A DNA stretch of 64,000 bases from Microbacterium salitolerans (GTDB taxonomy: Bacteria; Actinomycetota; Actinomycetes; Actinomycetales; Microbacteriaceae). Shown one piece after another: positions 1 to 64,000 of this stretch (its first letter is position 1; each line of letters begins with the position of its first letter). The stretch lies in contig NZ_JAHKSH010000006.1 of NCBI RefSeq assembly GCF_019720895.1, positions 124,001 to 188,000 of the forward strand. The letters are read 5' to 3'. The position numbers and the translations under genes are program-made. The notes beneath the pieces were generated by a model. That model was not told where the DNA came from. It ran no database searches and saw nothing but the letters and a program-made list of their open reading frames with translations.

Positions 1-454
1 AGAACCGCCAGACGGGCATGTGCACGACGCCTGCCGGGATCGAGATGAGACTGCGGAAGACGGGCAGGAACCGCCCGAAGAAGACGGCCTGACCGCCATG
101 TCGCTCGAACCAGCCGACGGTGCGGTCGACGTCGTCGCCGCTCATGAGGGGGATCCGGTCGAACAGCCGGCGCAGCCGTTCGACGCCCACGATCGCACCC
201 ACGCCGTACAGCGCCAGAGCGCCCACAAGGGATCCGATCGTCGCGAACACGATCGCCTCGACGATCCCGAAGGAACCGCGGCTCGCAGCGAGCCCCGCGG
301 CGGGGAGGATCGCCTCGCTGGGGATCGGCGGGAAGATGCTCTCGAGCGCGATCGCGAGGCCGACGCCGGCCGGGCCGATCGTGTCCATGAGAGAGACGAC
401 CCACGCCACGAGGGCGCTGAGCCAGGAGTCGTCGGACGGAGCCGCGTGCATCAT
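1..454 (-). CDS. DedA family membrane protein (3' end cut by window edge)
   Basis: The minus-strand frame is open from about 478 or 454 down to base 1, so only the N-terminal part (about 150 residues) is present. It shows the DedA signature: a first hydrophobic segment ending in ESIFPPIPSEAILP, then FFGRFLPVFRSLISIPAG near the cut. Members of this family (UptA, YngC, DedA) return undecaprenyl phosphate across the cytoplasmic membrane or support membrane energetics. Two ATGs at 454 and 451 follow a weak AGGTG; an in-frame ATG at 478 is also possible. It lies 44 nt (or 20 nt) behind the DUF368 gene on the same strand and is probably cotranscribed with it. The family call is firm; the substrate is inferred from the family. 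Confidence 0.88.
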   Translation of the reverse strand, partial: MMHAAPSDDSWLSALVAWVVSLMDTIGPAGVGLAIALESIFPPIPSEAILPAAGLAASRGSFGIVEAIVFATIGSLVGALALYGVGAIVGVERLRRLFDRIPLMSGDDVDRTVGWFERHGGQAVFFGRFLPVFRSLISIPAGVVHMPVWRF

Positions 455-498
455 CACCTGATGAGGTCTCGCGGCCATCGCGATCTGCGCGCCCGCCG

Positions 499-1461
499 TC
501 ACTCGGTCGGCTGCGCGCGCTTCACGACGAGGCGCTCGACGACGATGAGCGCGAGCACGACGAGCGCACCCACGACGGCGAGGACGATCGGCATCACAAC
601 GGGGTCGGTCGGCATCGTGAGGGCGCCATGGCCGTCCTCGCTGCCCTCGCCGCCCTGCCAGGGCCACAGCGCGCGCAGCGAGCCGAGCATGAGGCCCGCC
701 ATGATCAGCAGCGTGCCACGACGGTGGCGCTCGAGCATGACGGTCATGAACTTGACGACGGTGAAGAGCCCGAGGATCGCGCCCGCCCCGAAGACCGCGA
801 TGTAGCTGAGGACGCGATCGTCGACCGCCTGCAGCGTGGGCGCGTAGAGGCCGATGGCCAGGAGGAAGAAGGAACCGGACACGCCGGGCACGACGAGAGC
901 GCAGACCGCGACGGCCGCGGCGACGAAGACGAACCAGTACGGCGGATCCGTCATCTCCTGGTTGCTCGCGAAGCCGACGAGGAAGAAGGCGACGGCGGCG
1001 GGAACGACGAACAGCAGGAGGTCGACCGCACCGGAGACCCCCGTGCGCGTGCCCTTCGGCAGCAGCTGGAACGGCACGATGAGGCTCGCGGCGACCAGAC
1101 CGAAGAAGAGGCCGCGCGCGTTCTCGGGGTTGCTGGAGACGAGGTGCTCGACCGTGCCCGCGGCGAACAGCACCGCGACGGCCATGCCGACGAGGAGCGG
1201 GCCGACCAGCCACCAGTCGATCGCCGCCATCTGCCGTCGGAATCCCGACGCGCGGTTCGGCCCGAACACGAGCGTCTTGACGGCGACGCCGAGCTGGTGC
1301 GCGGCGCGCAGAGCGCGCTCGTAGATGCCGGTGACCAGGGCGACCGTGCCGCCCGAGACACCGGGGACGAGCTCGGCCATGCCGATGAGGAATCCGCGCA
1401 GCGCGTTGAGCGGGGTGTGCACGGCTCGGTGCGCCGGGACGTCGGCTGCGGCGTCGCTCAT
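499..1461 (-). CDS. DUF368 family polytopic membrane protein (PopT-like)
   Basis: This is a 320-residue integral membrane protein with about eight hydrophobic segments. It carries the twin family motif ELVPGVSGGTVALVTGIYE near residues 32-50, echoed by VVPGVSGSFFLLAIGLY near 190. This inverted-repeat arrangement is typical of DUF368. The family was recently identified as polyprenyl-phosphate translocases that recycle the cell-wall lipid carrier; that role is taken from the family, not shown here. The ATG at 1461 follows a GGGAGA ribosome site. A TTGTCA-N11-TAGGGT promoter (1516-1538) of the actinobacterial DNA-damage type lies about 50 nt upstream of the start. The dedA-like gene follows on the same strand, so two unrelated lipid-carrier translocase families are probably made together. 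Confidence 0.9.
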   Translation of the reverse strand: MSDAAADVPAHRAVHTPLNALRGFLIGMAELVPGVSGGTVALVTGIYERALRAAHQLGVAVKTLVFGPNRASGFRRQMAAIDWWLVGPLLVGMAVAVLFAAGTVEHLVSSNPENARGLFFGLVAASLIVPFQLLPKGTRTGVSGAVDLLLFVVPAAVAFFLVGFASNQEMTDPPYWFVFVAAAVAVCALVVPGVSGSFFLLAIGLYAPTLQAVDDRVLSYIAVFGAGAILGLFTVVKFMTVMLERHRRGTLLIMAGLMLGSLRALWPWQGGEGSEDGHGALTMPTDPVVMPIVLAVVGALVVLALIVVERLVVKRAQPTE

Positions 1462-1515
1462 GTGGGTGGTCTCCCGGGGTGATGCAGATCCTGACGCGGA
1501 GCCGCGCCACCCGCA

Positions 1516-1538
1516 ACCCTAATTCGCACCCCTGACAA
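1516..1538 (-). promoter_or_regulatory. PafBC/RecA-NDp-type promoter of the DUF368-dedA unit
   Basis: Read on the minus strand this is TTGTCAGGG, eight bases, then TAGGGT. It fits the published mycobacterial LexA-independent DNA-damage promoter tTGTCRgtg-N8-TAnnnT. The 12-mer TTCGTTTGTCAG at its upstream edge is shared exactly with the sites at 43272 and 53607. The predicted transcript starts near 1509, leaving a 5' leader of about 50 nt that contains the gene's ribosome site. Confidence 0.6.
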
Positions 1539-1624
1539 ACGAACGGTGGACATCCCCCGAAATGCCGTGGGGGGGGCACCTCGCAGAGATATTTCACTCA
1601 TAAAACATCTCTATCCTGTTCGTC

Positions 1625-3277
1625 GTGCCCCGACGCCCCCTCACAGAAGCCATTCGCATCCGCCCGCGCTTCGAGATCCTTCCGACTCTGCGCAGCCAGC
1701 GCCTGCCGCACGACGTCTGGTTCGAACGCAGCACGAGCATCGTGATCGCCGGCGCCCTCCCGATCCTGGCTCTCGCCCTCCTCGGGCGGATCGACCTGGC
1801 GTCGTACACGCTCGTCGGGTCGATGACCGCGCTGTTCACGCACGGTCACCCCGCTCGCCAGCGGGCGCGGACCCTGGCTCTCTTCTCGCTCGCGGTGATC
1901 ACCGGATCCGCCGTCTCGCTCGCCGCGGCCGCCGCGCTCGACAGCACGTACGCGCTCATCGCCGTCGCCTGCACCCTCGCCGCCGTCACGAAGGTCGCGA
2001 TCGAAGCCTCACGCGTCGGGCCGCCCGGCGCCGTCATCCCGATCTTCCTGTTCTCCGGGCTGATGTTCGCCCCGCAGTCCTGGGCGGACGTCCCGCTCCA
2101 CGTCGCGCTCGTCGCCGTCGGCGCCGCGACCGCGTGGGTCGTCGTCATGACGCCGTTCCTCTGGCGTCCCTGCGCCCCGGAGCGCCGGGCCGTCGCCACC
2201 GCGCTCGCTGCCGCCGCCGACCTGCACGACGATCCCGACGGACCACGTGCACAGGGCGCCCTCGCGGCGGCGATCCACGATGCCTGGAGCTGCCTCGGCG
2301 GGTCGGGCGCGGATCTCGACACGCGACGCGACCTCGAGTCGCACCTCGTCGCCGCCGAGCGCGTCCTCGCCGCACCCCGCGTGCGCGGAGACGCCGCGGA
2401 GGCACGTGCGCAGGCGCGCCAGCTGCGCAGGTCCTCCGGTCCCATCCCGCCCTCGCCGCTCACGGACGATGAGCGCGCGCAGATCGATGGCGTCCGGATC
2501 GCGGAGCACGCCGCGGCGCCCTTCGCCAGCCGGCACCCCATCCTCGCGGCCCTGCGACCCGGATCCGCGGCCACGCCGTTCTTCCTCCGCGTGCTCATCG
2601 GGTGCGCCCTCGCGGCCTCGCTCTCCCATCTGCTCGGAGTCGGACGCCCGTACTGGGCGATCGTCACCGCGGCGTCGCTCATCCAGCCGAACCTCCTGCT
2701 GACGTGGCGGCGAGCGCCGCAGCGCACCCTCGGCACCGTCGTCGGCGTCGGCGTCTTCGCCCTGCTGGCGCCGGTCGCCCACCTGCATCCGCTTCTTCTC
2801 GTCGCCCTCGTGCTCGCTCTCAACGGCATCGTCGAGTTCGTCCTGCCGCGCAACTACTTCCTCGGCCAGGCTCTCGTCACGCCGATGGCCCTGTTCATCA
2901 GCGAGTTCGCCGCGGTACAGCCTGTGGCGGAGCTCACGATCGATCGGCTGCTCGACACGGTGATCGGGGCTGCATGCGGTCTTCTCGCGGCATTCGCCAT
3001 CCGCAACGGACACGCCCGCCGGCGCACGAAGGACCTCACCGAGGACCTCGCACGCCGAGCCAATGACGCGCGTGCGATCGCCGCCGCGTCACCGCGCGCT
3101 CCCGAGCGTGTCGAAGCGGCGCGGCGCGGGCTCGTCGCGGGGCTCGCGAGACTGCGGCAGGCCTTCCATCAGGCCGATGGCGAGTGGTGGGCGCACAGCG
3201 TCGACGAAGCGTCGGTGGTCGCCGTCGAGAGCCGTGCTCACCGCGCTCTCGCGGCGCTCGAGGAGGCTCCGCGATGA
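1625..3277 (+). CDS. FUSC family membrane transporter
   Basis: The product is 550 residues: an N-terminal block of membrane segments (residues about 38-180), a central soluble arginine-rich stretch (about 180-300), then a second membrane block containing the FUSC pattern GRPYWAIVTAASLIQPNL (about 338-355) and a cytoplasmic tail. FUSC proteins (fusaric acid resistance, aromatic acid efflux) export aromatic or weak organic acids; the substrate here is unknown. The GTG at 1625 has no ribosome site but sits 7 nt after TATCCT (1612-1617), so the mRNA is probably leaderless. The stop overlaps the MarR start (ATGA), suggesting that the regulator controls its own transporter. No defects were seen. 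Confidence 0.85.
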   Translation: MPRRPLTEAIRIRPRFEILPTLRSQRLPHDVWFERSTSIVIAGALPILALALLGRIDLASYTLVGSMTALFTHGHPARQRARTLALFSLAVITGSAVSLAAAAALDSTYALIAVACTLAAVTKVAIEASRVGPPGAVIPIFLFSGLMFAPQSWADVPLHVALVAVGAATAWVVVMTPFLWRPCAPERRAVATALAAAADLHDDPDGPRAQGALAAAIHDAWSCLGGSGADLDTRRDLESHLVAAERVLAAPRVRGDAAEARAQARQLRRSSGPIPPSPLTDDERAQIDGVRIAEHAAAPFASRHPILAALRPGSAATPFFLRVLIGCALAASLSHLLGVGRPYWAIVTAASLIQPNLLLTWRRAPQRTLGTVVGVGVFALLAPVAHLHPLLLVALVLALNGIVEFVLPRNYFLGQALVTPMALFISEFAAVQPVAELTIDRLLDTVIGAACGLLAAFAIRNGHARRRTKDLTEDLARRANDARAIAAASPRAPERVEAARRGLVAGLARLRQAFHQADGEWWAHSVDEASVVAVESRAHRALAALEEAPR

Positions 3278-3768
3278 CCGAACATCGAGACGCGGTCGAC
3301 CGCGTCGTCGCACAGTGGCGCGATGTCGCCCCCGATCTCGATGCCTCCCCGATCGAGATCATCGGACGCGTGTCGCGCCTCGCCGCGATCTTCACGGAGG
3401 CGAGCGACGCGCTGGAGGACGCCGGCCTCACGCGTCACGAGTACGAGATGCTCTCCGCCCTGCGGCGCACCCCGCATCCGCTGACGGCGGGCGACCTCGC
3501 TCGCGAGACGAGCGCATCCGGCGCGGCCGTCACGCAGCGTCTGCGCCTGCTCGCCTCACACGGACTCATCGAGCGGCGCACCGACGCGCAGGACGCACGC
3601 GTGGCACGGATCCACCTCACCGACCGCGGACGCGAACTGCTCTCTCGCGTGATGCCGCAGCAGCTCGCACACGAGCGGGCCCTCCTCGAGGTCCTGCCCG
3701 CCGACGACCTCCGTCGCCTCGCCGACCTTCTCTCGACCCTGCTCGCCGGACTCGACGGGCGGCGATGA
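3274..3768 (+). CDS. MarR family transcriptional regulator
   Basis: The product is 164 residues with a MarR winged-helix domain: LTRHEYEMLSALRR followed by a recognition region (LTAGDLARETSASGAAVTQR, about residues 70-89) and the wing with DAQDARVARIHLT and DRGRELL. Such proteins are dimeric repressors released by aromatic acids or other small ligands. The start ATG at 3274 overlaps the FUSC stop by four bases, giving translational coupling. The natural inference is local control of the FUSC exporter. The ligand and operator are not evident from the sequence. Confidence 0.88.
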   Translation: MTEHRDAVDRVVAQWRDVAPDLDASPIEIIGRVSRLAAIFTEASDALEDAGLTRHEYEMLSALRRTPHPLTAGDLARETSASGAAVTQRLRLLASHGLIERRTDAQDARVARIHLTDRGRELLSRVMPQQLAHERALLEVLPADDLRRLADLLSTLLAGLDGRR

Positions 3769-3844
3769 TGGTCTCCGGCCGGCCCGGATTCCTGGAGAGT
3801 TCCGGCGAATCCGTCGGATGCGTTGAGATACCGGCGACACCGCG

Positions 3845-5020
3845 GTGGGCTGGTCGACTGTGACGACTCCCCCGGCTCAGCACTCCTCGACCGACCTGGC
3901 GCGCCTGCGTCGACGGCGCACCGTCGTGCTCGCACTGTTCGCGCTCCTCGCGACCGTCGCGATCCTCGCGACCATCGTCGTGGGCAAGCTGAACAGCAAC
4001 CTCACGGTCGTCCAGCTCGAGCCCGACGAGGACATCGGGCCGGGCGCCGCCGCGGGCGCCCAGGTGCAGACGGATCCACTGAACATTCTCGTGCTGGGTT
4101 CCGATGGCCGCGACGCGGGCGACGGCGCGTACGGAGAAGACGACGGCACGCGCCGCAGCGACTCGATGATGCTCGTGCACGTCGCCGAGGGCAACGAGCG
4201 CATCGAGGCCGTGCAGATCCCGCGCGACACAGTGCTCGATCTCCCCGCGTGCACTGACCGCGGCTTCGGCGCGTTCTCCGGAGGACGCGGCATGATCAAC
4301 GCGGCCTTCAACTTCGGCGAGGGCTGTTCCGTCGAGGCTGTCGAGGCGCTCACGGGCGTCGACGTCGATCATGTGGTGTCGATGAACTTCGACGGCTTCG
4401 CGACGGTCGTCGATGCGGTCGGCGGCATCGAGGTCTGCCTCGAGGAGCCGATCTCCGACGGACACTCGCTCCTCGACCTTCCCGCGGGGCAGCAGGAGCT
4501 CGGCGGCGAGGACGCCCTGGCGCTCGCCCGCGTGCGATATGTCATCGGCGACGGCAGCGACATCTCGCGTCTCGAGAACCAGCAGATGGTGATGTCGGCG
4601 ATCGTCCAGCGCGCGACCGACCGCGAGGTGCTCTCGTCGCCGACGCGTCTCTATGCGCTCGTCGACGCGATCACGTCATCGCTCACGGTCGATGCGGGAC
4701 TGTCCTCCGTCACGAAGCTCGCCGGGCTCGCCCTGCGTGTGAACGACGCTCCCGACGAGCGCATCACGTTCGTCACGATGCCGTGGCAGCCCGCCGCGGG
4801 AGACCCGAACCGCGTCGAGGCCTCGCCTGACGCCGACATCGTCTGGTCGGCCCTCGCCGCCGACGAGCCGATCGTCTTCGCAGAGCCGGAGGAGCCGGCC
4901 GACGATCCGGCCGACGCACCCGCTCCCGACGAGACGACGGCGCCGGCTCCCGCGCCGGCCGAGGAGCCCACGACGGTCGATGCGACCACCCGCACCGCGG
5001 CGGATCCCGTCTGCGGCTGA
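3845..5020 (+). CDS. LytR-CpsA-Psr (LCP) family cell-wall glycopolymer ligase
   Basis: The product is about 391 residues. A short cytoplasmic tail and one membrane anchor (about residues 30-50) precede the LCP catalytic domain, which starts at [12 protein letters not shown] and includes [11 protein letters not shown] and the conserved QIPRDT. After about residue 345 the tail is rich in Pro, Ala and Glu. LCP enzymes transfer wall polymers from an undecaprenyl-pyrophosphate carrier to peptidoglycan on the outer face of the membrane. Two GTG starts (3845, 3860) are possible and neither has a clear ribosome site. The gene stands alone between the MarR gene and aspS. Confidence 0.9.
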
Positions 5021-5061
5021 GCGCGCGCGTCCCGCGCAGGATCCGCGGAGCGCGGGACGCA

Positions 5062-5067
5062 TAGAAT
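5062..5067 (+). promoter_or_regulatory. -10 box candidate for aspS
   Basis: TAGAAT lies 35 bases before the aspS start, leaving a leader of about 29 nt that contains the strong ribosome site AGGAGG (about 5090). No convincing -35 hexamer is visible. Confidence 0.4.
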
Positions 5068-5102
5068 CGACGCGTTCCCATTCACGATCAGGAGGATCCT
5101 CC

Positions 5103-6884
5103 GTGCTGCGCACACACACTGCCGGCTCCCTGCGAGCCGAGCACATCGGTCAGACCGTCACCCTCACGGGCTGGGTCGATCGTCGTCGCGATCACGGAGG
5201 AGTGGCCTTCATCGATCTGCGCGATGCCTCGGGCATCTCGCAGGTGGTCATCCGCGATGAGGAGATCGCGCACCCCCTGCGCAGCGAGTTCGTCCTCCAG
5301 GTGACCGGCGAGGTCTCGCAGCGTCCCGACGGCAACGCCAACGACAACCTGCCGACCGGCGAGATCGAGGTCATCGCGGCCGACGTCGTTGTGCTCAACG
5401 AGTCGGCTCCCCTGCCGTTCCAGGTGTCGACGGCGCTCGACGGCCAGGAGACGGTGGGCGAGGAGGCGCGTCTCAAGCACCGCTACCTCGACCTGCGCCG
5501 CCCCGCGCCCGCGAAGGCGATCCGCTTGCGTTCGAAGGCCAACCAGGCCGCGCGCGCCGTGCTCGACCAGCACGAGTTCGTCGAGATCGAGACGCCGACG
5601 CTCACCCGCTCGACGCCCGAGGGCGCCCGCGACTTCGTGGTGCCCGCGCGCCTCAGCCCCGGATCCTGGTACGCCCTCCCGCAGTCGCCGCAGCTCTTCA
5701 AGCAGCTGCTCATGGTCGGCGGCATGGAGCGCTACTACCAGCTCGCCCGCAGCTACCGCGACGAGGACTTCCGCGCCGACCGCCAGCCCGAGTTCACGCA
5801 GCTCGACATCGAGATGAGCTTCGTCGACCAGGAGGACGTCATCGCCCTCGGCGAGCAGCTCGTCTCCGCACTGTGGAAGCTCATCGATGTCGAGGTCCCG
5901 ACCCCGATCCAGCGCATCACCTACGCCGACGCGATGCGCCTGTACGGATCCGACAAGCCGGATCTGCGCTTCGGGAACGAGATCGTCGAGCTCGCCGAGT
6001 ACTTCGCCGAGACGCCATTCCGCGTGTTCCAGCAGGAGTATGTCGGATCCGTCGTCATGACGGGCGGCGCTTCGCTGCCCCGCCGCCAGTTCGACGCGTG
6101 GCAGGACTGGGCGAAGTCGCGCGGCGCGAAGGGCCTCGCCTACGTCACGTTCGCCGAAGACGGCACCCTCGCCGGGCCCGTCGCGAAGAACCTCTCCGAC
6201 ACCGAGCGCGAGGGCCTCGCCGCGGTCACGGGCGCACAGCCCGGCGACGCGGTGTTCTTCGCCGCCGGAAAGACGAGCGAGGCGCGCGCGCTGCTCGGCG
6301 CCGCCCGCGTCGAGATCGCCCACCGCACGGGCCAGGTCGACGCCGACGAGTTCGCGTTCTGCTGGGTCGTCGACGCCCCGATGTTCGAGCCGGCCGCGTC
6401 GGCCGTCGCATCGGGCGACGTCGCCGTCGGCGCCGGTGCGTGGACGGCCGTGCACCACGCGTTCACGGGCCCCAAGCCCGAGTTCGAGGACACGTTCGAC
6501 ACGGATCCCGGATCCGCCCTGGCCTACGCATACGACATCGTCTGCAACGGCGTCGAGCTCGGCGGCGGCTCAATCCGCATCCACCGCGAGGACATCCAGA
6601 AGCGCGTCTTCGCGGTCATGGGCCTCGACGAGGCGGAGGCCGATGAGAAGTTCGGCTTCCTGCTCGAGGCGTTCAAGTTCGGCGCCCCGCCCCACGGCGG
6701 CATCGCGCTCGGCTGGGACCGCGTGCTGCAGCTGCTGACGAAGACCGACTCGATCCGGGAGGTCATCGCCTTCCCGAAGACGGGCAACGGGTTCGACCCC
6801 CTGACGGCGGCTCCGGCCCCCATCACTCCCGAGCAGCGCGCCGAAGCCGGCGTCGACTACGAGCCCGACGAGGACGACGCGTAA
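5103..6884 (+). CDS. aspS: Aspartate--tRNA ligase
   Basis: This is a 593-residue class II synthetase that charges tRNA with aspartate. The order is an N-terminal OB-fold anticodon domain ([18 protein letters not shown], about residues 20-37), the catalytic core with motif 2 ([18 protein letters not shown], about 218-235), the bacterial GAD insertion (about 300-420) and motif 3 ([13 protein letters not shown], about 533-545). The GTG at 5103 follows AGGAGG with good spacing. Length and order match bacterial AspRS. Many actinobacteria lack AsnRS and use a non-discriminating AspRS with GatCAB; this window cannot show which applies here. A strong hairpin terminator follows. Confidence 0.97.
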
Positions 6885-6898
6885 GTCCCCCTCGCCCG

Positions 6899-6929
6899 AG
6901 TGCCCCGCGGATCAGATCCGCGGGGCACT
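6899..6929 (+). terminator. Terminator after aspS
   Basis: A perfect 15-base inverted repeat (AGTGCCCCGCGGATC and its complement) lies 14 bases after the aspS stop. There is no T-tract, as is common in GC-rich actinobacteria. Confidence 0.8.
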
Positions 6930-7037
6930 TCGCGTTGCGGGCGCGACCCGCACCTCTTGCGGTCACTCTCTCCAGATCAATACGGTCAGAGGGATCACGC
7001 CCGCATCCCGCGGTGCGAGGACAGGGAGGTCCTAGAC

Positions 7038-8429
7038 GTGTCATTCCTCGACCGGCAGCATACGATCGCTCCGCCCGGGTACAGCCGCTGGCTCATCCCG
7101 CCCGCCGCTCTCGCCATCCACCTCTGCATCGGCCAGGTCTACGCGACCAGCGTCTACAAGAACTCCCTCGTCGAGCACTTCGACGCGTCGCTCACGGCGA
7201 TCGGCGTGATCTTCTCGATCGCGATCGTGATGCTCGGCATCTCGGCCGCAGTCCTCGGCACGTGGGTCGAGCGCGTCGGTCCGCGCAAAGCGATGTTCAC
7301 GTCGGCCTGCTTCTGGGCGTCGGGGTTCCTCGTCGGTGCGCTCGGGATCGCGACGACCCAGCTCTGGCTCGTCTACATCGGGTACGGCATCCTGGGCGGA
7401 ATCGGTCTCGGCATCGGCTACATCTCCCCCGTGTCGACGCTCATCAAGTGGTTCCCCGACCGCCCCGGCCTCGCGACAGGCATGGCGATCATGGGGTTCG
7501 GCGGCGGCGCGCTCGTGGCGTCCCCCGTCTCCCGTCAGCTCATGGCCCTCTACGACCCCGCGTACGACCCCGGTGACTCCGGATCCATCGCCTCCGGATC
7601 CGCGGTCGCGATGCTGTTCGCGACGCTCGGAGTCGTGTACTTCCTCGTGATGATGCTCGGGGTCTTCAACGTGCGCACCCCCGCGCCGGGCTGGAAGCCG
7701 GCGCACTGGGATCCGAGCACGGTCGCGGCGAAGCCCCTCGTCACGACGGCGAACGTCTCGGCCGCCAACGCCGTGAAGACGCCACAGTTCTGGTTGCTGT
7801 GGATCGTGCTGTTCTGCAACGTGACGGCCGGGATCGGGATCCTCGAGCAGGCGAGCCCGATGATCCAGGACTTCTTCCGCGAGGGCGACACGTCGCTGGT
7901 GGTCGGCTCGACGGCGGCGGGCTTCGTCGCACTGCTGTCGCTGTTCAATATGGCCGGCCGATTCGTGTGGTCGTCGACGAGCGACTACATCGGCCGCAAG
8001 CCGATCTACATGATCTACCTCGGCGGCGGCATCGTGCTCTACCTGCTCCTGTCGACCATCGGCGCATCGAGCACGCTGCTGTTCGTCCTCATCGCCGCGA
8101 TCATCCTGTCGTTCTACGGCGGCGGGTTCGCGACCATCCCCGCATACCTGCGCGATCTGTTCGGCACCTACCAGGTCGGCGCGATCCACGGCCGACTCCT
8201 CACCGCCTGGTCGGCCGCCGGCATCGCGGGACCGCTCATCGTCAACGGGTTCCTCGACGCGCAGGGCACGCCGGGCGAGCTCGTCGCCGCCGACTACCGG
8301 CCCGCGCTGTTCACGATGGTGGGCCTCCTCGCGGTCGGCTTCGTCGCCAACCTGCTCGTGCGCCCGGTCGCCGCGCGATTCCACGAGCCCGCGGGCCCCG
8401 CGGCCGAGAAACAGGAGGTATCGAAGTGA
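7038..8429 (+). CDS. OFA-type MFS transporter
   Basis: This is a 463-residue, 12-segment major facilitator. The N-terminal pattern HLCIGQVYATSVYKNSL, the loop GTWVERVGPRKAMF and SPVSTLIKWFPDRPGLATGM are typical of the oxalate/formate antiporter (OFA) branch, which moves small carboxylates. The actual substrate is unknown. A GTG at 7038 with ribosome site AGGGAGGT (7023-7030) fixes the start and gives the family's usual length. Its stop overlaps the start of a 45-residue membrane protein, a pairing that recurs in actinobacteria. Confidence 0.88.
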   Translation: MSFLDRQHTIAPPGYSRWLIPPAALAIHLCIGQVYATSVYKNSLVEHFDASLTAIGVIFSIAIVMLGISAAVLGTWVERVGPRKAMFTSACFWASGFLVGALGIATTQLWLVYIGYGILGGIGLGIGYISPVSTLIKWFPDRPGLATGMAIMGFGGGALVASPVSRQLMALYDPAYDPGDSGSIASGSAVAMLFATLGVVYFLVMMLGVFNVRTPAPGWKPAHWDPSTVAAKPLVTTANVSAANAVKTPQFWLLWIVLFCNVTAGIGILEQASPMIQDFFREGDTSLVVGSTAAGFVALLSLFNMAGRFVWSSTSDYIGRKPIYMIYLGGGIVLYLLLSTIGASSTLLFVLIAAIILSFYGGGFATIPAYLRDLFGTYQVGAIHGRLLTAWSAAGIAGPLIVNGFLDAQGTPGELVAADYRPALFTMVGLLAVGFVANLLVRPVAARFHEPAGPAAEKQEVSK

Positions 8430-8563
8430 ACGACCAGAACGCACCCTCGTCGTCGTCCTCGCAGACCCTGCGGATCATCGTGTCCTGGGCCGTCGTCGGG
8501 GTGCCGCTCGTCTACGCGCTCGTCCAGACCGTGATCTCGGTGACGCCGCTCTTCGCCGGCTGA
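8426..8563 (+). CDS. MFS transporter small companion subunit
   Basis: This 45-residue protein has one membrane helix (about residues 17-40, IIVSWAVVGVPLVYALVQTV) after a Ser-rich cytoplasmic start. A GTG at 8426 overlaps the transporter stop (GTGA), with ribosome site AGGAGG upstream (8413-8418). Small single-span proteins of this type sit directly behind OFA carriers in many actinobacteria and are annotated there as MFS small subunits. A stabilising or regulatory role is inferred from position only. Confidence 0.72.
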   Translation: MNDQNAPSSSSSQTLRIIVSWAVVGVPLVYALVQTVISVTPLFAG

Positions 8564-8573
8564 CGCGCACGGA

Positions 8574-8608
8574 ACGTGCCCGCGGATCCGCAGGATCCGC
8601 GGGCACGT
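8574..8608. terminator. Bidirectional terminator between the MFS unit and the Dabb gene
   Basis: A perfect 16-base stem (ACGTGCCCGCGGATCC) with a GCA loop separates the convergent genes ending at 8563 (+) and 8620 (-). Confidence 0.82.
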
Positions 8609-8619
8609 CGCCGTGACGC

Positions 8620-8919
8620 CTACAGCTCGATGTCGATGGCGGCGCGGCGCGACTTGAAGGTGCCGATGAACGTCGACACCTCGAGGTGCGCGGGGTGGGT
8701 CGCGTAGCCCTCGAGCGCCGCCGCGTCGTCGAGATCTGCGATGAGCGTGAAGTCGTAGTTGCCGTCGAGATCGACGACGTTCGCCCCCACCGTCATCGCG
8801 CGCAGGCCCGGCACGACTCCGACGAGCTTCTCGAGACGCACCGCGGCCTCGGTGATCTTGGCGTTGCGGTCCTCAGCGTTGTCGGCATCGACGTCGAACA
8901 TCACGATATGACGGATCAT
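8620..8919 (-). CDS. Dabb (stress-responsive A/B barrel) domain protein
   Basis: The product is 99 residues and is one dimeric alpha-beta barrel domain. It shows the opening MIRHIVMFDVD, the central VVPGLRAMTVGANV and the helix-plus-strand ending DDAAALEGYATHPAHLEV. Members range from stress proteins to small cyclases and hydrolases, so no reaction can be assigned. The ATG at 8919 follows AAAGGAG. It is monocistronic, convergent with the MFS unit and divergent from the small gene at 8991. Confidence 0.85.
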   Translation of the reverse strand: MIRHIVMFDVDADNAEDRNAKITEAAVRLEKLVGVVPGLRAMTVGANVVDLDGNYDFTLIADLDDAAALEGYATHPAHLEVSTFIGTFKSRRAAIDIEL

Positions 8920-8990
8920 GTGCGCTCCTTTGCGGATCAGGGGATCCTGTCATCGTACGGATCATTCGGATCCGGCGAGGAGGGAATCGC

Positions 8991-9149
8991 ATGGCGACGC
9001 TCAGTGGGCGCACGAAGGTGACGATCAGCCTCATCCCGCTTGCCGCGTGGGTCGTGTTCCTCGGCGTGCTGATCGGAATCCAGAGCCAGCACGAGGGTAC
9101 GCAGATGTGCGAATTCGGCCCCGACGGCGGACGCTGCGTGACCGAGTGA
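8991..9149 (+). CDS. Small single-span membrane protein
   Basis: This 52-residue protein has a basic N-terminus, one membrane helix (about residues 11-28, ISLIPLAAWVVFLGVLIG) and a short outer tail with two cysteines (CEFGPDGGRC) that could form a disulfide. The ATG at 8991 is preceded by GAGGAGGGA (8977-8985). It is too short for routine ORF calling, but the ribosome site and membrane pattern support it. I recognise no family. Its stop (9147-9149) abuts the stop of the convergent oxidoreductase with no gap. Confidence 0.65.
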   Translation: MATLSGRTKVTISLIPLAAWVVFLGVLIGIQSQHEGTQMCEFGPDGGRCVTE

Positions 9150-10661
9150 TCACATCGCCGTGACGCGGCGCGAGTGGTGTCCGGTCGCGCCGTCAGGCGC
9201 GGGCGGGGCGACGTCGGCCGTCTGCGTCTCGCCGCGGCGGCTCAGCGCCCGGCACGTGATCGTGTGCTCGCCGGGGTCGAGCGAGACCGGCAGCGACCAC
9301 TGCACCCAGGTGTCGTCGGAGATCGCCGGGGCGAGGGTCGCGCGCTGCCAGGATCCGCCATCGACGCGCACCTCGACGCCGCCCACGCCCACGTGCTGCT
9401 GCCACGCGACGCCCGCGACGACCGTCTCGCCCGCCGCGACCTCCGTTGCGCGCGGCACGTCGATGCGCGACTGCAGCTTGATGGGGCCGCGCGCCGACCA
9501 ACCGCGGTCCGTCCAGTACGCCCGGGAGCGGTCGAAGCGCGTGACCTCGAGATCCACGACCCACTTCGTCGCCGACACGTAGCCGTAGAGTCCCGGGACG
9601 ACCATGCGCACGGGGAAGCCGTGCTCGAGCGGCAGCGGCTCGCCGTTCATGCCGACGGCGAGGATCGCGTGGCGCTCGTCGGTCAGCGCCTCGAGCGGCG
9701 TTCCCGCTGTGAAGCCGTCGTGCGACGACGACAGCACCATGTCGGCCTCCGGCAGCGGCCCGGCCTCGGCGAGCAGCTCGCGGATCGGATACCCGAGCCA
9801 GACGGCGTTTCCGATGAGGTCGCCGCCGACCTGATTCGACACGCACGCGAGCGTGGTGACGGACTCCTCCAGCGGCAGGGCGAGCAGCTCGCCCCAGGTG
9901 AGCGTGATCTCGCGCTCGACGAGACCGTGGATCCGGAGGCTCCAGTCGGCGGGGTCGATCTCGGGCACGACGAGCGCCGTGTCGATGCGATAGAAGTCGC
10001 GGTTCGGGGTGATGACGGGATCCAGGCCCTCGATGCCGAGCTCGGCGCCCTCGGGCACCTCGGCCGCGGTGCGCGCGCTCGGCAGGCGGATGGCGGCGCG
10101 GATCGCGTTGACCGTGCTCTCCGCCACGCGCCCGGCCGTCGACCACGCCGCCGCCCCGACGCCGACGGCGGCCCCGGCGATGCTCGCGATGAGGAACCCG
10201 CGCCGCGACAGCCCCTCGTCCTGCTCCGAGGTGCGTCGGCGGACGAGGAGACGCACGCCGACCGCGCCGATCGCGCCCGCGAGAAGCGACGGCACCACGG
10301 CGAGGGGATCCGCATTCGCCCGCGTCAGCGCCGCGGCCGCTCCCGCGACCCCGAGGAGGCCGGCGAGGACGGCGCCCCACGGCGGCCGGACCCGCTCGAC
10401 GAGGCCCGCGACGGCGGCGACGCCGAGCATGACGGCACCGATGAGGACGAGCAGCGCGATCTTGTCCGCGGTGCCGAACCACGCGATCGCGAGATCCTTC
10501 GCCCACGTCGGCGCGAGGTCGATGAGCACCTGGCCGATCGACGCGAACGGGCTCGATCGCGGTGCGATCATGACCGCGACGAGTTCGCCGACGCCGGCAC
10601 CCGCGACAGCCGATGCGATGCCGGCCCACGCGGCCGCTCTGCGCCCGATCCTCTGCTCCAT
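9150..10661 (-). CDS. Membrane-anchored molybdopterin-dependent (sulfite oxidase-type) oxidoreductase
   Basis: The product is 503 residues. About five membrane segments occupy residues 10-165; a twin-arginine-like stretch SRRGFLIASIAGAA follows and leads into the exported domain. The molybdopterin fold has its metal-ligand cysteine in TLACVSNQVGGDLIGN (about residue 271), then GFPVRMVVPGLYGY and a C-terminal Mo-co dimerisation domain (about 385-490). Family members oxidise or reduce sulfur or nitrogen oxyanions outside the membrane; the substrate is unknown. The ATG at 10661 sits 7 nt after TAACGT (10669-10674 on this strand) with no ribosome site, so it is probably leaderless. Confidence 0.85.
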   Translation of the reverse strand: MEQRIGRRAAAWAGIASAVAGAGVGELVAVMIAPRSSPFASIGQVLIDLAPTWAKDLAIAWFGTADKIALLVLIGAVMLGVAAVAGLVERVRPPWGAVLAGLLGVAGAAAALTRANADPLAVVPSLLAGAIGAVGVRLLVRRRTSEQDEGLSRRGFLIASIAGAAVGVGAAAWSTAGRVAESTVNAIRAAIRLPSARTAAEVPEGAELGIEGLDPVITPNRDFYRIDTALVVPEIDPADWSLRIHGLVEREITLTWGELLALPLEESVTTLACVSNQVGGDLIGNAVWLGYPIRELLAEAGPLPEADMVLSSSHDGFTAGTPLEALTDERHAILAVGMNGEPLPLEHGFPVRMVVPGLYGYVSATKWVVDLEVTRFDRSRAYWTDRGWSARGPIKLQSRIDVPRATEVAAGETVVAGVAWQQHVGVGGVEVRVDGGSWQRATLAPAISDDTWVQWSLPVSLDPGEHTITCRALSRRGETQTADVAPPAPDGATGHHSRRVTAM

Positions 10662-10726
10662 GCCCCTGACGTTAGGCCGCGGGAGCCGAGGCCGACAGAG
10701 TTCTTACGAGAGCGAAAGGATCCGTG

Positions 10727-10960
10727 TCAGCGACGCGCCGCCGTCGCCGCCTTCCGCCGGTCCGAGGAGAACCAGAGGAAGGGGCCAAGCAGCGGGAGCG
10801 CGACGACGAGGACGAACCATCCGAGGAACGCGAGCCCACGGTCGAACCGCGTGCGGACGAGCGAGACGAGCGCCAGGATCGTGACGCCGAGCACGACGAC
10901 GGCGGCCCCCGACCAGATGAGGTCGATGGCGGTCGGCACGAGCGGATTCGTATCCGTCAC
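10727..10960 (-). CDS. PLDc_N domain small membrane protein
   Basis: This 77-residue protein has two membrane helices. The second contains GLAFLGWFVLVVALPLLGPF, the pattern of the phospholipase D nuclease N-terminal (PLDc_N) domain found alone in many actinobacterial membrane proteins. The GTG at 10960 overlaps the stop of the upstream glutaredoxin-like gene (GTGA). It is the last gene of a three-gene minus-strand unit. No enzymatic residues are present and its role is unknown. Confidence 0.75.
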   Translation of the reverse strand: MTDTNPLVPTAIDLIWSGAAVVVLGVTILALVSLVRTRFDRGLAFLGWFVLVVALPLLGPFLWFSSDRRKAATAARR

Positions 10961-11208
10961 GTGAGCGCCTGCCGCAGGCGGTCGGGTGAGATGCGCCAGT
11001 GCCCGAGGAGCTCGCCGTCGATCAGGACGACGGGGATCTTCTCCCACCACTTCTCATAGAGCACGGCGTCGTCGAGGATCGACCGCTCCGTCACCTCGAC
11101 GTGGTCGGCGATGTCGTCGGGAAGGTCAGCGAGCGTCTGATCGACGACCTCGCGCGCGACGTCGCAGAGGTGGCAGTCGGGCTTGCCGATGAGGGTGAGG
11201 TCGGTCAC
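10957..11208 (-). CDS. Glutaredoxin-like (DUF836 type) thiol protein
   Basis: This 83-residue thioredoxin fold has a CxxC active site, PDCHLC (Cys12 and Cys15), an IPVVLIDGELLGHW strand pair carrying the cis-proline, and a short final helix. Proteins of this kind reduce disulfides or handle glutathione/mycothiol-type adducts in the cytoplasm. The GTG at 11208 overlaps the rhodanese stop (GTGA), so translation is coupled. Its neighbours suggest a sulfur or thiol-redox mini-operon. Confidence 0.82.
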   Translation of the reverse strand: MTDLTLIGKPDCHLCDVAREVVDQTLADLPDDIADHVEVTERSILDDAVLYEKWWEKIPVVLIDGELLGHWRISPDRLRQALT

Positions 11209-11495
11209 CGCTCGACCTCGTAGCCCGCCTCGATCCACGCGTCGGTGCCGCCGGACACGTTCGTCGCGTCATACCCGTGGGGCTCGAGCGCGGTGGCCGC
11301 CTGTGCCGAGCGCCCGCCCAGCTTGCAGATGACGTCGAACTCGTGCGGAAGCTCTGCGAGCCGCGCGCCCAGCTGCGAGAGGGGGATGTTGACGGCGCCG
11401 GGCACGCGCCCCTGGGCGAACTCCCACTCCTCTCGCACGTCGATGAGAGGGGTGTTCTCGCGCGCCTTGAGGTCGGCGACCGTGATCTCCTGCAT
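11205..11495 (-). CDS. Rhodanese-like domain protein
   Basis: The product is a 96-residue single rhodanese domain with LIDVREEWEFAQGRVPGA and the active-site loop around Cys57 (VICKLGGRSA). The catalytic cysteine is present, so sulfur transfer or persulfide handling in the cytoplasm is plausible. The ATG at 11495 has no clear ribosome site. It is the first gene of the rhodanese, glutaredoxin-like and PLDc_N unit, each joined by a 4-base overlap. Confidence 0.87.
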   Translation of the reverse strand: MQEITVADLKARENTPLIDVREEWEFAQGRVPGAVNIPLSQLGARLAELPHEFDVICKLGGRSAQAATALEPHGYDATNVSGGTDAWIEAGYEVER

Positions 11496-11545
11496 GAGTC
11501 CATTGTCTCGCAGCCGACCGGCCCCTGGCGCGGCGCGCCTCACCG

Positions 11546-11639
11546 ACACAACGCAGTCAATCCGCCCCGCCCGACGCCGCTGGCCCAGGGAACCACGCGG
11601 ATCCGGTCCACCCTGCCGCCCACATCGACTGCATTGTGT
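11546..11639. repeat. Inverted-repeat element, copy A of a tandem pair
   Basis: The arms are ACACAACGCAGTCAAT (11546-11561) and ATCGACTGCATTGTGT (11624-11639), complementary at 14 of 16 positions around a 62-base GC-rich core. The next bases (GGAG, six bases, then ATCTCGCAG) resemble the sequence right after copy B. It has no coding content. Confidence 0.7.
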
Positions 11640-11686
11640 GGGAGCGGCACATCTCGCAGCACCGCCGCTCAGCAACGACCCAGCGC

Positions 11687-11781
11687 AACACAACGCAGTC
11701 GATTCGCGCCGCCGACGCCACCGGACGCGCGGAATCCCGCGGCCCCGACGCGTCCGACCGACGAATCGACTGCATCGTGTT
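11687..11781. repeat. Inverted-repeat element, copy B of a tandem pair
   Basis: The arms are AACACAACGCAGTCGATTCG (11687-11706) and CGAATCGACTGCATCGTGTT (11762-11781), complementary at 18 of 20 positions. Copy B starts 141 bases after copy A in the same orientation and ends 6 bases before the stop codon of the acidic lipoprotein gene, so it may also act as that gene's terminator. The format (about 95 bp, imperfect palindrome, no ORF) recalls REP or MITE-type elements. Confidence 0.7.
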
Positions 11782-11787
11782 GGAGGC

Positions 11788-12126
11788 TCACATCTCGCAG
11801 TCGTCAGCCTTGGCCTCGTCATCCATCGGCTCCTCGGACATCTCGTCGTCCATGCTCTCGTCGTCCATGCCCTCGGATTCCATGTCGTCGGACTCCATCG
11901 AATCCTCCGAGTCCATGGGCTCCTCGGACGCCATCGCCTCCTCCGACGGGCACTCCATCGGGTCCTCGGACATGTCCTCCTCCATGGGCTCCTCCGTCAT
12001 CTGCTCCATGGGGGTCTCCACCGGCTCCTCCATGTCGTCACCGGCTCCCGCTCCCGTCCCGCATCCCGCGAGAACGAGGGCGAGCCCGACGAAGGCGGAG
12101 GCTGAGAGTGCTGCTGTGCGGGTCAT
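11788..12126 (-). CDS. Methionine- and acid-rich small lipoprotein
   Basis: This 112-residue protein starts with a lipoprotein signal peptide ending in the lipobox LVLAGC (Cys near residue 21), so it should be lipid-anchored outside the membrane. The mature part is almost only Glu, Asp, Met, Ser and Pro, with degenerate repeats such as EEPMEEDMSEDPME and MDDESMDDEMSEEPMDDE. Methionine plus carboxylate clusters suggest metal (copper/silver or divalent cation) binding, but this is a guess. The ATG at 12126 follows AGGAGAGG. It is divergent from a two-component system starting at 12256 and may be its target. Confidence 0.75.
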   Translation of the reverse strand: MTRTAALSASAFVGLALVLAGCGTGAGAGDDMEEPVETPMEQMTEEPMEEDMSEDPMECPSEEAMASEEPMDSEDSMESDDMESEGMDDESMDDEMSEEPMDDEAKADDCEM

Positions 12127-12255
12127 GATGTCCTCTCCTGTCGCGGCTCTCGCGACGTGTCTTCGACGCAATCACCCGAGCGCGGCGCGCACCCCACTTC
12201 TTTCAGGTCCGTAAGGGATCCCCTCTGCCGCCCGCCGTGCGCCTATCGTCGAGCC

Positions 12256-12945
12256 ATGGACAGCGCACCGCGGGTGATGGTCGTCGAAGACGACGCGACC
12301 GTGCGCACGGTGGTCGGCGACTACCTGCGCGCGGCGGGGCTCGCGGTCTCGCTCTACGGCGACGGGCTCGCGGCGCAGAAGGCGCTCGACGAGGCCTTCC
12401 CCGATCTGCTCGTCGTCGACCGCATGCTCCCCGGCGTCAGCGGCGACGACCTCTGCCGCGCGGTGCGGGCCGCATCCGACATCCCGATCCTCATGCTCAC
12501 GGCGCTCGGATCCGTGGAGCAGCGCATCGAGGGCCTCGAACACGGCGCCGACGACTACCTGCCGAAGCCGTTCGCGATGCGCGAGCTGCAGCTGCGTGCG
12601 CAGGCGCTCCTCCGGCGGCGGCAGGCGGCGGATCCCGTGGCCGTGTTCCAAGCGGGGCGGTTCCGCGTCGATCCCGCTCACCGCCGCGCATGGATCGAGG
12701 GGCGTGAGATCGCGCTGACGACGCGCGAATACGAGCTGCTCCTGCACCTGGCCCGCCACCCCGACGAGGAGCTCACGCGCGACGATCTGCTGCGCGCCGT
12801 CTGGGGGTGGGACGTCGGCGACGGATCCACCGTGACAGTTCACGTGCGCCGCCTGCGCGAGAAGATCGAGCCGGACCCGCGGTTCCCGATCTATCTGCGC
12901 ACGGAGTGGGGGCGCGGCTACCGCTTCACGCCGGAGGGGTCCTGA
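12256..12945 (+). CDS. Two-component response regulator, OmpR/PhoB type
   Basis: The product is 229 residues. The receiver domain (1-120) has phospho-acceptor Asp near residue 54 (LLVVDRMLPGVSG), conserved Thr/Ala (MLTALGS) and Lys (LPKPF). The C-terminal winged helix (about 140-225) has LTTREYELLLHLARHP and GSTVTVHVRRLREKIEPD. The ATG at 12256 has no ribosome site but lies 6 nt after TATCGT (12244-12249), so it is probably leaderless. The stop overlaps the histidine kinase start. It is divergent from the acidic lipoprotein gene. Confidence 0.93.
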   Translation: MDSAPRVMVVEDDATVRTVVGDYLRAAGLAVSLYGDGLAAQKALDEAFPDLLVVDRMLPGVSGDDLCRAVRAASDIPILMLTALGSVEQRIEGLEHGADDYLPKPFAMRELQLRAQALLRRRQAADPVAVFQAGRFRVDPAHRRAWIEGREIALTTREYELLLHLARHPDEELTRDDLLRAVWGWDVGDGSTVTVHVRRLREKIEPDPRFPIYLRTEWGRGYRFTPEGS

Positions 12946-14150
12946 TGGACATCATGATGCTCGGGGCGCTCGACATCGCGCTCATCGTCGCGACGACGCT
13001 CCTGGCGACGGCGCTCGTGATGGGGCTCACGCTGTTGGCCCTGCGGAGGAACAGGCGCCGCTCGATCGCATCGCAGTTCGCCTTGGTCGTCGCGGGGGCC
13101 GTGCTGTCGATCGTGGCGGCCACAGCGGCCGTCATGGTCGAGATGTACGTCTCGCCGCACGACCTCTCCGTGTTCCTCTGGGTCGTGGGCGTCTCGGCTC
13201 TCGTCAGCCTCTCGGCCGCCTGGCTCATCATCCGGCGCATGACACGCACGTCCACCGACGCGCTCATCGCCTCGGCGCAGCAGGTCGGAGAAGGGGCCGT
13301 CGTCGAGGCCGATCGGCCGGGATGGCGCGAATTCGACGACGTCTCCGCGCAGCTCGCCGAGACGAGCGAGAAGCTCGCGGCGGCTCGCGATGAGATCGCG
13401 AAGCTCGACGGCGCGCGACGCCAGTTCCTCGCCTGGATCTCGCACGACCTGCGCACGCCGCTCGCCGGGATCCGCGCCCTCGCCGATGCCTGGGAGGACG
13501 GCTTCGCGACCGAGCCCGCGGCGACGGCGGAGCTGATCCGCGGCCGGGTCGACACCCTCGACCGCATGGTCGACGACCTCTTCCGCCTGTCGAAGCTCGA
13601 GACCGGGACGCTCACCCTGCGCCCCGAGCTCGTGCCCCTGCTCGATGTCGTCTCCGACGCCGTCGCCGACGTCCAGGAGATCGCGACCTCGCGCCGGATC
13701 CGCATCGTGCCGGCAGGGATCGATGGGCACATGCTGTGGGCGGACCCGCGCGAGCTCAGCCGCGCGATCGGCAACCTGCTCGCGAACGCCGTGCGACACG
13801 CGCCGGCCGACACCGAGATCGTGATCGACGCCGCGAGCCGCGAGCCGACTCCTGAGACCGCGGATCCGCTGCCCGTCTCGGAGCCGAGCCGCCAGCGACC
13901 CTCCGCGGGCGTGAGCGACAGCCTCGTCATCAGCGTGATGGATCACGGATCCGGCGTCGCCAGCGAGGATCTCGGGCGGATCTTCGACGTCGGCTGGCGC
14001 GCATCCGGATCCCGCGACACCGAGGACGCCGGGGCCGGGCTCGGCCTCGCGATCGTCCGCGGAATCGTCGAGGCGCACGGCGGGGAGGTCGGCGCCGACA
14101 ACCTCGACGACGGATTCGTCGTCACGCTCGCGCTGCCCGCGGAGCGCTGA
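12945..14150 (+). CDS. Two-component sensor histidine kinase
   Basis: The product is 401 residues. The membrane segments are near residues 8-30, 43-65 and 72-95, with only a very short extracellular loop. A HAMP-like linker is followed by the phospho-accepting H-box FLAWISHDLRTPLAGIRAL (His near 167) and the ATPase domain: N-box LSRAIGNLLANAVRHAP, G1 MDHGSGV and G2 DAGAGLGLAIV. The lack of an outside sensor domain suggests it detects a membrane or envelope state. The start ATG overlaps the regulator stop (TGATG), so the pair is cotranslated. Confidence 0.92.
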   Translation: MDIMMLGALDIALIVATTLLATALVMGLTLLALRRNRRRSIASQFALVVAGAVLSIVAATAAVMVEMYVSPHDLSVFLWVVGVSALVSLSAAWLIIRRMTRTSTDALIASAQQVGEGAVVEADRPGWREFDDVSAQLAETSEKLAAARDEIAKLDGARRQFLAWISHDLRTPLAGIRALADAWEDGFATEPAATAELIRGRVDTLDRMVDDLFRLSKLETGTLTLRPELVPLLDVVSDAVADVQEIATSRRIRIVPAGIDGHMLWADPRELSRAIGNLLANAVRHAPADTEIVIDAASREPTPETADPLPVSEPSRQRPSAGVSDSLVISVMDHGSGVASEDLGRIFDVGWRASGSRDTEDAGAGLGLAIVRGIVEAHGGEVGADNLDDGFVVTLALPAER

Positions 14151-14188
14151 CCCCGCGACCCGCCCTGCGCCGCCTCCCTCACACGCCA

Positions 14189-14221
14189 AAACGCCGGCCC
14201 GAGAATTCGGAGCCGGCGTTT
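14189..14221. terminator. Bidirectional terminator between the histidine kinase and bS22
   Basis: The stem AAACGCCGGC pairs with GCCGGCGTTT around a 13-base loop, and the end has T residues. It separates the convergent genes ending at 14150 (+) and 14235 (-). Confidence 0.8.
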
Positions 14222-14234
14222 GTGGTGTGGCCGC

Positions 14235-14333
14235 TTACTTCTTGTTGCGGCGCTGGTGGCGAGTCTTGCGAAGCAGCTTGCGGTGCTTCTTCTTCGCCAT
14301 GCGCTTGCGGCGCTTCTTGATGACAGATCCCAT
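14235..14333 (-). CDS. Ribosomal protein bS22 (AURKAIP1/COX24 type)
   Basis: This 32-residue, extremely basic protein begins [20 protein letters not shown] and ends TRHQRRNKK. It is nearly identical in pattern to the mycobacterial small-subunit protein bS22, which binds 16S rRNA near the decoding region. The ATG at 14333 is preceded by GTGAGG. It is far too short for standard ORF cut-offs, but the match to a known ribosomal family is unambiguous. A leader of about 85 nt is predicted from TAAGAT (14424-14429). Confidence 0.95.
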
Positions 14334-14423
14334 GGGAACCTCACTCATGTCTCGGGGTCGGAAGCCGGGCACGTACGGGTGCCGGCGTCCGGAAACGGGA
14401 CGGCAGAAAAAGTGCCTCAGAGA

Positions 14424-14429
14424 ATCTTA
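14424..14429 (-). promoter_or_regulatory. -10 box candidate for bS22
   Basis: TAAGAT on the minus strand lies about 90 bases upstream of the bS22 start, in the gap after the IclR gene. No clear -35 is visible. Confidence 0.35.
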
Positions 14430-14452
14430 TCGCATCACCGGGCCGGGCATTC

Positions 14453-15256
14453 TCAGGTGCCGGGATGCCCGCCGAGCAGCCGCGAGATCTCGTCGGCCGC
14501 GGCGACCGCCTGCGGGGCCAGCTGCTCGATCGTGCGGTCGGGGTGCTCGAGGGCGATCGACGAGATCGAGAGGCAGTGCGTGACGCGGCCGTTGTAGTCG
14601 CGGATCGGCGCGGCGACGCAGCGGGTGCCGACCTCGTTCTCACCGAGATCGAGCGCGTAGCCCGCCGCGTGCACGCCGTCGAGCGCCGCCTGCAGCGCCT
14701 CGACGTCGGTGAGCGTCTCCTCCGTGCGCGACGGGAGCCCTGTCCGCTGCGCATACCGCGCGATCTCGTCGGGCGTCCAGGAGGCCATCGCGGCCTTGCC
14801 CATGCCCGTCGAATGCAGGGGGAAGGCGAGCCCGACGCGGGAGCGCATGCGATACGGCTTCGACGAGTCGGTGCGGATGATGTACACGACCTCGTCGCCC
14901 GTGACGACCCCGACGTGCACGGTGCAGTCGACGGCCGCCACGAGCCGGTCGACCACGGGCTGCGCGATCGCCGTGATGTCGACGCGGGACAGCGCCCGAC
15001 CGGCGAGCGTCATGAACCTCTCGCCCGCTCGGTAGCCGTACTCCGCATCTCCCGAGACGAAGCCCTCGTCGACGAGAGAGCCGAGGATCCGGTGCACGGT
15101 CGACTTCGGCAGCTGCGCGCGGTCGACGATGTCAGTGAATCGCTCCTCGAGCAGCGCCGCCTCGAGCACGCGCAGCGTCTTCTGACTCGCGCCGGCCGCG
15201 GGCGCATGCTTGGCCGCGATCCGCCCGGGCGCCCCGGACTCGGTTTCCATCGTCAT
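14453..15256 (-). CDS. IclR family regulator (KdgR-like) of the uronate locus
   Basis: The product is 267 residues. The N-terminal winged helix (about 20-85) contains FTDIVDRAQLPKSTVHRIL and GYRAGERFMTL. The effector-binding domain follows (about 100-260), with GMGKAAMASW and the C-terminal CVAAPIRDYNGRVTHCLSIS pattern. IclR proteins of uronate loci (KdgR) bind 2-keto-3-deoxygluconate and leave their operators. The gene starts 7 bases after kduI on the same strand, so it is probably the last gene of the dctPQM-kduI operon. A perfect palindrome at 19086 is its likely operator. Confidence 0.88.
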   Translation of the reverse strand: MTMETESGAPGRIAAKHAPAAGASQKTLRVLEAALLEERFTDIVDRAQLPKSTVHRILGSLVDEGFVSGDAEYGYRAGERFMTLAGRALSRVDITAIAQPVVDRLVAAVDCTVHVGVVTGDEVVYIIRTDSSKPYRMRSRVGLAFPLHSTGMGKAAMASWTPDEIARYAQRTGLPSRTEETLTDVEALQAALDGVHAAGYALDLGENEVGTRCVAAPIRDYNGRVTHCLSISSIALEHPDRTIEQLAPQAVAAADEISRLLGGHPGT

Positions 15257-15263
15257 GGAAATA

Positions 15264-16100
15264 TCACACCATCTCCGTGACCTGCACGTGGTCCATGTCG
15301 TCGAATGACTGGTTCTCGCCCGCCATCGCCCAGACGAACGCGTAGGCCTTCGTCGCGACGCCCGAATGGATCGACCACGACGGCGACATGATGAGGTCGC
15401 GGTCGGCCGCGACGATGTGGCGCGTCTCGGTCGGCTCGCCCATCAGGTGCAGGACGCGCGCGTCCTCGGCGACGTCGAAGTAGAGGTAGAACTCGGTGCG
15501 GCGCTCGTGCGTGTGCGCGGGCATCGTGTTCCACATGCTGCCGGGGTGCAGGCGCGTGACGCCCATGACGACCTGGCAGCTGCGGATCCCGTTCTCGTGG
15601 ATGACCTGTCGGAGCGTGCGACGGTTCGCGGTCTCCTGGTCGCCGAGCTCCCGGATGGTCCCGTCGTCGGGGGTCCCCAGCGTGTTCGGGAACGACGTGT
15701 GCGCCGGCGCCGAGAAGCCGTAGAACGCGGCTGGATCCGTGGCGTCGACGGACGCGAAGGTCACCTCGTGCGTCCCGCGGCCCAGGTACAGGACCGCCTC
15801 GGGGAGCATCTCGTACTCGACGCCGTCGGCGGTGATCGTGCCCGCAGCGCCGACGTTGACGATGCCGATCTCACGGTGCTCGAGGAAGAACTCTGAGCGG
15901 ATCTCGGGGATCGCCTCGAGCGCCAGGGGCGCGTCGGTCGGGACGGCGCCCACGGCGACGACGCGGTCGTAGTGCGTCGGGATGGCCCGCACGGCGCCCG
16001 GGACGAGGAGGTCCTCGACGAGGAAGCGGTCGCGAAGATCCTGCTGGGTGAAAGCGGGGATCTGCTCGGCGGCGACGGGGCCGCGCATGGAGGAAGTCAT
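15264..16100 (-). CDS. kduI: 5-dehydro-4-deoxy-D-glucuronate isomerase
   Basis: The product is 278 residues, the usual length for KduI. It converts 5-keto-4-deoxyuronate (DKI), from unsaturated pectin or glycosaminoglycan fragments, into 3-deoxy-D-glycero-2,5-hexodiulosonate. The zinc-binding cupin site is visible in MPAHTHERRTEFYLYFDV (about residues 190-207). FLVEDLLVPG and GCVTRL-like GVTRLHPGSMWNTMP are also family typical. The ATG at 16100 follows GAAGGAGAG. Its partner KduD is encoded in the divergent arm at 20205. Confidence 0.93.
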   Translation of the reverse strand: MTSSMRGPVAAEQIPAFTQQDLRDRFLVEDLLVPGAVRAIPTHYDRVVAVGAVPTDAPLALEAIPEIRSEFFLEHREIGIVNVGAAGTITADGVEYEMLPEAVLYLGRGTHEVTFASVDATDPAAFYGFSAPAHTSFPNTLGTPDDGTIRELGDQETANRRTLRQVIHENGIRSCQVVMGVTRLHPGSMWNTMPAHTHERRTEFYLYFDVAEDARVLHLMGEPTETRHIVAADRDLIMSPSWSIHSGVATKAYAFVWAMAGENQSFDDMDHVQVTEMV

Positions 16101-16124
16101 GGTCTCTCCTTCGTTGAGGTCGGA

Positions 16125-17432
16125 TCAGATGAGGCCGAGCAGTCGCGGCAGTGCGAGCGACAGATCGGGGACGAACACGATGACGAACAGCAGGGCGATG
16201 AGGCCGAGCATGAGGGGCCAGATGCGGGCGATGACCGACTCGATGCGCACGCCGGCGACCTGCGACCCGACGAACAGCACGGGCGCCGCGGGCGGCGAGA
16301 TCACGCCGAGGGACAGGTTGAAGGTCATCATGATGCCGAAGTGCACGGGATCGATGCCGAACGACTGCGCGATCGGCAGGAAGATCGGCGTGAAGATCAG
16401 GATCGCGGGCACGGGATCGAGCGGGATGCCGATCAGCAGCAGCACGACCATCATGATGAGCAGGACGACGACCTTCGAGTCCGTCCACCCGAACAGCGTG
16501 TCCGAGATGAGCTGCGGGATGCGCGCGTAGCTCATGATGAAGCCCATGATCGTCGACACCGCGATGAGGAAGATGACGATCGAACTCGTGCGGCACGCGT
16601 CGAACAGGATCCGCGGGAGGTCACGGGCCTTCACGGTGCGGTAGACGAACGACAGCAGCAGCGCGTACACGACCGCGATCGCGGATCCCTCGGTGGGCGT
16701 GAAGAAGCCGGCGACGATGCCGCCGATCGCGACGATGATGAGACCCAGCGACGGCACCGCCTGCAGCAGCGTCTTCGCGACCGTCGCGAGTGACGGGCGC
16801 GCGTCGGCCTTCAGCTCGGCGCGTCCCCGGGCGAGGAACATGATGATGATCACGCACACGAGCGCCCACAGGATGCCGGGCACGTAGCCCGCCATGAACA
16901 GCGCGCCGACCGATGTGCCGCCCGCCGCGAGCGAGTACACGATGAGCGTGTTGCTCGGCGGGATGAGCATTCCGGCGGGTGCCGAGGCGACGTTGGCGGC
17001 CGCGCTGAACGCGGGGTCGTAGCCCGCCTTCTTCTGCATGGGCGACATCGTCGATCCGACCGCGGCGGCGGTGGCGACCGCGGACCCCGAGACGGCTCCG
17101 AAGATCGCGTTCGCGATGACGTTCGTCTGCGTCAAAGGCGCCGGCATGCGGCCGACGAGCACGCGGGCGAGGTTGATGAGGCGCTCGGCGATGCCGCCGT
17201 TGTTCATGATGACGCCGGCCAGGACGAAGAACGGGATGGCCAGCAGCGCGAACGAGTTCGCCCCGCGGAACATCTGCTGGGCCGCCGTGGCGGCGCCGTT
17301 GTCGAACCCGAGGGCGAGGAACATGCAGATCGCCGACGGGAGTCCGAGGCTGATCGACACGGGTGCGCCGATCGCGAGCAGGGCGACGAGACCGCCGAGG
17401 AGGATCGCGACGATGAGTCCGGGGTCGACCAT
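16125..17432 (-). CDS. dctM: TRAP transporter large membrane subunit (DctM type)
   Basis: This 435-residue polytopic membrane protein has the DctM repeats: IPFFVLAGVIMNNGGIAERL, VNVIANAIFG-like NVIANAIFGAVSGSAVATAAAVG, and a matching second half with GIPLDPVPAILIFTPIFLPI and LGVISPPAAPVLFVG. It forms the sodium-driven elevator that takes substrate from the periplasmic binding protein. The start ATG at 17432 overlaps the DctQ stop (ATGA); longer upstream readings run inside dctQ. Linkage to kduI and KDG metabolism points to a uronate or unsaturated-uronate substrate. Confidence 0.93.
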   Translation of the reverse strand: MVDPGLIVAILLGGLVALLAIGAPVSISLGLPSAICMFLALGFDNGAATAAQQMFRGANSFALLAIPFFVLAGVIMNNGGIAERLINLARVLVGRMPAPLTQTNVIANAIFGAVSGSAVATAAAVGSTMSPMQKKAGYDPAFSAAANVASAPAGMLIPPSNTLIVYSLAAGGTSVGALFMAGYVPGILWALVCVIIIMFLARGRAELKADARPSLATVAKTLLQAVPSLGLIIVAIGGIVAGFFTPTEGSAIAVVYALLLSFVYRTVKARDLPRILFDACRTSSIVIFLIAVSTIMGFIMSYARIPQLISDTLFGWTDSKVVVLLIMMVVLLLIGIPLDPVPAILIFTPIFLPIAQSFGIDPVHFGIMMTFNLSLGVISPPAAPVLFVGSQVAGVRIESVIARIWPLMLGLIALLFVIVFVPDLSLALPRLLGLI

Positions 17433-17962
17433 CAGATACCAGCCGCCTCTTCGTCCATCGTGTCGTCGTGGGTGTGGCCCGTGTAGTCGCGCCCGAACAG
17501 GCGCACGATGTGCATCACGAGGAACAGCGTGAGCAGGATCCCCGACACCGGGAGCGCGAGGTAGAGCTGCCCCTGCGTGAAGGGGAGCACGGGATTCGTC
17601 TGCGCCCACGCGCGCTCGGACTGCTGGAGCCCGCCGTACACGAGGACGTAGAGGATGAAGGCGATCGACGCGAGATAAGCGACGAGGTCGGCCCCACGCT
17701 GCAGCGAGCGCGGCAGCTTCGCGACGAGGAAGTCCATGACCACGTCAGCCTTCTCCCCCACCGCGATCGCGATGCCGATGAGGCTCACCCAGACGAACGC
17801 GAAGCGCGCACTCTCCTCGGTCCACGGAGCGGGGTCGTTCAGCACGAGGCGCGTGAACACCTGCCAGACGACGAGCACGACGAGCAGGGCGAACAGCGCG
17901 ACGCAGATCACCCGCAGCGCGCCGTGCAGGCCGCGGCTGAACGCGGTCATGGCCTTCTTCAT
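17432..17962 (-). CDS. dctQ: TRAP transporter small membrane subunit (DctQ type)
   Basis: The product is 176 residues with four membrane helices. The family stretch LVVWQVFTRLVLNDPAPWTEESARFAFVW contains the usual TEE/ARF signature around residues 42-58. DctQ packs around DctM in the membrane. It starts at ATG 17962, 7 bases after the DctP stop, and its own stop overlaps the dctM start. Confidence 0.93.
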   Translation of the reverse strand: MKKAMTAFSRGLHGALRVICVALFALLVVLVVWQVFTRLVLNDPAPWTEESARFAFVWVSLIGIAIAVGEKADVVMDFLVAKLPRSLQRGADLVAYLASIAFILYVLVYGGLQQSERAWAQTNPVLPFTQGQLYLALPVSGILLTLFLVMHIVRLFGRDYTGHTHDDTMDEEAAGI

Positions 17963-17969
17963 CGTCGGG

Positions 17970-18983
17970 TCACTCTCCGGCAGCGAGGATGGCGTCGTAG
18001 ACCTTCTGCTGCACGTCGCTGGTCAGGAGGTCCTCGTGCATCGGGCGCACGGCGTCGCGGAACGCGTCGAGGTCGACCTCGTTGAACTGCGCGCCGGCGT
18101 CTTCGGCCTCGGCGGTGGCGGCGTCGACGGCCTCCTGGAACAGCTCGACCTCGCGCGGCAGGCTCTCATCGAGGAGCTGCTCGAACGTCGCGCGCACGTC
18201 CTCGTCGAGGCCGGCCCAGAAGTCGGGGTTCACGATGAGGTAGTCGGGCATCATGAGGTGCTCGGTGTACGAGTAGTAGGGCGCGATCTCGTCGTGCGAG
18301 AGGTTCGCGTAGATCGTCGCGTTGTTCTCGCCGCCGTCGATGACGCCCGACTGGATCGCGGTGTAGACCTCGCCCTGCGCCATCGGCGTGCCGACGCCGC
18401 CCATGCGCTCCATCATCTCGACGTTGGTGTCGGAGGGGATCACACGGATCTTCTGCCCGGCGAGATCGTCGGGGGTCTCGACCGGCCCCTGGCTCGTGTA
18501 GACGTTGCGCACGCCGCCGTAGTAGGCCGTGAGCACCTGGATGTCGCTGTCGAGCAGCGAGTCGTACAGGTCGCCCATGACCTCGTCGTCGTTGAGGACC
18601 TCGACCTGCTGCTCGGCGCTGTCGTAGAGGTACGGCAGGTTGACGACCGAGAAGTCGCTCGAGAAGTTCTCGAGCAGCGAGCCCGCGACGATCGCGAACG
18701 GGAGCGCGCCCGACTGGACCTGCTCGATCGTGGCCGCCTGGTCGCCCAGGGTCTCGTCGGGGAAGATCTCGAGCGTCAGAGCGCCGTCGGTCTCCTCGTC
18801 GAGCGCGTCGGACAGCTCCGTCATCGTCTGCGCCTGCGGGTGGGTGATGCCCTGGTTGAACGCGAGGTTCGCGACCGTGGCCTGGCCGCCTTCCCCGCCG
18901 CCGGCCGCACTGCCGGAGCATGCGGCGAGGCCGAGACCGAGAGCCGCCACGGCGGACGTGGCGATGATGCGTCGAGCATTCAT
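17970..18983 (-). CDS. dctP: TRAP transporter solute-binding lipoprotein (DctP type)
   Basis: The product is 337 residues with a lipoprotein signal peptide (LGLGLAACSGS, lipidated Cys near 22), as expected in a Gram-positive. The binding-protein fold shows QTMTELSDALDEETDGALT, GQKIRVIPSDTNVEMMERMGG (with the conserved carboxylate-binding Arg of TRAP receptors) and SGVIDGGENN. It captures an organic acid outside the cell; the operon indicates hexuronates or their unsaturated forms. The ATG at 18983 follows GAGGAGGA. It is the promoter-proximal gene of the left arm. Confidence 0.93.
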   Translation of the reverse strand: MNARRIIATSAVAALGLGLAACSGSAAGGGEGGQATVANLAFNQGITHPQAQTMTELSDALDEETDGALTLEIFPDETLGDQAATIEQVQSGALPFAIVAGSLLENFSSDFSVVNLPYLYDSAEQQVEVLNDDEVMGDLYDSLLDSDIQVLTAYYGGVRNVYTSQGPVETPDDLAGQKIRVIPSDTNVEMMERMGGVGTPMAQGEVYTAIQSGVIDGGENNATIYANLSHDEIAPYYSYTEHLMMPDYLIVNPDFWAGLDEDVRATFEQLLDESLPREVELFQEAVDAATAEAEDAGAQFNEVDLDAFRDAVRPMHEDLLTSDVQQKVYDAILAAGE

Positions 18984-19042
18984 GGGTGTTCCTCCTCATC
19001 GAGTCCGTCCGGTCATCGTTGCGCCGGTCGGGGACCGGGCCT

Positions 19043-19048
19043 ACTGTA
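19043..19048 (-). promoter_or_regulatory. -10 box candidate for dctPQM-kduI-iclR
   Basis: TACAGT on the minus strand lies about 60 bases before dctP. Directly upstream (19052-19068), GAAACTGAGTTCTAT resembles half of the palindrome at 19086 and would overlap the -35 region, fitting repression. Confidence 0.4.
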
Positions 19049-19085
19049 ACCGGATAGAACTCAGTTTCGCCAGCCGGACCTTTCT

Positions 19086-19102
19086 ATGGAATTGTGTTCC
19101 AT
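19086..19102. promoter_or_regulatory. Putative IclR/KdgR operator
   Basis: ATGGAATTGTGTTCCAT is a perfect inverted repeat (ATGGAA, five bases, TTCCAT) between the divergent arms of the uronate locus. Its size and symmetry fit IclR-type operators. Confidence 0.65.
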
Positions 19103-19146
19103 GTCTCTCCGTCCGGAGCGACCACTCGCTCAGAGAGGAGCCCGCT

Positions 19147-20190
19147 GTGGCACGCAGCCAGTACGCCGGAGGAGGCCGCCAGGCCTCCTACGCCGGCCAT
19201 GGAACGATCGAGATGACCGAGGCGCCCGCCGCCGCGCCGGGTCCGGGTCAGGTGCAGATCCGCGTGGCCTACTGCGGCATCTGCGGCACCGACCTGCACA
19301 TCCTCCACGGCGCGATGGATCACCGCGTTCGCACGCCGCAGCCGATCGGCCACGAAATGAGCGGCACCGTCGAGGCTGTCGGCGCGGGCGTGGAGAGCAT
19401 CGCGGTCGGCGCGCCCGTCACCGTCATGCCCCTCGACTGGTGCGGCGACTGCCCCGCGTGCACGTCCGGCACGCAGCACATCTGCCAGAACCTCGACTTC
19501 GTCGGCATCGAGACCACGGGCGCGATGCAGCAGCTGTGGACCGTTCCCGAGTCCATCGTCGTGCCGCTGCCCGAGGGCACCCCGCTCACGCACGCGGCCC
19601 TCGTCGAGCCCCTCGCGGTCGCCGCACACGACGTGCGACGGTCTCGCCTGACGCCGGGCGAGACGGCCCTCGTCATCGGCGGCGGCCCGATCGGCCAGCT
19701 GATCGCGCTCGTCGCCGCCCGCACCGGCGCGCACGTGATCGTCGCCGAGCCGAACGCCGAGCGCCGCGCCTTCGCGGCACGACAGGGCGCGATCGTCGTC
19801 GACCCGCTGAACGAGGATCTCGCGCAGATCGTGCAGGAGCGCACGGGCGGCGCCGGTGCCGACGTCGTGTTCGAGGTCGCCGGTCTCGCGGCGACGGCGC
19901 TCGACGCGACGAACCACGCGCGCACCCGCGGCCGCCTCGTCATGGTCGCGATCCACCCGAAGCCCGTGCCGATCGACCTGCACCGCGTCTTCTGGCGCGA
20001 GCTCGAGCTTCTCGGCGCCCGCGTGTACGAGCGCGAGGACTTCGACCGCGCCGTCGACCTCGTCGCCTCGGGTTCGCTCCCCTGCGACGAGATCATCAGC
20101 GACGTCGTGCCGCTGGATCGCACGGCCGACGCCTTCGAACGCCTCGCCGACGCCCGCGCCCTCAAGGTGCTCGTCGACGTGCAGAACTGA
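19147..20190 (+). CDS. Zinc-dependent medium-chain dehydrogenase
   Basis: The product is 347 residues. The catalytic zinc region is CGICGTDLHILHG (about residues 40-52) with GHEMSGTVEAVGAG. The structural zinc site has its four cysteines in CGDCPACTSGTQHIC, and the Rossmann motif is VIGGGPIGQLIALVA. The closest general types are threonine/sorbitol/butanediol dehydrogenases. In this operon it may oxidise or reduce a uronate-derived acid such as galactonate or tagaturonate; no specific step can be proven. The GTG at 19147 follows AGAGGAG. It is the first gene of the right arm. Confidence 0.85.
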   Translation: MARSQYAGGGRQASYAGHGTIEMTEAPAAAPGPGQVQIRVAYCGICGTDLHILHGAMDHRVRTPQPIGHEMSGTVEAVGAGVESIAVGAPVTVMPLDWCGDCPACTSGTQHICQNLDFVGIETTGAMQQLWTVPESIVVPLPEGTPLTHAALVEPLAVAAHDVRRSRLTPGETALVIGGGPIGQLIALVAARTGAHVIVAEPNAERRAFAARQGAIVVDPLNEDLAQIVQERTGGAGADVVFEVAGLAATALDATNHARTRGRLVMVAIHPKPVPIDLHRVFWRELELLGARVYEREDFDRAVDLVASGSLPCDEIISDVVPLDRTADAFERLADARALKVLVDVQN

Positions 20191-20204
20191 CACAGGAGAT
20201 GACT

Positions 20205-20963
20205 ATGACCACCGACCTCTTCGACCTCACCGGCCGCACCGCCGTCGTCACGGGAGCGCGCCGCGGCATCGGCTTCGCGATGGCTGAGGCCCTTGCAGCC
20301 GCCGGCGCCGACATCATCGCGGCATCCTCGAGCCAGGAGGCCGACGGCGGCGAGATCGGCCGCCGCGTGCGCGACCTCGGCCGCTCGTTCGAGGGACACG
20401 CCGTCGACTTCCGCGACCGCGACGCGGTGGTCGCGTTCGGAGACGCGGTCGCCGGCCGCGCCGACATCCTCGTGAACAATGCCGGCACCATCCGCCGCGC
20501 GCCCGCCGCCGAGCACCCGCTCGAGTGGTGGGACGAGGTCATCGATGTCAACCTCAGCAGCCAGTTCGCCCTGTCGCAGAAGGTCGGCGCGGCGATGCTC
20601 GAGCGCGGCGGCGGGAAGATCATCTTCACCGCCAGCCTGCTCACGTTCCAGGGCGGCATCAACGTGCCCGGGTACACGTCGTCGAAGTCGGCGATCGGCG
20701 GCCTGACGAAGGCCCTCGCGAACGAGTGGGCGGGACGCGGCGTGAACGTGAACGCGATCGCGCCCGGCTACATCGCGACCGACAACACGCAGGCCCTGCG
20801 TGAAGACGCCGACCGCTCGCGATCGATCCTGGAGCGGATCCCGGCAGGACGCTGGGGCCAGGCCAGCGACCTCGGCGGCGCCGCCGTCTTCCTCGCCAGC
20901 CGCGCGTCGGACTACGTCTCGGGCGTGACGATTCCCGTCGACGGCGGCTGGATGGGTCGATGA
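20205..20963 (+). CDS. kduD: 2-dehydro-3-deoxy-D-gluconate 5-dehydrogenase (SDR)
   Basis: This 252-residue classical short-chain dehydrogenase has TGARRGIG (residues 17-24), the NNAG motif, a catalytic Ser in TASLLTF and YTSSK (about 156-160). KduD reduces 3-deoxy-2,5-hexodiulosonate to 2-keto-3-deoxygluconate (KDG). Length, GARRGIGFAMAEALA and context with kduI support KduD over a generic SDR. The ATG at 20205 has CAGGAG 7 bases upstream; an in-frame ATG at 20199 lacks room for a ribosome site. The stop overlaps the aldolase start. Confidence 0.88.
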   Translation: MTTDLFDLTGRTAVVTGARRGIGFAMAEALAAAGADIIAASSSQEADGGEIGRRVRDLGRSFEGHAVDFRDRDAVVAFGDAVAGRADILVNNAGTIRRAPAAEHPLEWWDEVIDVNLSSQFALSQKVGAAMLERGGGKIIFTASLLTFQGGINVPGYTSSKSAIGGLTKALANEWAGRGVNVNAIAPGYIATDNTQALREDADRSRSILERIPAGRWGQASDLGGAAVFLASRASDYVSGVTIPVDGGWMGR

Positions 20964-21574
20964 GCCACGCGCTGTTCGATCACCCCGTCATCCCGCTCGC
21001 GTCGGTGAAGAGCGCGGATCACATCGAGGCGATCGGCGACGGCCTGGTCGCGGGCGGCCTGCCCGTCGTCGAGGTCGGCCTGCGCACCGAGCACGGCCTG
21101 CCCGCGATCGAGCGCCTCGCAGCCCGCGGCGACCTCCTCGTCGGCGCCGGGACCGTGCTGGATCCCGCGCAGGCGCGGCGCGCGATCGACGCGGGCGCGC
21201 AGTTCGTCGTGACGCCGGGCTTCGACGGCGAGGTGGTCGACCTCGTCCGCGCCGCGGGAATGCCGATCGTGCCCGGCGTCGTCACCCCCACCGAGGTGCA
21301 GCAGGCGCTGCGCGCAGGACTCGACCGCCTCAAGCTGTTCCCCGCGAGCGTCGTCGGAGGCCTCGATCTCCTGACCGCCTACGCCGACATCTACCGCGGG
21401 GTGCGCTTCATGCCCTCGGGCGGCGTCTCTCTCGACACGCTCGCCGAGACGCTCGCTCATCCCCTCGTGTTCGCCGCGAGCGGCAGCTGGATCACGAAGC
21501 ACGCGAGCGACGGCGCCGAGGCCGTCGCCACGGCCGCGCGCCGCGCGCTCGAGGTCGCCCGGAGCGCCTCGTGA
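20960..21574 (+). CDS. eda: 2-keto-3-deoxy-6-phosphogluconate aldolase
   Basis: This 204-residue class I aldolase splits KDPG into pyruvate and glyceraldehyde-3-phosphate. The Schiff-base lysine is in RLKLFPAS (Lys125). The catalytic Glu lies in VVEVGLRT (Glu38), and the phosphate site includes MPSGGVS. Length matches the family. The ATG at 20960 overlaps kduD (ATGA) and the stop overlaps the kinase start (GTGA), so the three proteins are translationally linked. Confidence 0.93.
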   Translation: MSHALFDHPVIPLASVKSADHIEAIGDGLVAGGLPVVEVGLRTEHGLPAIERLAARGDLLVGAGTVLDPAQARRAIDAGAQFVVTPGFDGEVVDLVRAAGMPIVPGVVTPTEVQQALRAGLDRLKLFPASVVGGLDLLTAYADIYRGVRFMPSGGVSLDTLAETLAHPLVFAASGSWITKHASDGAEAVATAARRALEVARSAS

Positions 21575-22539
21575 GCGACCGCGACATCGACGTGCTCGTC
21601 GTCGGCGAGAGCCTCGGGCTGCTGGTCGCCGACCGGCCCGGCAGGCTCGCGCACGTCGGCGGAATGCGCCTGGGCTTCGGCGGCGCAGAGGGCAACGTCG
21701 CGATCGGGGTCTCCCGACTCGACGGCGCGGCCGCGTGGATCGGACGGGTCGGAGGCGACGGCATCGGCGAACTCATCGTGCGCGAGCTCCGCGCGGAGGG
21801 CGTCGAGACCCACCCGGTCGTCGATGAGGACGCCGCGACCGCGCTCATGCTGAAGGAGCGTCCGCTGCCCGGCACGAGCCGCATCACGTACTACCGGACG
21901 GGCCAGGCGGGCAGCCGCCTCGCCCCCGACGACATCTCGCCCGACGTCGTCGCACGTGCGCGGATCCTGCACATCACGGGCATCTCGGCGGGACTCGGCG
22001 AGAGCCCCCTCGCGGCCGCGCACGCCGCGATCGACCACGCGCGCGCCACGGGCGCGCTCGTGTCGTTCGATGTCAACCACCGCCGCGCGCTCTGGTCGGA
22101 CGAGGCCGACGCGCGTGCGGCGTACCGCGGGCTCGCCGCGCGCGCGGACATCGTCTTCGCGGGGGATGATGAGGCGGAGATGCTGACGTCCGAGACGGAC
22201 GCGACGCGCCAGCTCGACGCGATCCGCGCCCTCGGGGCCGCGCACGCGATCGTCAAGCTCGGCGACCGGGGCGCGACCGCCCTGGACGACGAGGGCCGGC
22301 GCACCACGCGCGCCGCGCACCGCGTCGACACCGTCGACACCGTCGGCGCGGGCGACGCGTTCGTCGCGGGCTGGCTGACCGAGCTGGCGCGCGGCGGCGA
22401 CGCCGACGCCCGACTCGACGCGGCCGTCGCGTGCGGCGCGTTCGCGTGCCTCGGCGAGGGCGACTGGGAGTCGGCGCCGACGGCCGCAGACATCGCCTGG
22501 CTGCGCCGGGGCGGTGCCGAGGACCCCGTCAGCCGGTGA
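21571..22539 (+). CDS. kdgK: 2-keto-3-deoxygluconate kinase (PfkB family)
   Basis: The product is a 322-residue ribokinase-type kinase. The N-terminal sugar site is LGFGGAEGNVAIGVSRL (the usual GGA.xN motif, about residues 32-48). The C-terminal anion hole and catalytic base are in DTVGAGDAFVAGWL (about 254-267). Acting on KDG to make KDPG, it completes the path with eda. The GTG at 21571 overlaps the aldolase stop. Assignment as KDG kinase rather than another PfkB enzyme rests on the operon. Confidence 0.9.
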   Translation: MSDRDIDVLVVGESLGLLVADRPGRLAHVGGMRLGFGGAEGNVAIGVSRLDGAAAWIGRVGGDGIGELIVRELRAEGVETHPVVDEDAATALMLKERPLPGTSRITYYRTGQAGSRLAPDDISPDVVARARILHITGISAGLGESPLAAAHAAIDHARATGALVSFDVNHRRALWSDEADARAAYRGLAARADIVFAGDDEAEMLTSETDATRQLDAIRALGAAHAIVKLGDRGATALDDEGRRTTRAAHRVDTVDTVGAGDAFVAGWLTELARGGDADARLDAAVACGAFACLGEGDWESAPTAADIAWLRRGGAEDPVSR

Positions 22540-22546
22540 CCCGACG

Positions 22547-22589
22547 CAGACGACGGCGCCCGATCCGATGGATCGGGCGCCGTCGTCTG
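22547..22589 (+). terminator. Terminator of the kduD-eda-kdgK operon
   Basis: A perfect 20-base stem (left arm CAGACGACGGCGCCCGATCC, 22547-22566; right arm 22570-22589) with a 3-base loop follows kdgK by 7 bases. It may also serve the convergent HTH gene at 22603. Confidence 0.88.
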
Positions 22590-22602
22590 GAAAATCGTGG
22601 CG

Positions 22603-22803
22603 TCAGCCGGCCTGCGCCTGCCCCTCGTCGGGCAGCTGCACGACCTGGGTGACAGCGCTCTCGGGAACGCGATAGCTGCGGCCGAAGCGGACGGCGGGGA
22701 GCTCTCCGGAGTGCACGAGGCGATAGACCGTCATCTTCGAGACGCGCATGATGTCGGCGACCTCTGCGACGGTCAGGAACCGCATATCAGGCATCTCGGC
22801 CAT
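22603..22803 (-). CDS. Excisionase-type HTH DNA-binding protein (Rv0500A-like)
   Basis: This 66-residue protein is one winged-helix (HTH_17/MerR-like) domain: FLTVAEVADIMRVSKMTVYR, then LVHSGELPAVRFGRSYRV. The pattern closely follows the small Mycobacterium tuberculosis protein Rv0500A and, more distantly, BldC, so it is a housekeeping regulator rather than a phage excisionase. The ATG at 22803 follows GGGGGAGAG. A good promoter (TTTACA, 18 bases, TAGAGT) lies at 22837-22866. Targets are unknown. Confidence 0.85.
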   Translation of the reverse strand: MAEMPDMRFLTVAEVADIMRVSKMTVYRLVHSGELPAVRFGRSYRVPESAVTQVVQLPDEGQAQAG

Positions 22804-22836
22804 GTTGAACTCTCCCCCGGTGTTCGGCTGGTGTTC

Positions 22837-22866
22837 ACTCTAGGTGCTGGCGGATCCGCGTGTAAA
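22837..22866 (-). promoter_or_regulatory. Promoter of the small HTH gene
   Basis: On the minus strand TTTACA (22861-22866), an 18-base spacer and TAGAGT (22837-22842) are followed by a leader of about 26 nt containing the ribosome site. Confidence 0.55.
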
Positions 22867-22884
22867 CCCGTGTGACTCGTGTGA

Positions 22885-23823
22885 TCACGCGTCTCGGCGG
22901 GCCCGCGCCTCCTTCAGAACCTGCCCCTGCGCCCGGCGCGCCTGCCGCACGACCTTCTCGGCCTGCCGCAGCGCCTTCTCGGCGTCGCGCGTCGCGCGTG
23001 CGGCGGCCCGATAGCGCTTGTCGTCGGCCACGTCGGCATCGTCGAGCACGCCTGCGAGCACGGTCTCGACCGGCGCCTCGCCGCTCTCGCGCGACGCGAT
23101 ATGCGCGGCGACGCCGTCGAGCGTGCGCTCGATGCCGAACCGGAACGGATCCTGCGTCGAGACGAACACACCGGCGTCGATCATCTCGCGCAGCCGCGGG
23201 TACGCGTCGGCCGAGATGACGGCGTCGTAGAGCGCGCTCTCGTCGGCTGCGACCTCGTCGTCCGTGCGCCCGGACGATCGCGCCTCCTCGGTGTACCCAG
23301 CGAGCACCGTGCCGTTCCAGCGGGCGTGCCCCGTGACGGCGAGCACCACGGCGATGCGCTCATCGGCGTCGAGCGGCGTCTCGTCGAGCGCTTCGAGACT
23401 CGCTTCCATCCACTCCGAGCTGTTCGGAGTGATGGGCGATCCGCTGATGGGGAGGGACAGGATCCACGGGTGCCGCACATAGACCTCGAGCTGCTCACGG
23501 AAGAGCACGAGCAGCTTCGCGCGCCACCCCTCCCGCTCGCGATAGGCCGTCGTCGGCACTCCGGTCGCCTCCTCCTGCATGAGGAGCAGGAGGTCGTCCT
23601 TCGCCGTGACGTAGCGGTAGAGCGACATCGGCGTGAAGCCGAGGCGCTTGGCGACCGCCGACATCGAGACCGCCCCGATCCCCTCCGCGTCGGCGAGCTC
23701 GACGGCGGTCTCGACGATGCGCTCGACGCTCATCTCGCGCTTGGGCCCGCGCTGGGGGTTCGCCGCGACGCCCCAGGCGAGGGCGATCCCTCGGGGGAGC
23801 TCGATCTGCTCGTCATCTGTCAC
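22885..23823 (-). CDS. TetR family repressor of the adjacent ABC exporter
   Basis: The product is 312 residues. The DNA-binding part (about 30-80) contains RIVETAVELADAEGIGAVSMSAVA and the recognition helix RLGFTPMSLYRYVTAKDDL, the TetR/ActR drug-exporter subgroup. The ligand-binding helical domain follows, then an unusual Arg/Lys/Ala-rich coiled tail (about 275-312). The GTG at 23823 is close to two operator-like repeats (23840-23878) that cover the promoter of the divergent exporter genes. The inference is repression of the exporter and of itself until a drug-like ligand binds. Confidence 0.88.
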   Translation of the reverse strand: MTDDEQIELPRGIALAWGVAANPQRGPKREMSVERIVETAVELADAEGIGAVSMSAVAKRLGFTPMSLYRYVTAKDDLLLLMQEEATGVPTTAYREREGWRAKLLVLFREQLEVYVRHPWILSLPISGSPITPNSSEWMEASLEALDETPLDADERIAVVLAVTGHARWNGTVLAGYTEEARSSGRTDDEVAADESALYDAVISADAYPRLREMIDAGVFVSTQDPFRFGIERTLDGVAAHIASRESGEAPVETVLAGVLDDADVADDKRYRAAARATRDAEKALRQAEKVVRQARRAQGQVLKEARARRDA

Positions 23824-23839
23824 AGGCTCCAGCGTAGGC

Positions 23840-23878
23840 CTGTTTACATCATAAACAGTGTGTTACCGTCATAAACAG
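23840..23878. promoter_or_regulatory. Tandem TetR operators
   Basis: CTGTTTACATCATAAACAG (23840-23858) is a palindrome with 7-base arms. A second copy, matching at 15 of 19 positions, follows 20 bases later (23860-23878). Both lie in the 82-base gap between the TetR gene and the ABC exporter. Confidence 0.7.
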
Positions 23879-23905
23879 TTTCCGTCGTACACAGAAAGGA
23901 TCCCC

Positions 23906-24778
23906 ATGTCCCACGCCATCCAGGTGCGGGGGCTGCGCAAGCGGTTCGGCAGCCACACCGTGCTCGACGGCCTCGATCTGTCGGTCGCGCCCGGCGAGAT
24001 CTTCGCACTCCTCGGCCCCAACGGCGCCGGCAAGACGACGATCGTCGAGATCCTCACGACCCTGTCGCGGCCTGACGGCGGCACGGCCGAGGTCGCCGGA
24101 TACGACGTCACGCGCGCGCCCCGCGCCGTGCAGCAGCGCATCAGCCTCACGGGGCAGTCCGCGACGGTCGATGACGCGCTCACCGCGCGCGAGAACATCG
24201 TGATGTTCGCGCGCCTGTGGGGGCTCGGATCCCGCGCCGCGCACGAGCGGGCCGTCGAGCTGCTGGCGCAGTTCGGGCTCACGGAGGCCGGAGGTCGCCG
24301 CGTCGCCACGTTCTCGGGCGGCATGCGCCGACGCCTCGATCTCTCCCTGAGCGTCGTCGTGCGCCCCGAGGTGCTGTTCCTCGACGAGCCCACGACGGGT
24401 CTCGACACTCGCAGCCGCCGTGAACTGTGGGAGGAGATCACCGCGCTCGCGACCGCGGGGACGACCGTCTTCCTCACCACCCAGTACCTCGAGGAGGCCG
24501 ACCAGCTCGCCGACCGCGTCGCCGTTCTGCACGACGGCCGCATCGTCGCCCTCGGCACGCCGTCCGAGCTCAAGGCCCGCGTCGGCGGCGCGACCCTCGA
24601 GGTCCACGGCGACGACGGTTCCGTGATCCGCGAGGTTCCGACCGACGGATCCGTCGACGGCCTGCGCGACGTGCTGGCCGATCTCCAGGACACGGGCACC
24701 GTCACGCTGCGGCGCCCCACCCTCGACGACGTCTTCCTCGCCCTGACCGGCGAGGCCCGACAGAAGGAGTCCGCATGA
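23906..24778 (+). CDS. ABC exporter ATP-binding protein (DrrA type)
   Basis: The product is 290 residues. It has Walker A GPNGAGKTT (about 40-48), Q-loop SLTGQSATVDDALTARENI, signature FSGGMRRRLDLS, Walker B VLFLDEPTTGLD and the DrrA-type C-terminal domain ending in RRPTLDDVFLALTG. It powers a drug or lipid exporter with the next gene's permease. The ATG at 23906 follows AAAGGA. It is controlled by the divergent TetR gene judging by the operators. Confidence 0.93.
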   Translation: MSHAIQVRGLRKRFGSHTVLDGLDLSVAPGEIFALLGPNGAGKTTIVEILTTLSRPDGGTAEVAGYDVTRAPRAVQQRISLTGQSATVDDALTARENIVMFARLWGLGSRAAHERAVELLAQFGLTEAGGRRVATFSGGMRRRLDLSLSVVVRPEVLFLDEPTTGLDTRSRRELWEEITALATAGTTVFLTTQYLEEADQLADRVAVLHDGRIVALGTPSELKARVGGATLEVHGDDGSVIREVPTDGSVDGLRDVLADLQDTGTVTLRRPTLDDVFLALTGEARQKESA

Positions 24779-25530
24779 CCGCCCTGACCGCGGAGCGCGT
24801 CTTCATCACCCGCTCCCTGCGCTCCTCGATGCGCGACGCCGAATCGCTCCTCATGGCGATCGCCCTGCCCGTCATGCTCATGCTGATGTTCACCTGGGTG
24901 TTCGGCGGCGCCATCGATCCGACCGGCGGCTACGTCGACTACGTCGTGCCGGGCACGATCCTCACCTGCGCCGGGTTCGGCGCCGCGACCACGGCGACGT
25001 TCGTCGCGAACGACATGAAGAACGGGTCCATCGACCGGTTCCGCACGATGCCGCTCCGCGCCGGGGCGGTGCTCACGGGGCACGTGGTCGCGAGCCTCGC
25101 GCGCAATCTCGTCGCGACGGGCGCCGTGATCGCCGTCGCGATCGCCATCGGTTTCCGCCCCGACGCGAGTGCGGTCGACTGGGTCGCCGCGATCGCCGTC
25201 ATCGCCATCTGGATTCTCGCGATCACGTACCTGTTCGCGGCGATCGGACTGGCCGCGGGGTCCGCCGAGGCGGCCAGCGGATACGGCTTCATCCTGCTGT
25301 TCCTCCCCTACCTGTCGAGTGCCTTCGTGCCGATCGACACGATGCCCGGCTGGCTGCAGCCGATCGCCGAGTACCAGCCCGTCACCCCCGTGGTCGAGAC
25401 GATCCGCGCCCTGCTGCTCGGAACCGACATCGACACGGAGCCGCTGTGGGCGCTCGGCTGGTGCGCGGGGATCCTCGCCGTCGCCGTCGCCTGGGGCGCC
25501 TGGCTCTTCGGTCGCCGGCGCCGGCGGTGA
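24775..25530 (+). CDS. ABC-2 type exporter permease (DrrB type)
   Basis: The product is 251 residues with six membrane helices. The ABC-2 permease features include GGYVDYVVPGTILTCAGFG, the loop MKNGSIDRFRTMPLRAGAVL and a last membrane block with SSAFVPIDTMPGWLQPIAEYQPVTP, all typical of daunorubicin-type DrrB. The ATG at 24775 overlaps the ATPase stop (ATGA). The substrate is unknown. A terminator shared with the convergent regulator gene follows. Confidence 0.92.
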   Translation: MTALTAERVFITRSLRSSMRDAESLLMAIALPVMLMLMFTWVFGGAIDPTGGYVDYVVPGTILTCAGFGAATTATFVANDMKNGSIDRFRTMPLRAGAVLTGHVVASLARNLVATGAVIAVAIAIGFRPDASAVDWVAAIAVIAIWILAITYLFAAIGLAAGSAEAASGYGFILLFLPYLSSAFVPIDTMPGWLQPIAEYQPVTPVVETIRALLLGTDIDTEPLWALGWCAGILAVAVAWGAWLFGRRRRR

Positions 25531-25534
25531 GCGG

Positions 25535-25567
25535 GGGCGCGTCTTGCGAGCCCCGGGAGACGCGCCC
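25535..25567. terminator. Bidirectional terminator between the DrrB gene and the NarL-type regulator
   Basis: GGGCGCGTCT (25535-25544) pairs with AGACGCGCCC (25558-25567) around a 13-base loop, between convergent stops. Confidence 0.75.
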
Positions 25568-26172
25568 TACAGCCAGCCGTGGGACTGAGCGGCGCGCGCG
25601 GCCTCGACCCGGTTGGACGTCGCCGTCTTGGCGATCGCGCTGCTCAGGTAGTTGCGCACGGTGCCGCCGGACAGGTGCACGCGGGCCGCGACCGCCTGCA
25701 CGGGGGCGCCGTCGAGGCACTCTCGCAGGATCTCGCGCTCGCGGGGCGTCAGGGGGTTCGCGCCGCCCACCAGCGAGTCAGCGGCGAGGGACGGATCCAC
25801 GATCCGGCGGCCCGCGTGAACGGCGCGCACCGCCTCGGCGAGCTCGGACGCGGGGGTGTCCTTGACCACGAATCCGCTCGCACCGGCCTCGAGCGCGCGG
25901 CGCACGTACCCCGGTCGCCCGAACGTCGTGACGATGATCGACCTCACGCCGGGGAGCTCGGCACGCACCTGCCCGGCCGCGTCGATGCCGTCGATGCCGG
26001 GCATCTCGATGTCGAGCAGGCAGACGTCGACGTCCGCGGCCCGGGCGGCGGAGACGACCTCGTCTCCTCTCCCCACCTCGGCCACGACCTCGATGTCCTC
26101 TTCGAGCGACAGAAGCGCCGCGAGGGCGCCGCGCACGAGGGCCTGATCGTCTGCCAGCAGGATCCGGATCAC
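25567..26172 (-). CDS. Response regulator, NarL/LuxR type
   Basis: The product is 201 residues. The receiver has Asp near 53 (VCLLDIEMPGIDG) and KDTP as the conserved Lys. The C-terminal LuxR helix-turn-helix contains LTPREREILRECLDG and GTVRNYLSSAIAKTATSNR. The GTG at 26172 overlaps the kinase stop (GTGA). It is the last gene of the ABC-kinase-regulator operon 28980 to 25567, so it most likely adjusts expression of that exporter in response to membrane or cell-wall stress. Confidence 0.93.
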   Translation of the reverse strand: MIRILLADDQALVRGALAALLSLEEDIEVVAEVGRGDEVVSAARAADVDVCLLDIEMPGIDGIDAAGQVRAELPGVRSIIVTTFGRPGYVRRALEAGASGFVVKDTPASELAEAVRAVHAGRRIVDPSLAADSLVGGANPLTPREREILRECLDGAPVQAVAARVHLSGGTVRNYLSSAIAKTATSNRVEAARAAQSHGWL

Positions 26173-27302
26173 CAGCGCACCTCCACGCGCGTCCCCTGGT
26201 CACGATCGGCGCGGCCCACCGTCAGCGTCGCGCCCGCGCCCGCCGCGCGCTCGCGCACACCGCGCAGCCCCGCGACCGCGTCCGCGTCGGCGATGCCCAC
26301 CCCGTCGTCCTCGACGACGAGCCCGTCGGCGGTGAGCGTGACAGTGCACCGGCGGGCGCGCGCATGACGGACGACGTTCGTGATCGCCTCGCGCAGCGTC
26401 CAGGCCACGATGATCCGGTATCGCGGATCGACGTCGTCCGCCGCACCGCGCACCTCGTGCGCGATGCCCGCACCCTCGAGCGCCCGGCATGCCGAGTCGA
26501 TCTCGTCGCCGAGGCGGGCCACGCGCAGTCCCGAGACGGTCGCGCGCACTTCGGCGAGCGCCTCGCGCGAGAGGCTGCGGATCTGCGCGATCTCGCGCCG
26601 GGCGGCATCCGGGTCACGGTCGATGAGCCGCTCGGCGAGCTCGGCCTTGACGGTCACGATCGTGAGGCTGTGGCCGAGCGTGTCGTGCACGTCGCGGGCG
26701 ACGCGCTCGCGCTCCGCGACGAGTCCGAGCTGGCGATCCATCTCGTCGTGCCGCACGCCGGCTTCGATCAGCGCCCGCGTGACGCCCGTCGTCACGATGA
26801 CGATGAGGGGCGGGAGGATCAGCCACAGGCCGCGCGAGATGTCGCCCGTGATCACGAGCACGACCACGAGGGCCGCCGTGAGCGTCAGCGCGAGCGCCAG
26901 CGCGAATCGCAGCGAACCGGAGAACATGGCCGTCGCGACCACGAACGCGGTCGCGCCGAGCGCTCCGACGTCGGTCAGCAGCGCCGCAGAGATCATGAGC
27001 GCGAGCAGGATGCCGATCGTGATGAGCCCTCGCGCGCGCGACTCCTCCCAGCTGTCGAAGTTCGGTCGCGCGACGAATCCGGCGATGTAGACGACGCCGA
27101 ATGCGGCGAGCAGCGCGACCGCGGCGACCTTCGCTCCGGCCGACGCCTCGGACTCGATCACCGACGAGATCGGGAAGAATAGGAAGACGATCCAGACGAC
27201 GCCCATGAGCCACCCGAAGCGCTGCCACGGATCCCTCGCCGGCTCGCCCTGCTCACCCGTCGTCACGCTCCCCATCGTGGCAGGCGGCGCGGCGCTCGTC
27301 AC
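26169..27302 (-). CDS. Sensor histidine kinase, NarX/LiaS/DesK type
   Basis: The product is about 377 residues. Roughly six membrane helices (residues 30-170) with almost no outer loops are followed by the HisKA_3 box ARDVHDTLGHSLTIVTVKAE (His near 205). The compact ATPase domain has VVEDDGVGI and GLRGVRERAAGAGA. Such intramembrane sensors detect lipid or antibiotic stress. A GTG at 27302 overlaps the permease stop (GTGA); an ATG at 27275 is an alternative, and neither has a strong ribosome site. Confidence 0.9.
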   Translation of the reverse strand: MTSAAPPATMGSVTTGEQGEPARDPWQRFGWLMGVVWIVFLFFPISSVIESEASAGAKVAAVALLAAFGVVYIAGFVARPNFDSWEESRARGLITIGILLALMISAALLTDVGALGATAFVVATAMFSGSLRFALALALTLTAALVVVLVITGDISRGLWLILPPLIVIVTTGVTRALIEAGVRHDEMDRQLGLVAERERVARDVHDTLGHSLTIVTVKAELAERLIDRDPDAARREIAQIRSLSREALAEVRATVSGLRVARLGDEIDSACRALEGAGIAHEVRGAADDVDPRYRIIVAWTLREAITNVVRHARARRCTVTLTADGLVVEDDGVGIADADAVAGLRGVRERAAGAGATLTVGRADRDQGTRVEVRW

Positions 27303-28063
27303 TGCCTCGATCGTCCGCGCCGCGCGACGAGGATCGTCGCGACGACGAAGACGACGGCCCAGACGCTCAGATTGAGGATCGGCAGCCACAGCGGGTCGTG
27401 CGCGGCCGACGGCTCCGACCCCATCGCCACGGCGTCGCCGTCCGTGAGCGGGTAGCGCGCGAGCGCGACGAACCCGTACAGCGGCGTGAACCGCGCGATG
27501 TCGAGCAGCACGCCCGACAGCGGGAAGAAGAGATTGCCGAGGAAGCCGAAGATCACGAGGGATCCGCTCGCCGCGCCGACCGCGCCTTCGCTGCGGAACA
27601 GGAGGCCCGCGAGGAGGCCGAAGAAGGAGAACACGGCCGCGCCGATCAGGACGACGATCGCGCTCAGGATCCAGACGCGCGGCTCCGCCTCGGCACCGGT
27701 GAGCCAGCCGAGCAGGTAGATGAGCCCGACGGGGATGATCGCGATGACGAACCCCACCATCGCCTTCGTGACGACGCGCTGCGCGTCGCTCATGGGCGTC
27801 AGGCCGAGCTGGCGGCCCCAGCCCTGCATCTGCTCGACAGCCGCCATGCCGCCGACGCCGACGGTCGCGGTCACGGCGCCGTATGCCGCCATGCCGATCA
27901 TGATGTACGCCGAGACGTTACCGCCCCCGAGGTCGACGTCGCCGTACTCCTGCGTCGCGCCGAAGATGATGTAGAGGAGCGCCGGCAGGATCGCCACGAA
28001 GAACATCGACACGAGATCGCGCAGCGTGCGGACGAGCTCGATGCCGAGATAGGTCGCGTTCAT
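27299..28063 (-). CDS. ABC-2 type exporter permease
   Basis: The product is 254 residues with six membrane helices. The signs are VSMFFVAILPALLYIIFG, the internal YIMIGMAAYGAVTATVG, QLGLTPMSDAQRVVTKAM and a last block with PLSGVLLDIARFTPLYG. The layout is that of ABC-2 permeases linked to LiaRS/DesKR-like systems. The start ATG overlaps the ATPase stop (ATGA). It is translationally linked on both sides. Confidence 0.9.
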   Translation of the reverse strand: MNATYLGIELVRTLRDLVSMFFVAILPALLYIIFGATQEYGDVDLGGGNVSAYIMIGMAAYGAVTATVGVGGMAAVEQMQGWGRQLGLTPMSDAQRVVTKAMVGFVIAIIPVGLIYLLGWLTGAEAEPRVWILSAIVVLIGAAVFSFFGLLAGLLFRSEGAVGAASGSLVIFGFLGNLFFPLSGVLLDIARFTPLYGFVALARYPLTDGDAVAMGSEPSAAHDPLWLPILNLSVWAVVFVVATILVARRGRSRQ

Positions 28064-28980
28064 GCGCGCTCCTCCTGTGTGATCGTGCGGAAAGCGTCGT
28101 CGAGGCTCCCCGCGGTGATCTCGAGGTCATGCGCCCCGAGGTCCGTGAGGAGGGTGCGGGCCACGGCATCCGAGTCCGTCGCCCGGATGCTCAGGCGACC
28201 CGCGTCGTGCGAGACACCCGTCACGCCCGGGAGCGTCGCGACGGTGCGCGCAACCTCGTCTCCGCGTGCCGGGTCCACGAAGGCCTGGAGGCGGCGGCCC
28301 GACACCGTCGCGCGGATCTCGGCGGTCGTGCCGTCGGCGACGACCCGGCCACGGGCCACCATGACGATCCGCTGAGCGAACGCGTCGGCCTCCTCGAGAT
28401 AGTGCGTCGCGAAGACGACGGTGCGACCCGCGCGGGCGTCCTCCCGCATCGTCGCCCAGAAGTCGCTGCGCGCCGTGACGTCCATTCCGGCCGTCGGCTC
28501 GTCGAGGATGAGGAGATCCGGATCCGACAGCAGCGCGAGCGCGAACCGCAGGCGCTGCTGCTCCCCGCCGGAGCACTTCGAGACGCTTCGATGCGCGATC
28601 TCGGCGATGCCCGCCCGCTCGATCACGTCGTCGGCGGGCAGCGCGTGCGGGAACGTCGACGCGATGAGGCGCACGGTCTCGCGCACCGTGAGGTCGCGCA
28701 GGAGACCGCCCGACTGCAGCACCGCCGAGACGTGCCCGTCCCTCACCGCCTGGCGCGGCGGGCGCCCGAACACCGCGACGTCGCCGTCCGTCGGGTTCGT
28801 CAGGCCGAGCACCATGTCGAGCAGCGTCGTCTTGCCCGCGCCGTTCGGCCCGAGCAGCGCGACGATCTCACCGCGGGCGATGTCGAGATCGATGCCGTCG
28901 ACGGCACGGAAGGAGGATCCGCCGGTGCGGAACTCCTTCACGACGCGCGTCAGGGATACCGCGAGCTCCTGTGTGGTCAT
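28060..28980 (-). CDS. ABC exporter ATP-binding protein
   Basis: The product is 306 residues. Walker A is LLGPNGAGKTTLLD (about 42-55), the Q-loop is SAVLQSGGLLRDLT, the signature CSGGEQQRLRFALA and Walker B LLILDEPTAGMD; a C-terminal regulatory domain follows (about 225-306). The signature has Cys in the usual Leu/Phe-Ser-Gly-Gly position. It is the first gene of the four-gene exporter plus two-component operon. The ATG at 28980 follows AGCTCCTG on the other strand; a ribosome site is weak. Confidence 0.92.
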   Translation of the reverse strand: MTTQELAVSLTRVVKEFRTGGSSFRAVDGIDLDIARGEIVALLGPNGAGKTTLLDMVLGLTNPTDGDVAVFGRPPRQAVRDGHVSAVLQSGGLLRDLTVRETVRLIASTFPHALPADDVIERAGIAEIAHRSVSKCSGGEQQRLRFALALLSDPDLLILDEPTAGMDVTARSDFWATMREDARAGRTVVFATHYLEEADAFAQRIVMVARGRVVADGTTAEIRATVSGRRLQAFVDPARGDEVARTVATLPGVTGVSHDAGRLSIRATDSDAVARTLLTDLGAHDLEITAGSLDDAFRTITQEERA

Positions 28981-29100
28981 GCTCCGAGTGTCGCGGCCGG
29001 CGTGTGCGACGCCGAGACCGATGTGTCACGGATCCGGCATGACAGTTGTCACGTGCCGCCGTTCGACCTCCGCGGGGTCGGCCAGGTGAGGCGTGCCAGC

Positions 29101-29505
29101 TTATGCGCCGAGGCGCTTGAGCGCGGTCTGCACCACGGCCGCGGTGCGGCCGAGCGACTCGGCGAACTTCGTCGCGGGCTCGGACAGAGGAGCATAGACG
29201 GAGTGGGCGGCCTCGGCCGCGAGCTCGCCCTCGTCGACGAAGAACGGAACGAGCCAGTCGTCGACCTCTTCGAGAGGCTCGGTCTCGAGGCGGTAGTAGC
29301 GGTGCTGTCCCTCTTCGCGCACGGTCACGATGCCCGCCTCGCGCAGGACCTTGAGGTGCTTCGAGACGGTCGGCTGGCTGACGCTCAGCTCGCTGACGAT
29401 CTGCGACACGCTCGTGCCGCCATCTGATTCCTGGTCGCGGCGGAGGAGAAGCTGAAGGATCTCGCGCCGGGTGCCGTCGGCGATCACGTCGAAGATGTCG
29501 GCCAT
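29101..29505 (-). CDS. ArsR-type winged-helix regulator
   Basis: The product is 134 residues. It opens with MADIFDVIADGTRREILQLL, followed by SVSQIVSELSVSQPTVSKHL (recognition helix) and a wing with EEGQHRYYRLE. This is the ArsR pattern without an obvious metal-binding cysteine motif. The ATG at 29505 lies 7 nt after TACGCT (29513-29518 on this strand) and lacks a ribosome site, so it is probably leaderless. It is divergent from the potassium channel gene at 29607, with about 100 bases between starts; regulation of that gene is possible but not shown. Confidence 0.87.
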   Translation of the reverse strand: MADIFDVIADGTRREILQLLLRRDQESDGGTSVSQIVSELSVSQPTVSKHLKVLREAGIVTVREEGQHRYYRLETEPLEEVDDWLVPFFVDEGELAAEAAHSVYAPLSEPATKFAESLGRTAAVVQTALKRLGA

Positions 29506-29606
29506 AGGGCACAGCGTATGGCATGACGGGAATATTCGACACGGCGACCGGGTGCGCCGGAGTACGATGGCCGCTGACCATTCCGCAGACGAGGGGCGAT
29601 CAGTCA

Positions 29607-31067
29607 ATGCCAGGGAGCCGGGCTGCGTCGCACGAGTCTGTGCTCGGACGTCTCTCACACGCCGTATGGCACTGGTTCCGCGTCATCACGACGCACTCCC
29701 CCGCGCGCTTCGCGCTGCTCGTCTTCGCGAGCCTCGTCCTCGTCTTCACCGCGCTGCTGTCCCTGCCGATCGCGTCGACGAACGACAGCGCGACACCGCT
29801 GGCCGACGCACTGTTCACGGCGATGTCGACGATCTGCGTGACGGGATTGGTGAGCGTCGACATGGCCTCCCACTGGTCCGTGTTCGGCGACATCGTCATC
29901 TTCGTCGGCGTGAACATCGGCGGGATGGGCGCCCTCACGATCGCGTCGATGATGGGCCTCATCATCTCGAAGCGCATGGGCCTGCGCGCCAAGCTCATCG
30001 CGGCCGGCGACACGAACCCCCTGCGCGCGCACGGCGGCTCCGTCAGCGAGTCGCAGGCGGTGCGCCTGGGCGAAGTCGGTCAGCTCCTGCGCACGGTCGC
30101 GCTCTCGACCGTCATCATCGAGCTCGCCGTCGCGCTGCTCATCTACCCGTCGGTCGTCGTGAAGTACGACTGGCTCGACGCGCTCTGGATCTCGCCCGTC
30201 TACGCGGCGATGTCCTTCACGAACACCGGCTTCACGCTCAACGACGGCGGCATCGGGGTGTTCGAGCACGACTACTACTTCATGACCGTGATCATGATCA
30301 GCGTGTTCATCGGCAGCTTCGGCTTCCCCGTCATCTACGCGCTGTCGCGGCATATCCTGAACCCCTACAAGGCGCAGCTGTTCCGTCCCTCGACCTGGTC
30401 GCTGCACGTCAAGCTCACGCTCATCACGACGACGATCCTCCTGTTCGGCGGCGCGGGGTCCTTCCTCGCTCTGGAGTACGGCAACCCCGGAACGTTCGGC
30501 TCCATGAGCGCCGGCGACACGATCTTCCAATCATTCTTCGTCTCGGTGATGGCGCGCTCGGGCGGCTTCAGCGTCGTCGACATCGGCGAGCTCTACGGAT
30601 CCAGCATGGTCGTCGGCTCGATGCTCATGTTCGTCGGCGGCGGATCCGCGTCCACGGCCGGCGGCATCAAGGTCACCACCCTCGCGGTGCTCGCCCTCGC
30701 GGTCTGGTCGGAGGCGAAGGGGCGCACGTCCGTCGAGGCCTTCGGACGCCGCATCCCCTCCGACGTCCAGCGCGTCGCCGTCGCCGTCCTCGCGTGGGGC
30801 GCGACGATCTGCGCGCTCGCGACGATCATCATCGCCCAGATCACGCACGCGCCGATCGCCGAGGTCCTCTTCGACGTGATCTCGGCCTTCGGCACGGTCG
30901 GCCTGTCGACGGGTCTCACCGAGTCCCTCCCCGACCACGCTCTCTACGTCATGGCGGTGGCCATCTTCATGGGGCGCGTTGGTACAGTCACACTCGCCGC
31001 GGCCGTCGCCGCGACCTCGAAGTCGCAGCACTACTCGCTGCCCGTCGAAAGGCCCATCGTTGGTTGA
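29607..31067 (+). CDS. Potassium transporter membrane subunit (KtrB/TrkH family), copy 1
   Basis: This 486-residue membrane protein has four pore-loop repeats. Filter-type segments include TAMSTICVTGLVSVD (about 70-84), SFTNTGFTLNDGG, VMARSGGFSVVDIGEL and SAFGTVGLSTGLTE, each with the glycine that forms the K+ filter. It is a sodium- or proton-coupled K+ uptake channel gated by KtrA. The ATG at 29607 follows GAGGGG; TACGAT (29563-29568) is a fitting -10 box. The stop overlaps the ktrA-like start. Confidence 0.92.
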   Translation: MPGSRAASHESVLGRLSHAVWHWFRVITTHSPARFALLVFASLVLVFTALLSLPIASTNDSATPLADALFTAMSTICVTGLVSVDMASHWSVFGDIVIFVGVNIGGMGALTIASMMGLIISKRMGLRAKLIAAGDTNPLRAHGGSVSESQAVRLGEVGQLLRTVALSTVIIELAVALLIYPSVVVKYDWLDALWISPVYAAMSFTNTGFTLNDGGIGVFEHDYYFMTVIMISVFIGSFGFPVIYALSRHILNPYKAQLFRPSTWSLHVKLTLITTTILLFGGAGSFLALEYGNPGTFGSMSAGDTIFQSFFVSVMARSGGFSVVDIGELYGSSMVVGSMLMFVGGGSASTAGGIKVTTLAVLALAVWSEAKGRTSVEAFGRRIPSDVQRVAVAVLAWGATICALATIIIAQITHAPIAEVLFDVISAFGTVGLSTGLTESLPDHALYVMAVAIFMGRVGTVTLAAAVAATSKSQHYSLPVERPIVG

Positions 31068-31731
31068 GCAGATCCGCACCGACGCGCCCGTGCTCGTCAT
31101 CGGCCTGGGCCGATTCGGCGCCGCCTGCGCCGGCGAGCTCGACCGCCTCGACCGCGACGTCCTCGCGATCGACGCAGACCTCGGGCTCGTGCAGAAGTGG
31201 TCGGAGCGCGTCACCCACACGGTCCAGGCCGACGCCCGCAACCTCGAGGCCCTGAAGCAGATCGGCGCGCAGGACTTCCAGGTCGCCGTCGTCGCGACCG
31301 GCTCCTCGATCGAGGCGTCCGTGCTCATCACGGCCAACCTCGTCGATCTCAAGGTGCCGCAGATCTGGGCGAAGGCGACGAGCCAGTCGCACGGCAAGAT
31401 CCTCTCGCGCGTCGGCGCGAACCACGTCATCTACCCCGAGCGCGAGGCCGGCGAGCGCGTCGCCCACCTCGTGAGCGGGCGCATGCTCGACTTCATCCGC
31501 TTCGACGACGACTTCGTCCTCGCGAAGATGTTCCCCCCGAAGCTCATCCGCGGCGCGACTCTCGCCGACACAGGGGTACGCAGCAAGTACAACATCACGG
31601 TCGTGGGTGTGAAGGCTCCCGGCAAGCCGTTCCGCTACGCCGAGGCCAACACGGTCGTCACGAACCACGACCTCATCATCGTCTCCGGCACCAACGCCGA
31701 CGTCGAGCGCTTCGCCTCGCTCGACCGCTGA
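31060..31731 (+). CDS. Potassium transporter gating subunit (KtrA/TrkA family), copy 1
   Basis: The product is 223 residues. The RCK_N Rossmann domain begins VLVIGLGRFGAACAGELDRL (about 11-30), and the RCK_C domain follows (about 140-223). Nucleotide (ATP/ADP, NAD) and possibly c-di-AMP binding gates the membrane subunit. The best start is TTG at 31060, 8 bases after GAAAGG and overlapping the ktrB-like stop; the GTG further upstream would run inside that gene. The stop touches the stop of the opposite-strand copy 2 with no base between them. Confidence 0.9.
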   Translation: MVEQIRTDAPVLVIGLGRFGAACAGELDRLDRDVLAIDADLGLVQKWSERVTHTVQADARNLEALKQIGAQDFQVAVVATGSSIEASVLITANLVDLKVPQIWAKATSQSHGKILSRVGANHVIYPEREAGERVAHLVSGRMLDFIRFDDDFVLAKMFPPKLIRGATLADTGVRSKYNITVVGVKAPGKPFRYAEANTVVTNHDLIIVSGTNADVERFASLDR

Positions 31732-32427
31732 TCAGCGCAGCTGCGCGAACGACTCGACACGCTTCGTCGGGCCGAAGGCGAGCACGGTGTCGTCCTGACG
31801 CAGGATCGTCTCGGCGTCGGCCGGCTTCCACACTCCGCCGACGGGCTTGCGCGCCGCGATCGTGACCCCGTGGCGCTCGCGCAGCCTGGTCTGGCCGAGC
31901 GGGATCCCGTCGAGTTCCTCGGGTGGCGACACCTTCACGATCGCGAAGCCCTCGTCGACCTCGAGGTAGTCCTTCGCCGCGCCGCGTACGAGGTGGGCGA
32001 CGCGGCGCCCCATGTCGTGCTCGGGGTACACGACGTGATGCACGCCGAGCTGCTCGAGGATCCGACCGTGCTGCTCGTCGATCGCCTTCGCCCAGATCGC
32101 TGGGCCGCCCTCCTGCAGCAGCATCGACGCCGCGAGGATCGATGCCTTGAGGTCGCCGCTGATCGCGATCACGGCGCGGTCGAAGTCGCGGACAGCGAGC
32201 TGCCGCAGCACCTCGTCCTTTGTGACGTCGGCGCGGACGACCTGCGTGAGCTGGCCGTTCAGCTCCTGCACGACGTCGCCGTCCGAGTCGATGCCGAGCA
32301 CCTCCGTGCCGGACTCCATCAGCTCGAGCGCGAGCGATCTGCCGAAGCGTCCCAGCCCGATCACCACGACGGAGTCGGCCTCGGCGATGCGCCGCGAGGT
32401 CTCCCCGAACGACAGAAACGAACCCAT
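31732..32427 (-). CDS. Potassium transporter gating subunit (KtrA/TrkA family), copy 2
   Basis: The product is 231 residues and paralogous to copy 1. It has VVVIGLGRFGRSLALELMES (about 20-39) for nucleotide binding, IWAKAIDEQHGRILEQLGVH matching IWAKATSQSHGKILSRVGAN of copy 1, and an RCK_C tail. The ATG at 32427 follows GAGGAAAG. It lies 25 bases behind the second membrane subunit on the same strand. Its stop abuts the copy 1 stop tail to tail. Confidence 0.92.
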   Translation of the reverse strand: MGSFLSFGETSRRIAEADSVVVIGLGRFGRSLALELMESGTEVLGIDSDGDVVQELNGQLTQVVRADVTKDEVLRQLAVRDFDRAVIAISGDLKASILAASMLLQEGGPAIWAKAIDEQHGRILEQLGVHHVVYPEHDMGRRVAHLVRGAAKDYLEVDEGFAIVKVSPPEELDGIPLGQTRLRERHGVTIAARKPVGGVWKPADAETILRQDDTVLAFGPTKRVESFAQLR

Positions 32428-32452
32428 TCTGGTCTTTCCTCTCCGCCCGCCA

Positions 32453-33805
32453 TCAGCCGATGGCGGGGCGCTCCTTCGGAAGCTCGTACGCGGCGCGGCG
32501 CTCCTTCAGCGCCAGTGCCGTGCCGAGCGTGAGTGGCCCGAGCCTCCCCATGAACATGAGCATCACGATGAGCACGCGCGCGGGCTCCGGCAGGTCCGAG
32601 GTGATCCCCGTCGACAGGCCGACGGTGCCGAACGCGGAGACCACCTCGAACAGGACCTGATCGAGGTCGAGGTCTGTCATCGCGAGGATCGCAAGCGTCA
32701 CGACGACGATCGCGGCGATCGCCAGCAGCACGACCGAGATCGCCTGGCGGTGGACGCCGCGCGCGAGTCGCTTGCCGAAGATGTTGACGGCCGTCCCGCC
32801 CCGCAGCTCCGTCCAGAGGATGAAGAACAGCACGGCGAACGTCGTCACCTTGATGCCGCCCGCCGTGCCGGCGGGGCCGCCGCCGATGAACATGAGGATG
32901 TCGGTGACGAGCCACGTCTCGTCGTGCATCGCCCCGATATCGACGGAGTTGAAGCCGGCCGTGCGGGTCTGGACGGCGTGGAAGAAGCCGCCGAGGATCC
33001 GTGTGCCGGGATCCGCGGATCCGAGCGTCGCGGGATTCGACCACTCCATGACCGTGACGGCGATCGTGCCGAGCGCGAGCAGCGCGGCCGTCGCCGCGAG
33101 CACGATGCGGGTGTTCATCGACCAGTGCAGCGGGTGGCGGATCTCGCGCCGGAGCTCGCGCAGGACCGGGAAGCCGATGCCGCCGATGATGATCGCGGCG
33201 CACATCGGCAGCAGCAGCCAGCCGTCCGAGGCGAAGCCCATCATGCTGTCGGCCTGCAGCGCGAACCCGGCGTTGTTGAATGCCGAGACCGCGTGGAAGA
33301 CCGAGAACCACGCGGCCTCGCCGACGCCGTACCCGTATCCCGTGAGGATGCGGATGAAGAGGATCAGCGCGACGACGGCTTCGATCGAGATCGACGTCAC
33401 GAAGATGCCGCCGACGATCCGACGGACGTTCGGCGCCACCGCCGTCTTGGTCTCGACGACCGTCGCCATGCGCGCCCGCATCGACAGCCGGCGCGCGAGC
33501 GCGATGCCGACGAGGGTGGCGACCACCATGATCCCGAGCCCGCCGAGCTGGATGAGGAGCAGGATCACCGCCAGGCCGAACCCGCTCCAGTGGCTCCCCG
33601 TGTCGACCACCACGAGCCCTGTCACGCTGACGGCGGACGTCGCGGTGAACAGCGCGTCGACAACGGTCGTGCGGCTGCCGGGCGCCGTCGAGAGGGGCAG
33701 GAGGAGGAGCGCGGTGCCGATGACGAGCGTCAGCCCGAACCCGAGGACGATGGCCTGTGCGGGAGCAAGGGCCCTGCCGCGCCTGGTCCGCACGATGCGA
33801 CTCAC
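32453..33805 (-). CDS. Potassium transporter membrane subunit (KtrB/TrkH family), copy 2
   Basis: The product is about 450 residues with the same four filter segments as copy 1: TATSAVSVTGLVVVD, SAFNNAGFALQADS, VQTRTAGFNSVDIG and SAFGTVGLSTGITS. A GTG at 33805 follows TACTGT (33814-33819 on this strand) by 8 bases without a ribosome site, suggesting a leaderless message. A TTG at 33841 would extend it by 12 residues but lies across that -10 box. It forms a second complete Ktr system with copy 2 of the gating subunit. Confidence 0.9.
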   Translation of the reverse strand: MSRIVRTRRGRALAPAQAIVLGFGLTLVIGTALLLLPLSTAPGSRTTVVDALFTATSAVSVTGLVVVDTGSHWSGFGLAVILLLIQLGGLGIMVVATLVGIALARRLSMRARMATVVETKTAVAPNVRRIVGGIFVTSISIEAVVALILFIRILTGYGYGVGEAAWFSVFHAVSAFNNAGFALQADSMMGFASDGWLLLPMCAAIIIGGIGFPVLRELRREIRHPLHWSMNTRIVLAATAALLALGTIAVTVMEWSNPATLGSADPGTRILGGFFHAVQTRTAGFNSVDIGAMHDETWLVTDILMFIGGGPAGTAGGIKVTTFAVLFFILWTELRGGTAVNIFGKRLARGVHRQAISVVLLAIAAIVVVTLAILAMTDLDLDQVLFEVVSAFGTVGLSTGITSDLPEPARVLIVMLMFMGRLGPLTLGTALALKERRAAYELPKERPAIG

Positions 33806-33863
33806 GAACGATGACAGTACGCCGTTTCGGGGCGCGCGCAAGTCGGTGCGTCCGGACGGCGAA

Positions 33864-33897
33864 AGGGCCCCCGGCCGCGGCGGCGGACGAGGGCCCT
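33864..33897 (-). terminator. Terminator after proC
   Basis: AGGGCCC and GGGCCCT bracket a GC-rich inner stretch just downstream of proC on the minus strand, before the promoter of the second potassium system. Confidence 0.5.
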
Positions 33898-33918
33898 CCG
33901 GTGGGCTCCGGGCGCGGC

Positions 33919-34758
33919 TCAGCCCTCGGCGGCGAGCTCCTTTGCGCGGGCATAGGCCGCGTCGGTCGCCTTCTTGAAGAGGGCGTCGAGGTCGGCGGCC
34001 TGGAATGTCTCGACCGCCTCGTGCGTCGTGCCGTTGGGGCTCGTGACACCGCGACGCAGGTCGGCCGGATCCTGCCCGGACGCCTCGAGGAACGCCGTCG
34101 CCCCGATGAACGTCTTCTCGGCGATGAGGCGGGCGCGCTCGTCATCGAAGCCCTGGTGCTTCGCGGCCTCGATCAGCTTCTCGATGAACAGGAAGACGTA
34201 CGCGGGGCCGGATCCGGAGATCGTCGAGATCGCGTCGATGCCGTCGTCGCCCTCGACCTCGACGGCGTCGCCCACCGTCTCGAACAGGCGCTTCACGATC
34301 GCCATGTCGGCCTCGGAGGCGTGCGTTCCGGCGGCCAGCCCCGTGACGCCCTTGCCGACCGTCGACGGCGTGTTCGGCATCGAGCGGATCACCGATGTCG
34401 ATCCGAGCTTCTCCTCGAACTGCGCGAGCGTGATGCCCGCCGCGAGGCTCACGACGATCGCGTCCTCGCGCAGGTGCGGTCCGATCGCGTCGAGCAGGTC
34501 CGAGATCATGTACGGCTTGACGCCGACGAGGATCACGCGCGCGGCCTGCACGGCCTGGACGTTGCCGTCCGGGGTGCTCTCGAGCGCGATGCTCGTCACG
34601 CCGTCGAGCTCGGCCAGCGCGTCGGCCTTGGCGGCGGTGCGGTTCGTGACGTGGATGCCCCCGTCGACGGGGATCCCGCTCGCGACGAGGCCGCGGAGGA
34701 TCGCGCCTCCCATCGAACCGGCACCGATGAATGCGACAGAGGGAAGAGCTTCAGTCAT
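33919..34758 (-). CDS. proC: Pyrroline-5-carboxylate reductase
   Basis: The product is 279 residues. It makes proline from pyrroline-5-carboxylate with NAD(P)H. The Rossmann motif is VAFIGAGSMGGAILRGL (about 9-25). The C-terminal dimer domain carries ISGSGPAYVFLFIEKL and LRRGVTSPNGTTHEAVETF, the ProC signature. The ATG at 34758 fits both a GGAAGG ribosome site and a TAGCGT -10 box 7 bases upstream. A 40-base gap separates it from the divergent gene at 34799, so the two promoters overlap. Confidence 0.95.
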   Translation of the reverse strand: MTEALPSVAFIGAGSMGGAILRGLVASGIPVDGGIHVTNRTAAKADALAELDGVTSIALESTPDGNVQAVQAARVILVGVKPYMISDLLDAIGPHLREDAIVVSLAAGITLAQFEEKLGSTSVIRSMPNTPSTVGKGVTGLAAGTHASEADMAIVKRLFETVGDAVEVEGDDGIDAISTISGSGPAYVFLFIEKLIEAAKHQGFDDERARLIAEKTFIGATAFLEASGQDPADLRRGVTSPNGTTHEAVETFQAADLDALFKKATDAAYARAKELAAEG

Positions 34759-34798
34759 GCCTTCCACGCTACAGCTGGGGTCGCTATACGCTGGGCCC

Positions 34799-35122
34799 AT
34801 GGATGCACTGGTGAGCGACGACGCAGCCCACGCCGAGGCCCCGCGGGTCATCGAGGCGATCGAGAACGGTCCCGAGGTGCAGAAGCTCCTGCGCCTCACG
34901 GTGACCACCCTCGAAGGCGGCAGGCTGCTCGTCGCGGGCGAGGCCGCCGTCCCTCTCGACAAGCCGCTCTCGTCCATCGCGCGCGACATCGACGTCGTCG
35001 AGGGCCGGCTGCGCCAGGCCGTCCCGTCGGTCGCCGAGATGTTCCTCACCGCGCGGGTCTACCTCGACCCCGACACGGCCGAGCCGCCGACCGAGGCGTT
35101 CGTCGTCCGCTCGAGCGACTGA
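34799..35122 (+). CDS. Small protein resembling the cytoplasmic tail of CDF metal transporters
   Basis: The product is 107 residues with no membrane segment. The pattern LLVAGEAAVPLDKPLSSIAR, then DVVEGRLRQAVPSV and MFLTARVYLDPDTA, resembles the C-terminal dimerisation domain of cation diffusion facilitators, here standing alone. The likeness is by eye and not certain; otherwise it is a conserved hypothetical. The ATG at 34799 has no ribosome site and lies 8 bases after TATACG (34785-34790), consistent with leaderless expression. It is divergent from proC. Confidence 0.7.
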   Translation: MDALVSDDAAHAEAPRVIEAIENGPEVQKLLRLTVTTLEGGRLLVAGEAAVPLDKPLSSIARDIDVVEGRLRQAVPSVAEMFLTARVYLDPDTAEPPTEAFVVRSSD

Positions 35123-35171
35123 TCGGCCGAACGCGCATCTGACACCGCCCGAGCGGTGCCAGGATGGGCGC

Positions 35172-36110
35172 ATGACCGAGTTCTGCGTCTTCACCGAGCC
35201 TCAGCAGGGGGCCACCTACGACACCCAGCTCTCCTTCGCGCAGCAGGCGGAGACGAGCGGGTTCGACGGCTTCTTCCGCTCCGACCACTACCTGAAGATG
35301 GGCGACTTCTTCGACGGGTCCCCGGGGCCGACCGACGCGTGGACGACGCTCGCCGGTCTCGCGCGCGAGACGACGACGCTGCGCCTCGGCACCCTCGTCT
35401 CGTCCGTCACCTACCGCACACCGGGGATCCTCGCGATCCAGGTCGCGCAGGTCGATCAGATGTCGGGAGGACGCATCGAGCTCGGGCTCGGCACCGGCTG
35501 GTTCGGCGCCGAACACGCCGCGTACGGGATCCCCTTCCCGCCCAAGCGCTTCGATCTCCTCGAGGAGCAGCTCGAGATCGTCACCGGCCTGTGGGCGACG
35601 CCCGCGGGTGAGACGTACTCGTTCGACGGATCCCACTATCAGCTGACCGACTCCCCGGCGCTCCCGAAGCCGGTCCAGAGCACCGTTCCCGTCATCGTCG
35701 GCGGCGCGGGCCTCAAGCGCACACCGATGCTCGCCGCGCGCCACGCGACGGAGTTCAACATCCCCTTCCAGCCTGAGGACGTCGTGTTCGATCGCTGGGG
35801 TCGCGCACGCGCGGCCTGCGAGGAGATCGGCCGCGACCCCGAAACGCTGTCGCTGACGGTCGCGCTGACGACGCTCGGCGGTGCGACCGAGGCCGACGTC
35901 GCGCGCCGCGCCGCCGCGACGGGTGTCGACGTCTCGGCGTTCCGCGACGACCACACGTTCTGCGGGTCCGCCGACGAGATCGTCGACCGCGCCGGCCGCC
36001 TCATCGAGAACGGCGCGAGCCGCATCTACTTCCAGATGATCGACATGACCGACCTCGATCACGTCGCCTTCATCGGCGAGGAGGTCCTCCCGCAGCTGCG
36101 CGGGGCGTGA
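35172..36110 (+). CDS. LLM class F420-dependent oxidoreductase
   Basis: The product is 312 residues, a bacterial luciferase-like TIM barrel. Family marks are TSGFDGFFRSDHYLKMG (about 29-45), TTTLRLGTLVSSVTYRTPG, SGGRIELGLGTGWFGAEH (about 97-114) and PVIVGGAGLKRT. The actinobacterial TIGR-type F420 group fits best, though FMN use cannot be excluded. The substrate is unknown. The ATG at 35172 lacks a clear ribosome site. It is convergent with tadA across an inverted repeat. Confidence 0.88.
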   Translation: MTEFCVFTEPQQGATYDTQLSFAQQAETSGFDGFFRSDHYLKMGDFFDGSPGPTDAWTTLAGLARETTTLRLGTLVSSVTYRTPGILAIQVAQVDQMSGGRIELGLGTGWFGAEHAAYGIPFPPKRFDLLEEQLEIVTGLWATPAGETYSFDGSHYQLTDSPALPKPVQSTVPVIVGGAGLKRTPMLAARHATEFNIPFQPEDVVFDRWGRARAACEEIGRDPETLSLTVALTTLGGATEADVARRAAATGVDVSAFRDDHTFCGSADEIVDRAGRLIENGASRIYFQMIDMTDLDHVAFIGEEVLPQLRGA

Positions 36111-36223
36111 ACGCGCGGATCCTCGTCCTGGGACGCTGACGATGCCGTGAGCCGCAGACGAAGACCACGGATCCGAGCGGATCTCGATGATTCGTCAGGG
36201 GCCCGGCGCGGAGCGGCGCGGGT

Positions 36224-36300
36224 ATGCCCGTGATGGCGCTGGCATCGGGTTTGGCGGGAGGTTCGCTCTGCGAGCCGGGGGACTGCGCCATCACGGGCAT
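36224..36300. repeat. Long inverted repeat between convergent genes
   Basis: ATGCCCGTGATGGCGC (36224-36239) and its exact complement (36285-36300) flank 45 bases of non-coding core. The whole 36111-36318 gap holds no gene that I can support. It may be a two-way terminator or a REP/MITE-like element. Confidence 0.65.
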
Positions 36301-36318
36301 GCGCGCGACGCGGCCCCC

Positions 36319-36780
36319 TCACCGACGCGCGCGGAAGAACTCCTCGAGCGGGGCGCGGGTCTCGGCCTCGAGCACGCCGCCGACGACCTCGGCGCGATAC
36401 GGCAGCCGGCGATCGCGCACGACGTCGTAGAGGGAGCCGGCGGCGCCGGCCTTGTCGTCCCACGCGCCGAAGACGAGCCGAGAGATGCGGGCCTGCAGGA
36501 GCGTGCCGGCGCACATGACGCACGGCTCGAGCGTGACGACGAGGGTGCAGCCGTCGAGGTTCCACGAGCCGCTGCGCTCGGCCGCTTCGCGCATCGCGAC
36601 GACCTCGGCATGGGCGCTGGGATCGTGCGTCTCTTCGCGCCGGTTGCGCCCCTCGCCGATGATCGCCCCGTCCCCGTCCACGACGACGGCGCCGACGGGC
36701 ACCTCCCCCGCCGCGCCGGCGTCTGCGGCGAGCGCGATCGCCCGGCGCATGGCGGCGACGTCGGAGGGGTCGGGTGTCAT
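36319..36780 (-). CDS. tadA: tRNA-specific adenosine deaminase
   Basis: The product is 153 residues. It deaminates the wobble adenosine of tRNA-Arg(ACG) to inosine. The zinc site is His57-Ala-Glu59 in SAHAEVVAMREA plus Cys87 and Cys90 in TLEPCVMCAG; MTPDPSDVAAMRRAIALA and the C-terminal helix fit TadA. The ATG at 36780 is 7 bases after TAACCT, whose TAA is also the stop codon of the upstream dehydrogenase, so it may have its own leaderless promoter as well as readthrough. Confidence 0.9.
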   Translation of the reverse strand: MTPDPSDVAAMRRAIALAADAGAAGEVPVGAVVVDGDGAIIGEGRNRREETHDPSAHAEVVAMREAAERSGSWNLDGCTLVVTLEPCVMCAGTLLQARISRLVFGAWDDKAGAAGSLYDVVRDRRLPYRAEVVGGVLEAETRAPLEEFFRARR

Positions 36781-36790
36781 GCCCTCGAGG

Positions 36791-37831
36791 TTACGGCGTG
36801 ATGACGGCGCGCCCGCGCAGCGTGCCCTCGTGCAGGCGGTGGTACGCCTCGGGGGCGTCGTCGAGAGAGAAGGACTCGGTCTCGACGTCGATGAGGCCGG
36901 CGCGGGCGAGGTCGAGCACCTCCATGAGCTCTGCGCGGGATCCCCAGTACGGCGAGCGGATCGTCGCGTCGAAGGGGCGTGCGAGCATGCCGACGTCGGC
37001 CTTCGTCGCTCCGACGCCCACCAGCACGAGGTCGGTCTCGACGCCGCTGAGCGCCGAGCCGAGGTCGACGGTCGGCTGAATCGCGACGAAGTCGAACACA
37101 GCCGTGACCGTTGCGCGGCCCGTGGCCCGCGTGATCGCCTCGACGGCGTCCTCGTTCGAGAGGAACGCGTGGTGCGCGCCGACGTCCTTCGCGAGGGCGA
37201 GCTTCTCCTCGTTCACGTCGAGCGCGATGACGGTCGCCGGGGTGAGGGCGCGGAGGATCTGGATCGCGACGTGCCCGAGCCCGCCCGTGCCGATGACGAC
37301 GGCCGTGGATCCGGGGCCGAGCTTCGCCAGGGATCCCTTGATCGCGTGGTACGGCGTGAGGCCGGCATCGGTGAGCGCGACGTTGTCGACCGGGTCGAGG
37401 TCGCCGAGCGGGACGAGGAAGCGCGGCGAGTCGACGATCATGTACTCGGCCATGGATCCGTCGTGACCGAGGCCGGGAGGCGTGATGCCGAGCTCGGCGG
37501 CGCGCTCGCAGTAGTTCTCCTTGCCCTGGGCGCACTGACGGCAGCGCCCGCAGCCCCAGGGTCCGTACACCGCCACGGATTCGCCCACCGACACCTCGGT
37601 GACGCCCTCACCGAGTGCGTCGACGATGCCCGCGCCCTCGTGACCGAGGGTCATCGGCAGCGGGTAGCCCGCGGCGTAGTCCTCTTCGGGGAGCCCCATG
37701 ACGAAGGAGTCGGAGTGGCACGCGCCGGCGGCCGTGACCTTGACGCGCACCTGGCCGGGCCCGGGCTCGGGCGTGGGGACTTCGCGCACCTCGGGCGGCT
37801 GACCGATCGCAACGTACTGCAGAGCCTTCAT
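36791..37831 (-). CDS. Zinc-dependent alcohol dehydrogenase (AdhA type)
   Basis: The product is 346 residues. The catalytic zinc ligand Cys is in GACHSDSFVM with GHEGAGIV. The structural zinc cysteines are in CGRCRQCAQGKENYC, and the nucleotide fold is VVIGTGGLGHVAIQIL. It probably oxidises primary alcohols or reduces aldehydes with NAD(P). The ATG at 37831 follows GAGAGGAGA. It is followed by tadA after 10 bases. It is only distantly related to the uronate-locus dehydrogenase at 19147. Confidence 0.9.
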   Translation of the reverse strand: MKALQYVAIGQPPEVREVPTPEPGPGQVRVKVTAAGACHSDSFVMGLPEEDYAAGYPLPMTLGHEGAGIVDALGEGVTEVSVGESVAVYGPWGCGRCRQCAQGKENYCERAAELGITPPGLGHDGSMAEYMIVDSPRFLVPLGDLDPVDNVALTDAGLTPYHAIKGSLAKLGPGSTAVVIGTGGLGHVAIQILRALTPATVIALDVNEEKLALAKDVGAHHAFLSNEDAVEAITRATGRATVTAVFDFVAIQPTVDLGSALSGVETDLVLVGVGATKADVGMLARPFDATIRSPYWGSRAELMEVLDLARAGLIDVETESFSLDDAPEAYHRLHEGTLRGRAVITP

Positions 37832-37998
37832 GGGGATCTCCTCTCATCCACCGGCCGCCGCGTCGGCGACAGGTGTCTCCATTCTCCTCCTCGCACGCTC
37901 TGGCGTCACCCAGCTGACTCGTGCATGCCCTGTGAACAGCAGGGAACCGTGGGGAGGCCTCCGGCTCTCCGCCAGGCGCGCCCAGTAACGTGTGTGCC

Positions 37999-38634
37999 AT
38001 GCGCGTGCACATTGCCGACCACCCCCTCATCACTCACAAGCTGACCGTCCTGCGCGACGCGTCGACGTCGTCGCCGGTGTTCCGCCAGCTGACCGAGGAG
38101 CTGATGACGCTCCTCGCCTACGAGGCCACGCGCAATGTGCGTGTGGAGGAGTGCGAGATCCAGACGCCGGTCACGGTGACCAAGGGCGTCAAGATCGCGG
38201 ATCCGAAGCCGCTCGTCGTGCCGATCCTCCGCGCCGGTCTCGGCATGCTCGAGGGCATGACGAAGCTCCTCCCGACGGCCGAGGTGGGCTTCCTCGGCAT
38301 CGTGCGCGACGAGACGACCCTCAAGCCCACGACGTACGCCGAGCGTCTGCCCGACGACCTCAGCGACCGTCAGTGCTTCGCGCTCGACCCGATGCTCGCC
38401 ACGGGCGGATCCCTCGCCGCGGCGATCAAGTACCTCTTCGACCGCGGGGCGACCGAGGTCACGGCCGTCTGCCTGCTGGGAACACCCGAGGGCGTGCAGG
38501 CGATCGAGAACCTCGTCGGCGATCGCGACGTCACCCTCGTGCTCGGCGCCATGGACGAGGGCCTCAACGAGAAGGGCTACATCGTTCCCGGTCTCGGCGA
38601 CGCCGGCGACCGCCTCTACGGCACGGCCGACTGA
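37999..38634 (+). CDS. upp: Uracil phosphoribosyltransferase
   Basis: The product is 211 residues. It salvages uracil to UMP using PRPP. It begins with the family-typical [17 protein letters not shown], carries [14 protein letters not shown] and the PRPP loop [15 protein letters not shown] (about 131-145), and ends [12 protein letters not shown]. The ATG at 37999 has no ribosome site and lies 7 bases after TAACGT (37986-37991), so it is probably leaderless. It is divergent from the alcohol dehydrogenase. Confidence 0.95.
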
Positions 38635-38776
38635 CTCGCCCGAACGTGCGGGGGGGGCTCAGCGCGAACATCCGACGCCTCCCCCTCCCGTCGCGCGACC
38701 AGCCTGCCTAGACTGCGAGCGACGGGAGCACAGCCGCTCTTCGCCGACGCCAGAGCGACTCTGTGAGAGGCATGTC

Positions 38777-39706
38777 ATGGCCGATTCTTCCCATTCGACA
38801 ACCGATCCGATCCCGTTCGATTCCCCGAAGCGCGAGTTGGGGGTCGTCGTCGGGTTCGACGGATCGGAGCACGCGCACCTCGCGCTCGACTATGCGGCGG
38901 CGGAGGCCACGCGCCGAGGCGCGATTCTCACCGTCGTCGCCGTGTACGCCGTGCCGGTCAGGGTCTACACCACCCTCGCGGCCATCCCTGCGCACTCCGA
39001 CGAGGCCACAGCGCAGCACGCCGCACAGAACGTCCTGGATGGCGCCCGCGCACAGCTCGCCCGTCATTCCGGCCGCGTCGAATATCGCGCCGTTCCCGGC
39101 CATCCGCTCGGAGCCCTCGAGGATCTCAGCGTCGCCGCTCAGGTCATCGTCCTCGGCGCCCGCGGCCACAGCGGGCTCTCGGGTCACCTTGTGGGCTCCG
39201 TCGCGAACGCGCTGCCCGTCCACGCGCACTGCCCGACCATCGTCGTCGGAAAGCGACCCGATTCAGACGCACATGCCGATGCGGTCGCGGTCGCGGTCGA
39301 CGGCTCCGATCAGAGCAGGGGCGTCCTCTTCGAAGCGGCACGAGTTGCGCACCAGCGGAAGGTTCCCCTCGACGTCGTCACGGTGCTGCCCACAAGCGAC
39401 GAATGGCTCTACTGGTATCCGGATGCGGAGCTCAACGAGCAGATGATCGCCGACAGGACCAACGATCTCGAGAGAGATCTGGAGGCGTGGGCTGACGACG
39501 TGGCCGAGACCTTCTCCGGTCTGGAGGCGCGAGCGTCAGTGATCGTCGGCAACCCGAAGGATGTGCTCGCCGCGCGCACGGCGCAGGCCGACCTGACGGT
39601 GCTGGGCACGCGCGGCCGGGGCGCGGTTCGCAGCGCGCTGCTCGGTTCGGTCTCGCGCAGCGTGCTTCATCACGCCCAGGGGCCGGTCATGGTCGTCCCC
39701 TCCTGA
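38777..39706 (+). CDS. Tandem universal stress protein
   Basis: The product is 309 residues made of two Usp domains (about 14-158 and 168-309). Each ends in an ATP-binding pattern: LGARGHSGLSGHLVGSVANA in the first and LGTRGRGAVRSALLGSVSRS in the second. Tandem Usp proteins of this type are common in actinobacteria and respond to hypoxia or stasis; no DosR-type box is visible upstream. The ATG at 38777 follows GAGAGG. TAGACT near 38708 is a possible -10 box. Confidence 0.92.
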   Translation: MADSSHSTTDPIPFDSPKRELGVVVGFDGSEHAHLALDYAAAEATRRGAILTVVAVYAVPVRVYTTLAAIPAHSDEATAQHAAQNVLDGARAQLARHSGRVEYRAVPGHPLGALEDLSVAAQVIVLGARGHSGLSGHLVGSVANALPVHAHCPTIVVGKRPDSDAHADAVAVAVDGSDQSRGVLFEAARVAHQRKVPLDVVTVLPTSDEWLYWYPDAELNEQMIADRTNDLERDLEAWADDVAETFSGLEARASVIVGNPKDVLAARTAQADLTVLGTRGRGAVRSALLGSVSRSVLHHAQGPVMVVPS

Positions 39707-39728
39707 CGAATGCCGCCGCGCGCGTGTC

Positions 39729-42700
39729 TCACACCTGCCCGACGAGGCGGGCAAAGGCGCTGAGGCGCGCGACGGAATCGGCGTGGTACGGCAGGTCGTC
39801 GAGCAGCGCGGGGCTGTAGACGACGTGCGCGGCGACCTTCGCACGGCTGATGCCCACGTTGAGGCGATTCTGCAGCAGGAGGAACTCGGGGCCGCGCGGG
39901 GCGTCTCGACCGGATGATGCGGCGAGCGTCATGATCGCGACGGCGGCTTCCTGACCCTGGAACTTGTCGACCGTGCCGACGCGCACCTGCGGGAACCCAC
40001 CGCGCGCGAGCGTCTGCTCGACGAGCTGCTGCTGCGCGTTGTAGGGCGCGACGACGATGACGTCGCTTTGCATGATCTCGCGCGGCGACTGCGGCGTCGC
40101 CTGCTGCTCGTCGTCGATCTCGATGTCGACGAACGCGCGACCGACCGTGTCCTGCACGATGCGCAGAACGGCCTCGGCCTCTTCCGGTGACTCGGTCGCG
40201 TTTCCGCGGTGCTCGATCGGGACGGGGTGCACGCCAGGGACGACGCCCTCGATCGACCGCTGGTCCGCGCCTGCACGCGCCCGGAGCTTCCCGTTGTACG
40301 ACAGCTCGGAGACGGGGCGGGCGACGTCGGGGTGCATGCGCCAGGTCTGCGCGAGGAAGTAGCCGTGCCCGTCGGGCAGGACCGCGGATCCGCGCATGAG
40401 CCAGCCAAGTGCCGACGTGTCGATGGGCGCGGGATGCGTGCCCTGGCTGACCTGCGGGAGCTGCTGCGGATCCCCGAGGAGCAGCAGGCGGCGCGCGGAC
40501 ATCGATACTGCGATGGTCGACGCGAGCGAGAACTGGCCCGCCTCGTCGACAACGAGGAGATCGAGGGCACGACGGTCGACTCGTGTGACATTCGCCAGAT
40601 CCCACGCCGTCCCGCCGATGACGTAGCCCTTCGACCGCTGACGCTGGTAGTCGGCGAGGCCGCCGCGCGGCAGCACCGTGAAGGCCTGACCGTCGGCGCG
40701 GGCCCCGCCCTTCAGCGTCTTGGCGACGTGGCCCGCGGGAACGCCCGCCGCGACGACGCGATCGAGCATGTTCTCGACGACGGCGTGCGACTGCGCGACG
40801 ACGCCGACTTTCCACCCGTGGTCGTTCACGAGCCGGGCGATGACGTGGGATCCGACGTAGGTCTTGCCCGTGCCAGGCGGGCCCTGTACGGCGAGGTAGG
40901 TCGGAACGCTCAGCAGCGAGAAGACGATCGCGTCGATGTCGCTGCCGATCGAGGACCCGACGACGCGGCCGGAGTGATGGTCGGCGCGCAGCGTGCGGAG
41001 GATGTCGGTCGCCGGATCGATCGGGTACCCGCCGTCGGCGCGACCGACGTGGTTGTCGGCCCGGAGGAGGGTGTCGGCCCACTCGTCGATCGCCCCCTGC
41101 TGCGCCCCGGCCTTCGGCGGGGACGGCGGCGTGAGGGCGATGGGCAGCTCGCGCCACGTCTGACCCTGCACGGCGTACTCGTCGACGATCACACCATCGT
41201 CGAACACTTCGACGACGGTGACCTCGCGCGGCACGTGGATCCACCGCGGCGACGCCTCGTTCGGGAACGGCGCCGGCGCCGGGTACACCGCGTAGGGCGA
41301 GGACGCCGTTCCGAGCCGGGTACCTGGCGCGAGCTCGCCGCGCAGCTCGAGGCGCCTCCGCTCCGACCGGGATCCATCGGGGATGTGCCAGTCGTCGACG
41401 AGAGCGGAGCGGCGGATGTCGACGACGATGACGTCCTTCGTCTCGCCCCACAGCGACACGGGCTCACGCAGGCGCTCGAAGTGCGACTGCCAGAAGGATC
41501 TCGCCTCGCGAGGGTAGTAGTCGATCGCTGCCGCCGCGAGGCGGAGCGCCTGTTCGTCGTTCGATGCCGGCTCGCCCTCGGTTCGGGCGTCCCGCAGCTC
41601 GTCGGCCCGCGCCGTGAGCGCAGTCGCTCGAGGCGAGGGCTCGTAGGCGGCGGCGAGTCGGTCGTCGGGTGCGGCCGGGAGGACGCGGCTCTCGCGGGCG
41701 CGCTCGACGAGCCAGTCGCGCAGGCGCCGCGTCGAGACGCAGTCGTAGCGGTTGTAGTCGGCGAGATCGTCGAGGATCGCGTTCGCATCGTCGTCTCGCC
41801 CGCGCTCGAGGAGACTGCGCGCCTCGACGTAGCGCGCGATCGAGTCGTCACCCTTCTGCACGTCCTGTGTGCGCACGTCGCCGCCCATGTACAGCGGCTC
41901 GAGCTTCTTGATCGAGTACGACCGCGATCCCACGCGCAGCGCGTTCTTCACGATCGGATAGAGATCGACGAACAGCTCGTCGCGCAGCATGCGATCGACG
42001 TCGGCCTCGCGGACGCCGTGGCGCGCCGCCATGGCCGCGAGATGCGTCGTCTCGTACGGCGCGTAGTGGTAGATGTGCATCTGCGGGTGTGCACGCCGGC
42101 GCGCGGCGATGAAGTCGCAGAACCGCTCGAGCGCCTTCCGCTCGGCATCGAGGTCGTGGGCCCAGAGCGGCGTGTACTGCTCGCGCAGATCGACCCATCC
42201 GAACAGGTAGTCGATGCCCCACGACGTGCGCCCGTCGCTCCCCCGCTCGCTGTAGAGCGGATCGCCCTCGAAGTCGAAGAAGATGTCACCCAGGTCGGGT
42301 CGGGGCATCGCGCTGAGAGCGACCGGATTCACGACCTCGTAGAGCGGCGCGTCTGCGCGCTCGCTCTCGGTCGCCACCTGCAGACGCGCCTGCGTGCGCA
42401 GGGTCTGGAACTGGTCGTCGCTCATGCGCGGCGGCTTCTCGGCCGCCTCGGCGAGCTGCTCGATCGTCTCGATGCCGGCCGCGCGCAGGCGCTCGCGCTG
42501 CGTGGGGCGCATGCCGGCGACGAGCAGCACGTCGCGGTGCGACTGGACCTCGATCTCGCACGTCGCGCAGCGCCCGCACGCGCGCACCTCGAGGTCGCCT
42601 CGCGCTTCCCCCCACCCGAGCGGGGCGATCGCCGTGCCGCCGTCGACCCGGCGGTCGGCGACGAGCGCCCGTAGCCGAGCCCGGCGCACGTCGAACAGCG

Positions 42701-43265
42701 GGAGCAGATCGCGCACGGCGTGCGTCGATGTGGATCCGTCACCGAGCAGCAGGTCGACCTCGTCGGCACGCGGAATCCCCTGCTGGTCGAGCTGATCGAC
42801 GTATGCCGCGAGCTGCATGAGCGCGGTCACCCGAGCGGTGCGGGCGAGCTTCGTGTCCTGCACGCGCCAGCGCCCGTCGTCGTCGCGGACGAGGAAGTCG
42901 GCGAACCCGACGAAGTCGCCGCCCGCGAACGCGCCCTGGAACACCACACGCGCGTCGGGGCGCGAGAGCGCCTCCTCCGTCGCCCGCACCGCGCCGGCCA
43001 GCGCCGACGCGTCGGCCGACGATGCGCGCTCGATCTCGACGACCGCGTCGCCGTGCTGTTCGCGGAATTCCGCGAGAACCCGCGCCTCGTGCGCATCGCC
43101 CATCTCGGCGGCGCGCGCCAGCATCGCATCCTCGGGATCGTCGACCAGCTCGGACCGGCCCAGCTTCGCGTCGATCCTGCGCATCCACGCGAACTCGCAC
43201 TCGGCGGCAGCTTTGAGGTCGCTCGCACTCCAAATGAGGCGGGATTCGTCGCGGAGGATTCGCAT
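39729..43265 (-). CDS. FeS-RecB nuclease / YprB / UPF1-type helicase fusion (TM0106 family)
   Basis: The product is 1178 residues in three parts. First is a RecB-like PD-(D/E)XK nuclease (1-280): VGFADFLV and VQDTKLAR give the metal-binding Asp and D-x-K, and Cys near 23 plus ACGRCATCEIE near 235 give the four iron-sulfur cysteines. Next is a YprB-type RNase H-like domain (about 325-530) with FFDFEGDP and HIYHYAPYETTHLAAM. Last is an SF1B helicase: GPPGTGKTYVG near 797, VVDEAGQF near 908, GDPQQLPQ, and NRLNVGISRAK near 1136. The promoter at 43272-43294 is of DNA-damage type and leaves only 6 bases before the ATG, so the message is leaderless. A repair role is likely; its substrate is unknown. 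Confidence 0.9.
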   Translation of the reverse strand: MRILRDESRLIWSASDLKAAAECEFAWMRRIDAKLGRSELVDDPEDAMLARAAEMGDAHEARVLAEFREQHGDAVVEIERASSADASALAGAVRATEEALSRPDARVVFQGAFAGGDFVGFADFLVRDDDGRWRVQDTKLARTARVTALMQLAAYVDQLDQQGIPRADEVDLLLGDGSTSTHAVRDLLPLFDVRRARLRALVADRRVDGGTAIAPLGWGEARGDLEVRACGRCATCEIEVQSHRDVLLVAGMRPTQRERLRAAGIETIEQLAEAAEKPPRMSDDQFQTLRTQARLQVATESERADAPLYEVVNPVALSAMPRPDLGDIFFDFEGDPLYSERGSDGRTSWGIDYLFGWVDLREQYTPLWAHDLDAERKALERFCDFIAARRRAHPQMHIYHYAPYETTHLAAMAARHGVREADVDRMLRDELFVDLYPIVKNALRVGSRSYSIKKLEPLYMGGDVRTQDVQKGDDSIARYVEARSLLERGRDDDANAILDDLADYNRYDCVSTRRLRDWLVERARESRVLPAAPDDRLAAAYEPSPRATALTARADELRDARTEGEPASNDEQALRLAAAAIDYYPREARSFWQSHFERLREPVSLWGETKDVIVVDIRRSALVDDWHIPDGSRSERRRLELRGELAPGTRLGTASSPYAVYPAPAPFPNEASPRWIHVPREVTVVEVFDDGVIVDEYAVQGQTWRELPIALTPPSPPKAGAQQGAIDEWADTLLRADNHVGRADGGYPIDPATDILRTLRADHHSGRVVGSSIGSDIDAIVFSLLSVPTYLAVQGPPGTGKTYVGSHVIARLVNDHGWKVGVVAQSHAVVENMLDRVVAAGVPAGHVAKTLKGGARADGQAFTVLPRGGLADYQRQRSKGYVIGGTAWDLANVTRVDRRALDLLVVDEAGQFSLASTIAVSMSARRLLLLGDPQQLPQVSQGTHPAPIDTSALGWLMRGSAVLPDGHGYFLAQTWRMHPDVARPVSELSYNGKLRARAGADQRSIEGVVPGVHPVPIEHRGNATESPEEAEAVLRIVQDTVGRAFVDIEIDDEQQATPQSPREIMQSDVIVVAPYNAQQQLVEQTLARGGFPQVRVGTVDKFQGQEAAVAIMTLAASSGRDAPRGPEFLLLQNRLNVGISRAKVAAHVVYSPALLDDLPYHADSVARLSAFARLVGQV

Positions 43266-43271
43266 GCCTCA

Positions 43272-43294
43272 ACGGTAATTCCGACCCCTGACAA
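43272..43294 (-). promoter_or_regulatory. PafBC/RecA-NDp-type promoter of the nuclease-helicase
   Basis: On the minus strand TTGTCAGGG, eight bases, TACCGT. It shares the 12-mer TTCGTTTGTCAG with the sites at 1516 and 53607 and has the same 11-base gap between hexamers. The -10 box ends 6 bases before the ATG. Confidence 0.68.
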
Positions 43295-43341
43295 ACGAAG
43301 AGCCCGCGAGCTCGCCACAAGAAGGTGCGAGACTGGCCCTC

Positions 43342-45399
43342 GTGACCGAGTTCGATTTCCGCAGCGCCTACCGCCACGGCTTCGCCCGCGTCGCCGCGTG
43401 CCATATCCCCGTCGCCGGCGCCGATCCCGCGACCAACGCGCAGCACGTGCTCGACACCGCCCGTCGTCTCGACGACGATGCCGTCGCCGTCGCCGTGTTC
43501 CCCGAGCTCTGCCTGTCGGGCTACGCCATCGACGACCTCGTCATGCAGGACGTCCTACTCGACGGCGTGCGTGCGGCGATCGAAGAGATCCGCGAGCATT
43601 CCGTGTGGATCGTGCCGATGCTCGTCGTCGGTGCCCCCCTGCTGCATCGCGGGCGCCTCTACAACTGCGCCGTCGCGATCCACCGCGGCAGGATCCTGGG
43701 TGTCGCACCGAAGTCGCACCTCCCCACCTACCGCGAGTTCTACGAGCGCCGCTGGTACGCGCCCGGCGACGATCAGCGCGGCACGATCCGCCTGGCGGGC
43801 GCGGACGTCCCGTTCGGGCCCGACCTGCTCTTCGAGGCGACCGACGTGCCGGGGCTCGTCGTGCACGCCGAGGTGTGCGAAGACATGTGGGTGCCGGTGC
43901 CGCCGTCGTCGCTCGCCGCACTCGCGGGTGCGACCGTGCTCCTCAACCTCTCGGGCAGCCCCATCACGGTCGCGCGCGCCGACGACCGGAAGCTGCTCGC
44001 GCAGTCGGCGTCCGCTCGGTGCCTCGCCGCCTACGCCTATGCGGCGGCCGGGCTCGGCGAGTCCACGAACGATCTCTCGTGGGACGGCCAGACGATGATC
44101 TTCGAGGGCGGATCCCTCCTCGCCGAGACCGAGCGATTCCCGCAGACCGCCACGTCCTCGATCGCCGACGTCGACCTCGACCGCCTGCGGCAGGACAGGA
44201 TCCGCCAGGGCACGTTCGACGACAACCGCCGCGCCCACGCCGACGCGACCGACTTCCGCCGCGTGAGCTTCGAGCTGAAACCGCCGCACGGCGACATCGG
44301 TCTGCGTCGCCATGTCGATCGCTTCCCCTTCGTGCCCGACGACGCGGGCCGCCTCGCGCAGGACTGCTATGAGGCGTTCAGCATCCAGGTCGCGGGTCTC
44401 GTCCAGCGCATGACCGCGATCGGATCCCCGAAGCCCGTCATCGGCGTGAGCGGAGGCCTCGACTCGACGCACGCGCTGCTCGTCATCGCGAAGGCGATGG
44501 ATCTCATGGGCCGGTCGCGCAGCGAGATCCTCGCCTACACGATGCCGGGATTCGCGACCTCCGATCACACGAAGTCGAACGCCATCGCTCTCGCGACATC
44601 GGTCGGCGCGACCATCGAGACGATCGACATCCGCCCCGCCGCGACCGAGATGCTGCGGCAGATGGACCACCCCGCCGGATCCGGCGATCCCGTGTACGAC
44701 GTCACATTCGAGAACGTGCAGGCCGGGCTCCGCACCGACTACCTGTTCCGCCTCGCGAACCATCACGGCGGCATCGTCGTCGGCACGGGCGACCTGTCGG
44801 AGTTCGCACTCGGCTGGGCGACGTACGGCGTCGGCGACCAGATGAGCCACTACGTCGTCAACAGCGGCGTGCCGAAGACGCTCATCCAGCACCTCATCCG
44901 CTGGGTCATCTCGGAGGGCGACGCGCAGGGTGTGAGCCCCGACGAGGTCCAGGTTCTGCAGTCCGTCCTCGACACCGAGATCAGCCCCGAACTCGTCCCC
45001 GCGGGTCAGGACGGCAAGGCGCAGTCGACCGAGGACGCGATCGGCCCGTACGCGCTGCACGACTTCACCCTCGCCCACGTGCTGCGGCACGGATCCCGCC
45101 CCACGAAGATCGCGTTCCTCGCCGCGCACGCGTGGGAGGACGCGGAACGCGGCGAGTGGCCGCCCGGGTTCCCCGAGGGATCCCGTCCCGAGTACGACCT
45201 CGACACGGTCGTGCGCTGGCTGCGGGTGTTCCTCCAGCGCTTCTTCGGCTTCGCGCAGTTCAAGCGCTCCGCGGTGCCGAACGGACCGAAGGTCTCGCAC
45301 CTCGGATCCCTGTCGCCCCGCGGCGACTGGCGTGCCCCCAGCGACGGCAACGCGCGCGCCTGGCTCGCGGAGCTCGATCGCGGGTTCCCTCAGAAGTAG
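43342..45399 (+). CDS. nadE: Glutamine-dependent NAD+ synthase
   Basis: The product is 685 residues, the long two-domain form seen in actinobacteria. The N-terminal glutaminase (nitrilase fold) has the Glu-Lys-Cys triad in FPELCLSGY (about 54), APKSHLPTYREF (about 124) and HAEVCEDMWVP (about 178). The synthetase domain has the ATP pyrophosphatase loop VSGGLDSTHALL (about 369-376) and later GTGDLSEFALGW. Ammonia from glutamine amidates nicotinate adenine dinucleotide. The GTG at 43342 has no ribosome site; GAGACT 7 bases upstream may be its -10 box. Confidence 0.96.
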   Translation: MTEFDFRSAYRHGFARVAACHIPVAGADPATNAQHVLDTARRLDDDAVAVAVFPELCLSGYAIDDLVMQDVLLDGVRAAIEEIREHSVWIVPMLVVGAPLLHRGRLYNCAVAIHRGRILGVAPKSHLPTYREFYERRWYAPGDDQRGTIRLAGADVPFGPDLLFEATDVPGLVVHAEVCEDMWVPVPPSSLAALAGATVLLNLSGSPITVARADDRKLLAQSASARCLAAYAYAAAGLGESTNDLSWDGQTMIFEGGSLLAETERFPQTATSSIADVDLDRLRQDRIRQGTFDDNRRAHADATDFRRVSFELKPPHGDIGLRRHVDRFPFVPDDAGRLAQDCYEAFSIQVAGLVQRMTAIGSPKPVIGVSGGLDSTHALLVIAKAMDLMGRSRSEILAYTMPGFATSDHTKSNAIALATSVGATIETIDIRPAATEMLRQMDHPAGSGDPVYDVTFENVQAGLRTDYLFRLANHHGGIVVGTGDLSEFALGWATYGVGDQMSHYVVNSGVPKTLIQHLIRWVISEGDAQGVSPDEVQVLQSVLDTEISPELVPAGQDGKAQSTEDAIGPYALHDFTLAHVLRHGSRPTKIAFLAAHAWEDAERGEWPPGFPEGSRPEYDLDTVVRWLRVFLQRFFGFAQFKRSAVPNGPKVSHLGSLSPRGDWRAPSDGNARAWLAELDRGFPQK

Positions 45400-45419
45400 G
45401 GCGCGCCCTCCCGCGCTCG

Positions 45420-45440
45420 CGAACCGCCGGCGCGGTTTCG
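45420..45440. terminator. Hairpin after nadE
   Basis: AACCGC and GCGGTT pair around CGGC, inside an outer GGGCGCGC (45399-45406) and GCGCGCCC (45444-45451) pair. It lies between convergent genes. Confidence 0.55.
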
Positions 45441-45482
45441 CCCGCGCGCCCGGCCGGCTCCTGGCGGCAGCCCGCTCAGGTG

Positions 45483-45917
45483 TCAGTCGTCATCATCATC
45501 GTCGTCGTCATCCCCGTCATCGTCCCAGTCGTCGTCATCATCGTCGTCGTCGTCCGGCGCGGGTGCGGGAGCGGGCGGCGGCGCGGGCGCGGGGTCAGGA
45601 GCGGGCGCAGGATCCGGCTGCGGGGCGGGTTCCTGCGGCTGCGAGCCGCCGTCGTCCTTCTTCGCGTCGTCCTTCGTCGGCGTCGGCGTGGGGGTCGGCG
45701 TCGGCGTCGGGGTGCGCTCCCGCTCGACGTCGCGCGTGGCGCGGGACGTCGCCGTGTCGGCGGAGTTCTCCGTGCCCGTGATCGCGCCGCCGTCGATCAG
45801 CTGCCCCGCGTCGGTACGCAGCTCGAAAGCATGCGCCGCCGCGATCGCGCCCGTGCCGAGCACGCCGACGCCGAGCACAGCCACTGCCGTGTATGCGATC
45901 CACTTCTTTCCGGCCAT
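45483..45917 (-). CDS. Exported or membrane-anchored protein with proline-rich stalk and poly-aspartate tail
   Basis: The product is 144 residues. It has a basic start and a membrane segment (about 8-30, AVAVLGVGVLGTGAIAAAHA), a short folded-looking region, then a Thr-Pro repeat (about 70-84), a Pro/Ala/Asp stalk and a tail of nearly 25 residues made mostly of Asp. The tail could bind Ca2+ or other cations outside the cell; this is inference. The ATG at 45917 follows GGGAGGAGAAGG. It is divergent from a two-component system (46056 on), the same layout as the acidic lipoprotein at 11788. I recognise no family. Confidence 0.75.
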   Translation of the reverse strand: MAGKKWIAYTAVAVLGVGVLGTGAIAAAHAFELRTDAGQLIDGGAITGTENSADTATSRATRDVERERTPTPTPTPTPTPTKDDAKKDDGGSQPQEPAPQPDPAPAPDPAPAPPPAPAPAPDDDDDDDDDWDDDGDDDDDDDDD

Positions 45918-46055
45918 GGCCCCTTCTCCTCCCGCGGTTTCGGGTTCCCGCGATGACCACCACTTCACACGATGCCCGTAATGCCGTCGCCAAGCGAGTA
46001 TGAGAACGGTCTTATCGGCGCACGCGCTGCAGGTCCGACGACGATACTGGATCGT

Positions 46056-47714
46056 GTGAGTCCGACCACCGAGGAGACGCCGCGGCGACGGCGCATGCCC
46101 GTGATCTCGGTGCGCGTGCGACTCGTCGTCGCGATCGTCATCTCGGTCGCTCTCGGACTGCTCGCCGTCGGCGTGACGGTGTACATCGTCGAGCGCGAGC
46201 GCAAGCTCACCGAGATCGATCTGCGGCTGAAAGACAATCTGAACTCGGCGCGCTTCGTCGTCGAGGACGGGGTGGGCGGCGAACCATGGCCCTCATCGGA
46301 GGCCGCCCTCGACGCCGTCGTGCAGCGGCTGAGCCCGGACGACAACACCGGCTCCGTCGGCATCTGGGACGGACAGGCCCAGAGGGTGCCCGGCGTACCG
46401 CTGGACGTGGACCTCGTGAACGATGCGCCCGGCTTCGTCGACCACGTCGTCTCGGTCACCGACCAGGCGGGCGCGGTGATCGGCGCCACCTACGCCGAGG
46501 AGGGCGTGCTCTGGCGGTACATGGCCGTGCCGATCGAGGTCCCCGACTCTCCGCCGCCCGAGTCGGCGCTGTTCGTCATGGCATTCGACGTCGATGCCGA
46601 GCTCGCCGAGATCAACGACGCCGGGGGCTGGTACCTCATCGTGTCGGGTGTCGTGCTGGTCGCGGTCGGCGCGATCTCGTTCATCGTCGCCGGGCGTCTG
46701 CTTCGCCCTCTGCGCCTCATGCGGCAGACGGCCGAGCGCGTCTCCGCGCAATCGCTGAAGGAGCGCCTGCCGATCGACGGCCACGACGACGTCTCGCAGC
46801 TGGCGCGCACGATGAACGACATGCTCGACCGCCTCGACACCTCGCTCGAATCGCAGAAGCAGCTGCTCAGCGATGTCCGCCACGAGCTGCGCACGCCGAT
46901 CACGATCGTGCGCGGCCATCTCGAGCTGATGGATCCAGAGGATCCGCAGGACGTGCGCGACACCCAGGAGCTCACGATGGACGAGCTCGATCGTATGAAC
47001 GCGCTCGTGCAGAACCTGTCGGAGGCGGCGTCGCTCCACGGCCCGTCGCCTCTGCAGCGCGTCGCAGTCGACGTCGGCGACCTCATGGAGCAGGTCGTGC
47101 GCAAGACGCAGGCGATCGCGGGCGCCGATGTCTCCCCCGGACCGTGCGTGGCGCTCGTTGCCGAGCTCGACCCGGCGCGCATCACGCAGGCGGTCCTGCA
47201 GCTCGCTCAGAACGGCGTCACCCACGGTGGCGGCCAGCTCGTGATCGGCAGCAATCTCTCCGGCTCGCACCTCGAGATCTGGGTGCGCGACTACGGACCC
47301 GGTGTCCCGGACGATTCGAAGCAGGCGATCTTCGACCGGTTCCAGCGCGGATCCTCGTCGGGCGCCCCACGTGACGGCGGCAGCGGACTGGGGCTCAACA
47401 TCGTGCAGATGATCGCGCGCGCCCATGAGGGATCCGCGCGCGTCATCGACGCGACGGACGGGCCCGGCTCGGTCTTCATCGTGTCGATCCCGCTCGACGA
47501 GGCGACCACGACGTCGTCGGTGTCGTACGCGCCCGTCGACGACGCCCCGCGTTCCGACCCGGCGCCGCGCGAGCCGCTCACTCCGACAGGTGCAGTCGAT
47601 ACGATCGTCGTGCCGCCACGACCGCCTCTCCCAGGGCCGGGCGGACAGGTTCCGACGGCGCCGATCCCCCTCGTCCCGGATCCTTCACGCACCACCGACC
47701 GCACCGAGGAGTGA
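46056..47714 (+). CDS. Sensor histidine kinase with extracellular sensor domain
   Basis: The product is about 552 residues. One membrane helix (about 20-42) and a sensor domain of about 150 residues outside are followed by a second helix (about 200-225) and HAMP (RLLRPLRLMRQTAERVSAQS). The H-box is LLSDVRHELRTPITIVRGHL (His near 275), and the ATPase has LAQNGVTHGGG, RDYGPGVPDD and GGSGLGLNIVQMI. After about 490 there is a long Pro-rich disordered tail. A GTG at 46056 is 7 bases after GATACT, suggesting a leaderless start; an upstream ATG at 45972 would add 28 residues. Confidence 0.9.
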   Translation: MSPTTEETPRRRRMPVISVRVRLVVAIVISVALGLLAVGVTVYIVERERKLTEIDLRLKDNLNSARFVVEDGVGGEPWPSSEAALDAVVQRLSPDDNTGSVGIWDGQAQRVPGVPLDVDLVNDAPGFVDHVVSVTDQAGAVIGATYAEEGVLWRYMAVPIEVPDSPPPESALFVMAFDVDAELAEINDAGGWYLIVSGVVLVAVGAISFIVAGRLLRPLRLMRQTAERVSAQSLKERLPIDGHDDVSQLARTMNDMLDRLDTSLESQKQLLSDVRHELRTPITIVRGHLELMDPEDPQDVRDTQELTMDELDRMNALVQNLSEAASLHGPSPLQRVAVDVGDLMEQVVRKTQAIAGADVSPGPCVALVAELDPARITQAVLQLAQNGVTHGGGQLVIGSNLSGSHLEIWVRDYGPGVPDDSKQAIFDRFQRGSSSGAPRDGGSGLGLNIVQMIARAHEGSARVIDATDGPGSVFIVSIPLDEATTTSSVSYAPVDDAPRSDPAPREPLTPTGAVDTIVVPPRPPLPGPGGQVPTAPIPLVPDPSRTTDRTEE

Positions 47715-47717
47715 CAC

Positions 47718-48380
47718 GTGGCTTCGATTCTCATCGCCGATGACGAGGCGCGCATCGCCGGATTCATCGAGAAGGGACTCAAGGCGGCTGGTTTCGCGAC
47801 GCGCGTCGCCGGGACGGGCACCGAGGCCCTCGCCCTCGCCCAGACCGACGAGTTCGACCTCCTCGTGCTCGACGTGAACATGCCGGGCATGAGCGGCTTC
47901 GACGTGCTCGAGCAGCTGCGCGGTCAGGGCTCCCGCATGCCGATCATCATGCTGACGGCGCGCACCGACCTGAACGACACCGTCGCCGGGCTCGAGGGCG
48001 GCGCCGACGACTACCTCGGCAAGCCGTTCCGGTTCGACGAGCTGCTCGCGCGGATCCGTCTGCGCATGCGCAAGACCGACGAGAGCCCGACGAGCACGGA
48101 GCTGCGGCACCGCGATCTGTCGCTCGATGTGCGCACGCGTCGCGTGATGATCGACGGGGGCGAGAGCATCGAGCTGTCGGCGCGCGAGTTCGCCCTGACG
48201 GAGGAGCTCATTCGTCACGCGGGCATGGTGCTCAGTCGCGAGCAGCTGCTGAGCCGCGTGTGGGGGTACGACTTCGATCCCGGATCCAACGTCGCCGACG
48301 TGTACATCGGGTATCTGCGCCAGAAGCTGGGCGCCGACCGCATCGAGACGGTGCGCGGCGCGGGGTACCGGCTGGCGTGA
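47718..48380 (+). CDS. Response regulator, OmpR type
   Basis: The product is 220 residues. The receiver has Asp near 51 (LLVLDVNMPGMSG), MLTARTD and LGKPF. The winged helix has LSAREFALTEELIRHAG and GSNVADVYIGYLRQKLGADR. The GTG at 47718 follows GAGGAG, 3 bases after the kinase stop. With the kinase it forms a classic pair whose nearest candidate target is the Asp-tailed exported protein at 45483. Confidence 0.93.
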   Translation: MASILIADDEARIAGFIEKGLKAAGFATRVAGTGTEALALAQTDEFDLLVLDVNMPGMSGFDVLEQLRGQGSRMPIIMLTARTDLNDTVAGLEGGADDYLGKPFRFDELLARIRLRMRKTDESPTSTELRHRDLSLDVRTRRVMIDGGESIELSAREFALTEELIRHAGMVLSREQLLSRVWGYDFDPGSNVADVYIGYLRQKLGADRIETVRGAGYRLA

Positions 48381-48399
48381 CGCCGTTCGTGCGCGGTCG

Positions 48400-49008
48400 T
48401 CAGGCCTGGCGGGCGTTGTAGACGACGGTGTCGCCGGCGTCGACCGCGTCGCGGTAGTGCTGGAAGACGCGCACGGCGTCGGCCTTCGCGACGTCGAGGG
48501 TGACGGCGATGCCGCGCTCCTCGAACGCCTCGACCCATGTCTCGATCATGGGCCCCTCGTCGAAGGTCGTGAGTTCTTCGCACTCGGGTCCGTGGCCCGC
48601 GAGGACGAGCGAGGTGATGCCCGACCACATGGCGGCGCCGTAGCACTGCACGCAGGGACGCCAGTTGACGACGAGCTCATGATCGGGAAGCCCCGCCCCG
48701 CCGAGATCCCACGTGCTGAGGCGCGCCTGGGCGGTGCCGAGAGCGGTGACCTCGGCGTGACCCGACGACACGTTGGCGGCGAGCACGACGTTGACGCCGA
48801 CGGAGACGATGCGTCCGGTCTCGCGCTCGGCGACGAGTGCGGCGAAGGGGCCGCCGTTGCCCTCGCGCCAGTTGCGATCGGCGAGGCGGTTGACGAGGGC
48901 GACGCGGTCGTCCAGGGACGGGATCACGTCGGGGAGGTCGGCGAGCTCGTCGTTCAGCCAGGCGGGCAGGGCGAGGGTGAACGAGGTCGCGAGCGGCGGG
49001 AAGTTCAT
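48400..49008 (-). CDS. Nucleoside/guanine deaminase-like protein
   Basis: The product is 202 residues with a cytidine-deaminase-like fold. The zinc site is SSGHAEVTALGTAQ (His-Ala-Glu) and NWRPCVQCYGAAMWSGI (Cys-x-x-Cys). GGPFAALV matches the substrate-entry stretch of guanine deaminases of the GuaD/TadA superfamily. An extra N-terminal 40 residues is present. Substrate specificity cannot be read directly. It is convergent with the response regulator after 19 bases. Confidence 0.85.
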   Translation of the reverse strand: MNFPPLATSFTLALPAWLNDELADLPDVIPSLDDRVALVNRLADRNWREGNGGPFAALVAERETGRIVSVGVNVVLAANVSSGHAEVTALGTAQARLSTWDLGGAGLPDHELVVNWRPCVQCYGAAMWSGITSLVLAGHGPECEELTTFDEGPMIETWVEAFEERGIAVTLDVAKADAVRVFQHYRDAVDAGDTVVYNARQA

Positions 49009-49078
49009 GCCGTCAGGGTACGCGGCGCATGTTTCGCGGAGTCGCGCGTCGCGGGTCCGTGCGAGCGGGATCCGCCGG

Positions 49079-49282
49079 TCAGGATTCCCGGGACCGGAAG
49101 ATCGAGCGCAGGACGAGGAAGACGATGAGGGCGACGACTGCGACGATGGCGAGCTTGAACGCGAACCAGATGACGGAGAAGAGGACGTTCACGAGCCAGA
49201 AGGCGATGACGACCGCGACGATGACGCCGAGAATGGTCCAGATCGTGTTCTTGTTCATGTGTCTATCTTGTCGCAGTTTCAT
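49079..49282 (-). CDS. Small two-helix membrane protein after sbcC
   Basis: The product is 67 residues from the ATG at 49282, which overlaps the sbcC stop (ATGA); a shorter 59-residue form would start at ATG 49258. It contains two hydrophobic helices: TIWTILGVIVAVVIAFWLV, then the FAFKLAIVAVVALIVFLVL region, with a basic tail. No ribosome site is evident, so coupling to sbcC is likely. I recognise no family and its function is unknown. Confidence 0.65.
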   Translation of the reverse strand: MKLRQDRHMNKNTIWTILGVIVAVVIAFWLVNVLFSVIWFAFKLAIVAVVALIVFLVLRSIFRSRES

Positions 49283-52200
49283 GACTGGTGGACGGTGCTC
49301 CAGCCCTGCGGCTGCTGTGTGACGCGGAGCTGAGCGGGGATCTGCTCTTTCATCGTCTCGACGTGGCTGATGACGCCGATGGTGCGCCCGCCCTGGCGGA
49401 GTTCGTCGAGCGTCCGCATCGCCACGTCGAGAGTCTCGCCGTCGAGAGAACCGAAGCCTTCGTCGATGAAGAGCGTATCGAGGTGGATCCCGCCCGCGCG
49501 CCCGGTGACGACCTCGGCGAGGCCGAGCGCGAGAGCCAGAGAGGCGAGGAAGGTCTCGCCGCCGGAGAGGGAGTGCGGCGGGCGGGCCTGACCGGTGTAG
49601 CGGTCCATGACCTCGATGCCCAGCCCCGACGCGGCGCCGCGACGCGCGAGCGCGTCGGTGTGCTGGAGGGCGTAGCGCTCGTTCGACATGTCGGCGAGGC
49701 GCGCGTTGGCGGCCTCGACGATCTCTTCGAGCTCCGCCGCGAGCACGAACGTCTCGAGGTTCATGCGCTTCGTGTTGTGTGCTCGGCCCGCGATGGCATC
49801 GGCGAGGCGCGCGGTGGCCTCGGCTTCGCGCGCGGCCTCGGCGACCTCGGCATGGGCGGCCGTCGCGCGCTCCGCGGCGCCGCGGAGCGCGTCGGACACG
49901 CGACGGGCGGCGCTTCGCGCGTCGACGGCGTCGTCGTACGCCTGCTGGGTGGCGGCGAGCGCCTGCTCGGGGACGGTGAGGTCGACGAGCTCGTCGGGCA
50001 GGTCGAGGGGCGCGAGCTCGTCGAGTGCGCCCTGGGCCGCGATGCGGGCCGCGTCGGCATCGGCGAGGACGCGCTCGAGTTCGGTGCGCGTCTCGGAGGA
50101 GCGTCGGGCGGCGCGGGCCAGGGCGCCGCTGGCGAAGTCGGCGTCGGCGAGGGCGGTCTGGAGTTCGGCCGCGCGCGCCTCGCGATCGGCCTCGGCCCGG
50201 ACGGATTCGCGGGTCGCGTCGACGAGCGTGCTGGCTCGGGAGGCGAGGCGCTGGGCGGCGCCGATGCGCGCGGCGACGGAGTCGAAGGATCCGCGGGCCG
50301 CACGCACGGCGGCGCGGTGCTCGGCGAGCTCGCGTTCGGCCGCGGTGATCGTCGCCCGGAGGGTGCTGCGATCGCTCTCGAGCTGCGTCGTCTTGTCGGC
50401 AAGGGCGTCGCGGTCGGCGGCGAGGGCGTCACGCTGGCGCTCGAGCTCGGCCTTCTCCTTCGCGGCGGTCTCGGCGTCGGCGAGTCGGTCGCGTGCGGAG
50501 AGGAGGTCGCCGCTGATCTCGACCTCGGTGCGGCCGCCGGCCCGCTCTTCTGCGGCGCGGAGGTCGACCTGCACGGCCTGACGCGCGGCGGAGGCCTTCT
50601 CGTCGGCGGCGACGGCCGCGGCGCGCGATGCCTCGGCGTCGTCGATCTCGTCGGGCGTGACGTGGTCGTCGGCGAGCGGGGCGAGCGTGGGGTGGGTCGT
50701 GGATCCGCACACCGCGCAGGCGTCGCCGGGGGTGAGCTGCGAGGCGAGCTCGCCGGCGTAGCCCGCGAGGCGGCGGGCGTGGAGCGCACTGAGGGCGACT
50801 TCGGCATCGCGTCGCGCGCGGGTCGCGTCCTGGGCGGCCGTCTGTGCGGCCGCGTACTCGGTGCCGAGGCGCGAGATTTCGCCGAGGGCCGCGAACTGCT
50901 GTTCGAGCTGATGGATGTGCGCTTCGACGGCCTCGCGTCGCGCGGCGCGCTCGGCGGCGACGTCGATCGCCGTCTGGTTGGCCGCGATGCGTTCGGGCAG
51001 AGCGGCCCGCCGCTCGGCGAGGGCGGTGATCTCGTCGGCGCAGGCGGCGAGGTCCTGGCGCGTGCGGTCGAGGCGCGCGGTCTCGTCTTCGAGCAGGGTC
51101 TCGATGTCGCGCGCGATCTGCCACGTGCCGATGCGAGTGTTGGTCGCGTCGACGAAGGTATCGAAGGCGTCGAGGGCGTCGGGTTCCCGGCCGAATGCGG
51201 GAAGGTCGACGTCGTCGCCGACTGCCGCCGTCGCGCCGGACGCGGGGCCGTCGTCGCCCTCGCGTCGGTGCTCACGCAGCGCTTCGCCCCAGGCGCGGCG
51301 CGCCTCGCTCATGACGCCTGCCGTACCGCGGGCTGAGTCTTCCGCGCGGGCGACGGCGTCGAGGAGGTGCGCGACGGTCTCGGCGCGCCGTGCGGCGTCG
51401 AGCTCGGCACGCTGGGCGTCGAGCTCGGTCCGGCGCGCGTCGAGGGCCGTGAGCTGTTCGCGTGCGGTGTCGCGGCGGCGCTGCGCGTCTCGGGTCTCGC
51501 GCTGGCGATCGCGTGCGGTCTCTGCCGACGTGCGCTGAGCGCGGGCGGTCTGCTCGGTGTCGTCGGCTGCGGCAGCGAGCTCGACGGCGCGTGTGGCGGC
51601 GGCGTCGAGGCGCGCAAGCCTGCTCTCGCTCGTCTCGTCGGCCGGCACGTCGGATACGGTCGTACCGTCCGTGGGCGCGGCCCCATCATCGTCGCCGCGC
51701 TCCCCTGCGGGCTCACGATCGGCGGGGGCCGACTCGTCGTCGGTCGCGGCGACGCCCGCGTCCTCCACGCGTGCGATATCGCCGTGCGCCTGGTCGAGGA
51801 TCGCGCGCAGCGTCTCGACGCGGGAGCCGACGCGGGCGGCCTGCTGCTTCTTGCGTTCGTCGAACGCCGCTTCGTAGTCCTGGAAGCGGCGTGTGCCGAA
51901 GAGGGTGCGGAGGAGCTTCTGGCGGTCGTCGTTCTTCGCGAGGAGGAATCGAGCGAAGCGGCCCTGCGCGAGGAGGATCACCTGCAGGAACTGCTGCTGG
52001 TTGAGGCCGACCACGTCGCCGATCAGGTGCCCGGCTTCGACCGCTCGACTGGCGCGTCCGATCCATTCGCCGTCGACCTGTTCGAAGACCTCGACCTTGG
52101 CTGGGGCGGTGGTCGTGCCGGTGCCGCGCATCTTGGGTCGCTCGTATTCGGGACTGCGCTCGACGCGCCACCGTGTTCCGTCGACGGAGAACTCGACCGC

Positions 52201-52437
52201 GACCTGCGTGGGTTCACCGGGTTCGGCGTGGTCGCTGCGGTATCTCTGATCGCCGCCGTCGTAGCGCGGGGTGGATCCGTAGAGCGCGAAGCAGACGGCG
52301 TCGAGGATGCTCGATTTGCCCGTTCCGGTGCGTCCGGCGATGAGGAAGATGCCGTCGGACGCGTAGTGGTCGAGGTCGACCGTCTGCGCCGAGCGGAACG
52401 GACCGAACCCCTCGATCTCGATGCGGTGGATCCTCAT
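49279..52437 (-). CDS. sbcC: Exonuclease subunit SbcC (Rad50-like)
   Basis: The product is 1052 residues. The Walker A is LIAGRTGTGKSSILDAVCFA (about 32-51), and the Q-loop region is FLQVILLAQGRFARFLLA. Two long coiled coils flank the zinc hook CAVCG (about 574-578). The C-terminal lobe carries the signature SLSGGETFLASLALALG (about 955) and Walker B TLFIDEGFGSLDGE. With SbcD it opens hairpins and processes double-strand ends. The ATG at 52437 overlaps the sbcD stop (ATGA). Confidence 0.95.
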   Translation of the reverse strand: MRIHRIEIEGFGPFRSAQTVDLDHYASDGIFLIAGRTGTGKSSILDAVCFALYGSTPRYDGGDQRYRSDHAEPGEPTQVAVEFSVDGTRWRVERSPEYERPKMRGTGTTTAPAKVEVFEQVDGEWIGRASRAVEAGHLIGDVVGLNQQQFLQVILLAQGRFARFLLAKNDDRQKLLRTLFGTRRFQDYEAAFDERKKQQAARVGSRVETLRAILDQAHGDIARVEDAGVAATDDESAPADREPAGERGDDDGAAPTDGTTVSDVPADETSESRLARLDAAATRAVELAAAADDTEQTARAQRTSAETARDRQRETRDAQRRRDTAREQLTALDARRTELDAQRAELDAARRAETVAHLLDAVARAEDSARGTAGVMSEARRAWGEALREHRREGDDGPASGATAAVGDDVDLPAFGREPDALDAFDTFVDATNTRIGTWQIARDIETLLEDETARLDRTRQDLAACADEITALAERRAALPERIAANQTAIDVAAERAARREAVEAHIHQLEQQFAALGEISRLGTEYAAAQTAAQDATRARRDAEVALSALHARRLAGYAGELASQLTPGDACAVCGSTTHPTLAPLADDHVTPDEIDDAEASRAAAVAADEKASAARQAVQVDLRAAEERAGGRTEVEISGDLLSARDRLADAETAAKEKAELERQRDALAADRDALADKTTQLESDRSTLRATITAAERELAEHRAAVRAARGSFDSVAARIGAAQRLASRASTLVDATRESVRAEADREARAAELQTALADADFASGALARAARRSSETRTELERVLADADAARIAAQGALDELAPLDLPDELVDLTVPEQALAATQQAYDDAVDARSAARRVSDALRGAAERATAAHAEVAEAAREAEATARLADAIAGRAHNTKRMNLETFVLAAELEEIVEAANARLADMSNERYALQHTDALARRGAASGLGIEVMDRYTGQARPPHSLSGGETFLASLALALGLAEVVTGRAGGIHLDTLFIDEGFGSLDGETLDVAMRTLDELRQGGRTIGVISHVETMKEQIPAQLRVTQQPQGWSTVHQS

Positions 52438-53600
52438 CGTGCGGCCTCCCCGGCGTGCGCGGAGAGCACCTCGGCGACGAGGTCGCGCTCGTGTTCTGTA
52501 GGCCCTTCGCCGTCGCGCACGAGGTCGAGGAAGTCGTCGACGATCTGCGGATCGGGCGTCTCACGAGTGACGCGGTCGCGGTAGGTCCGCGTCGACGCGT
52601 CGCTGCGCCGTTCGGGGTCGGGCTGGATCGTCGCGCAGTGAGGAAACCGCGCCTTGAGTTTGCGCATCGGTTCGTGCGGCGGCGTGGCGTCGGTGAGGAT
52701 CGCGCACACCCAGTCGTCGATGTGCGTCGCGAATCGATCGTCGTGCAGCAGGTCGTCGAGCGTGCCGCGCAGGGTGACGAGGCGGCGCGGCACGGGCAGA
52801 TCGAGCCACTCGACGGAGGCGAGGCCGGTGCCATCGAGGTCGACGAGCCAGGATCCGCGTGGTCTGTCGCTCTCGCCGAAGCTGTAGTGCAGGGGCGCGC
52901 CTGCGTACCGAACGCGTTCCGACAGGCGCGAGCGGCCGTGGATGTGCCCGAGGGCGACGTAGTCGGGCCCGTCGAAGTCGGAGAGCGGCACGACGTCGAG
53001 GGATCCCTGCCGCAGGTCCTGCCGGATCTCGCGTTCGACACCGGGGGTCGGTTCGACGCCTGCCGCGAAGCAGTGCGCCATGACGACGGAGCGCCCGCCG
53101 CGCGCGGATCGGTCGGCGTCGACGAGCGACATGGCGTGGCGCATGACCTGCTCCTGCGTGCGCAGGGCCTGGTCGGGCCAATGGTGCCGCACGAGCGCGG
53201 GCTCGAGGTACGGGATTCCGTAGATGTGCACCGGGCCGTGAGCGTCGTCGAGCGTGATGGGCGTGCCCACGGCCAGCGGATCCGTCACGACGTGCACGCC
53301 GGCGCGCCCGAGGAAGGGCGCCTGGAACCCGAGCCGGGCCGCCGAATCGTGGTTTCCGCTCGTGATGACGACGCGCGCGCCGGCATCGCGGATGCCCATG
53401 AGCACGTCGGTCAGCAGCCGATAGCAGTCGGCCGCGGGCGTCGCAGAGTCGAACACATCCCCCGCGACCACGACCACGTCGACGCCGTGCTCCTCGACCT
53501 GCCCGACCAGGGCATCGAGAACCCCACGCAGCGCGTCAAGCGTGGAGTGACCGTGAAACGACCGGCCGATGTGCCAGTCGGAGGTGTGCAGGATCCGCAT
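52434..53600 (-). CDS. sbcD: Exonuclease subunit SbcD (Mre11-like)
   Basis: The product is 388 residues. The metallophosphoesterase motifs are HTSDWHIGRSFHG (residues 5-17), VVAGDVFDSA, TSGNHDSAARL, VVMAHCFAAG and ALGHIHGRS, all metal ligands present. A capping domain and a C-terminal domain follow. The ATG at 53600 has only 6 bases between it and the -10 box of a DNA-damage-type promoter, so the message is leaderless. It is the first gene of an sbcD-sbcC-small membrane protein operon. Confidence 0.96.
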   Translation of the reverse strand: MRILHTSDWHIGRSFHGHSTLDALRGVLDALVGQVEEHGVDVVVVAGDVFDSATPAADCYRLLTDVLMGIRDAGARVVITSGNHDSAARLGFQAPFLGRAGVHVVTDPLAVGTPITLDDAHGPVHIYGIPYLEPALVRHHWPDQALRTQEQVMRHAMSLVDADRSARGGRSVVMAHCFAAGVEPTPGVEREIRQDLRQGSLDVVPLSDFDGPDYVALGHIHGRSRLSERVRYAGAPLHYSFGESDRPRGSWLVDLDGTGLASVEWLDLPVPRRLVTLRGTLDDLLHDDRFATHIDDWVCAILTDATPPHEPMRKLKARFPHCATIQPDPERRSDASTRTYRDRVTRETPDPQIVDDFLDLVRDGEGPTEHERDLVAEVLSAHAGEAAR

Positions 53601-53606
53601 GACATC

Positions 53607-53629
53607 ACGCTAGGGCGAACGTCTGACAA
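53607..53629 (-). promoter_or_regulatory. PafBC/RecA-NDp-type promoter of sbcDC
   Basis: On the minus strand TTGTCAGAC, eight bases, TAGCGT, with the shared upstream TTCGTTTGTCAG. Spacing between hexamers (11) and distance to the ATG (6) equal those of the nuclease-helicase promoter. Confidence 0.68.
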
Positions 53630-53709
53630 ACGAAGAACGGATCACAACGGACTGCTGCACGGACATGGGACATACCCACGTGCCCCTCTCTCGTGTAGGA
53701 GACCCCCGT

Positions 53710-53805
53710 GTGAACGGATTCAGCGTGCGGTTACGCAAGGGCAAGGACCATTTCATGCTGGTCGTCAGCCCATTCGCTGTCGGCCGAGGCACGGTGCCTG
53801 ACACG
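53710..53805 (+). promoter_or_regulatory. In-frame leader with RLR arrest-like motif ahead of the macrolide phosphotransferase
   Basis: A GTG at 53710 has an ideal ribosome site (TAGGAG, 53696-53701, 8-base spacing) and reads MNGFSVRLRKGKDHF and on, with no stop before the mph ATG at 53806. Arg-Leu-Arg near residues 7-9 matches the macrolide-dependent ribosome-stalling motif of erm leader peptides such as ErmDL (MTHSMRLR). A small hairpin (AGGCACGGTGCCT, 53787-53799) lies just before the mph ATG. The leader may regulate or may be a real N-terminal extension. Confidence 0.5.
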
Positions 53806-54696
53806 ATGAGTCCCATGGACCCCATCGCCCTCGCCGCCGCGCATGATCTGTCCCTCGACCCCGATTCGGTCTCCGTCAACGAGGCCGGGCTCGACTTCCG
53901 TGTCGTGATGGCCGACGACGCCGATGGCGTCACCTGGGTGCTGCGGATCCCTCGTCGCCCCGACGTCGCGCAGGAGGCCGAGAAGGAGGCGCGGATCCTC
54001 GAGCTCGTGCGCCCCGCGCTCGCCGAGCTCGACATCGCCGTCCCTGACTGGCGCATCCGCTCGCAGGAACTGATCGCCTACCCGGCGCTGCCCGGGCATC
54101 CGGGGCTCACGCTCGACGGCGCGGATCCGATCTGGCACATGGATCCCGCCTCGCCCGATTACGCGACGCGCCTCGGGAAGCTGCTCGCCGCGCTCCACTC
54201 CATCGGCCCCGACCAGGCGCGGGCCGCGGGCGTCGAGGTGCGCTCGCCCGACGATGTGCGCCGTCAGTGGCAGGACGACATGGATCGCGTGCGCGCCGAG
54301 TTCGCGGTCGCTCCCGGCCTCGATGAGGCCTGGCGCGCGTGGATCGATGACGACGCCAGCTGGCCCGCGCACACCGTGATGTCGCACGGCGAGATCTATC
54401 CGGCGCACGTTCTCCTCGACGATGGCCGAATCACCGGCGTCCTCGACTGGACGACCGCCCGCGTCGACGACCCTGCCCGCGACTTCTCGTTCCAGATCGG
54501 TGCGGCGGGCGATGCCATGCTGCAGGTCACGGTCGACGCCTACGTCGAGGCAGGAGGACGCACCTGGCCCGGCCTCGCCGCGCAGGCGCGCCGCCTCTGG
54601 GACGCGAGCCCCATCCCCTACGCGCTCTTCGCCCTCGTCACGGGCGATCCGATGCACCGCGCGGGCGCCGAGGCGATGCTGAATCCCGATACCTAG
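53806..54696 (+). CDS. Macrolide 2'-phosphotransferase (Mph family)
   Basis: The product is 296 residues from ATG 53806 (328 if read from GTG 53710). It aligns by eye along its whole length with MphA/MphB: NEAGLDFRVV, WVLRIPRRPDV (nucleotide lysine region usually served by this strand), VPDWRI, ELIAYP, DDDASWPAHTVMSHGEIYPA, GVLDWTTARVDDP and YALFALVTGDP. It should phosphorylate the desosamine 2'-hydroxyl of macrolides with GTP. The catalytic-loop motif reads HGE where MphA has HGD. Its 3' end overlaps a truncated Ddn-type gene on the other strand, which suggests that the gene arrived by insertion. Confidence 0.86.
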   Translation: MSPMDPIALAAAHDLSLDPDSVSVNEAGLDFRVVMADDADGVTWVLRIPRRPDVAQEAEKEARILELVRPALAELDIAVPDWRIRSQELIAYPALPGHPGLTLDGADPIWHMDPASPDYATRLGKLLAALHSIGPDQARAAGVEVRSPDDVRRQWQDDMDRVRAEFAVAPGLDEAWRAWIDDDASWPAHTVMSHGEIYPAHVLLDDGRITGVLDWTTARVDDPARDFSFQIGAAGDAMLQVTVDAYVEAGGRTWPGLAAQARRLWDASPIPYALFALVTGDPMHRAGAEAMLNPDT

Positions 54697-54943
54697 GCCG
54701 GATCCGCCCGCCTGCCTTCTCGATGTTGCGCAGCCAGTTGACGTTCGTGCCGTAGGTGAGCTCGGTGATGAATCCGCCCTCGACGGGCGCGAGGATCAGC
54801 GGCACCTCGTACACGCGCCTTGACGTGCGTCCGACGTGCTCGATGAGCGAGAACGGCCCGCGGCCCGAGTGGGCGGCGCGCAGCGTCAGCGGGTTGGGCG
54901 CGCGGCCCAGGATGTCGAGGAACCTGCGGCGAGCGCGCGTCAT
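54638..54943 (-). pseudogene. Truncated nitroreductase/deazaflavin (Ddn-type) protein
   Basis: The reading frame gives 101 residues. The first 75 or so follow the Ddn family: SLIEHVGRTSRRVYEVPLIL, GGFITELTYGTNVNWLRNIE, ending KAGG. Family members continue for another 30-50 residues after that point with an RGR-type strand and a C-terminal helix; here the frame instead runs into the antisense of the mph 3' end with an Arg/Pro/Ser-rich tail. The gene therefore seems to have lost its 3' end. The ATG at 54943 has a poor ribosome site. Confidence 0.65.
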
Positions 54944-55021
54944 AGGGCGAGGCTGTTCCCGCGCCGTCGAGGGCGACAGAGCGCATTCGCATCGCGCCGG
55001 ATCCCCACGTACCGTGGCGGC

Positions 55022-55810
55022 ATGACGTCGCCTGAGCAGCCGAAGAACATCGTCGAGAACGCCCGCGTGCAGGAGGCCCTCGACACATGGGCCGAGCAGA
55101 AGGATCCGCGCGCCCACAGCGACGTGCTGCGTCGCACCGCCGCCGGGCAGCTGCTGCTCGACATCAGCCACTCCGAGTTCGCGGATCCCGAGAACCCGAT
55201 GCAAGAGAACGACAAGCTGGTCGTCACGTCGGTGCACGACAGCGAGGGCAAGGACCTCCTGCTCGCCTTCACCGACAACCCGCGCCTCGAGTCGTTCTCG
55301 CAGGCCGAGAAGACGACCTCGCTGGCCCAGCCCGCGGCCGCCGCCCTGCTGCAGGCGCTGGAGCACCACGACGGCATCGCCATCGACGCGGGCACCGACG
55401 GCACGTTCATCGCGTACAACGACGAGGTGCGGCGCGCATTCGGCGACGACCTCGGCGAGGCGACGAAGCTCGCCGCCGCGATCGTCGACGGCGGCGTCGA
55501 GCTCGACGAGTTCGTGCGCATGATGAAGGACGCCGTCGTCTACATCGGCGGGATCCCCGTCAAGGACGACGAGGGCGACATCATCGGTTACAACGTCGCG
55601 AGCGCGACGCGCCCCGACGGAGAGTCGCTGCACGCCGTCTTCACCAGCCCCGCCGAGCTCTGGGCGTGGGAGCCCGGCGCCGTCGCGCAGCCCACGAAGC
55701 TCGACCGCGTCGTCGCGTCGGCGAGGAACGACGGCATGGCCGGCCTCGTCGTCAACCCCGTCGGGCCCGCCGCCGAGCTCAAGATGGAGTGGTTCGAAGA
55801 GAGCGCATGA
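55022..55810 (+). CDS. SseB-like domain protein
   Basis: The product is 262 residues, cytoplasmic, acidic. The N-terminal half has an SseB-type fold (LLLAFTDNPRLESFSQAEKT, followed by a segment EHHDGIAIDAGTDGTFIAYN), a domain seen in actinobacterial proteins of unknown role. The C-terminal half has a similar alpha-beta pattern with WEPGAVAQPTKLD. The ATG at 55022 has no ribosome site and lies 6 bases after TACCGT (55010-55015), so it is probably leaderless. Confidence 0.75.
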   Translation: MTSPEQPKNIVENARVQEALDTWAEQKDPRAHSDVLRRTAAGQLLLDISHSEFADPENPMQENDKLVVTSVHDSEGKDLLLAFTDNPRLESFSQAEKTTSLAQPAAAALLQALEHHDGIAIDAGTDGTFIAYNDEVRRAFGDDLGEATKLAAAIVDGGVELDEFVRMMKDAVVYIGGIPVKDDEGDIIGYNVASATRPDGESLHAVFTSPAELWAWEPGAVAQPTKLDRVVASARNDGMAGLVVNPVGPAAELKMEWFEESA

Positions 55811-55817
55811 CGCCGGC

Positions 55818-56525
55818 TCATTCGTCGACGCGCGCGACCTCATCGACGAGGATCTGAGCGAGGTCGTCGGGCCGGGTCAGCTGCGGCCAATGGCTCGTCG
55901 GCAGCTCGATGACCGCCAGCTCGTCGAGCTCGATGAGCTCGGCCGTCATCGGGTGCCCCTCCTCGATCAGCTTCTCCATCATCGCCACGGGAAACGCCGT
56001 CGCGATGATCGTGAACGGCACGTGCCAGCGCGCCTCGTCGGAGAGCGCGAGCGGATCCTTCGCGACGCGGGCCGGTACCGGGATCGCGTGCGCGATGAAG
56101 TCGCCGAGCTGGTCGTCGGTGAAGTCCTGGAACTCGGCGTCGTCGAAGTAGGTCGCGCGGTCGGCCGGGAACGGCACCAGTCCGTCGACCTCGGGCAGAT
56201 CCTCGTTGATCGCGAATCCCGCGGGAGGCGGAAACGCGTCGACGCCGATCACGCGCGCGACACGGTCGGGGCGCGCGTCCGTCGCGCCCCACGCGACCGC
56301 GCCGCCGCCGGAGTGCCCCACGAGCACCACGGATCCGTCGATGTCGTCGATCAGCTCGACGATGGCCCGCACGTGGTCGGCGAGGCCGACATCCGTGCTG
56401 TCTCCGGGCGCATACCCCGGCAGCGTGGGCGTGTGCACGCGATGCCCCGCGTCTTCGAGAGCGGGCACCTGGCCCCGCCACGACGATCCATCCAGCCAGA
56501 ACCCGGCGATGAGAATGACGTCCAT
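55818..56525 (-). CDS. Alpha/beta hydrolase
   Basis: The product is 235 residues. The start is VILIAGFWLDGSSWRGQVPA (oxyanion region), then the nucleophile elbow VLVGHSGGGAVAW with Ser near 82. The acid residue follows in the lid region, and the catalytic His is in LPTSHWPQLTRPDDLA near the end. It is a small esterase or similar hydrolase; the substrate is unknown. The ATG at 56525 lies 6 bases after TACGCT (56532-56537 on this strand) with no ribosome site, so it is probably leaderless. Confidence 0.87.
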   Translation of the reverse strand: MDVILIAGFWLDGSSWRGQVPALEDAGHRVHTPTLPGYAPGDSTDVGLADHVRAIVELIDDIDGSVVLVGHSGGGAVAWGATDARPDRVARVIGVDAFPPPAGFAINEDLPEVDGLVPFPADRATYFDDAEFQDFTDDQLGDFIAHAIPVPARVAKDPLALSDEARWHVPFTIIATAFPVAMMEKLIEEGHPMTAELIELDELAVIELPTSHWPQLTRPDDLAQILVDEVARVDE

Positions 56526-56579
56526 GCCGCGAGCGTATGGGGCGAGCGCGCCGCGCGGAACCGGGGCGACCCAGTACGT

Positions 56580-56655
56580 TCCTGAGGAGATGTGCGGGAA
56601 CGAGGACGGATCCGGCCCGCGGCGTCCTCAGGAGTGCGCTTCTCCTCAGGAGTGC
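56580..56655. repeat. Short inverted and direct repeats in an intergenic gap
   Basis: TCCTGAGGAGA (56580-56590) is the exact complement of TCTCCTCAGGA (56641-56651). TCCTCAGGAGTGC occurs twice 18 bases apart (56625, 56643). They lie just after the GNAT gene on its strand and may form its terminator. Confidence 0.45.
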
Positions 56656-56660
56656 ACGCG

Positions 56661-56969
56661 TCAGCCGGCGGCGAGCAGCTCCGCGCGTCCGGGGTGGTCG
56701 TCGAACCAGTCGGCGACGTACCAGCAGACCGGCAGGACCTTCTGCCCGCCGCGAGCGGCGATCGCGTCGACGGCGCGCTCGGTCACGACCGACGCGTAGC
56801 CCCGACCGCGATGCACGGGGTTCGTGAAGGCGCGCGTGAACGCGACGGTGTCTCCGTGCACGCGGTAGTCGAGCACGCTGACGATCTCGTCGCCGCGTCG
56901 CAGCTCGTACCGCGAGCTCTCGGGCACATCGGTGAAGGTCAGGTCGTCGGGCACGGATCCATTGAACAC
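56661..56969 (-). CDS. Small GNAT-type N-acetyltransferase (YjdJ-like)
   Basis: The product is 102 residues. The short COG2388 GNAT fold shows the acetyl-CoA loop FTNPVHRGRGYASVVTERAV (about 51-70) and the final VLPVCWYVADWFDDHPG. Proteins of this type are small acyltransferases or acyl-CoA binding modules of unknown target. The ATG at 56969 follows GAGAGGG. It is monocistronic, with a terminator of the upstream operon at 56985. Confidence 0.87.
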   Translation of the reverse strand: MFNGSVPDDLTFTDVPESSRYELRRGDEIVSVLDYRVHGDTVAFTRAFTNPVHRGRGYASVVTERAVDAIAARGGQKVLPVCWYVADWFDDHPGRAELLAAG

Positions 56970-56984
56970 CCTCTCGCGCGCGAA

Positions 56985-57014
56985 ACGGCGCGGATCCCGG
57001 AGGATCCGCGCCGT
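56985..57014 (-). terminator. Terminator of the GH43/furanose operon
   Basis: ACGGCGCGGATCC (56985-56997) pairs exactly with GGATCCGCGCCGT (57002-57014) around CGGA, 15 bases after the last gene of the operon. Confidence 0.85.
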
Positions 57015-57028
57015 CTCTCACCCAGCGA

Positions 57029-58534
57029 TCAGCCGCGCGGCCGGTCGGGGTTGCCGGGGTGCTCGTCGTGCACCGGGTGATCCGGCTTCTTGCCCGGCTT
57101 GCCCGGGTTCTTGCCGGGCTTGCCGTCGAGCGCGATCGTCGCGATCGCCGGTGTCGCCGAGCCGTTATCGAGCCAGCCGAGAACGGTCACCTCGTCGCGC
57201 TTTCCGACGCCGTCGAGCGAGTACTCCTCCCACGTGACGCCGACCGAGACAGCTTCGCCGTCGATGGTCGCCGTGACCTCGTCGGGCAGCACCACGTCGT
57301 CCGCGTGCCGCTCCGAGATCGAGATCTCCTCGACGCCCGTCACGAGGCGCTCGGGCTGGTACTCGGCGAGCAGCACGTCGTTCTCCTCGCGCGTCACGGG
57401 CATGACCGTGCCGTGGCGCGGTGATGCCGGCAGACCGCTCGAGTCGAGCACGTCCCACGTCTCGCCGTGGTCGGTCGTCGTCATCGCCGCGTAGCCGGCA
57501 CCGCCGTGGTAGCTCGGCTGGTCGATGAACAGGTACCACTGCTCCGGATCCGTGAGCGAGGGGAACGCGGTCGGCCCCTCCCCCTGGGTGAAGACCGAGG
57601 TCGACCCCGTCGGGTTCGTGTACTCCTGTCCCACGCCGATGTCGCGCGTGATGAGGCTCCACTCGCCGGCGACGTCCGTCGCCGTGAACGGCTCCCCGAT
57701 GCCCTCGTGATCCACCGTCGCGAGCAGGTCGTTCGACTTCTCGAGGTAGATCGTCATCGTCCCCTCGTCCTTCGTGAAGCGATAGAAGGTGTCGCCCTCC
57801 TGCAGCACCGACGAGTCGATCGTGCCGAACCCGCCCTCGCGACGCTCCGAGTCGATCCACACCTGCGGCTCGCTGAACTCCACGAAGTCCTGCGTCGTGG
57901 CGTACATCATCCGGTTGTAGTTGTCGCGCTGATCGCGCCCCTCGTGCTCTGCGGTGTCGTAGAGGTTCGAGGCCCAGAACACGACGTACTGTCCCGTGTT
58001 CTCATCCCAGAACGCCTCGGGCGCCCACGTATTGCCGGCGAACTCGGTCGACACCTCGACGTGGCGCTGCTCCGACCAGTTGACGAGGTCGGTGGACTCC
58101 CAGATCTCGAGGTGGCGGCTGCCCGTGCGCTGGGCCTCGCCGAAGTCGACGCCGTCGGTGTTGAGGTCGGTGGCGAGCAGGTAGAACGTCGAGCCGTCGT
58201 GCGAGCGGATGATGAACGGATCCCGCACGCCGAGGGTGCCCTCGGTCGAGCGCAGCACCGCCTCGCCGTCGTTGAGGTCGCCCCACTGGAGCGCATCGGA
58301 TCCCTCGCTGAGCGCGAATCGCACCGACTCGCCTTCGGGACCGCCCTCGCCGTTGAAGTACGCGAAGAAGTACGACGCCAGCTCCTGCTGCCCCTCGGCC
58401 ACCCGCTCCGCCGTCGACGCCTCGTCGGTTCCCGTGTCAGCGAGCGCCGGCGGCGCAGCGAGCATGGCCGCGACGACCCCTCCCGCTGCCGCCCACGCGA
58501 CCCGCTTCGCTTTCCTGCTGTGAATGAGCGTCAT
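57029..58534 (-). CDS. Exported GH43-type glycosidase with C-terminal Ig-like domain
   Basis: The product is 501 residues with a signal peptide (cleavage near LAAPPALADT, about 32). A five-bladed beta-propeller of the GH43 arabinosidase kind follows (about 50-395), with VRDPFIIRSHDGSTFYLLAT (Asp of the catalytic set), NTWAPEAFWDENTGQYVVFW and ASPRHGTVMPVT. A small bacterial Ig-like (Big_4) domain (about 400-470) and a Lys/Pro/Gly-rich tail end it. No LPxTG anchor is visible. It likely releases arabinofuranose outside the cell. The ATG at 58534 follows AAGGAGGAC. It is the last gene of the operon and a paralogue of its neighbour. Confidence 0.88.
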   Translation of the reverse strand: MTLIHSRKAKRVAWAAAGGVVAAMLAAPPALADTGTDEASTAERVAEGQQELASYFFAYFNGEGGPEGESVRFALSEGSDALQWGDLNDGEAVLRSTEGTLGVRDPFIIRSHDGSTFYLLATDLNTDGVDFGEAQRTGSRHLEIWESTDLVNWSEQRHVEVSTEFAGNTWAPEAFWDENTGQYVVFWASNLYDTAEHEGRDQRDNYNRMMYATTQDFVEFSEPQVWIDSERREGGFGTIDSSVLQEGDTFYRFTKDEGTMTIYLEKSNDLLATVDHEGIGEPFTATDVAGEWSLITRDIGVGQEYTNPTGSTSVFTQGEGPTAFPSLTDPEQWYLFIDQPSYHGGAGYAAMTTTDHGETWDVLDSSGLPASPRHGTVMPVTREENDVLLAEYQPERLVTGVEEISISERHADDVVLPDEVTATIDGEAVSVGVTWEEYSLDGVGKRDEVTVLGWLDNGSATPAIATIALDGKPGKNPGKPGKKPDHPVHDEHPGNPDRPRG

Positions 58535-58569
58535 CGCTCGTCCTCCTTCTTCTCGTGTGCCGTCATCGG

Positions 58570-60816
58570 TCACTCGCCCCACCTCTCGAGGAGACGCTGG
58601 TGCTCGTCCGCCGTGACGGGCATCACGGTGCCGTGTCGCGGAGCTCCGGGGAGGTCGTACTCGGCTGACACCTGCCAGTCGGGGGCGTCGAGGTCGTCGG
58701 TCTCGAGCGGGATGTAGCTGCGCCCGCCGTACTCGTCGACGAACAGGTAGAACTTCTCGCCGTTGACGTCGTCGGGGTTCGCTTTGAAGATCGTCGGTCC
58801 CTCGACCGCGCTCGTTCCGGCGTCGCGGCCGATGCACGAGGCCTGCATCTCCCACGCGTCGTCGAGCGCGCGCAGGCTCGTCGACGACTCCTGGATGATG
58901 TCCGAGCAGCCCGTGCCGCCCGCCCCCTCGTCCTTCGTGAACCGGTAGTAGGTGTCGCCCTCCTTGAGCACGGTCGTGTCGATGCGGCTCATGCCCGGGT
59001 CCTGCCAGACAACCGGATCCGTGAAGTTCACGAAGTCGCGCGTCGTGGCGTACATCATGCGGTTATGCGAGGAGCCCGTATGATCCGGGTCGTCCTCGGC
59101 GTACAGCTTCGACGCCCAGAACACGACGTACGCGCCGATCTCGTCGTCGTAGTAGGCCTCGGGCGCCCAGGTGTTGCCGGCGTTGTCGGGCGCGACCTTC
59201 ACGTGACGCTGTTCCGACCAGTTCACGAGGTCGGTCGACTCCCACACCTCGATGTGCTGGCTCCCCTGGCGCTGCGCGCGATCCCAGTCGCCGTTGCGGC
59301 CGATCGAGAGGTCCGTCGCGATGAGGTAGAACGTGTCGCCCTCGGGCGAGCGGATGAGGAACGGATCCCGCAGCCCCTTCTCGCCCTCGTCGGAGCTGAG
59401 CACGGCTTCACCCTCGTTGAGCTCCTGCCAGTTGAGCGCATCGTTGCCCTCGCTCGCTGCGAAGAAGATGTTCTCGCCGGCGACCGAGTTGTTCTCGAAG
59501 TAGCTGAACATGTAGCCCTCGTACTCGCCGATGTCGGCGGCCTCCCGCACGTTCGCGGTGAAGGTGCGGGTCGCATGCGCCCCGCGGTACGTCAGCTTGG
59601 CCGTCAGTTCGACAGTCGTGTCGGTGTCGGGTCGCGTGACGTCGCCGTTCGGCGAGATCACCTTCGGCACCGACGAGTTCCAGCGGACGTTCAGCTGCTT
59701 CGGCGCGCCGTCGACGGTGCGGGGCAGCGTGACGTTGCCGCGCACGTCATCGGCGTTCACGACCTCGAGCTCGTCCGCCGCGCGGTCGACCTCCTCCTGA
59801 CGCGTGAGCTCGTCGAGCACCGTCACTTCGAAGGTGCGCTCGACGCTCGCTTCGCCGCGGGAGACGGACGCCATGAGGTCGACGGTCGCGTCGCCGTCGC
59901 CCGCGTCCGGGCGGGTGACGGATCCATCGTCCGCGACGACGTCGGCGTCGGATGAGCTCCATTCGATCGTCGTCCCGCTGTCGCCCTCGGCGGGCAGCGC
60001 GAGGTCGTCCGTGACGGACGACGTGTCGCCGAGCGTCAGCGCCGCGGCATCGCTCTCGACGCGCTCGGCGTCGCTGGGCCCGAAGTCGGCGACCTGCTCG
60101 GCGGACAGCGCGGTGTCGTAGATGCGGAAGTCGCGCACCTGCCCCTCCAGCAGCGCGTCGGAGCCGTAGTTCGACCGCCCGATGTGGTTCGACGTCGTCG
60201 AACCGGCGCCGATCTCTCCCGGCGCGATCGTGGTCTCGAGGTTCTCGGCGACGAGGTCGCCGTCGAGGAAGAGTCGCGACGCACCCGCGGCGCCGTCGAC
60301 TGTGTAGGTGACCGTCTTCCAGACGCCGCGCTCGAGGCTCTCGCCCGTGGTGACGTTCTGCTCGCCCGACCAGTTGCCGAGCGTGAGGGCGCCGCGGAAG
60401 GCATCGCCGGTGAGGAAGAGGTATCCGTCGCCGGCGGACCCCGACACGGGATTGCCGAGACCCAACAGGAAGTAGGGAGTGCGCTGCTCGGGCGCGACGA
60501 GCACGTCCATGCTGACGGTGATCTCGTCGAGCCCCGCCATGATGTCGTCGGGCAGCTTGACGTCGTCGTCGACGCCGTCGAGCCGGATCCCCTCGGCACC
60601 GAGATGATCCGCGCCTCCGCGGATCTCGCCGTCGAGGCCGTTGCCCGAGACGTCGTGCGCGACGGCGCCCTCGCTCTCGTCGAGCGGATAGTGGAGCAGG
60701 GGCGCCGGCTCGTCGGCCGATGCCGCCGTGGGCAGCCCGATGCCGGTCGCCACCAGTCCTCCCGCGGCGATCAGCGCGGCCGTGCGGCGCGCGACGCGTC
60801 GTGTGCGAGTTCTCAT
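58570..60816 (-). CDS. Exported LamG-GH43-type glycosidase
   Basis: The product is 748 residues with signal peptide (cut near PTAASADEPA, about 33). A LamG/concanavalin-like domain follows (about 37-215, LHYPLDESEG to DFRIYDTALSAEQVADFG). Two atrophied Ig-like domains (aBig, about 225-385) come next, with SGTTIEWSSSDADVV and KQLNVRWNSSVPKVISPNG. The GH43-like propeller is C-terminal (about 395-748, LRDPFLIRSPEGDTFYLIAT, NTWAPEAYYDDEIGAYVVFW, APRHGTVMPVT). This is the modular layout of secreted arabinan or galactan-side-chain hydrolases. The ATG at 60816 follows AGGAGAA. Confidence 0.88.
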   Translation of the reverse strand: MRTRTRRVARRTAALIAAGGLVATGIGLPTAASADEPAPLLHYPLDESEGAVAHDVSGNGLDGEIRGGADHLGAEGIRLDGVDDDVKLPDDIMAGLDEITVSMDVLVAPEQRTPYFLLGLGNPVSGSAGDGYLFLTGDAFRGALTLGNWSGEQNVTTGESLERGVWKTVTYTVDGAAGASRLFLDGDLVAENLETTIAPGEIGAGSTTSNHIGRSNYGSDALLEGQVRDFRIYDTALSAEQVADFGPSDAERVESDAAALTLGDTSSVTDDLALPAEGDSGTTIEWSSSDADVVADDGSVTRPDAGDGDATVDLMASVSRGEASVERTFEVTVLDELTRQEEVDRAADELEVVNADDVRGNVTLPRTVDGAPKQLNVRWNSSVPKVISPNGDVTRPDTDTTVELTAKLTYRGAHATRTFTANVREAADIGEYEGYMFSYFENNSVAGENIFFAASEGNDALNWQELNEGEAVLSSDEGEKGLRDPFLIRSPEGDTFYLIATDLSIGRNGDWDRAQRQGSQHIEVWESTDLVNWSEQRHVKVAPDNAGNTWAPEAYYDDEIGAYVVFWASKLYAEDDPDHTGSSHNRMMYATTRDFVNFTDPVVWQDPGMSRIDTTVLKEGDTYYRFTKDEGAGGTGCSDIIQESSTSLRALDDAWEMQASCIGRDAGTSAVEGPTIFKANPDDVNGEKFYLFVDEYGGRSYIPLETDDLDAPDWQVSAEYDLPGAPRHGTVMPVTADEHQRLLERWGE

Positions 60817-60857
60817 CGTTCTCCTGTCGTCGTTGACATGGGGGGCGGTGCGGTGAC

Positions 60858-60895
60858 GCCGCGGGGCTCCGGCTCCCGCCGACGTGCCCCGCGGC
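60858..60895 (-). terminator. Intercistronic hairpin between the transporter and hydrolase genes
   Basis: GCCGCGGGGC (60858-60867) and GCCCCGCGGC (60886-60895) form a 10-base stem in the 86-base gap after the YjfF-like gene. It may partly terminate or protect the upstream mRNA segment. Confidence 0.5.
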
Positions 60896-60902
60896 ACCGC
60901 GG

Positions 60903-61961
60903 TCAGGTCTGTCTGCGTCGCCGCGCGGTGACGAGGCGCTGCAGCAGCACGAAGGCGAGCAGGATCCCGCCCGTGATGATCGTGAGCATCTCGGGGCGGA
61001 TGCCGCCGTCGCGGGTGATCAGCACGTTCATGAGGCCCAGCACGATCGCTCCGACGACCGAGCCGAGGACGTACCCGGCGCCGCCCGTCAGCAGCGTTCC
61101 GCCGATGACGACGGCGGCGATCGCGTCGAGCTCCCAGCCCGTGCCCGTGATGTTCTGCGCGATGCCGAGACGCGCCGTGTACACGACCGCTGCGAGCCCG
61201 GCGAGGGCGCCGCTGATCACGTACACCGAGAGCCGCGTGCGTCCCACCGGCAGCCCCATGAGGGATGCCGAGTGCGCGGATCCGCCGATCGCGTAGACCG
61301 TGCGGCCCGTACGCGTGCGGTGGAGGACGAAGAACGCCGCGACCACCACGAGGAGGGTGATGAGCACGCTCGGCGTGATGACGAGATCGTTGACCTTCGG
61401 CCCGTCGATGATCTTCCATGGCTCCGAGAGGAACAGGAACGACGAGTCGTCGGGCAGGCGCTCCGGCGTCGTGCTCAGCATCGATGCGAGACCGCGGGCG
61501 AGGAACATCGTCGCGAGCGTCGCGATGAACGGCTGCACCCGGAAGTACTGGACCAGCGCGCCCGAGATGCACCCGAAGGCGGCGCCGATCGCGACCATGA
61601 TCACCATCGTGAGCCAGGGATTCCACCCCGCGCTGACGAGGATCACTCCGGCCACGCTCGAGAACGCGACGATCGCGCCGACCGAGAGGTCGATGCCGCC
61701 CGTGATGATCACGAAGGTGAGACCGACGGCGAGGAGGATCAGGTGCGCGTTGTTGATGAGCAGGTTCGACAGCGTGCTCATCTGGAGGATCCGGCCGTAC
61801 TGGATCTCGCCGAACGCGAGCATCAGCACGAGCAGGAGCAGGGCGGCGGCCGTGGGCAGCGCCGAGGGATTGAGCTGAAGCAGGCGGCCGGCGTTCCAGC
61901 CGGGCTTCTCCGTGTGCGTGGCCGGCGCCTCGAGCGCGCTCTGACTGCTGCGCGACATCAT
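60903..61961 (-). CDS. Sugar ABC transporter permease, YjfF-like
   Basis: The product is 352 residues with about ten membrane helices. ITGGIDLSVGAIVAFSSVAG and YAIGGSAHSASLMGLPVGRT, then ELDAIAAVVIGGTLLTGGAG, follow E. coli YjfF closely. YjfF and YtfT are the paired permeases of the galactofuranose/arabinofuranose importer YtfQRT-YjfF. The ATG at 61961 overlaps the stop of the YtfT-like gene (ATGA). Pairing with GH43 enzymes supports a furanose substrate. Confidence 0.9.
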   Translation of the reverse strand: MMSRSSQSALEAPATHTEKPGWNAGRLLQLNPSALPTAAALLLLVLMLAFGEIQYGRILQMSTLSNLLINNAHLILLAVGLTFVIITGGIDLSVGAIVAFSSVAGVILVSAGWNPWLTMVIMVAIGAAFGCISGALVQYFRVQPFIATLATMFLARGLASMLSTTPERLPDDSSFLFLSEPWKIIDGPKVNDLVITPSVLITLLVVVAAFFVLHRTRTGRTVYAIGGSAHSASLMGLPVGRTRLSVYVISGALAGLAAVVYTARLGIAQNITGTGWELDAIAAVVIGGTLLTGGAGYVLGSVVGAIVLGLMNVLITRDGGIRPEMLTIITGGILLAFVLLQRLVTARRRRQT

Positions 61962-63025
61962 GCGACACGCTCCTTGGGTCGAACGGTCTGCGCTCGTCGG
62001 CGGGCGAAGAACTCCCGCACGCGCGACGACTGCAGGAGGCAGAGGACGATGATGACGATGGCCTTGAAGGCGGGCGTCGCGGCCGAGGGGATCCCGAGGA
62101 ACACGACCGTCTTGTCGAGCGTCGCGATCACGAGCGCGCCGACGACGGCGCCGCCGAGCGAGAACTTGCCGCCGCTGAGGGCCGTCCCGCCGATCACGAC
62201 GGCGAGGATCGCGTCGAGCTCGAGCAGGTATCCGGTGCGCGAGACGTCGACCGTCATGACCGTCGACGTCGCGAACACCCCCGCCATGCCGGCGAGCGCA
62301 CCGCTGATCGCGTACACCGTGAGCAGGAGGCCCCGCGGCGTGATGCCCGCCATGCGGCTCGCCGTCTCGTTGATGCCGATCGCCTCGATCATGAGGCCGA
62401 GCGCCGTGCGGCGCACGAGCAGGCCGACGGCCACGACGATTCCGGCGGCGATCAGGACGACGACGGGGAGGCCGAACACGTATCCGTTGGCGATCCACCG
62501 GAACACGTCGTTCGAGGCGTTGGTGTTCTGCCCCTCGGTGATGACGCGCGCGATTCCGCGCCCCGCCATCATCATGATCAGCGTGGTGATGAAGGGCTGC
62601 AGACGGACGACCGAGACGAGGAAGCCGTTGACGAGGCCCAGCACGGTGCTGAGGCCGAGTGCGAGCGCGAGAGCCCCGAGCGCCGCGACGCCCGAGTCGG
62701 ACGGGCCTAGGGCGTTCAGCGCCTCCATCGAGACGGCGCCCGAGACGGCCATCACGGATCCGACCGAGAGGTCGATGCCGCCCGTCGCGATCACGAGGCA
62801 CATGCCGACGGCGATCATGAGAATCGGCGCGGAGGCGCGGAGGATGTCGAGAAGGTTGCCGACGAGGTGCCCGTTCGCCGGATTGAGCGTGATCTCGAGG
62901 TAGGTGGGGTCGCGCAGCAGGTTCACGATCAGGAGGACGACGATCGCGACGATCCCCCACGCGTAGGGCGTGTGGAAGAACGCGCGGATCCGTCGGACCA
63001 CGGGATGGGCGTCGTCGCGCGTCAT
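61958..63025 (-). CDS. Sugar ABC transporter permease, YtfT-like
   Basis: The product is 355 residues with ten membrane helices. DILRASAPILMIAVGMCLVI, ATGGIDLSVGSVMAVSGAV, LQPFITTLIMMMAGRGIARV and ELDAILAVVIGGTALSGGKF match the YtfT pattern. It forms a heterodimeric channel with the YjfF-like protein. The ATG at 63025 overlaps the stop of the ATPase gene (ATGA). Confidence 0.9.
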   Translation of the reverse strand: MTRDDAHPVVRRIRAFFHTPYAWGIVAIVVLLIVNLLRDPTYLEITLNPANGHLVGNLLDILRASAPILMIAVGMCLVIATGGIDLSVGSVMAVSGAVSMEALNALGPSDSGVAALGALALALGLSTVLGLVNGFLVSVVRLQPFITTLIMMMAGRGIARVITEGQNTNASNDVFRWIANGYVFGLPVVVLIAAGIVVAVGLLVRRTALGLMIEAIGINETASRMAGITPRGLLLTVYAISGALAGMAGVFATSTVMTVDVSRTGYLLELDAILAVVIGGTALSGGKFSLGGAVVGALVIATLDKTVVFLGIPSAATPAFKAIVIIVLCLLQSSRVREFFARRRAQTVRPKERVA

Positions 63026-64000
63026 GCCGCGACCTCCTTCTCGGCTGTGTGCTCGGCGATCGTGTCGACGATCGTCTGCGCCGTGACCTCGGGGGTCGTC
63101 GTGATCTCGGCGATCTTCTCGTGGTCCTTCAGGACGGCGATCCGCTGGCAGAGCCGCACGACCTCCTCGAGCTCGCTCGAGATGAACACGACGGACATGC
63201 CGCCCTCGGCGAGTTCGGCGACGTACTCCTGGATCTCGGCCTTCGCGCCGATGTCGATACCGCGCGTCGGCTCGTCGAGGATCAGCACCTCGGGCTCCGT
63301 CGCGAGCCACCGACCGAGCAGCGCCTTCTGCTGGTTGCCGCCCGACAGGTTGCCGATCGCCCGTTCGGGGTCGGCCGGACGCACGCCGAGCGCGTCGATG
63401 TACTTGGCGGCGATCTCGTCCTGCACACGGCGCGGGATCGGGCGCAGCCACCCGCGTTCGGCCTGCAGGGCGAGGATGATGTTCTCGCGCACCGTGAGGT
63501 CGGCGATGATGCCCTCGTCGCGCCGGTTCTCGGTCGAGTACGCGATGCGGTTCGCGAGGCCGGCGCCGGGAGATCCGAGCGTCGTCTTCTTCCCACCGAG
63601 GCGCAGCTCGCCGGCATCCGGCCGGTCGGCGCCGGAGAGGAGTCGCGCGAGCTCGGTGCGGCCGGCCCCGAGGAGTCCGGCGAAGCCGAGCAGCTCGCCG
63701 CGGCGCAGCTCGATGTCCGTCGCCCCGATGGCTCCCTTCCGCGCGATGCCGCGCGCGTCGAGCACGACGTCGCCGCCGACCATGCCGCGTCCCCGGCCCT
63801 CGCCGAGGGACTGCATGGCGGCGAAGTCCTTGCCGATCATCATCGAGATCAGCTCGGCTCTGTCGAGCTCGTTCGTCTTCCGCTCGCCGATGTAGGCGCC
63901 GTTGCGCAGCACCGTGATTCGGTCGCTGATCTCGTACACCTGATCGAGGAAGTGCGAGACGAACAGGATCGCGACGCCCTCGGCCCGCAGCTTTCGGATC
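63022..64000 (-). CDS. Sugar ABC transporter ATP-binding protein, YtfR/RbsA type (5' end outside window)
   Basis: The minus-strand frame stays open to the window edge, so the start and the first ATPase domain are missing; about 325 C-terminal residues are seen. They include the end of the first cassette (VAILFVSHFLDQVYEISDRI) and the degenerate second cassette: GFAGLLGAGRTELARLLSGA as Walker A, LSGGNQQKALLGRWLATEPE as signature, and LILDEPTRGIDIGAKAEI as Walker B. This is the two-cassette carbohydrate importer type. The next genes are its two permeases; the binding protein is expected upstream, outside the window. Confidence 0.92.
   Translation of the reverse strand, partial: IRKLRAEGVAILFVSHFLDQVYEISDRITVLRNGAYIGERKTNELDRAELISMMIGKDFAAMQSLGEGRGRGMVGGDVVLDARGIARKGAIGATDIELRRGELLGFAGLLGAGRTELARLLSGADRPDAGELRLGGKKTTLGSPGAGLANRIAYSTENRRDEGIIADLTVRENIILALQAERGWLRPIPRRVQDEIAAKYIDALGVRPADPERAIGNLSGGNQQKALLGRWLATEPEVLILDEPTRGIDIGAKAEIQEYVAELAEGGMSVVFISSELEEVVRLCQRIAVLKDHEKIAEITTTPEVTAQTIVDTIAEHTAEKEVAA

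Follow-up and report, generated by a model that had tools for sequence, protein, structure and literature searches.

Within the 64-kb stretch of DNA analysed here (the window), the minus-strand element at 43272 is very probably a promoter of the RecA-NDp type under PafBC control, which would raise the amount of a DNA2-like enzyme. We have high confidence that the promoter is real and of the PafBC type; a DNA-damage role of the helicase–nuclease downstream of it is likely, judging from sequence. Read on the minus strand from 43294 to 43272, the element is TTGTCAGGGGTCGGAATTACCGT, followed by 6 bases and then by the ATG at 43265. The promoter and its gene comprise the following features:

43272..43299, minus strand: PafBC-type promoter (sequence, pattern scans, start offset of 6)
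43295-43299, minus strand: TTCGT extension of the helicase–nuclease promoter
43284-43294, minus strand: -26 element TTGTCAGGGGT of the helicase–nuclease promoter
43272-43277, minus strand: -10 box TACCGT of the helicase–nuclease promoter
39729..43265, minus strand: helicase–nuclease of the TM0106 family (TIGR03491), 1178 aa (profile searches, alignment)

With only 6 bases between the -10 box and the ATG, the helicase–nuclease message is probably leaderless, and its transcription start is predicted at or adjoining the ATG. The pattern TTGTCR-N11-TAnnnT has only three strict matches in the window (1516, 43272 and 53607), against a mean of 0.05 in shuffled sequence, and at least three matches occurred in 0 of 100 shuffles. 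The 12-mer TTCGTTTGTCAG is common to all three copies, and the longer TTCGTTTGTCAGGGGT to those at 43272 and 1516. A preliminary description of this DNA had claimed a RecA-NDp/PafBC-type sequence with its -10 box 6 bases before the ATG, the same 12-mer core and spacing ahead of sbcDC and DUF368, and a number of gene-start copies too high for chance; all three claims hold. The other two copies and their genes are as follows:

53607..53634, minus strand: promoter element ahead of sbcD, TTCGTTTGTCAGACGT-N6-TAGCGT (pattern scans)
52434..53600, minus strand: sbcD, exonuclease subunit (profile search)
49279..52437, minus strand: sbcC-like gene, with a 4-base overlap with sbcD
1516..1543, minus strand: promoter element 54 bases ahead of DUF368 (pattern scans; not conserved at orthologs)
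499..1461, minus strand: DUF368 / polyprenyl-phosphate transporter-like gene (profile search)

The sbcC-like gene and sbcD are presumably in one operon, and the DUF368 gene is followed by a partial DedA-like frame (named by eye). The helicase–nuclease and sbcDC are near neighbours in the window (39729-53600), both with the promoter. The large protein encoded further along, at 58570-61968, combines a glycosyl hydrolase 43 region with a laminin-G-like domain and with atrophied bacterial Ig domains.

The helicase–nuclease consists of an Fe-S RecB/PD-(D/E)XK nuclease, an RNase_H_2/YprB-like DEDD exonuclease domain and a UPF1/DNA2-like SF1B helicase, with Pfam matches to PDDEXK_1, RNase_H_2 (PF13482) and AAA_11/AAA_12. 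It scores 144.1 bits against TIGR03491 over residues 116-519 (curated cut-off, 97.45 bits). In an alignment of the enzyme with 13 relatives (14 rows), the RecB nuclease residues H59, D123, D137, K139, Q151 and Y155 are invariant, as are the cysteines C230, C233 and C236; C23 is conserved wherever the rows reach it (11 of 14; 3 start later). The four iron-staple cysteines and the RecB nuclease motifs fit a bacterial DNA2-like helicase–nuclease. D331, E333, D434 and D508 are also invariant (Y504-N-R-Y-D508 in this protein) and, in our assignment, fit the residues of a DEDDy-type exonuclease. The helicase motif residues G798, K801, D907, E908, Q1103 and R1141 are invariant in the alignment. The AAA_11/AAA_12 matches and the nearest solved structures by sequence, SMUBP-2 and DNA2, point to an SF1B helicase as the C-terminal part. 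The nearest named ortholog is that of Microbacterium suaedae (87%). From the description in the paper on the Geobacillus enzyme Bad, we infer that the protein belongs to the second (Mycobacteria/Rhodococcus) class of bacterial DNA2-like enzymes.

An enzyme of this kind could also be a restriction-like defence against foreign DNA that a PafBC-dependent promoter merely switches on upon damage, a reading that we consider unlikely. The helicase part does resemble Mokosh MkoA/MkoC; however, the best PADLOC stretches lie within that part (residues 898-1145 for MkoA/MkoC), and those neighbouring frames that were scanned showed no Mokosh partner. The authors of the Bad study suggest a restriction link in Geobacilli from a neighbouring methyltransferase (PMC7430649), whereas the few neighbouring frames scanned here contain no methyltransferase or defence module (4 of 8 frames in one scan were without a family). 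Three DUF222 genes share the promoter, which would suit a defence role, but sbcD lies within 30 kb of the helicase–nuclease in 8 of the 12 genomes, our own included, that carry both on one contig; in 6 further genomes the two are on different contigs. The proposal of the preliminary description that the helicase–nuclease is a repair enzyme of the PafBC regulon is supported, at the level of sequence, by the element, a fused PafBC, the sites at repair genes and the footprint at orthologs.

Across the genome, 3.46 Mb in 21 contigs, there are 20 strict TTGTCR-N11-TAnnnT sites, versus 7 for the reversed pattern. Because these 20 sites resemble each other far beyond what the pattern demands, we also used an extended form, TTCGTTTGTCAGRGGT-N6-TAGnnT. 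Allowing at most 3 mismatches, it has 29 matches in the genome and 0 when reversed; as this form was taken from the data themselves, the reversed control carries weight and the raw count does not. The combined lists hold 31 sites, 18 of them on both, 2 on the strict list only and 11 on the extended list only. At 22 of the 31, the chosen start codon lies 5-9 bases past the -10 box, so most such messages would be leaderless.

Target families were assigned by profile search of the frames after the sites, many of which are cut at the locus end. Genes of DNA replication, repair or segregation follow 12 of the 20 strict sites, a count over sites and not a formal enrichment test over all genes. Their products are an AlkZ-like glycosylase, LigA, RecA, FtsK, XseA, a PcrA-like helicase, HolB, DnaX, UvrB, SbcD, the TM0106-type helicase–nuclease and a RadA-like protein, which we named from its domain set. 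The preliminary description had expected sites at recA, ruvC, uvrA and other repair genes. This is borne out for recA and extends to uvrB, pcrA, ligA, xseA and sbcD; ruvC and uvrA are not among the families assigned to sites, although their upstream regions were not inspected separately. The remaining 8 strict sites precede ClpX, DUF501, a glutaredoxin-domain frame, DUF368, a LacI-type regulator and three frames without a clear family (L007, which has one match below its cut-off, L010 and L017). The site at the LacI-type regulator fits the consensus worst by eye and is probably a chance match. Since some strict sites precede genes without an evident repair role (LacI-type regulator, DUF501 and DUF368), the element alone is no proof of repair function. 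The 11 extended-only sites precede three DUF222 genes, RmuC, a SprT-like protein, a DEAD helicase, a glyoxalase, a class II tRNA synthetase, L030 (without a family), L047 (without a clear family) and L042.

In four of these cases (L007, L010, L017 and L047), a PafBC-type promoter lies right at the start of a gene without a clear Pfam family, and the products are candidate new damage-response proteins. Downstream of L030 come an IMS-family polymerase and a PHP-domain DNA polymerase III alpha-type protein. This operon-like row (L030 / L055), which resembles imuA-imuB-dnaE2, has the -26 half TTCGTTTGTCAGGGGT in front of it, but no TA -10 box follows at the customary distance.

The enzyme has a match in 39 of the 60 genomes of the same family, our own included. 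Loci were obtained for 29 of the 38 matching relatives, the other 9 being partial, split or weak matches that were left out. In 19 of the 29, a correctly oriented TGTCR-N11-TAnnnT is found in the 150 bases ahead of the gene (antisense 0, reversed 0), versus 0 occurrences on both strands of the 190,820 bases inside the 29 orthologous genes; the motif is rarer inside genes than at their starts. For one of the 10 family orthologs without the strict element, the contig extends just 112 bases upstream of the gene. A wider search gave 107 relatives with a match, 65 of which were examined (28 loci and 37 stretches). Across all sampled families of the class, the element lies within 200 bases upstream in 44 of 94 relatives (antisense 1, reversed 0), a set that leaves out the genome's own locus and one relative whose match starts at residue 300. 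It is present in 28/41 members of family f1, 10/15 of f10, 3/3 of f4, 2/2 of f2 and 1/1 of f42, and the strict form is absent from f23 (0/10), f26 (0/17) and five single-member families (0/5). Thirteen loci outside the 94 have the element at 6 of 7 that are Microbacterium-like and at 0 of 6 others. A binomial estimate for this ortholog footprint treats relatives as independent and is indicative only. One Microbacterium-like copy of the enzyme (L090, 62% identity), with the promoter element, is on a contig titled Planococcus, which is possibly mislabelled or contaminated.

PE genes, which are mycobacterial, were found in 15 of 15 f10 genomes tested versus 0 of 5 others, in a search whose control list also matched in E. 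coli; from these genes, f10 is Mycobacterium-like. In f23 and f26, recA carries the strict element within 400 bases (9/10 and 16/17, respectively), and its absence at the helicase–nuclease in these families is thus gene-specific. When either T or C is allowed as the first -10 base after TGTCRG-N10, all 17 f26 loci have the element, as CAnnnT at the same spacing (antisense 0, reversed 0), a post hoc result, as the pattern was loosened first, from species related to each other. It suggests a variant promoter at the f26 helicase–nuclease. The same genomes have CAnnnT at the helicase–nuclease versus TAnnnT at recA (16/17). In f23 the element is absent from the helicase–nuclease even with the looser -10 (0/10).

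The strict element precedes 15 of 26 sbcD orthologs (three partial or weak matches left out), with the start 6-7 bases past the -10 box in 12 of these 15. DUF368 is not supported as a conserved target, with 0 of 5 orthologs (one weak match left out), in matches that begin inside the protein and leave the true starts uncertain.

Taken more broadly, it is rather probable that the actinobacterial DNA2-like class is a dedicated damage-response enzyme. PafBC would induce it from a leaderless promoter in Mycobacterium-like genomes and in the Microbacterium-like family to which the window belongs, and from the -10 variant with C for T in a further family. By contrast, it is very improbable that the element is merely a promoter of strong housekeeping (sigma-A) type, widespread in this GC-rich family and unlinked to DNA damage. 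It does have an ordinary TAnnnT -10 box, and a few sites precede non-repair genes, but the TTGTCR hexamer ends 11 bases ahead of the -10 box and not at -35, and there are only 20 strict sites in 3.46 Mb, 12 of which fall at replication, repair or segregation genes. In the 60 family genomes, our own included, TGTCRGNGG-N7-TAnnnT matches 837 sites and its reversed form 28; 57 of the 60 genomes exceed their own control, and the median is 13 sites per genome. The nadE gene has the element in 0 of 12 relatives, a weak control in which most relatives supplied a distant paralogue (29-71% identity) and from which 17 partial or weak matches were left out.

The PafBC-type reading of the promoter calls for a regulator, and pafBC is present as one fused gene. 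WYL domains occur twice in the genome, both within this one reading frame of 660 aa, which has an HTH_PafC domain, two WYL stretches and a WCX domain and has tatC 0.3 kb downstream. Residues 8-651 of the frame match the fused PafBC in PDB 6sj9 (E 3.4e-65). It is highly doubtful that the element instead serves a different regulator of similar specificity. In M. smegmatis, ClgR is described as recognising this same P1 motif (PMC5656591), and the WYL protein SiwR likewise acts at -26 (PMC10693628), but a search for WYL domains found no protein in the genome other than the fused PafBC, and SiwR is described as binding an imperfect palindrome (PMC10693628), whereas the present element is not palindromic.

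A LexA-type DNA-binding domain is also present in the genome. No LexA-type box (CGAAC-N4-GTTCG) with up to one mismatch was found within about 200 bases of the helicase–nuclease promoter, which agrees with its earlier description as LexA-independent, and LexA control of this gene is not supported. None was found near the sbcD or DUF368 sites either in the target-locus scan, which does work, as recA gave a perfect box. The same scan placed one-mismatch boxes near recA, lexA and two DUF222 genes. Of the three DUF222 genes with the PafBC-type element (L029, L037 and L045), L037 and L045 have a one-mismatch LexA-like box nearby and are possibly under dual control. A relaxed 16-mer LexA scan (3 mismatches) gave 85 matches in the window versus 48.6 expected, a number that no shuffle reached; given these 85 matches, the one at 43340-43355, 75-90 bases upstream of the helicase–nuclease, has little weight.

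We propose that, upon DNA damage, single-stranded DNA would bind the WYL domains of the fused PafBC, which would join sigma-A RNA polymerase and read the -26 element TTGTCAGGGGT instead of a -35 box. Transcription would then start from the TAnnnT -10 box, and the promoter would raise the amount of the actinobacterial DNA2-like enzyme. In this enzyme, a predicted SF1B (5'-3') helicase is joined with an Fe-S RecB nuclease and a DEDD-type exonuclease domain. It would most likely act at broken forks or double-strand breaks, trimming flaps or ends.

A conserved PafBC-type promoter on what is probably the actinobacterial DNA2-like class makes a repair role directly testable and, if true, the damage-response reading would give a cellular role to enzymes reported without a known one. 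The analysis also outlines a PafBC regulon with one fused regulator in a Microbacterium-like genome. A literature search for PafBC and Microbacterium together found no paper, and searches on the TM0106/TIGR03491 family and on PafBC with Dna2 found nothing on a link between them. The kind of system is already known; what is new is the predicted membership of the helicase–nuclease, whose ortholog may already be listed in the published M. smegmatis PafBC regulon.

In M. smegmatis, the protein of MSMEG_1252, a 'DNA helicase', is lowered 1.5-fold in a delta-pafBC strain (PMC5656591), and this gene might be the ortholog of the helicase–nuclease. The RecA-NDp consensus is given as tTGTCRgtg-N8-TAnnnT (PMC5656591), and in M. 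tuberculosis, where PafBC-dependent damage induction is reported, as TGTCGG-10N-TA-3N-T (PMC8151990). Single-stranded DNA is reported to activate PafBC, which joins sigma-A polymerase and reads the -26 motif (PMC11804915, PMC6789036), and fused forms are known from Arthrobacter, Kocuria and Thermobifida (PMC6789036). The present system shares with the mycobacterial one the -26 element, the spacing, the -10 box, recA as a target and the presence of PafBC. It differs in its preference for TTGTCAGRGGT with a TTCGT extension, in its single fused PafBC chain and in that most targets look leaderless.

The TM0106-type enzymes, called poorly studied in the preliminary description, are less so than claimed, since Bad of Geobacillus stearothermophilus, an enzyme of the same layout, has been purified and reported to have an Fe-S cluster and nuclease and 5'-3' helicase activity; the claim stands insofar as the authors report the physiological role of such bacterial enzymes as unknown and suggest restriction (PMC7430649). 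The same paper places a second class of such enzymes in Mycobacteria and Rhodococcus. Compared by description, Bad, whose accession is given there as WP_053413574, likewise has an Fe-S RecB nuclease in front and an SF1B helicase behind and is similar in size (1245 versus 1178 aa), but its central domain is called unlike anything known (PMC7430649), whereas the enzyme here has an RNase_H_2/YprB-like middle (PF13482). The TIGR03491/TM0106 match, over the curated cut-off, covers the nuclease/exonuclease part and not the helicase. Eukaryotic DNA2 (PDB 5ean, 5eaw and 5eax) is similar in helicase sequence and, by motif order and not by alignment, H59, D123, D137-K139 and Q151 correspond to its His164, Asp278, Glu299-Lys301 and Gln314 (PMC4716839); DNA2, however, is not bacterial, and no DEDD-type domain is described for it.
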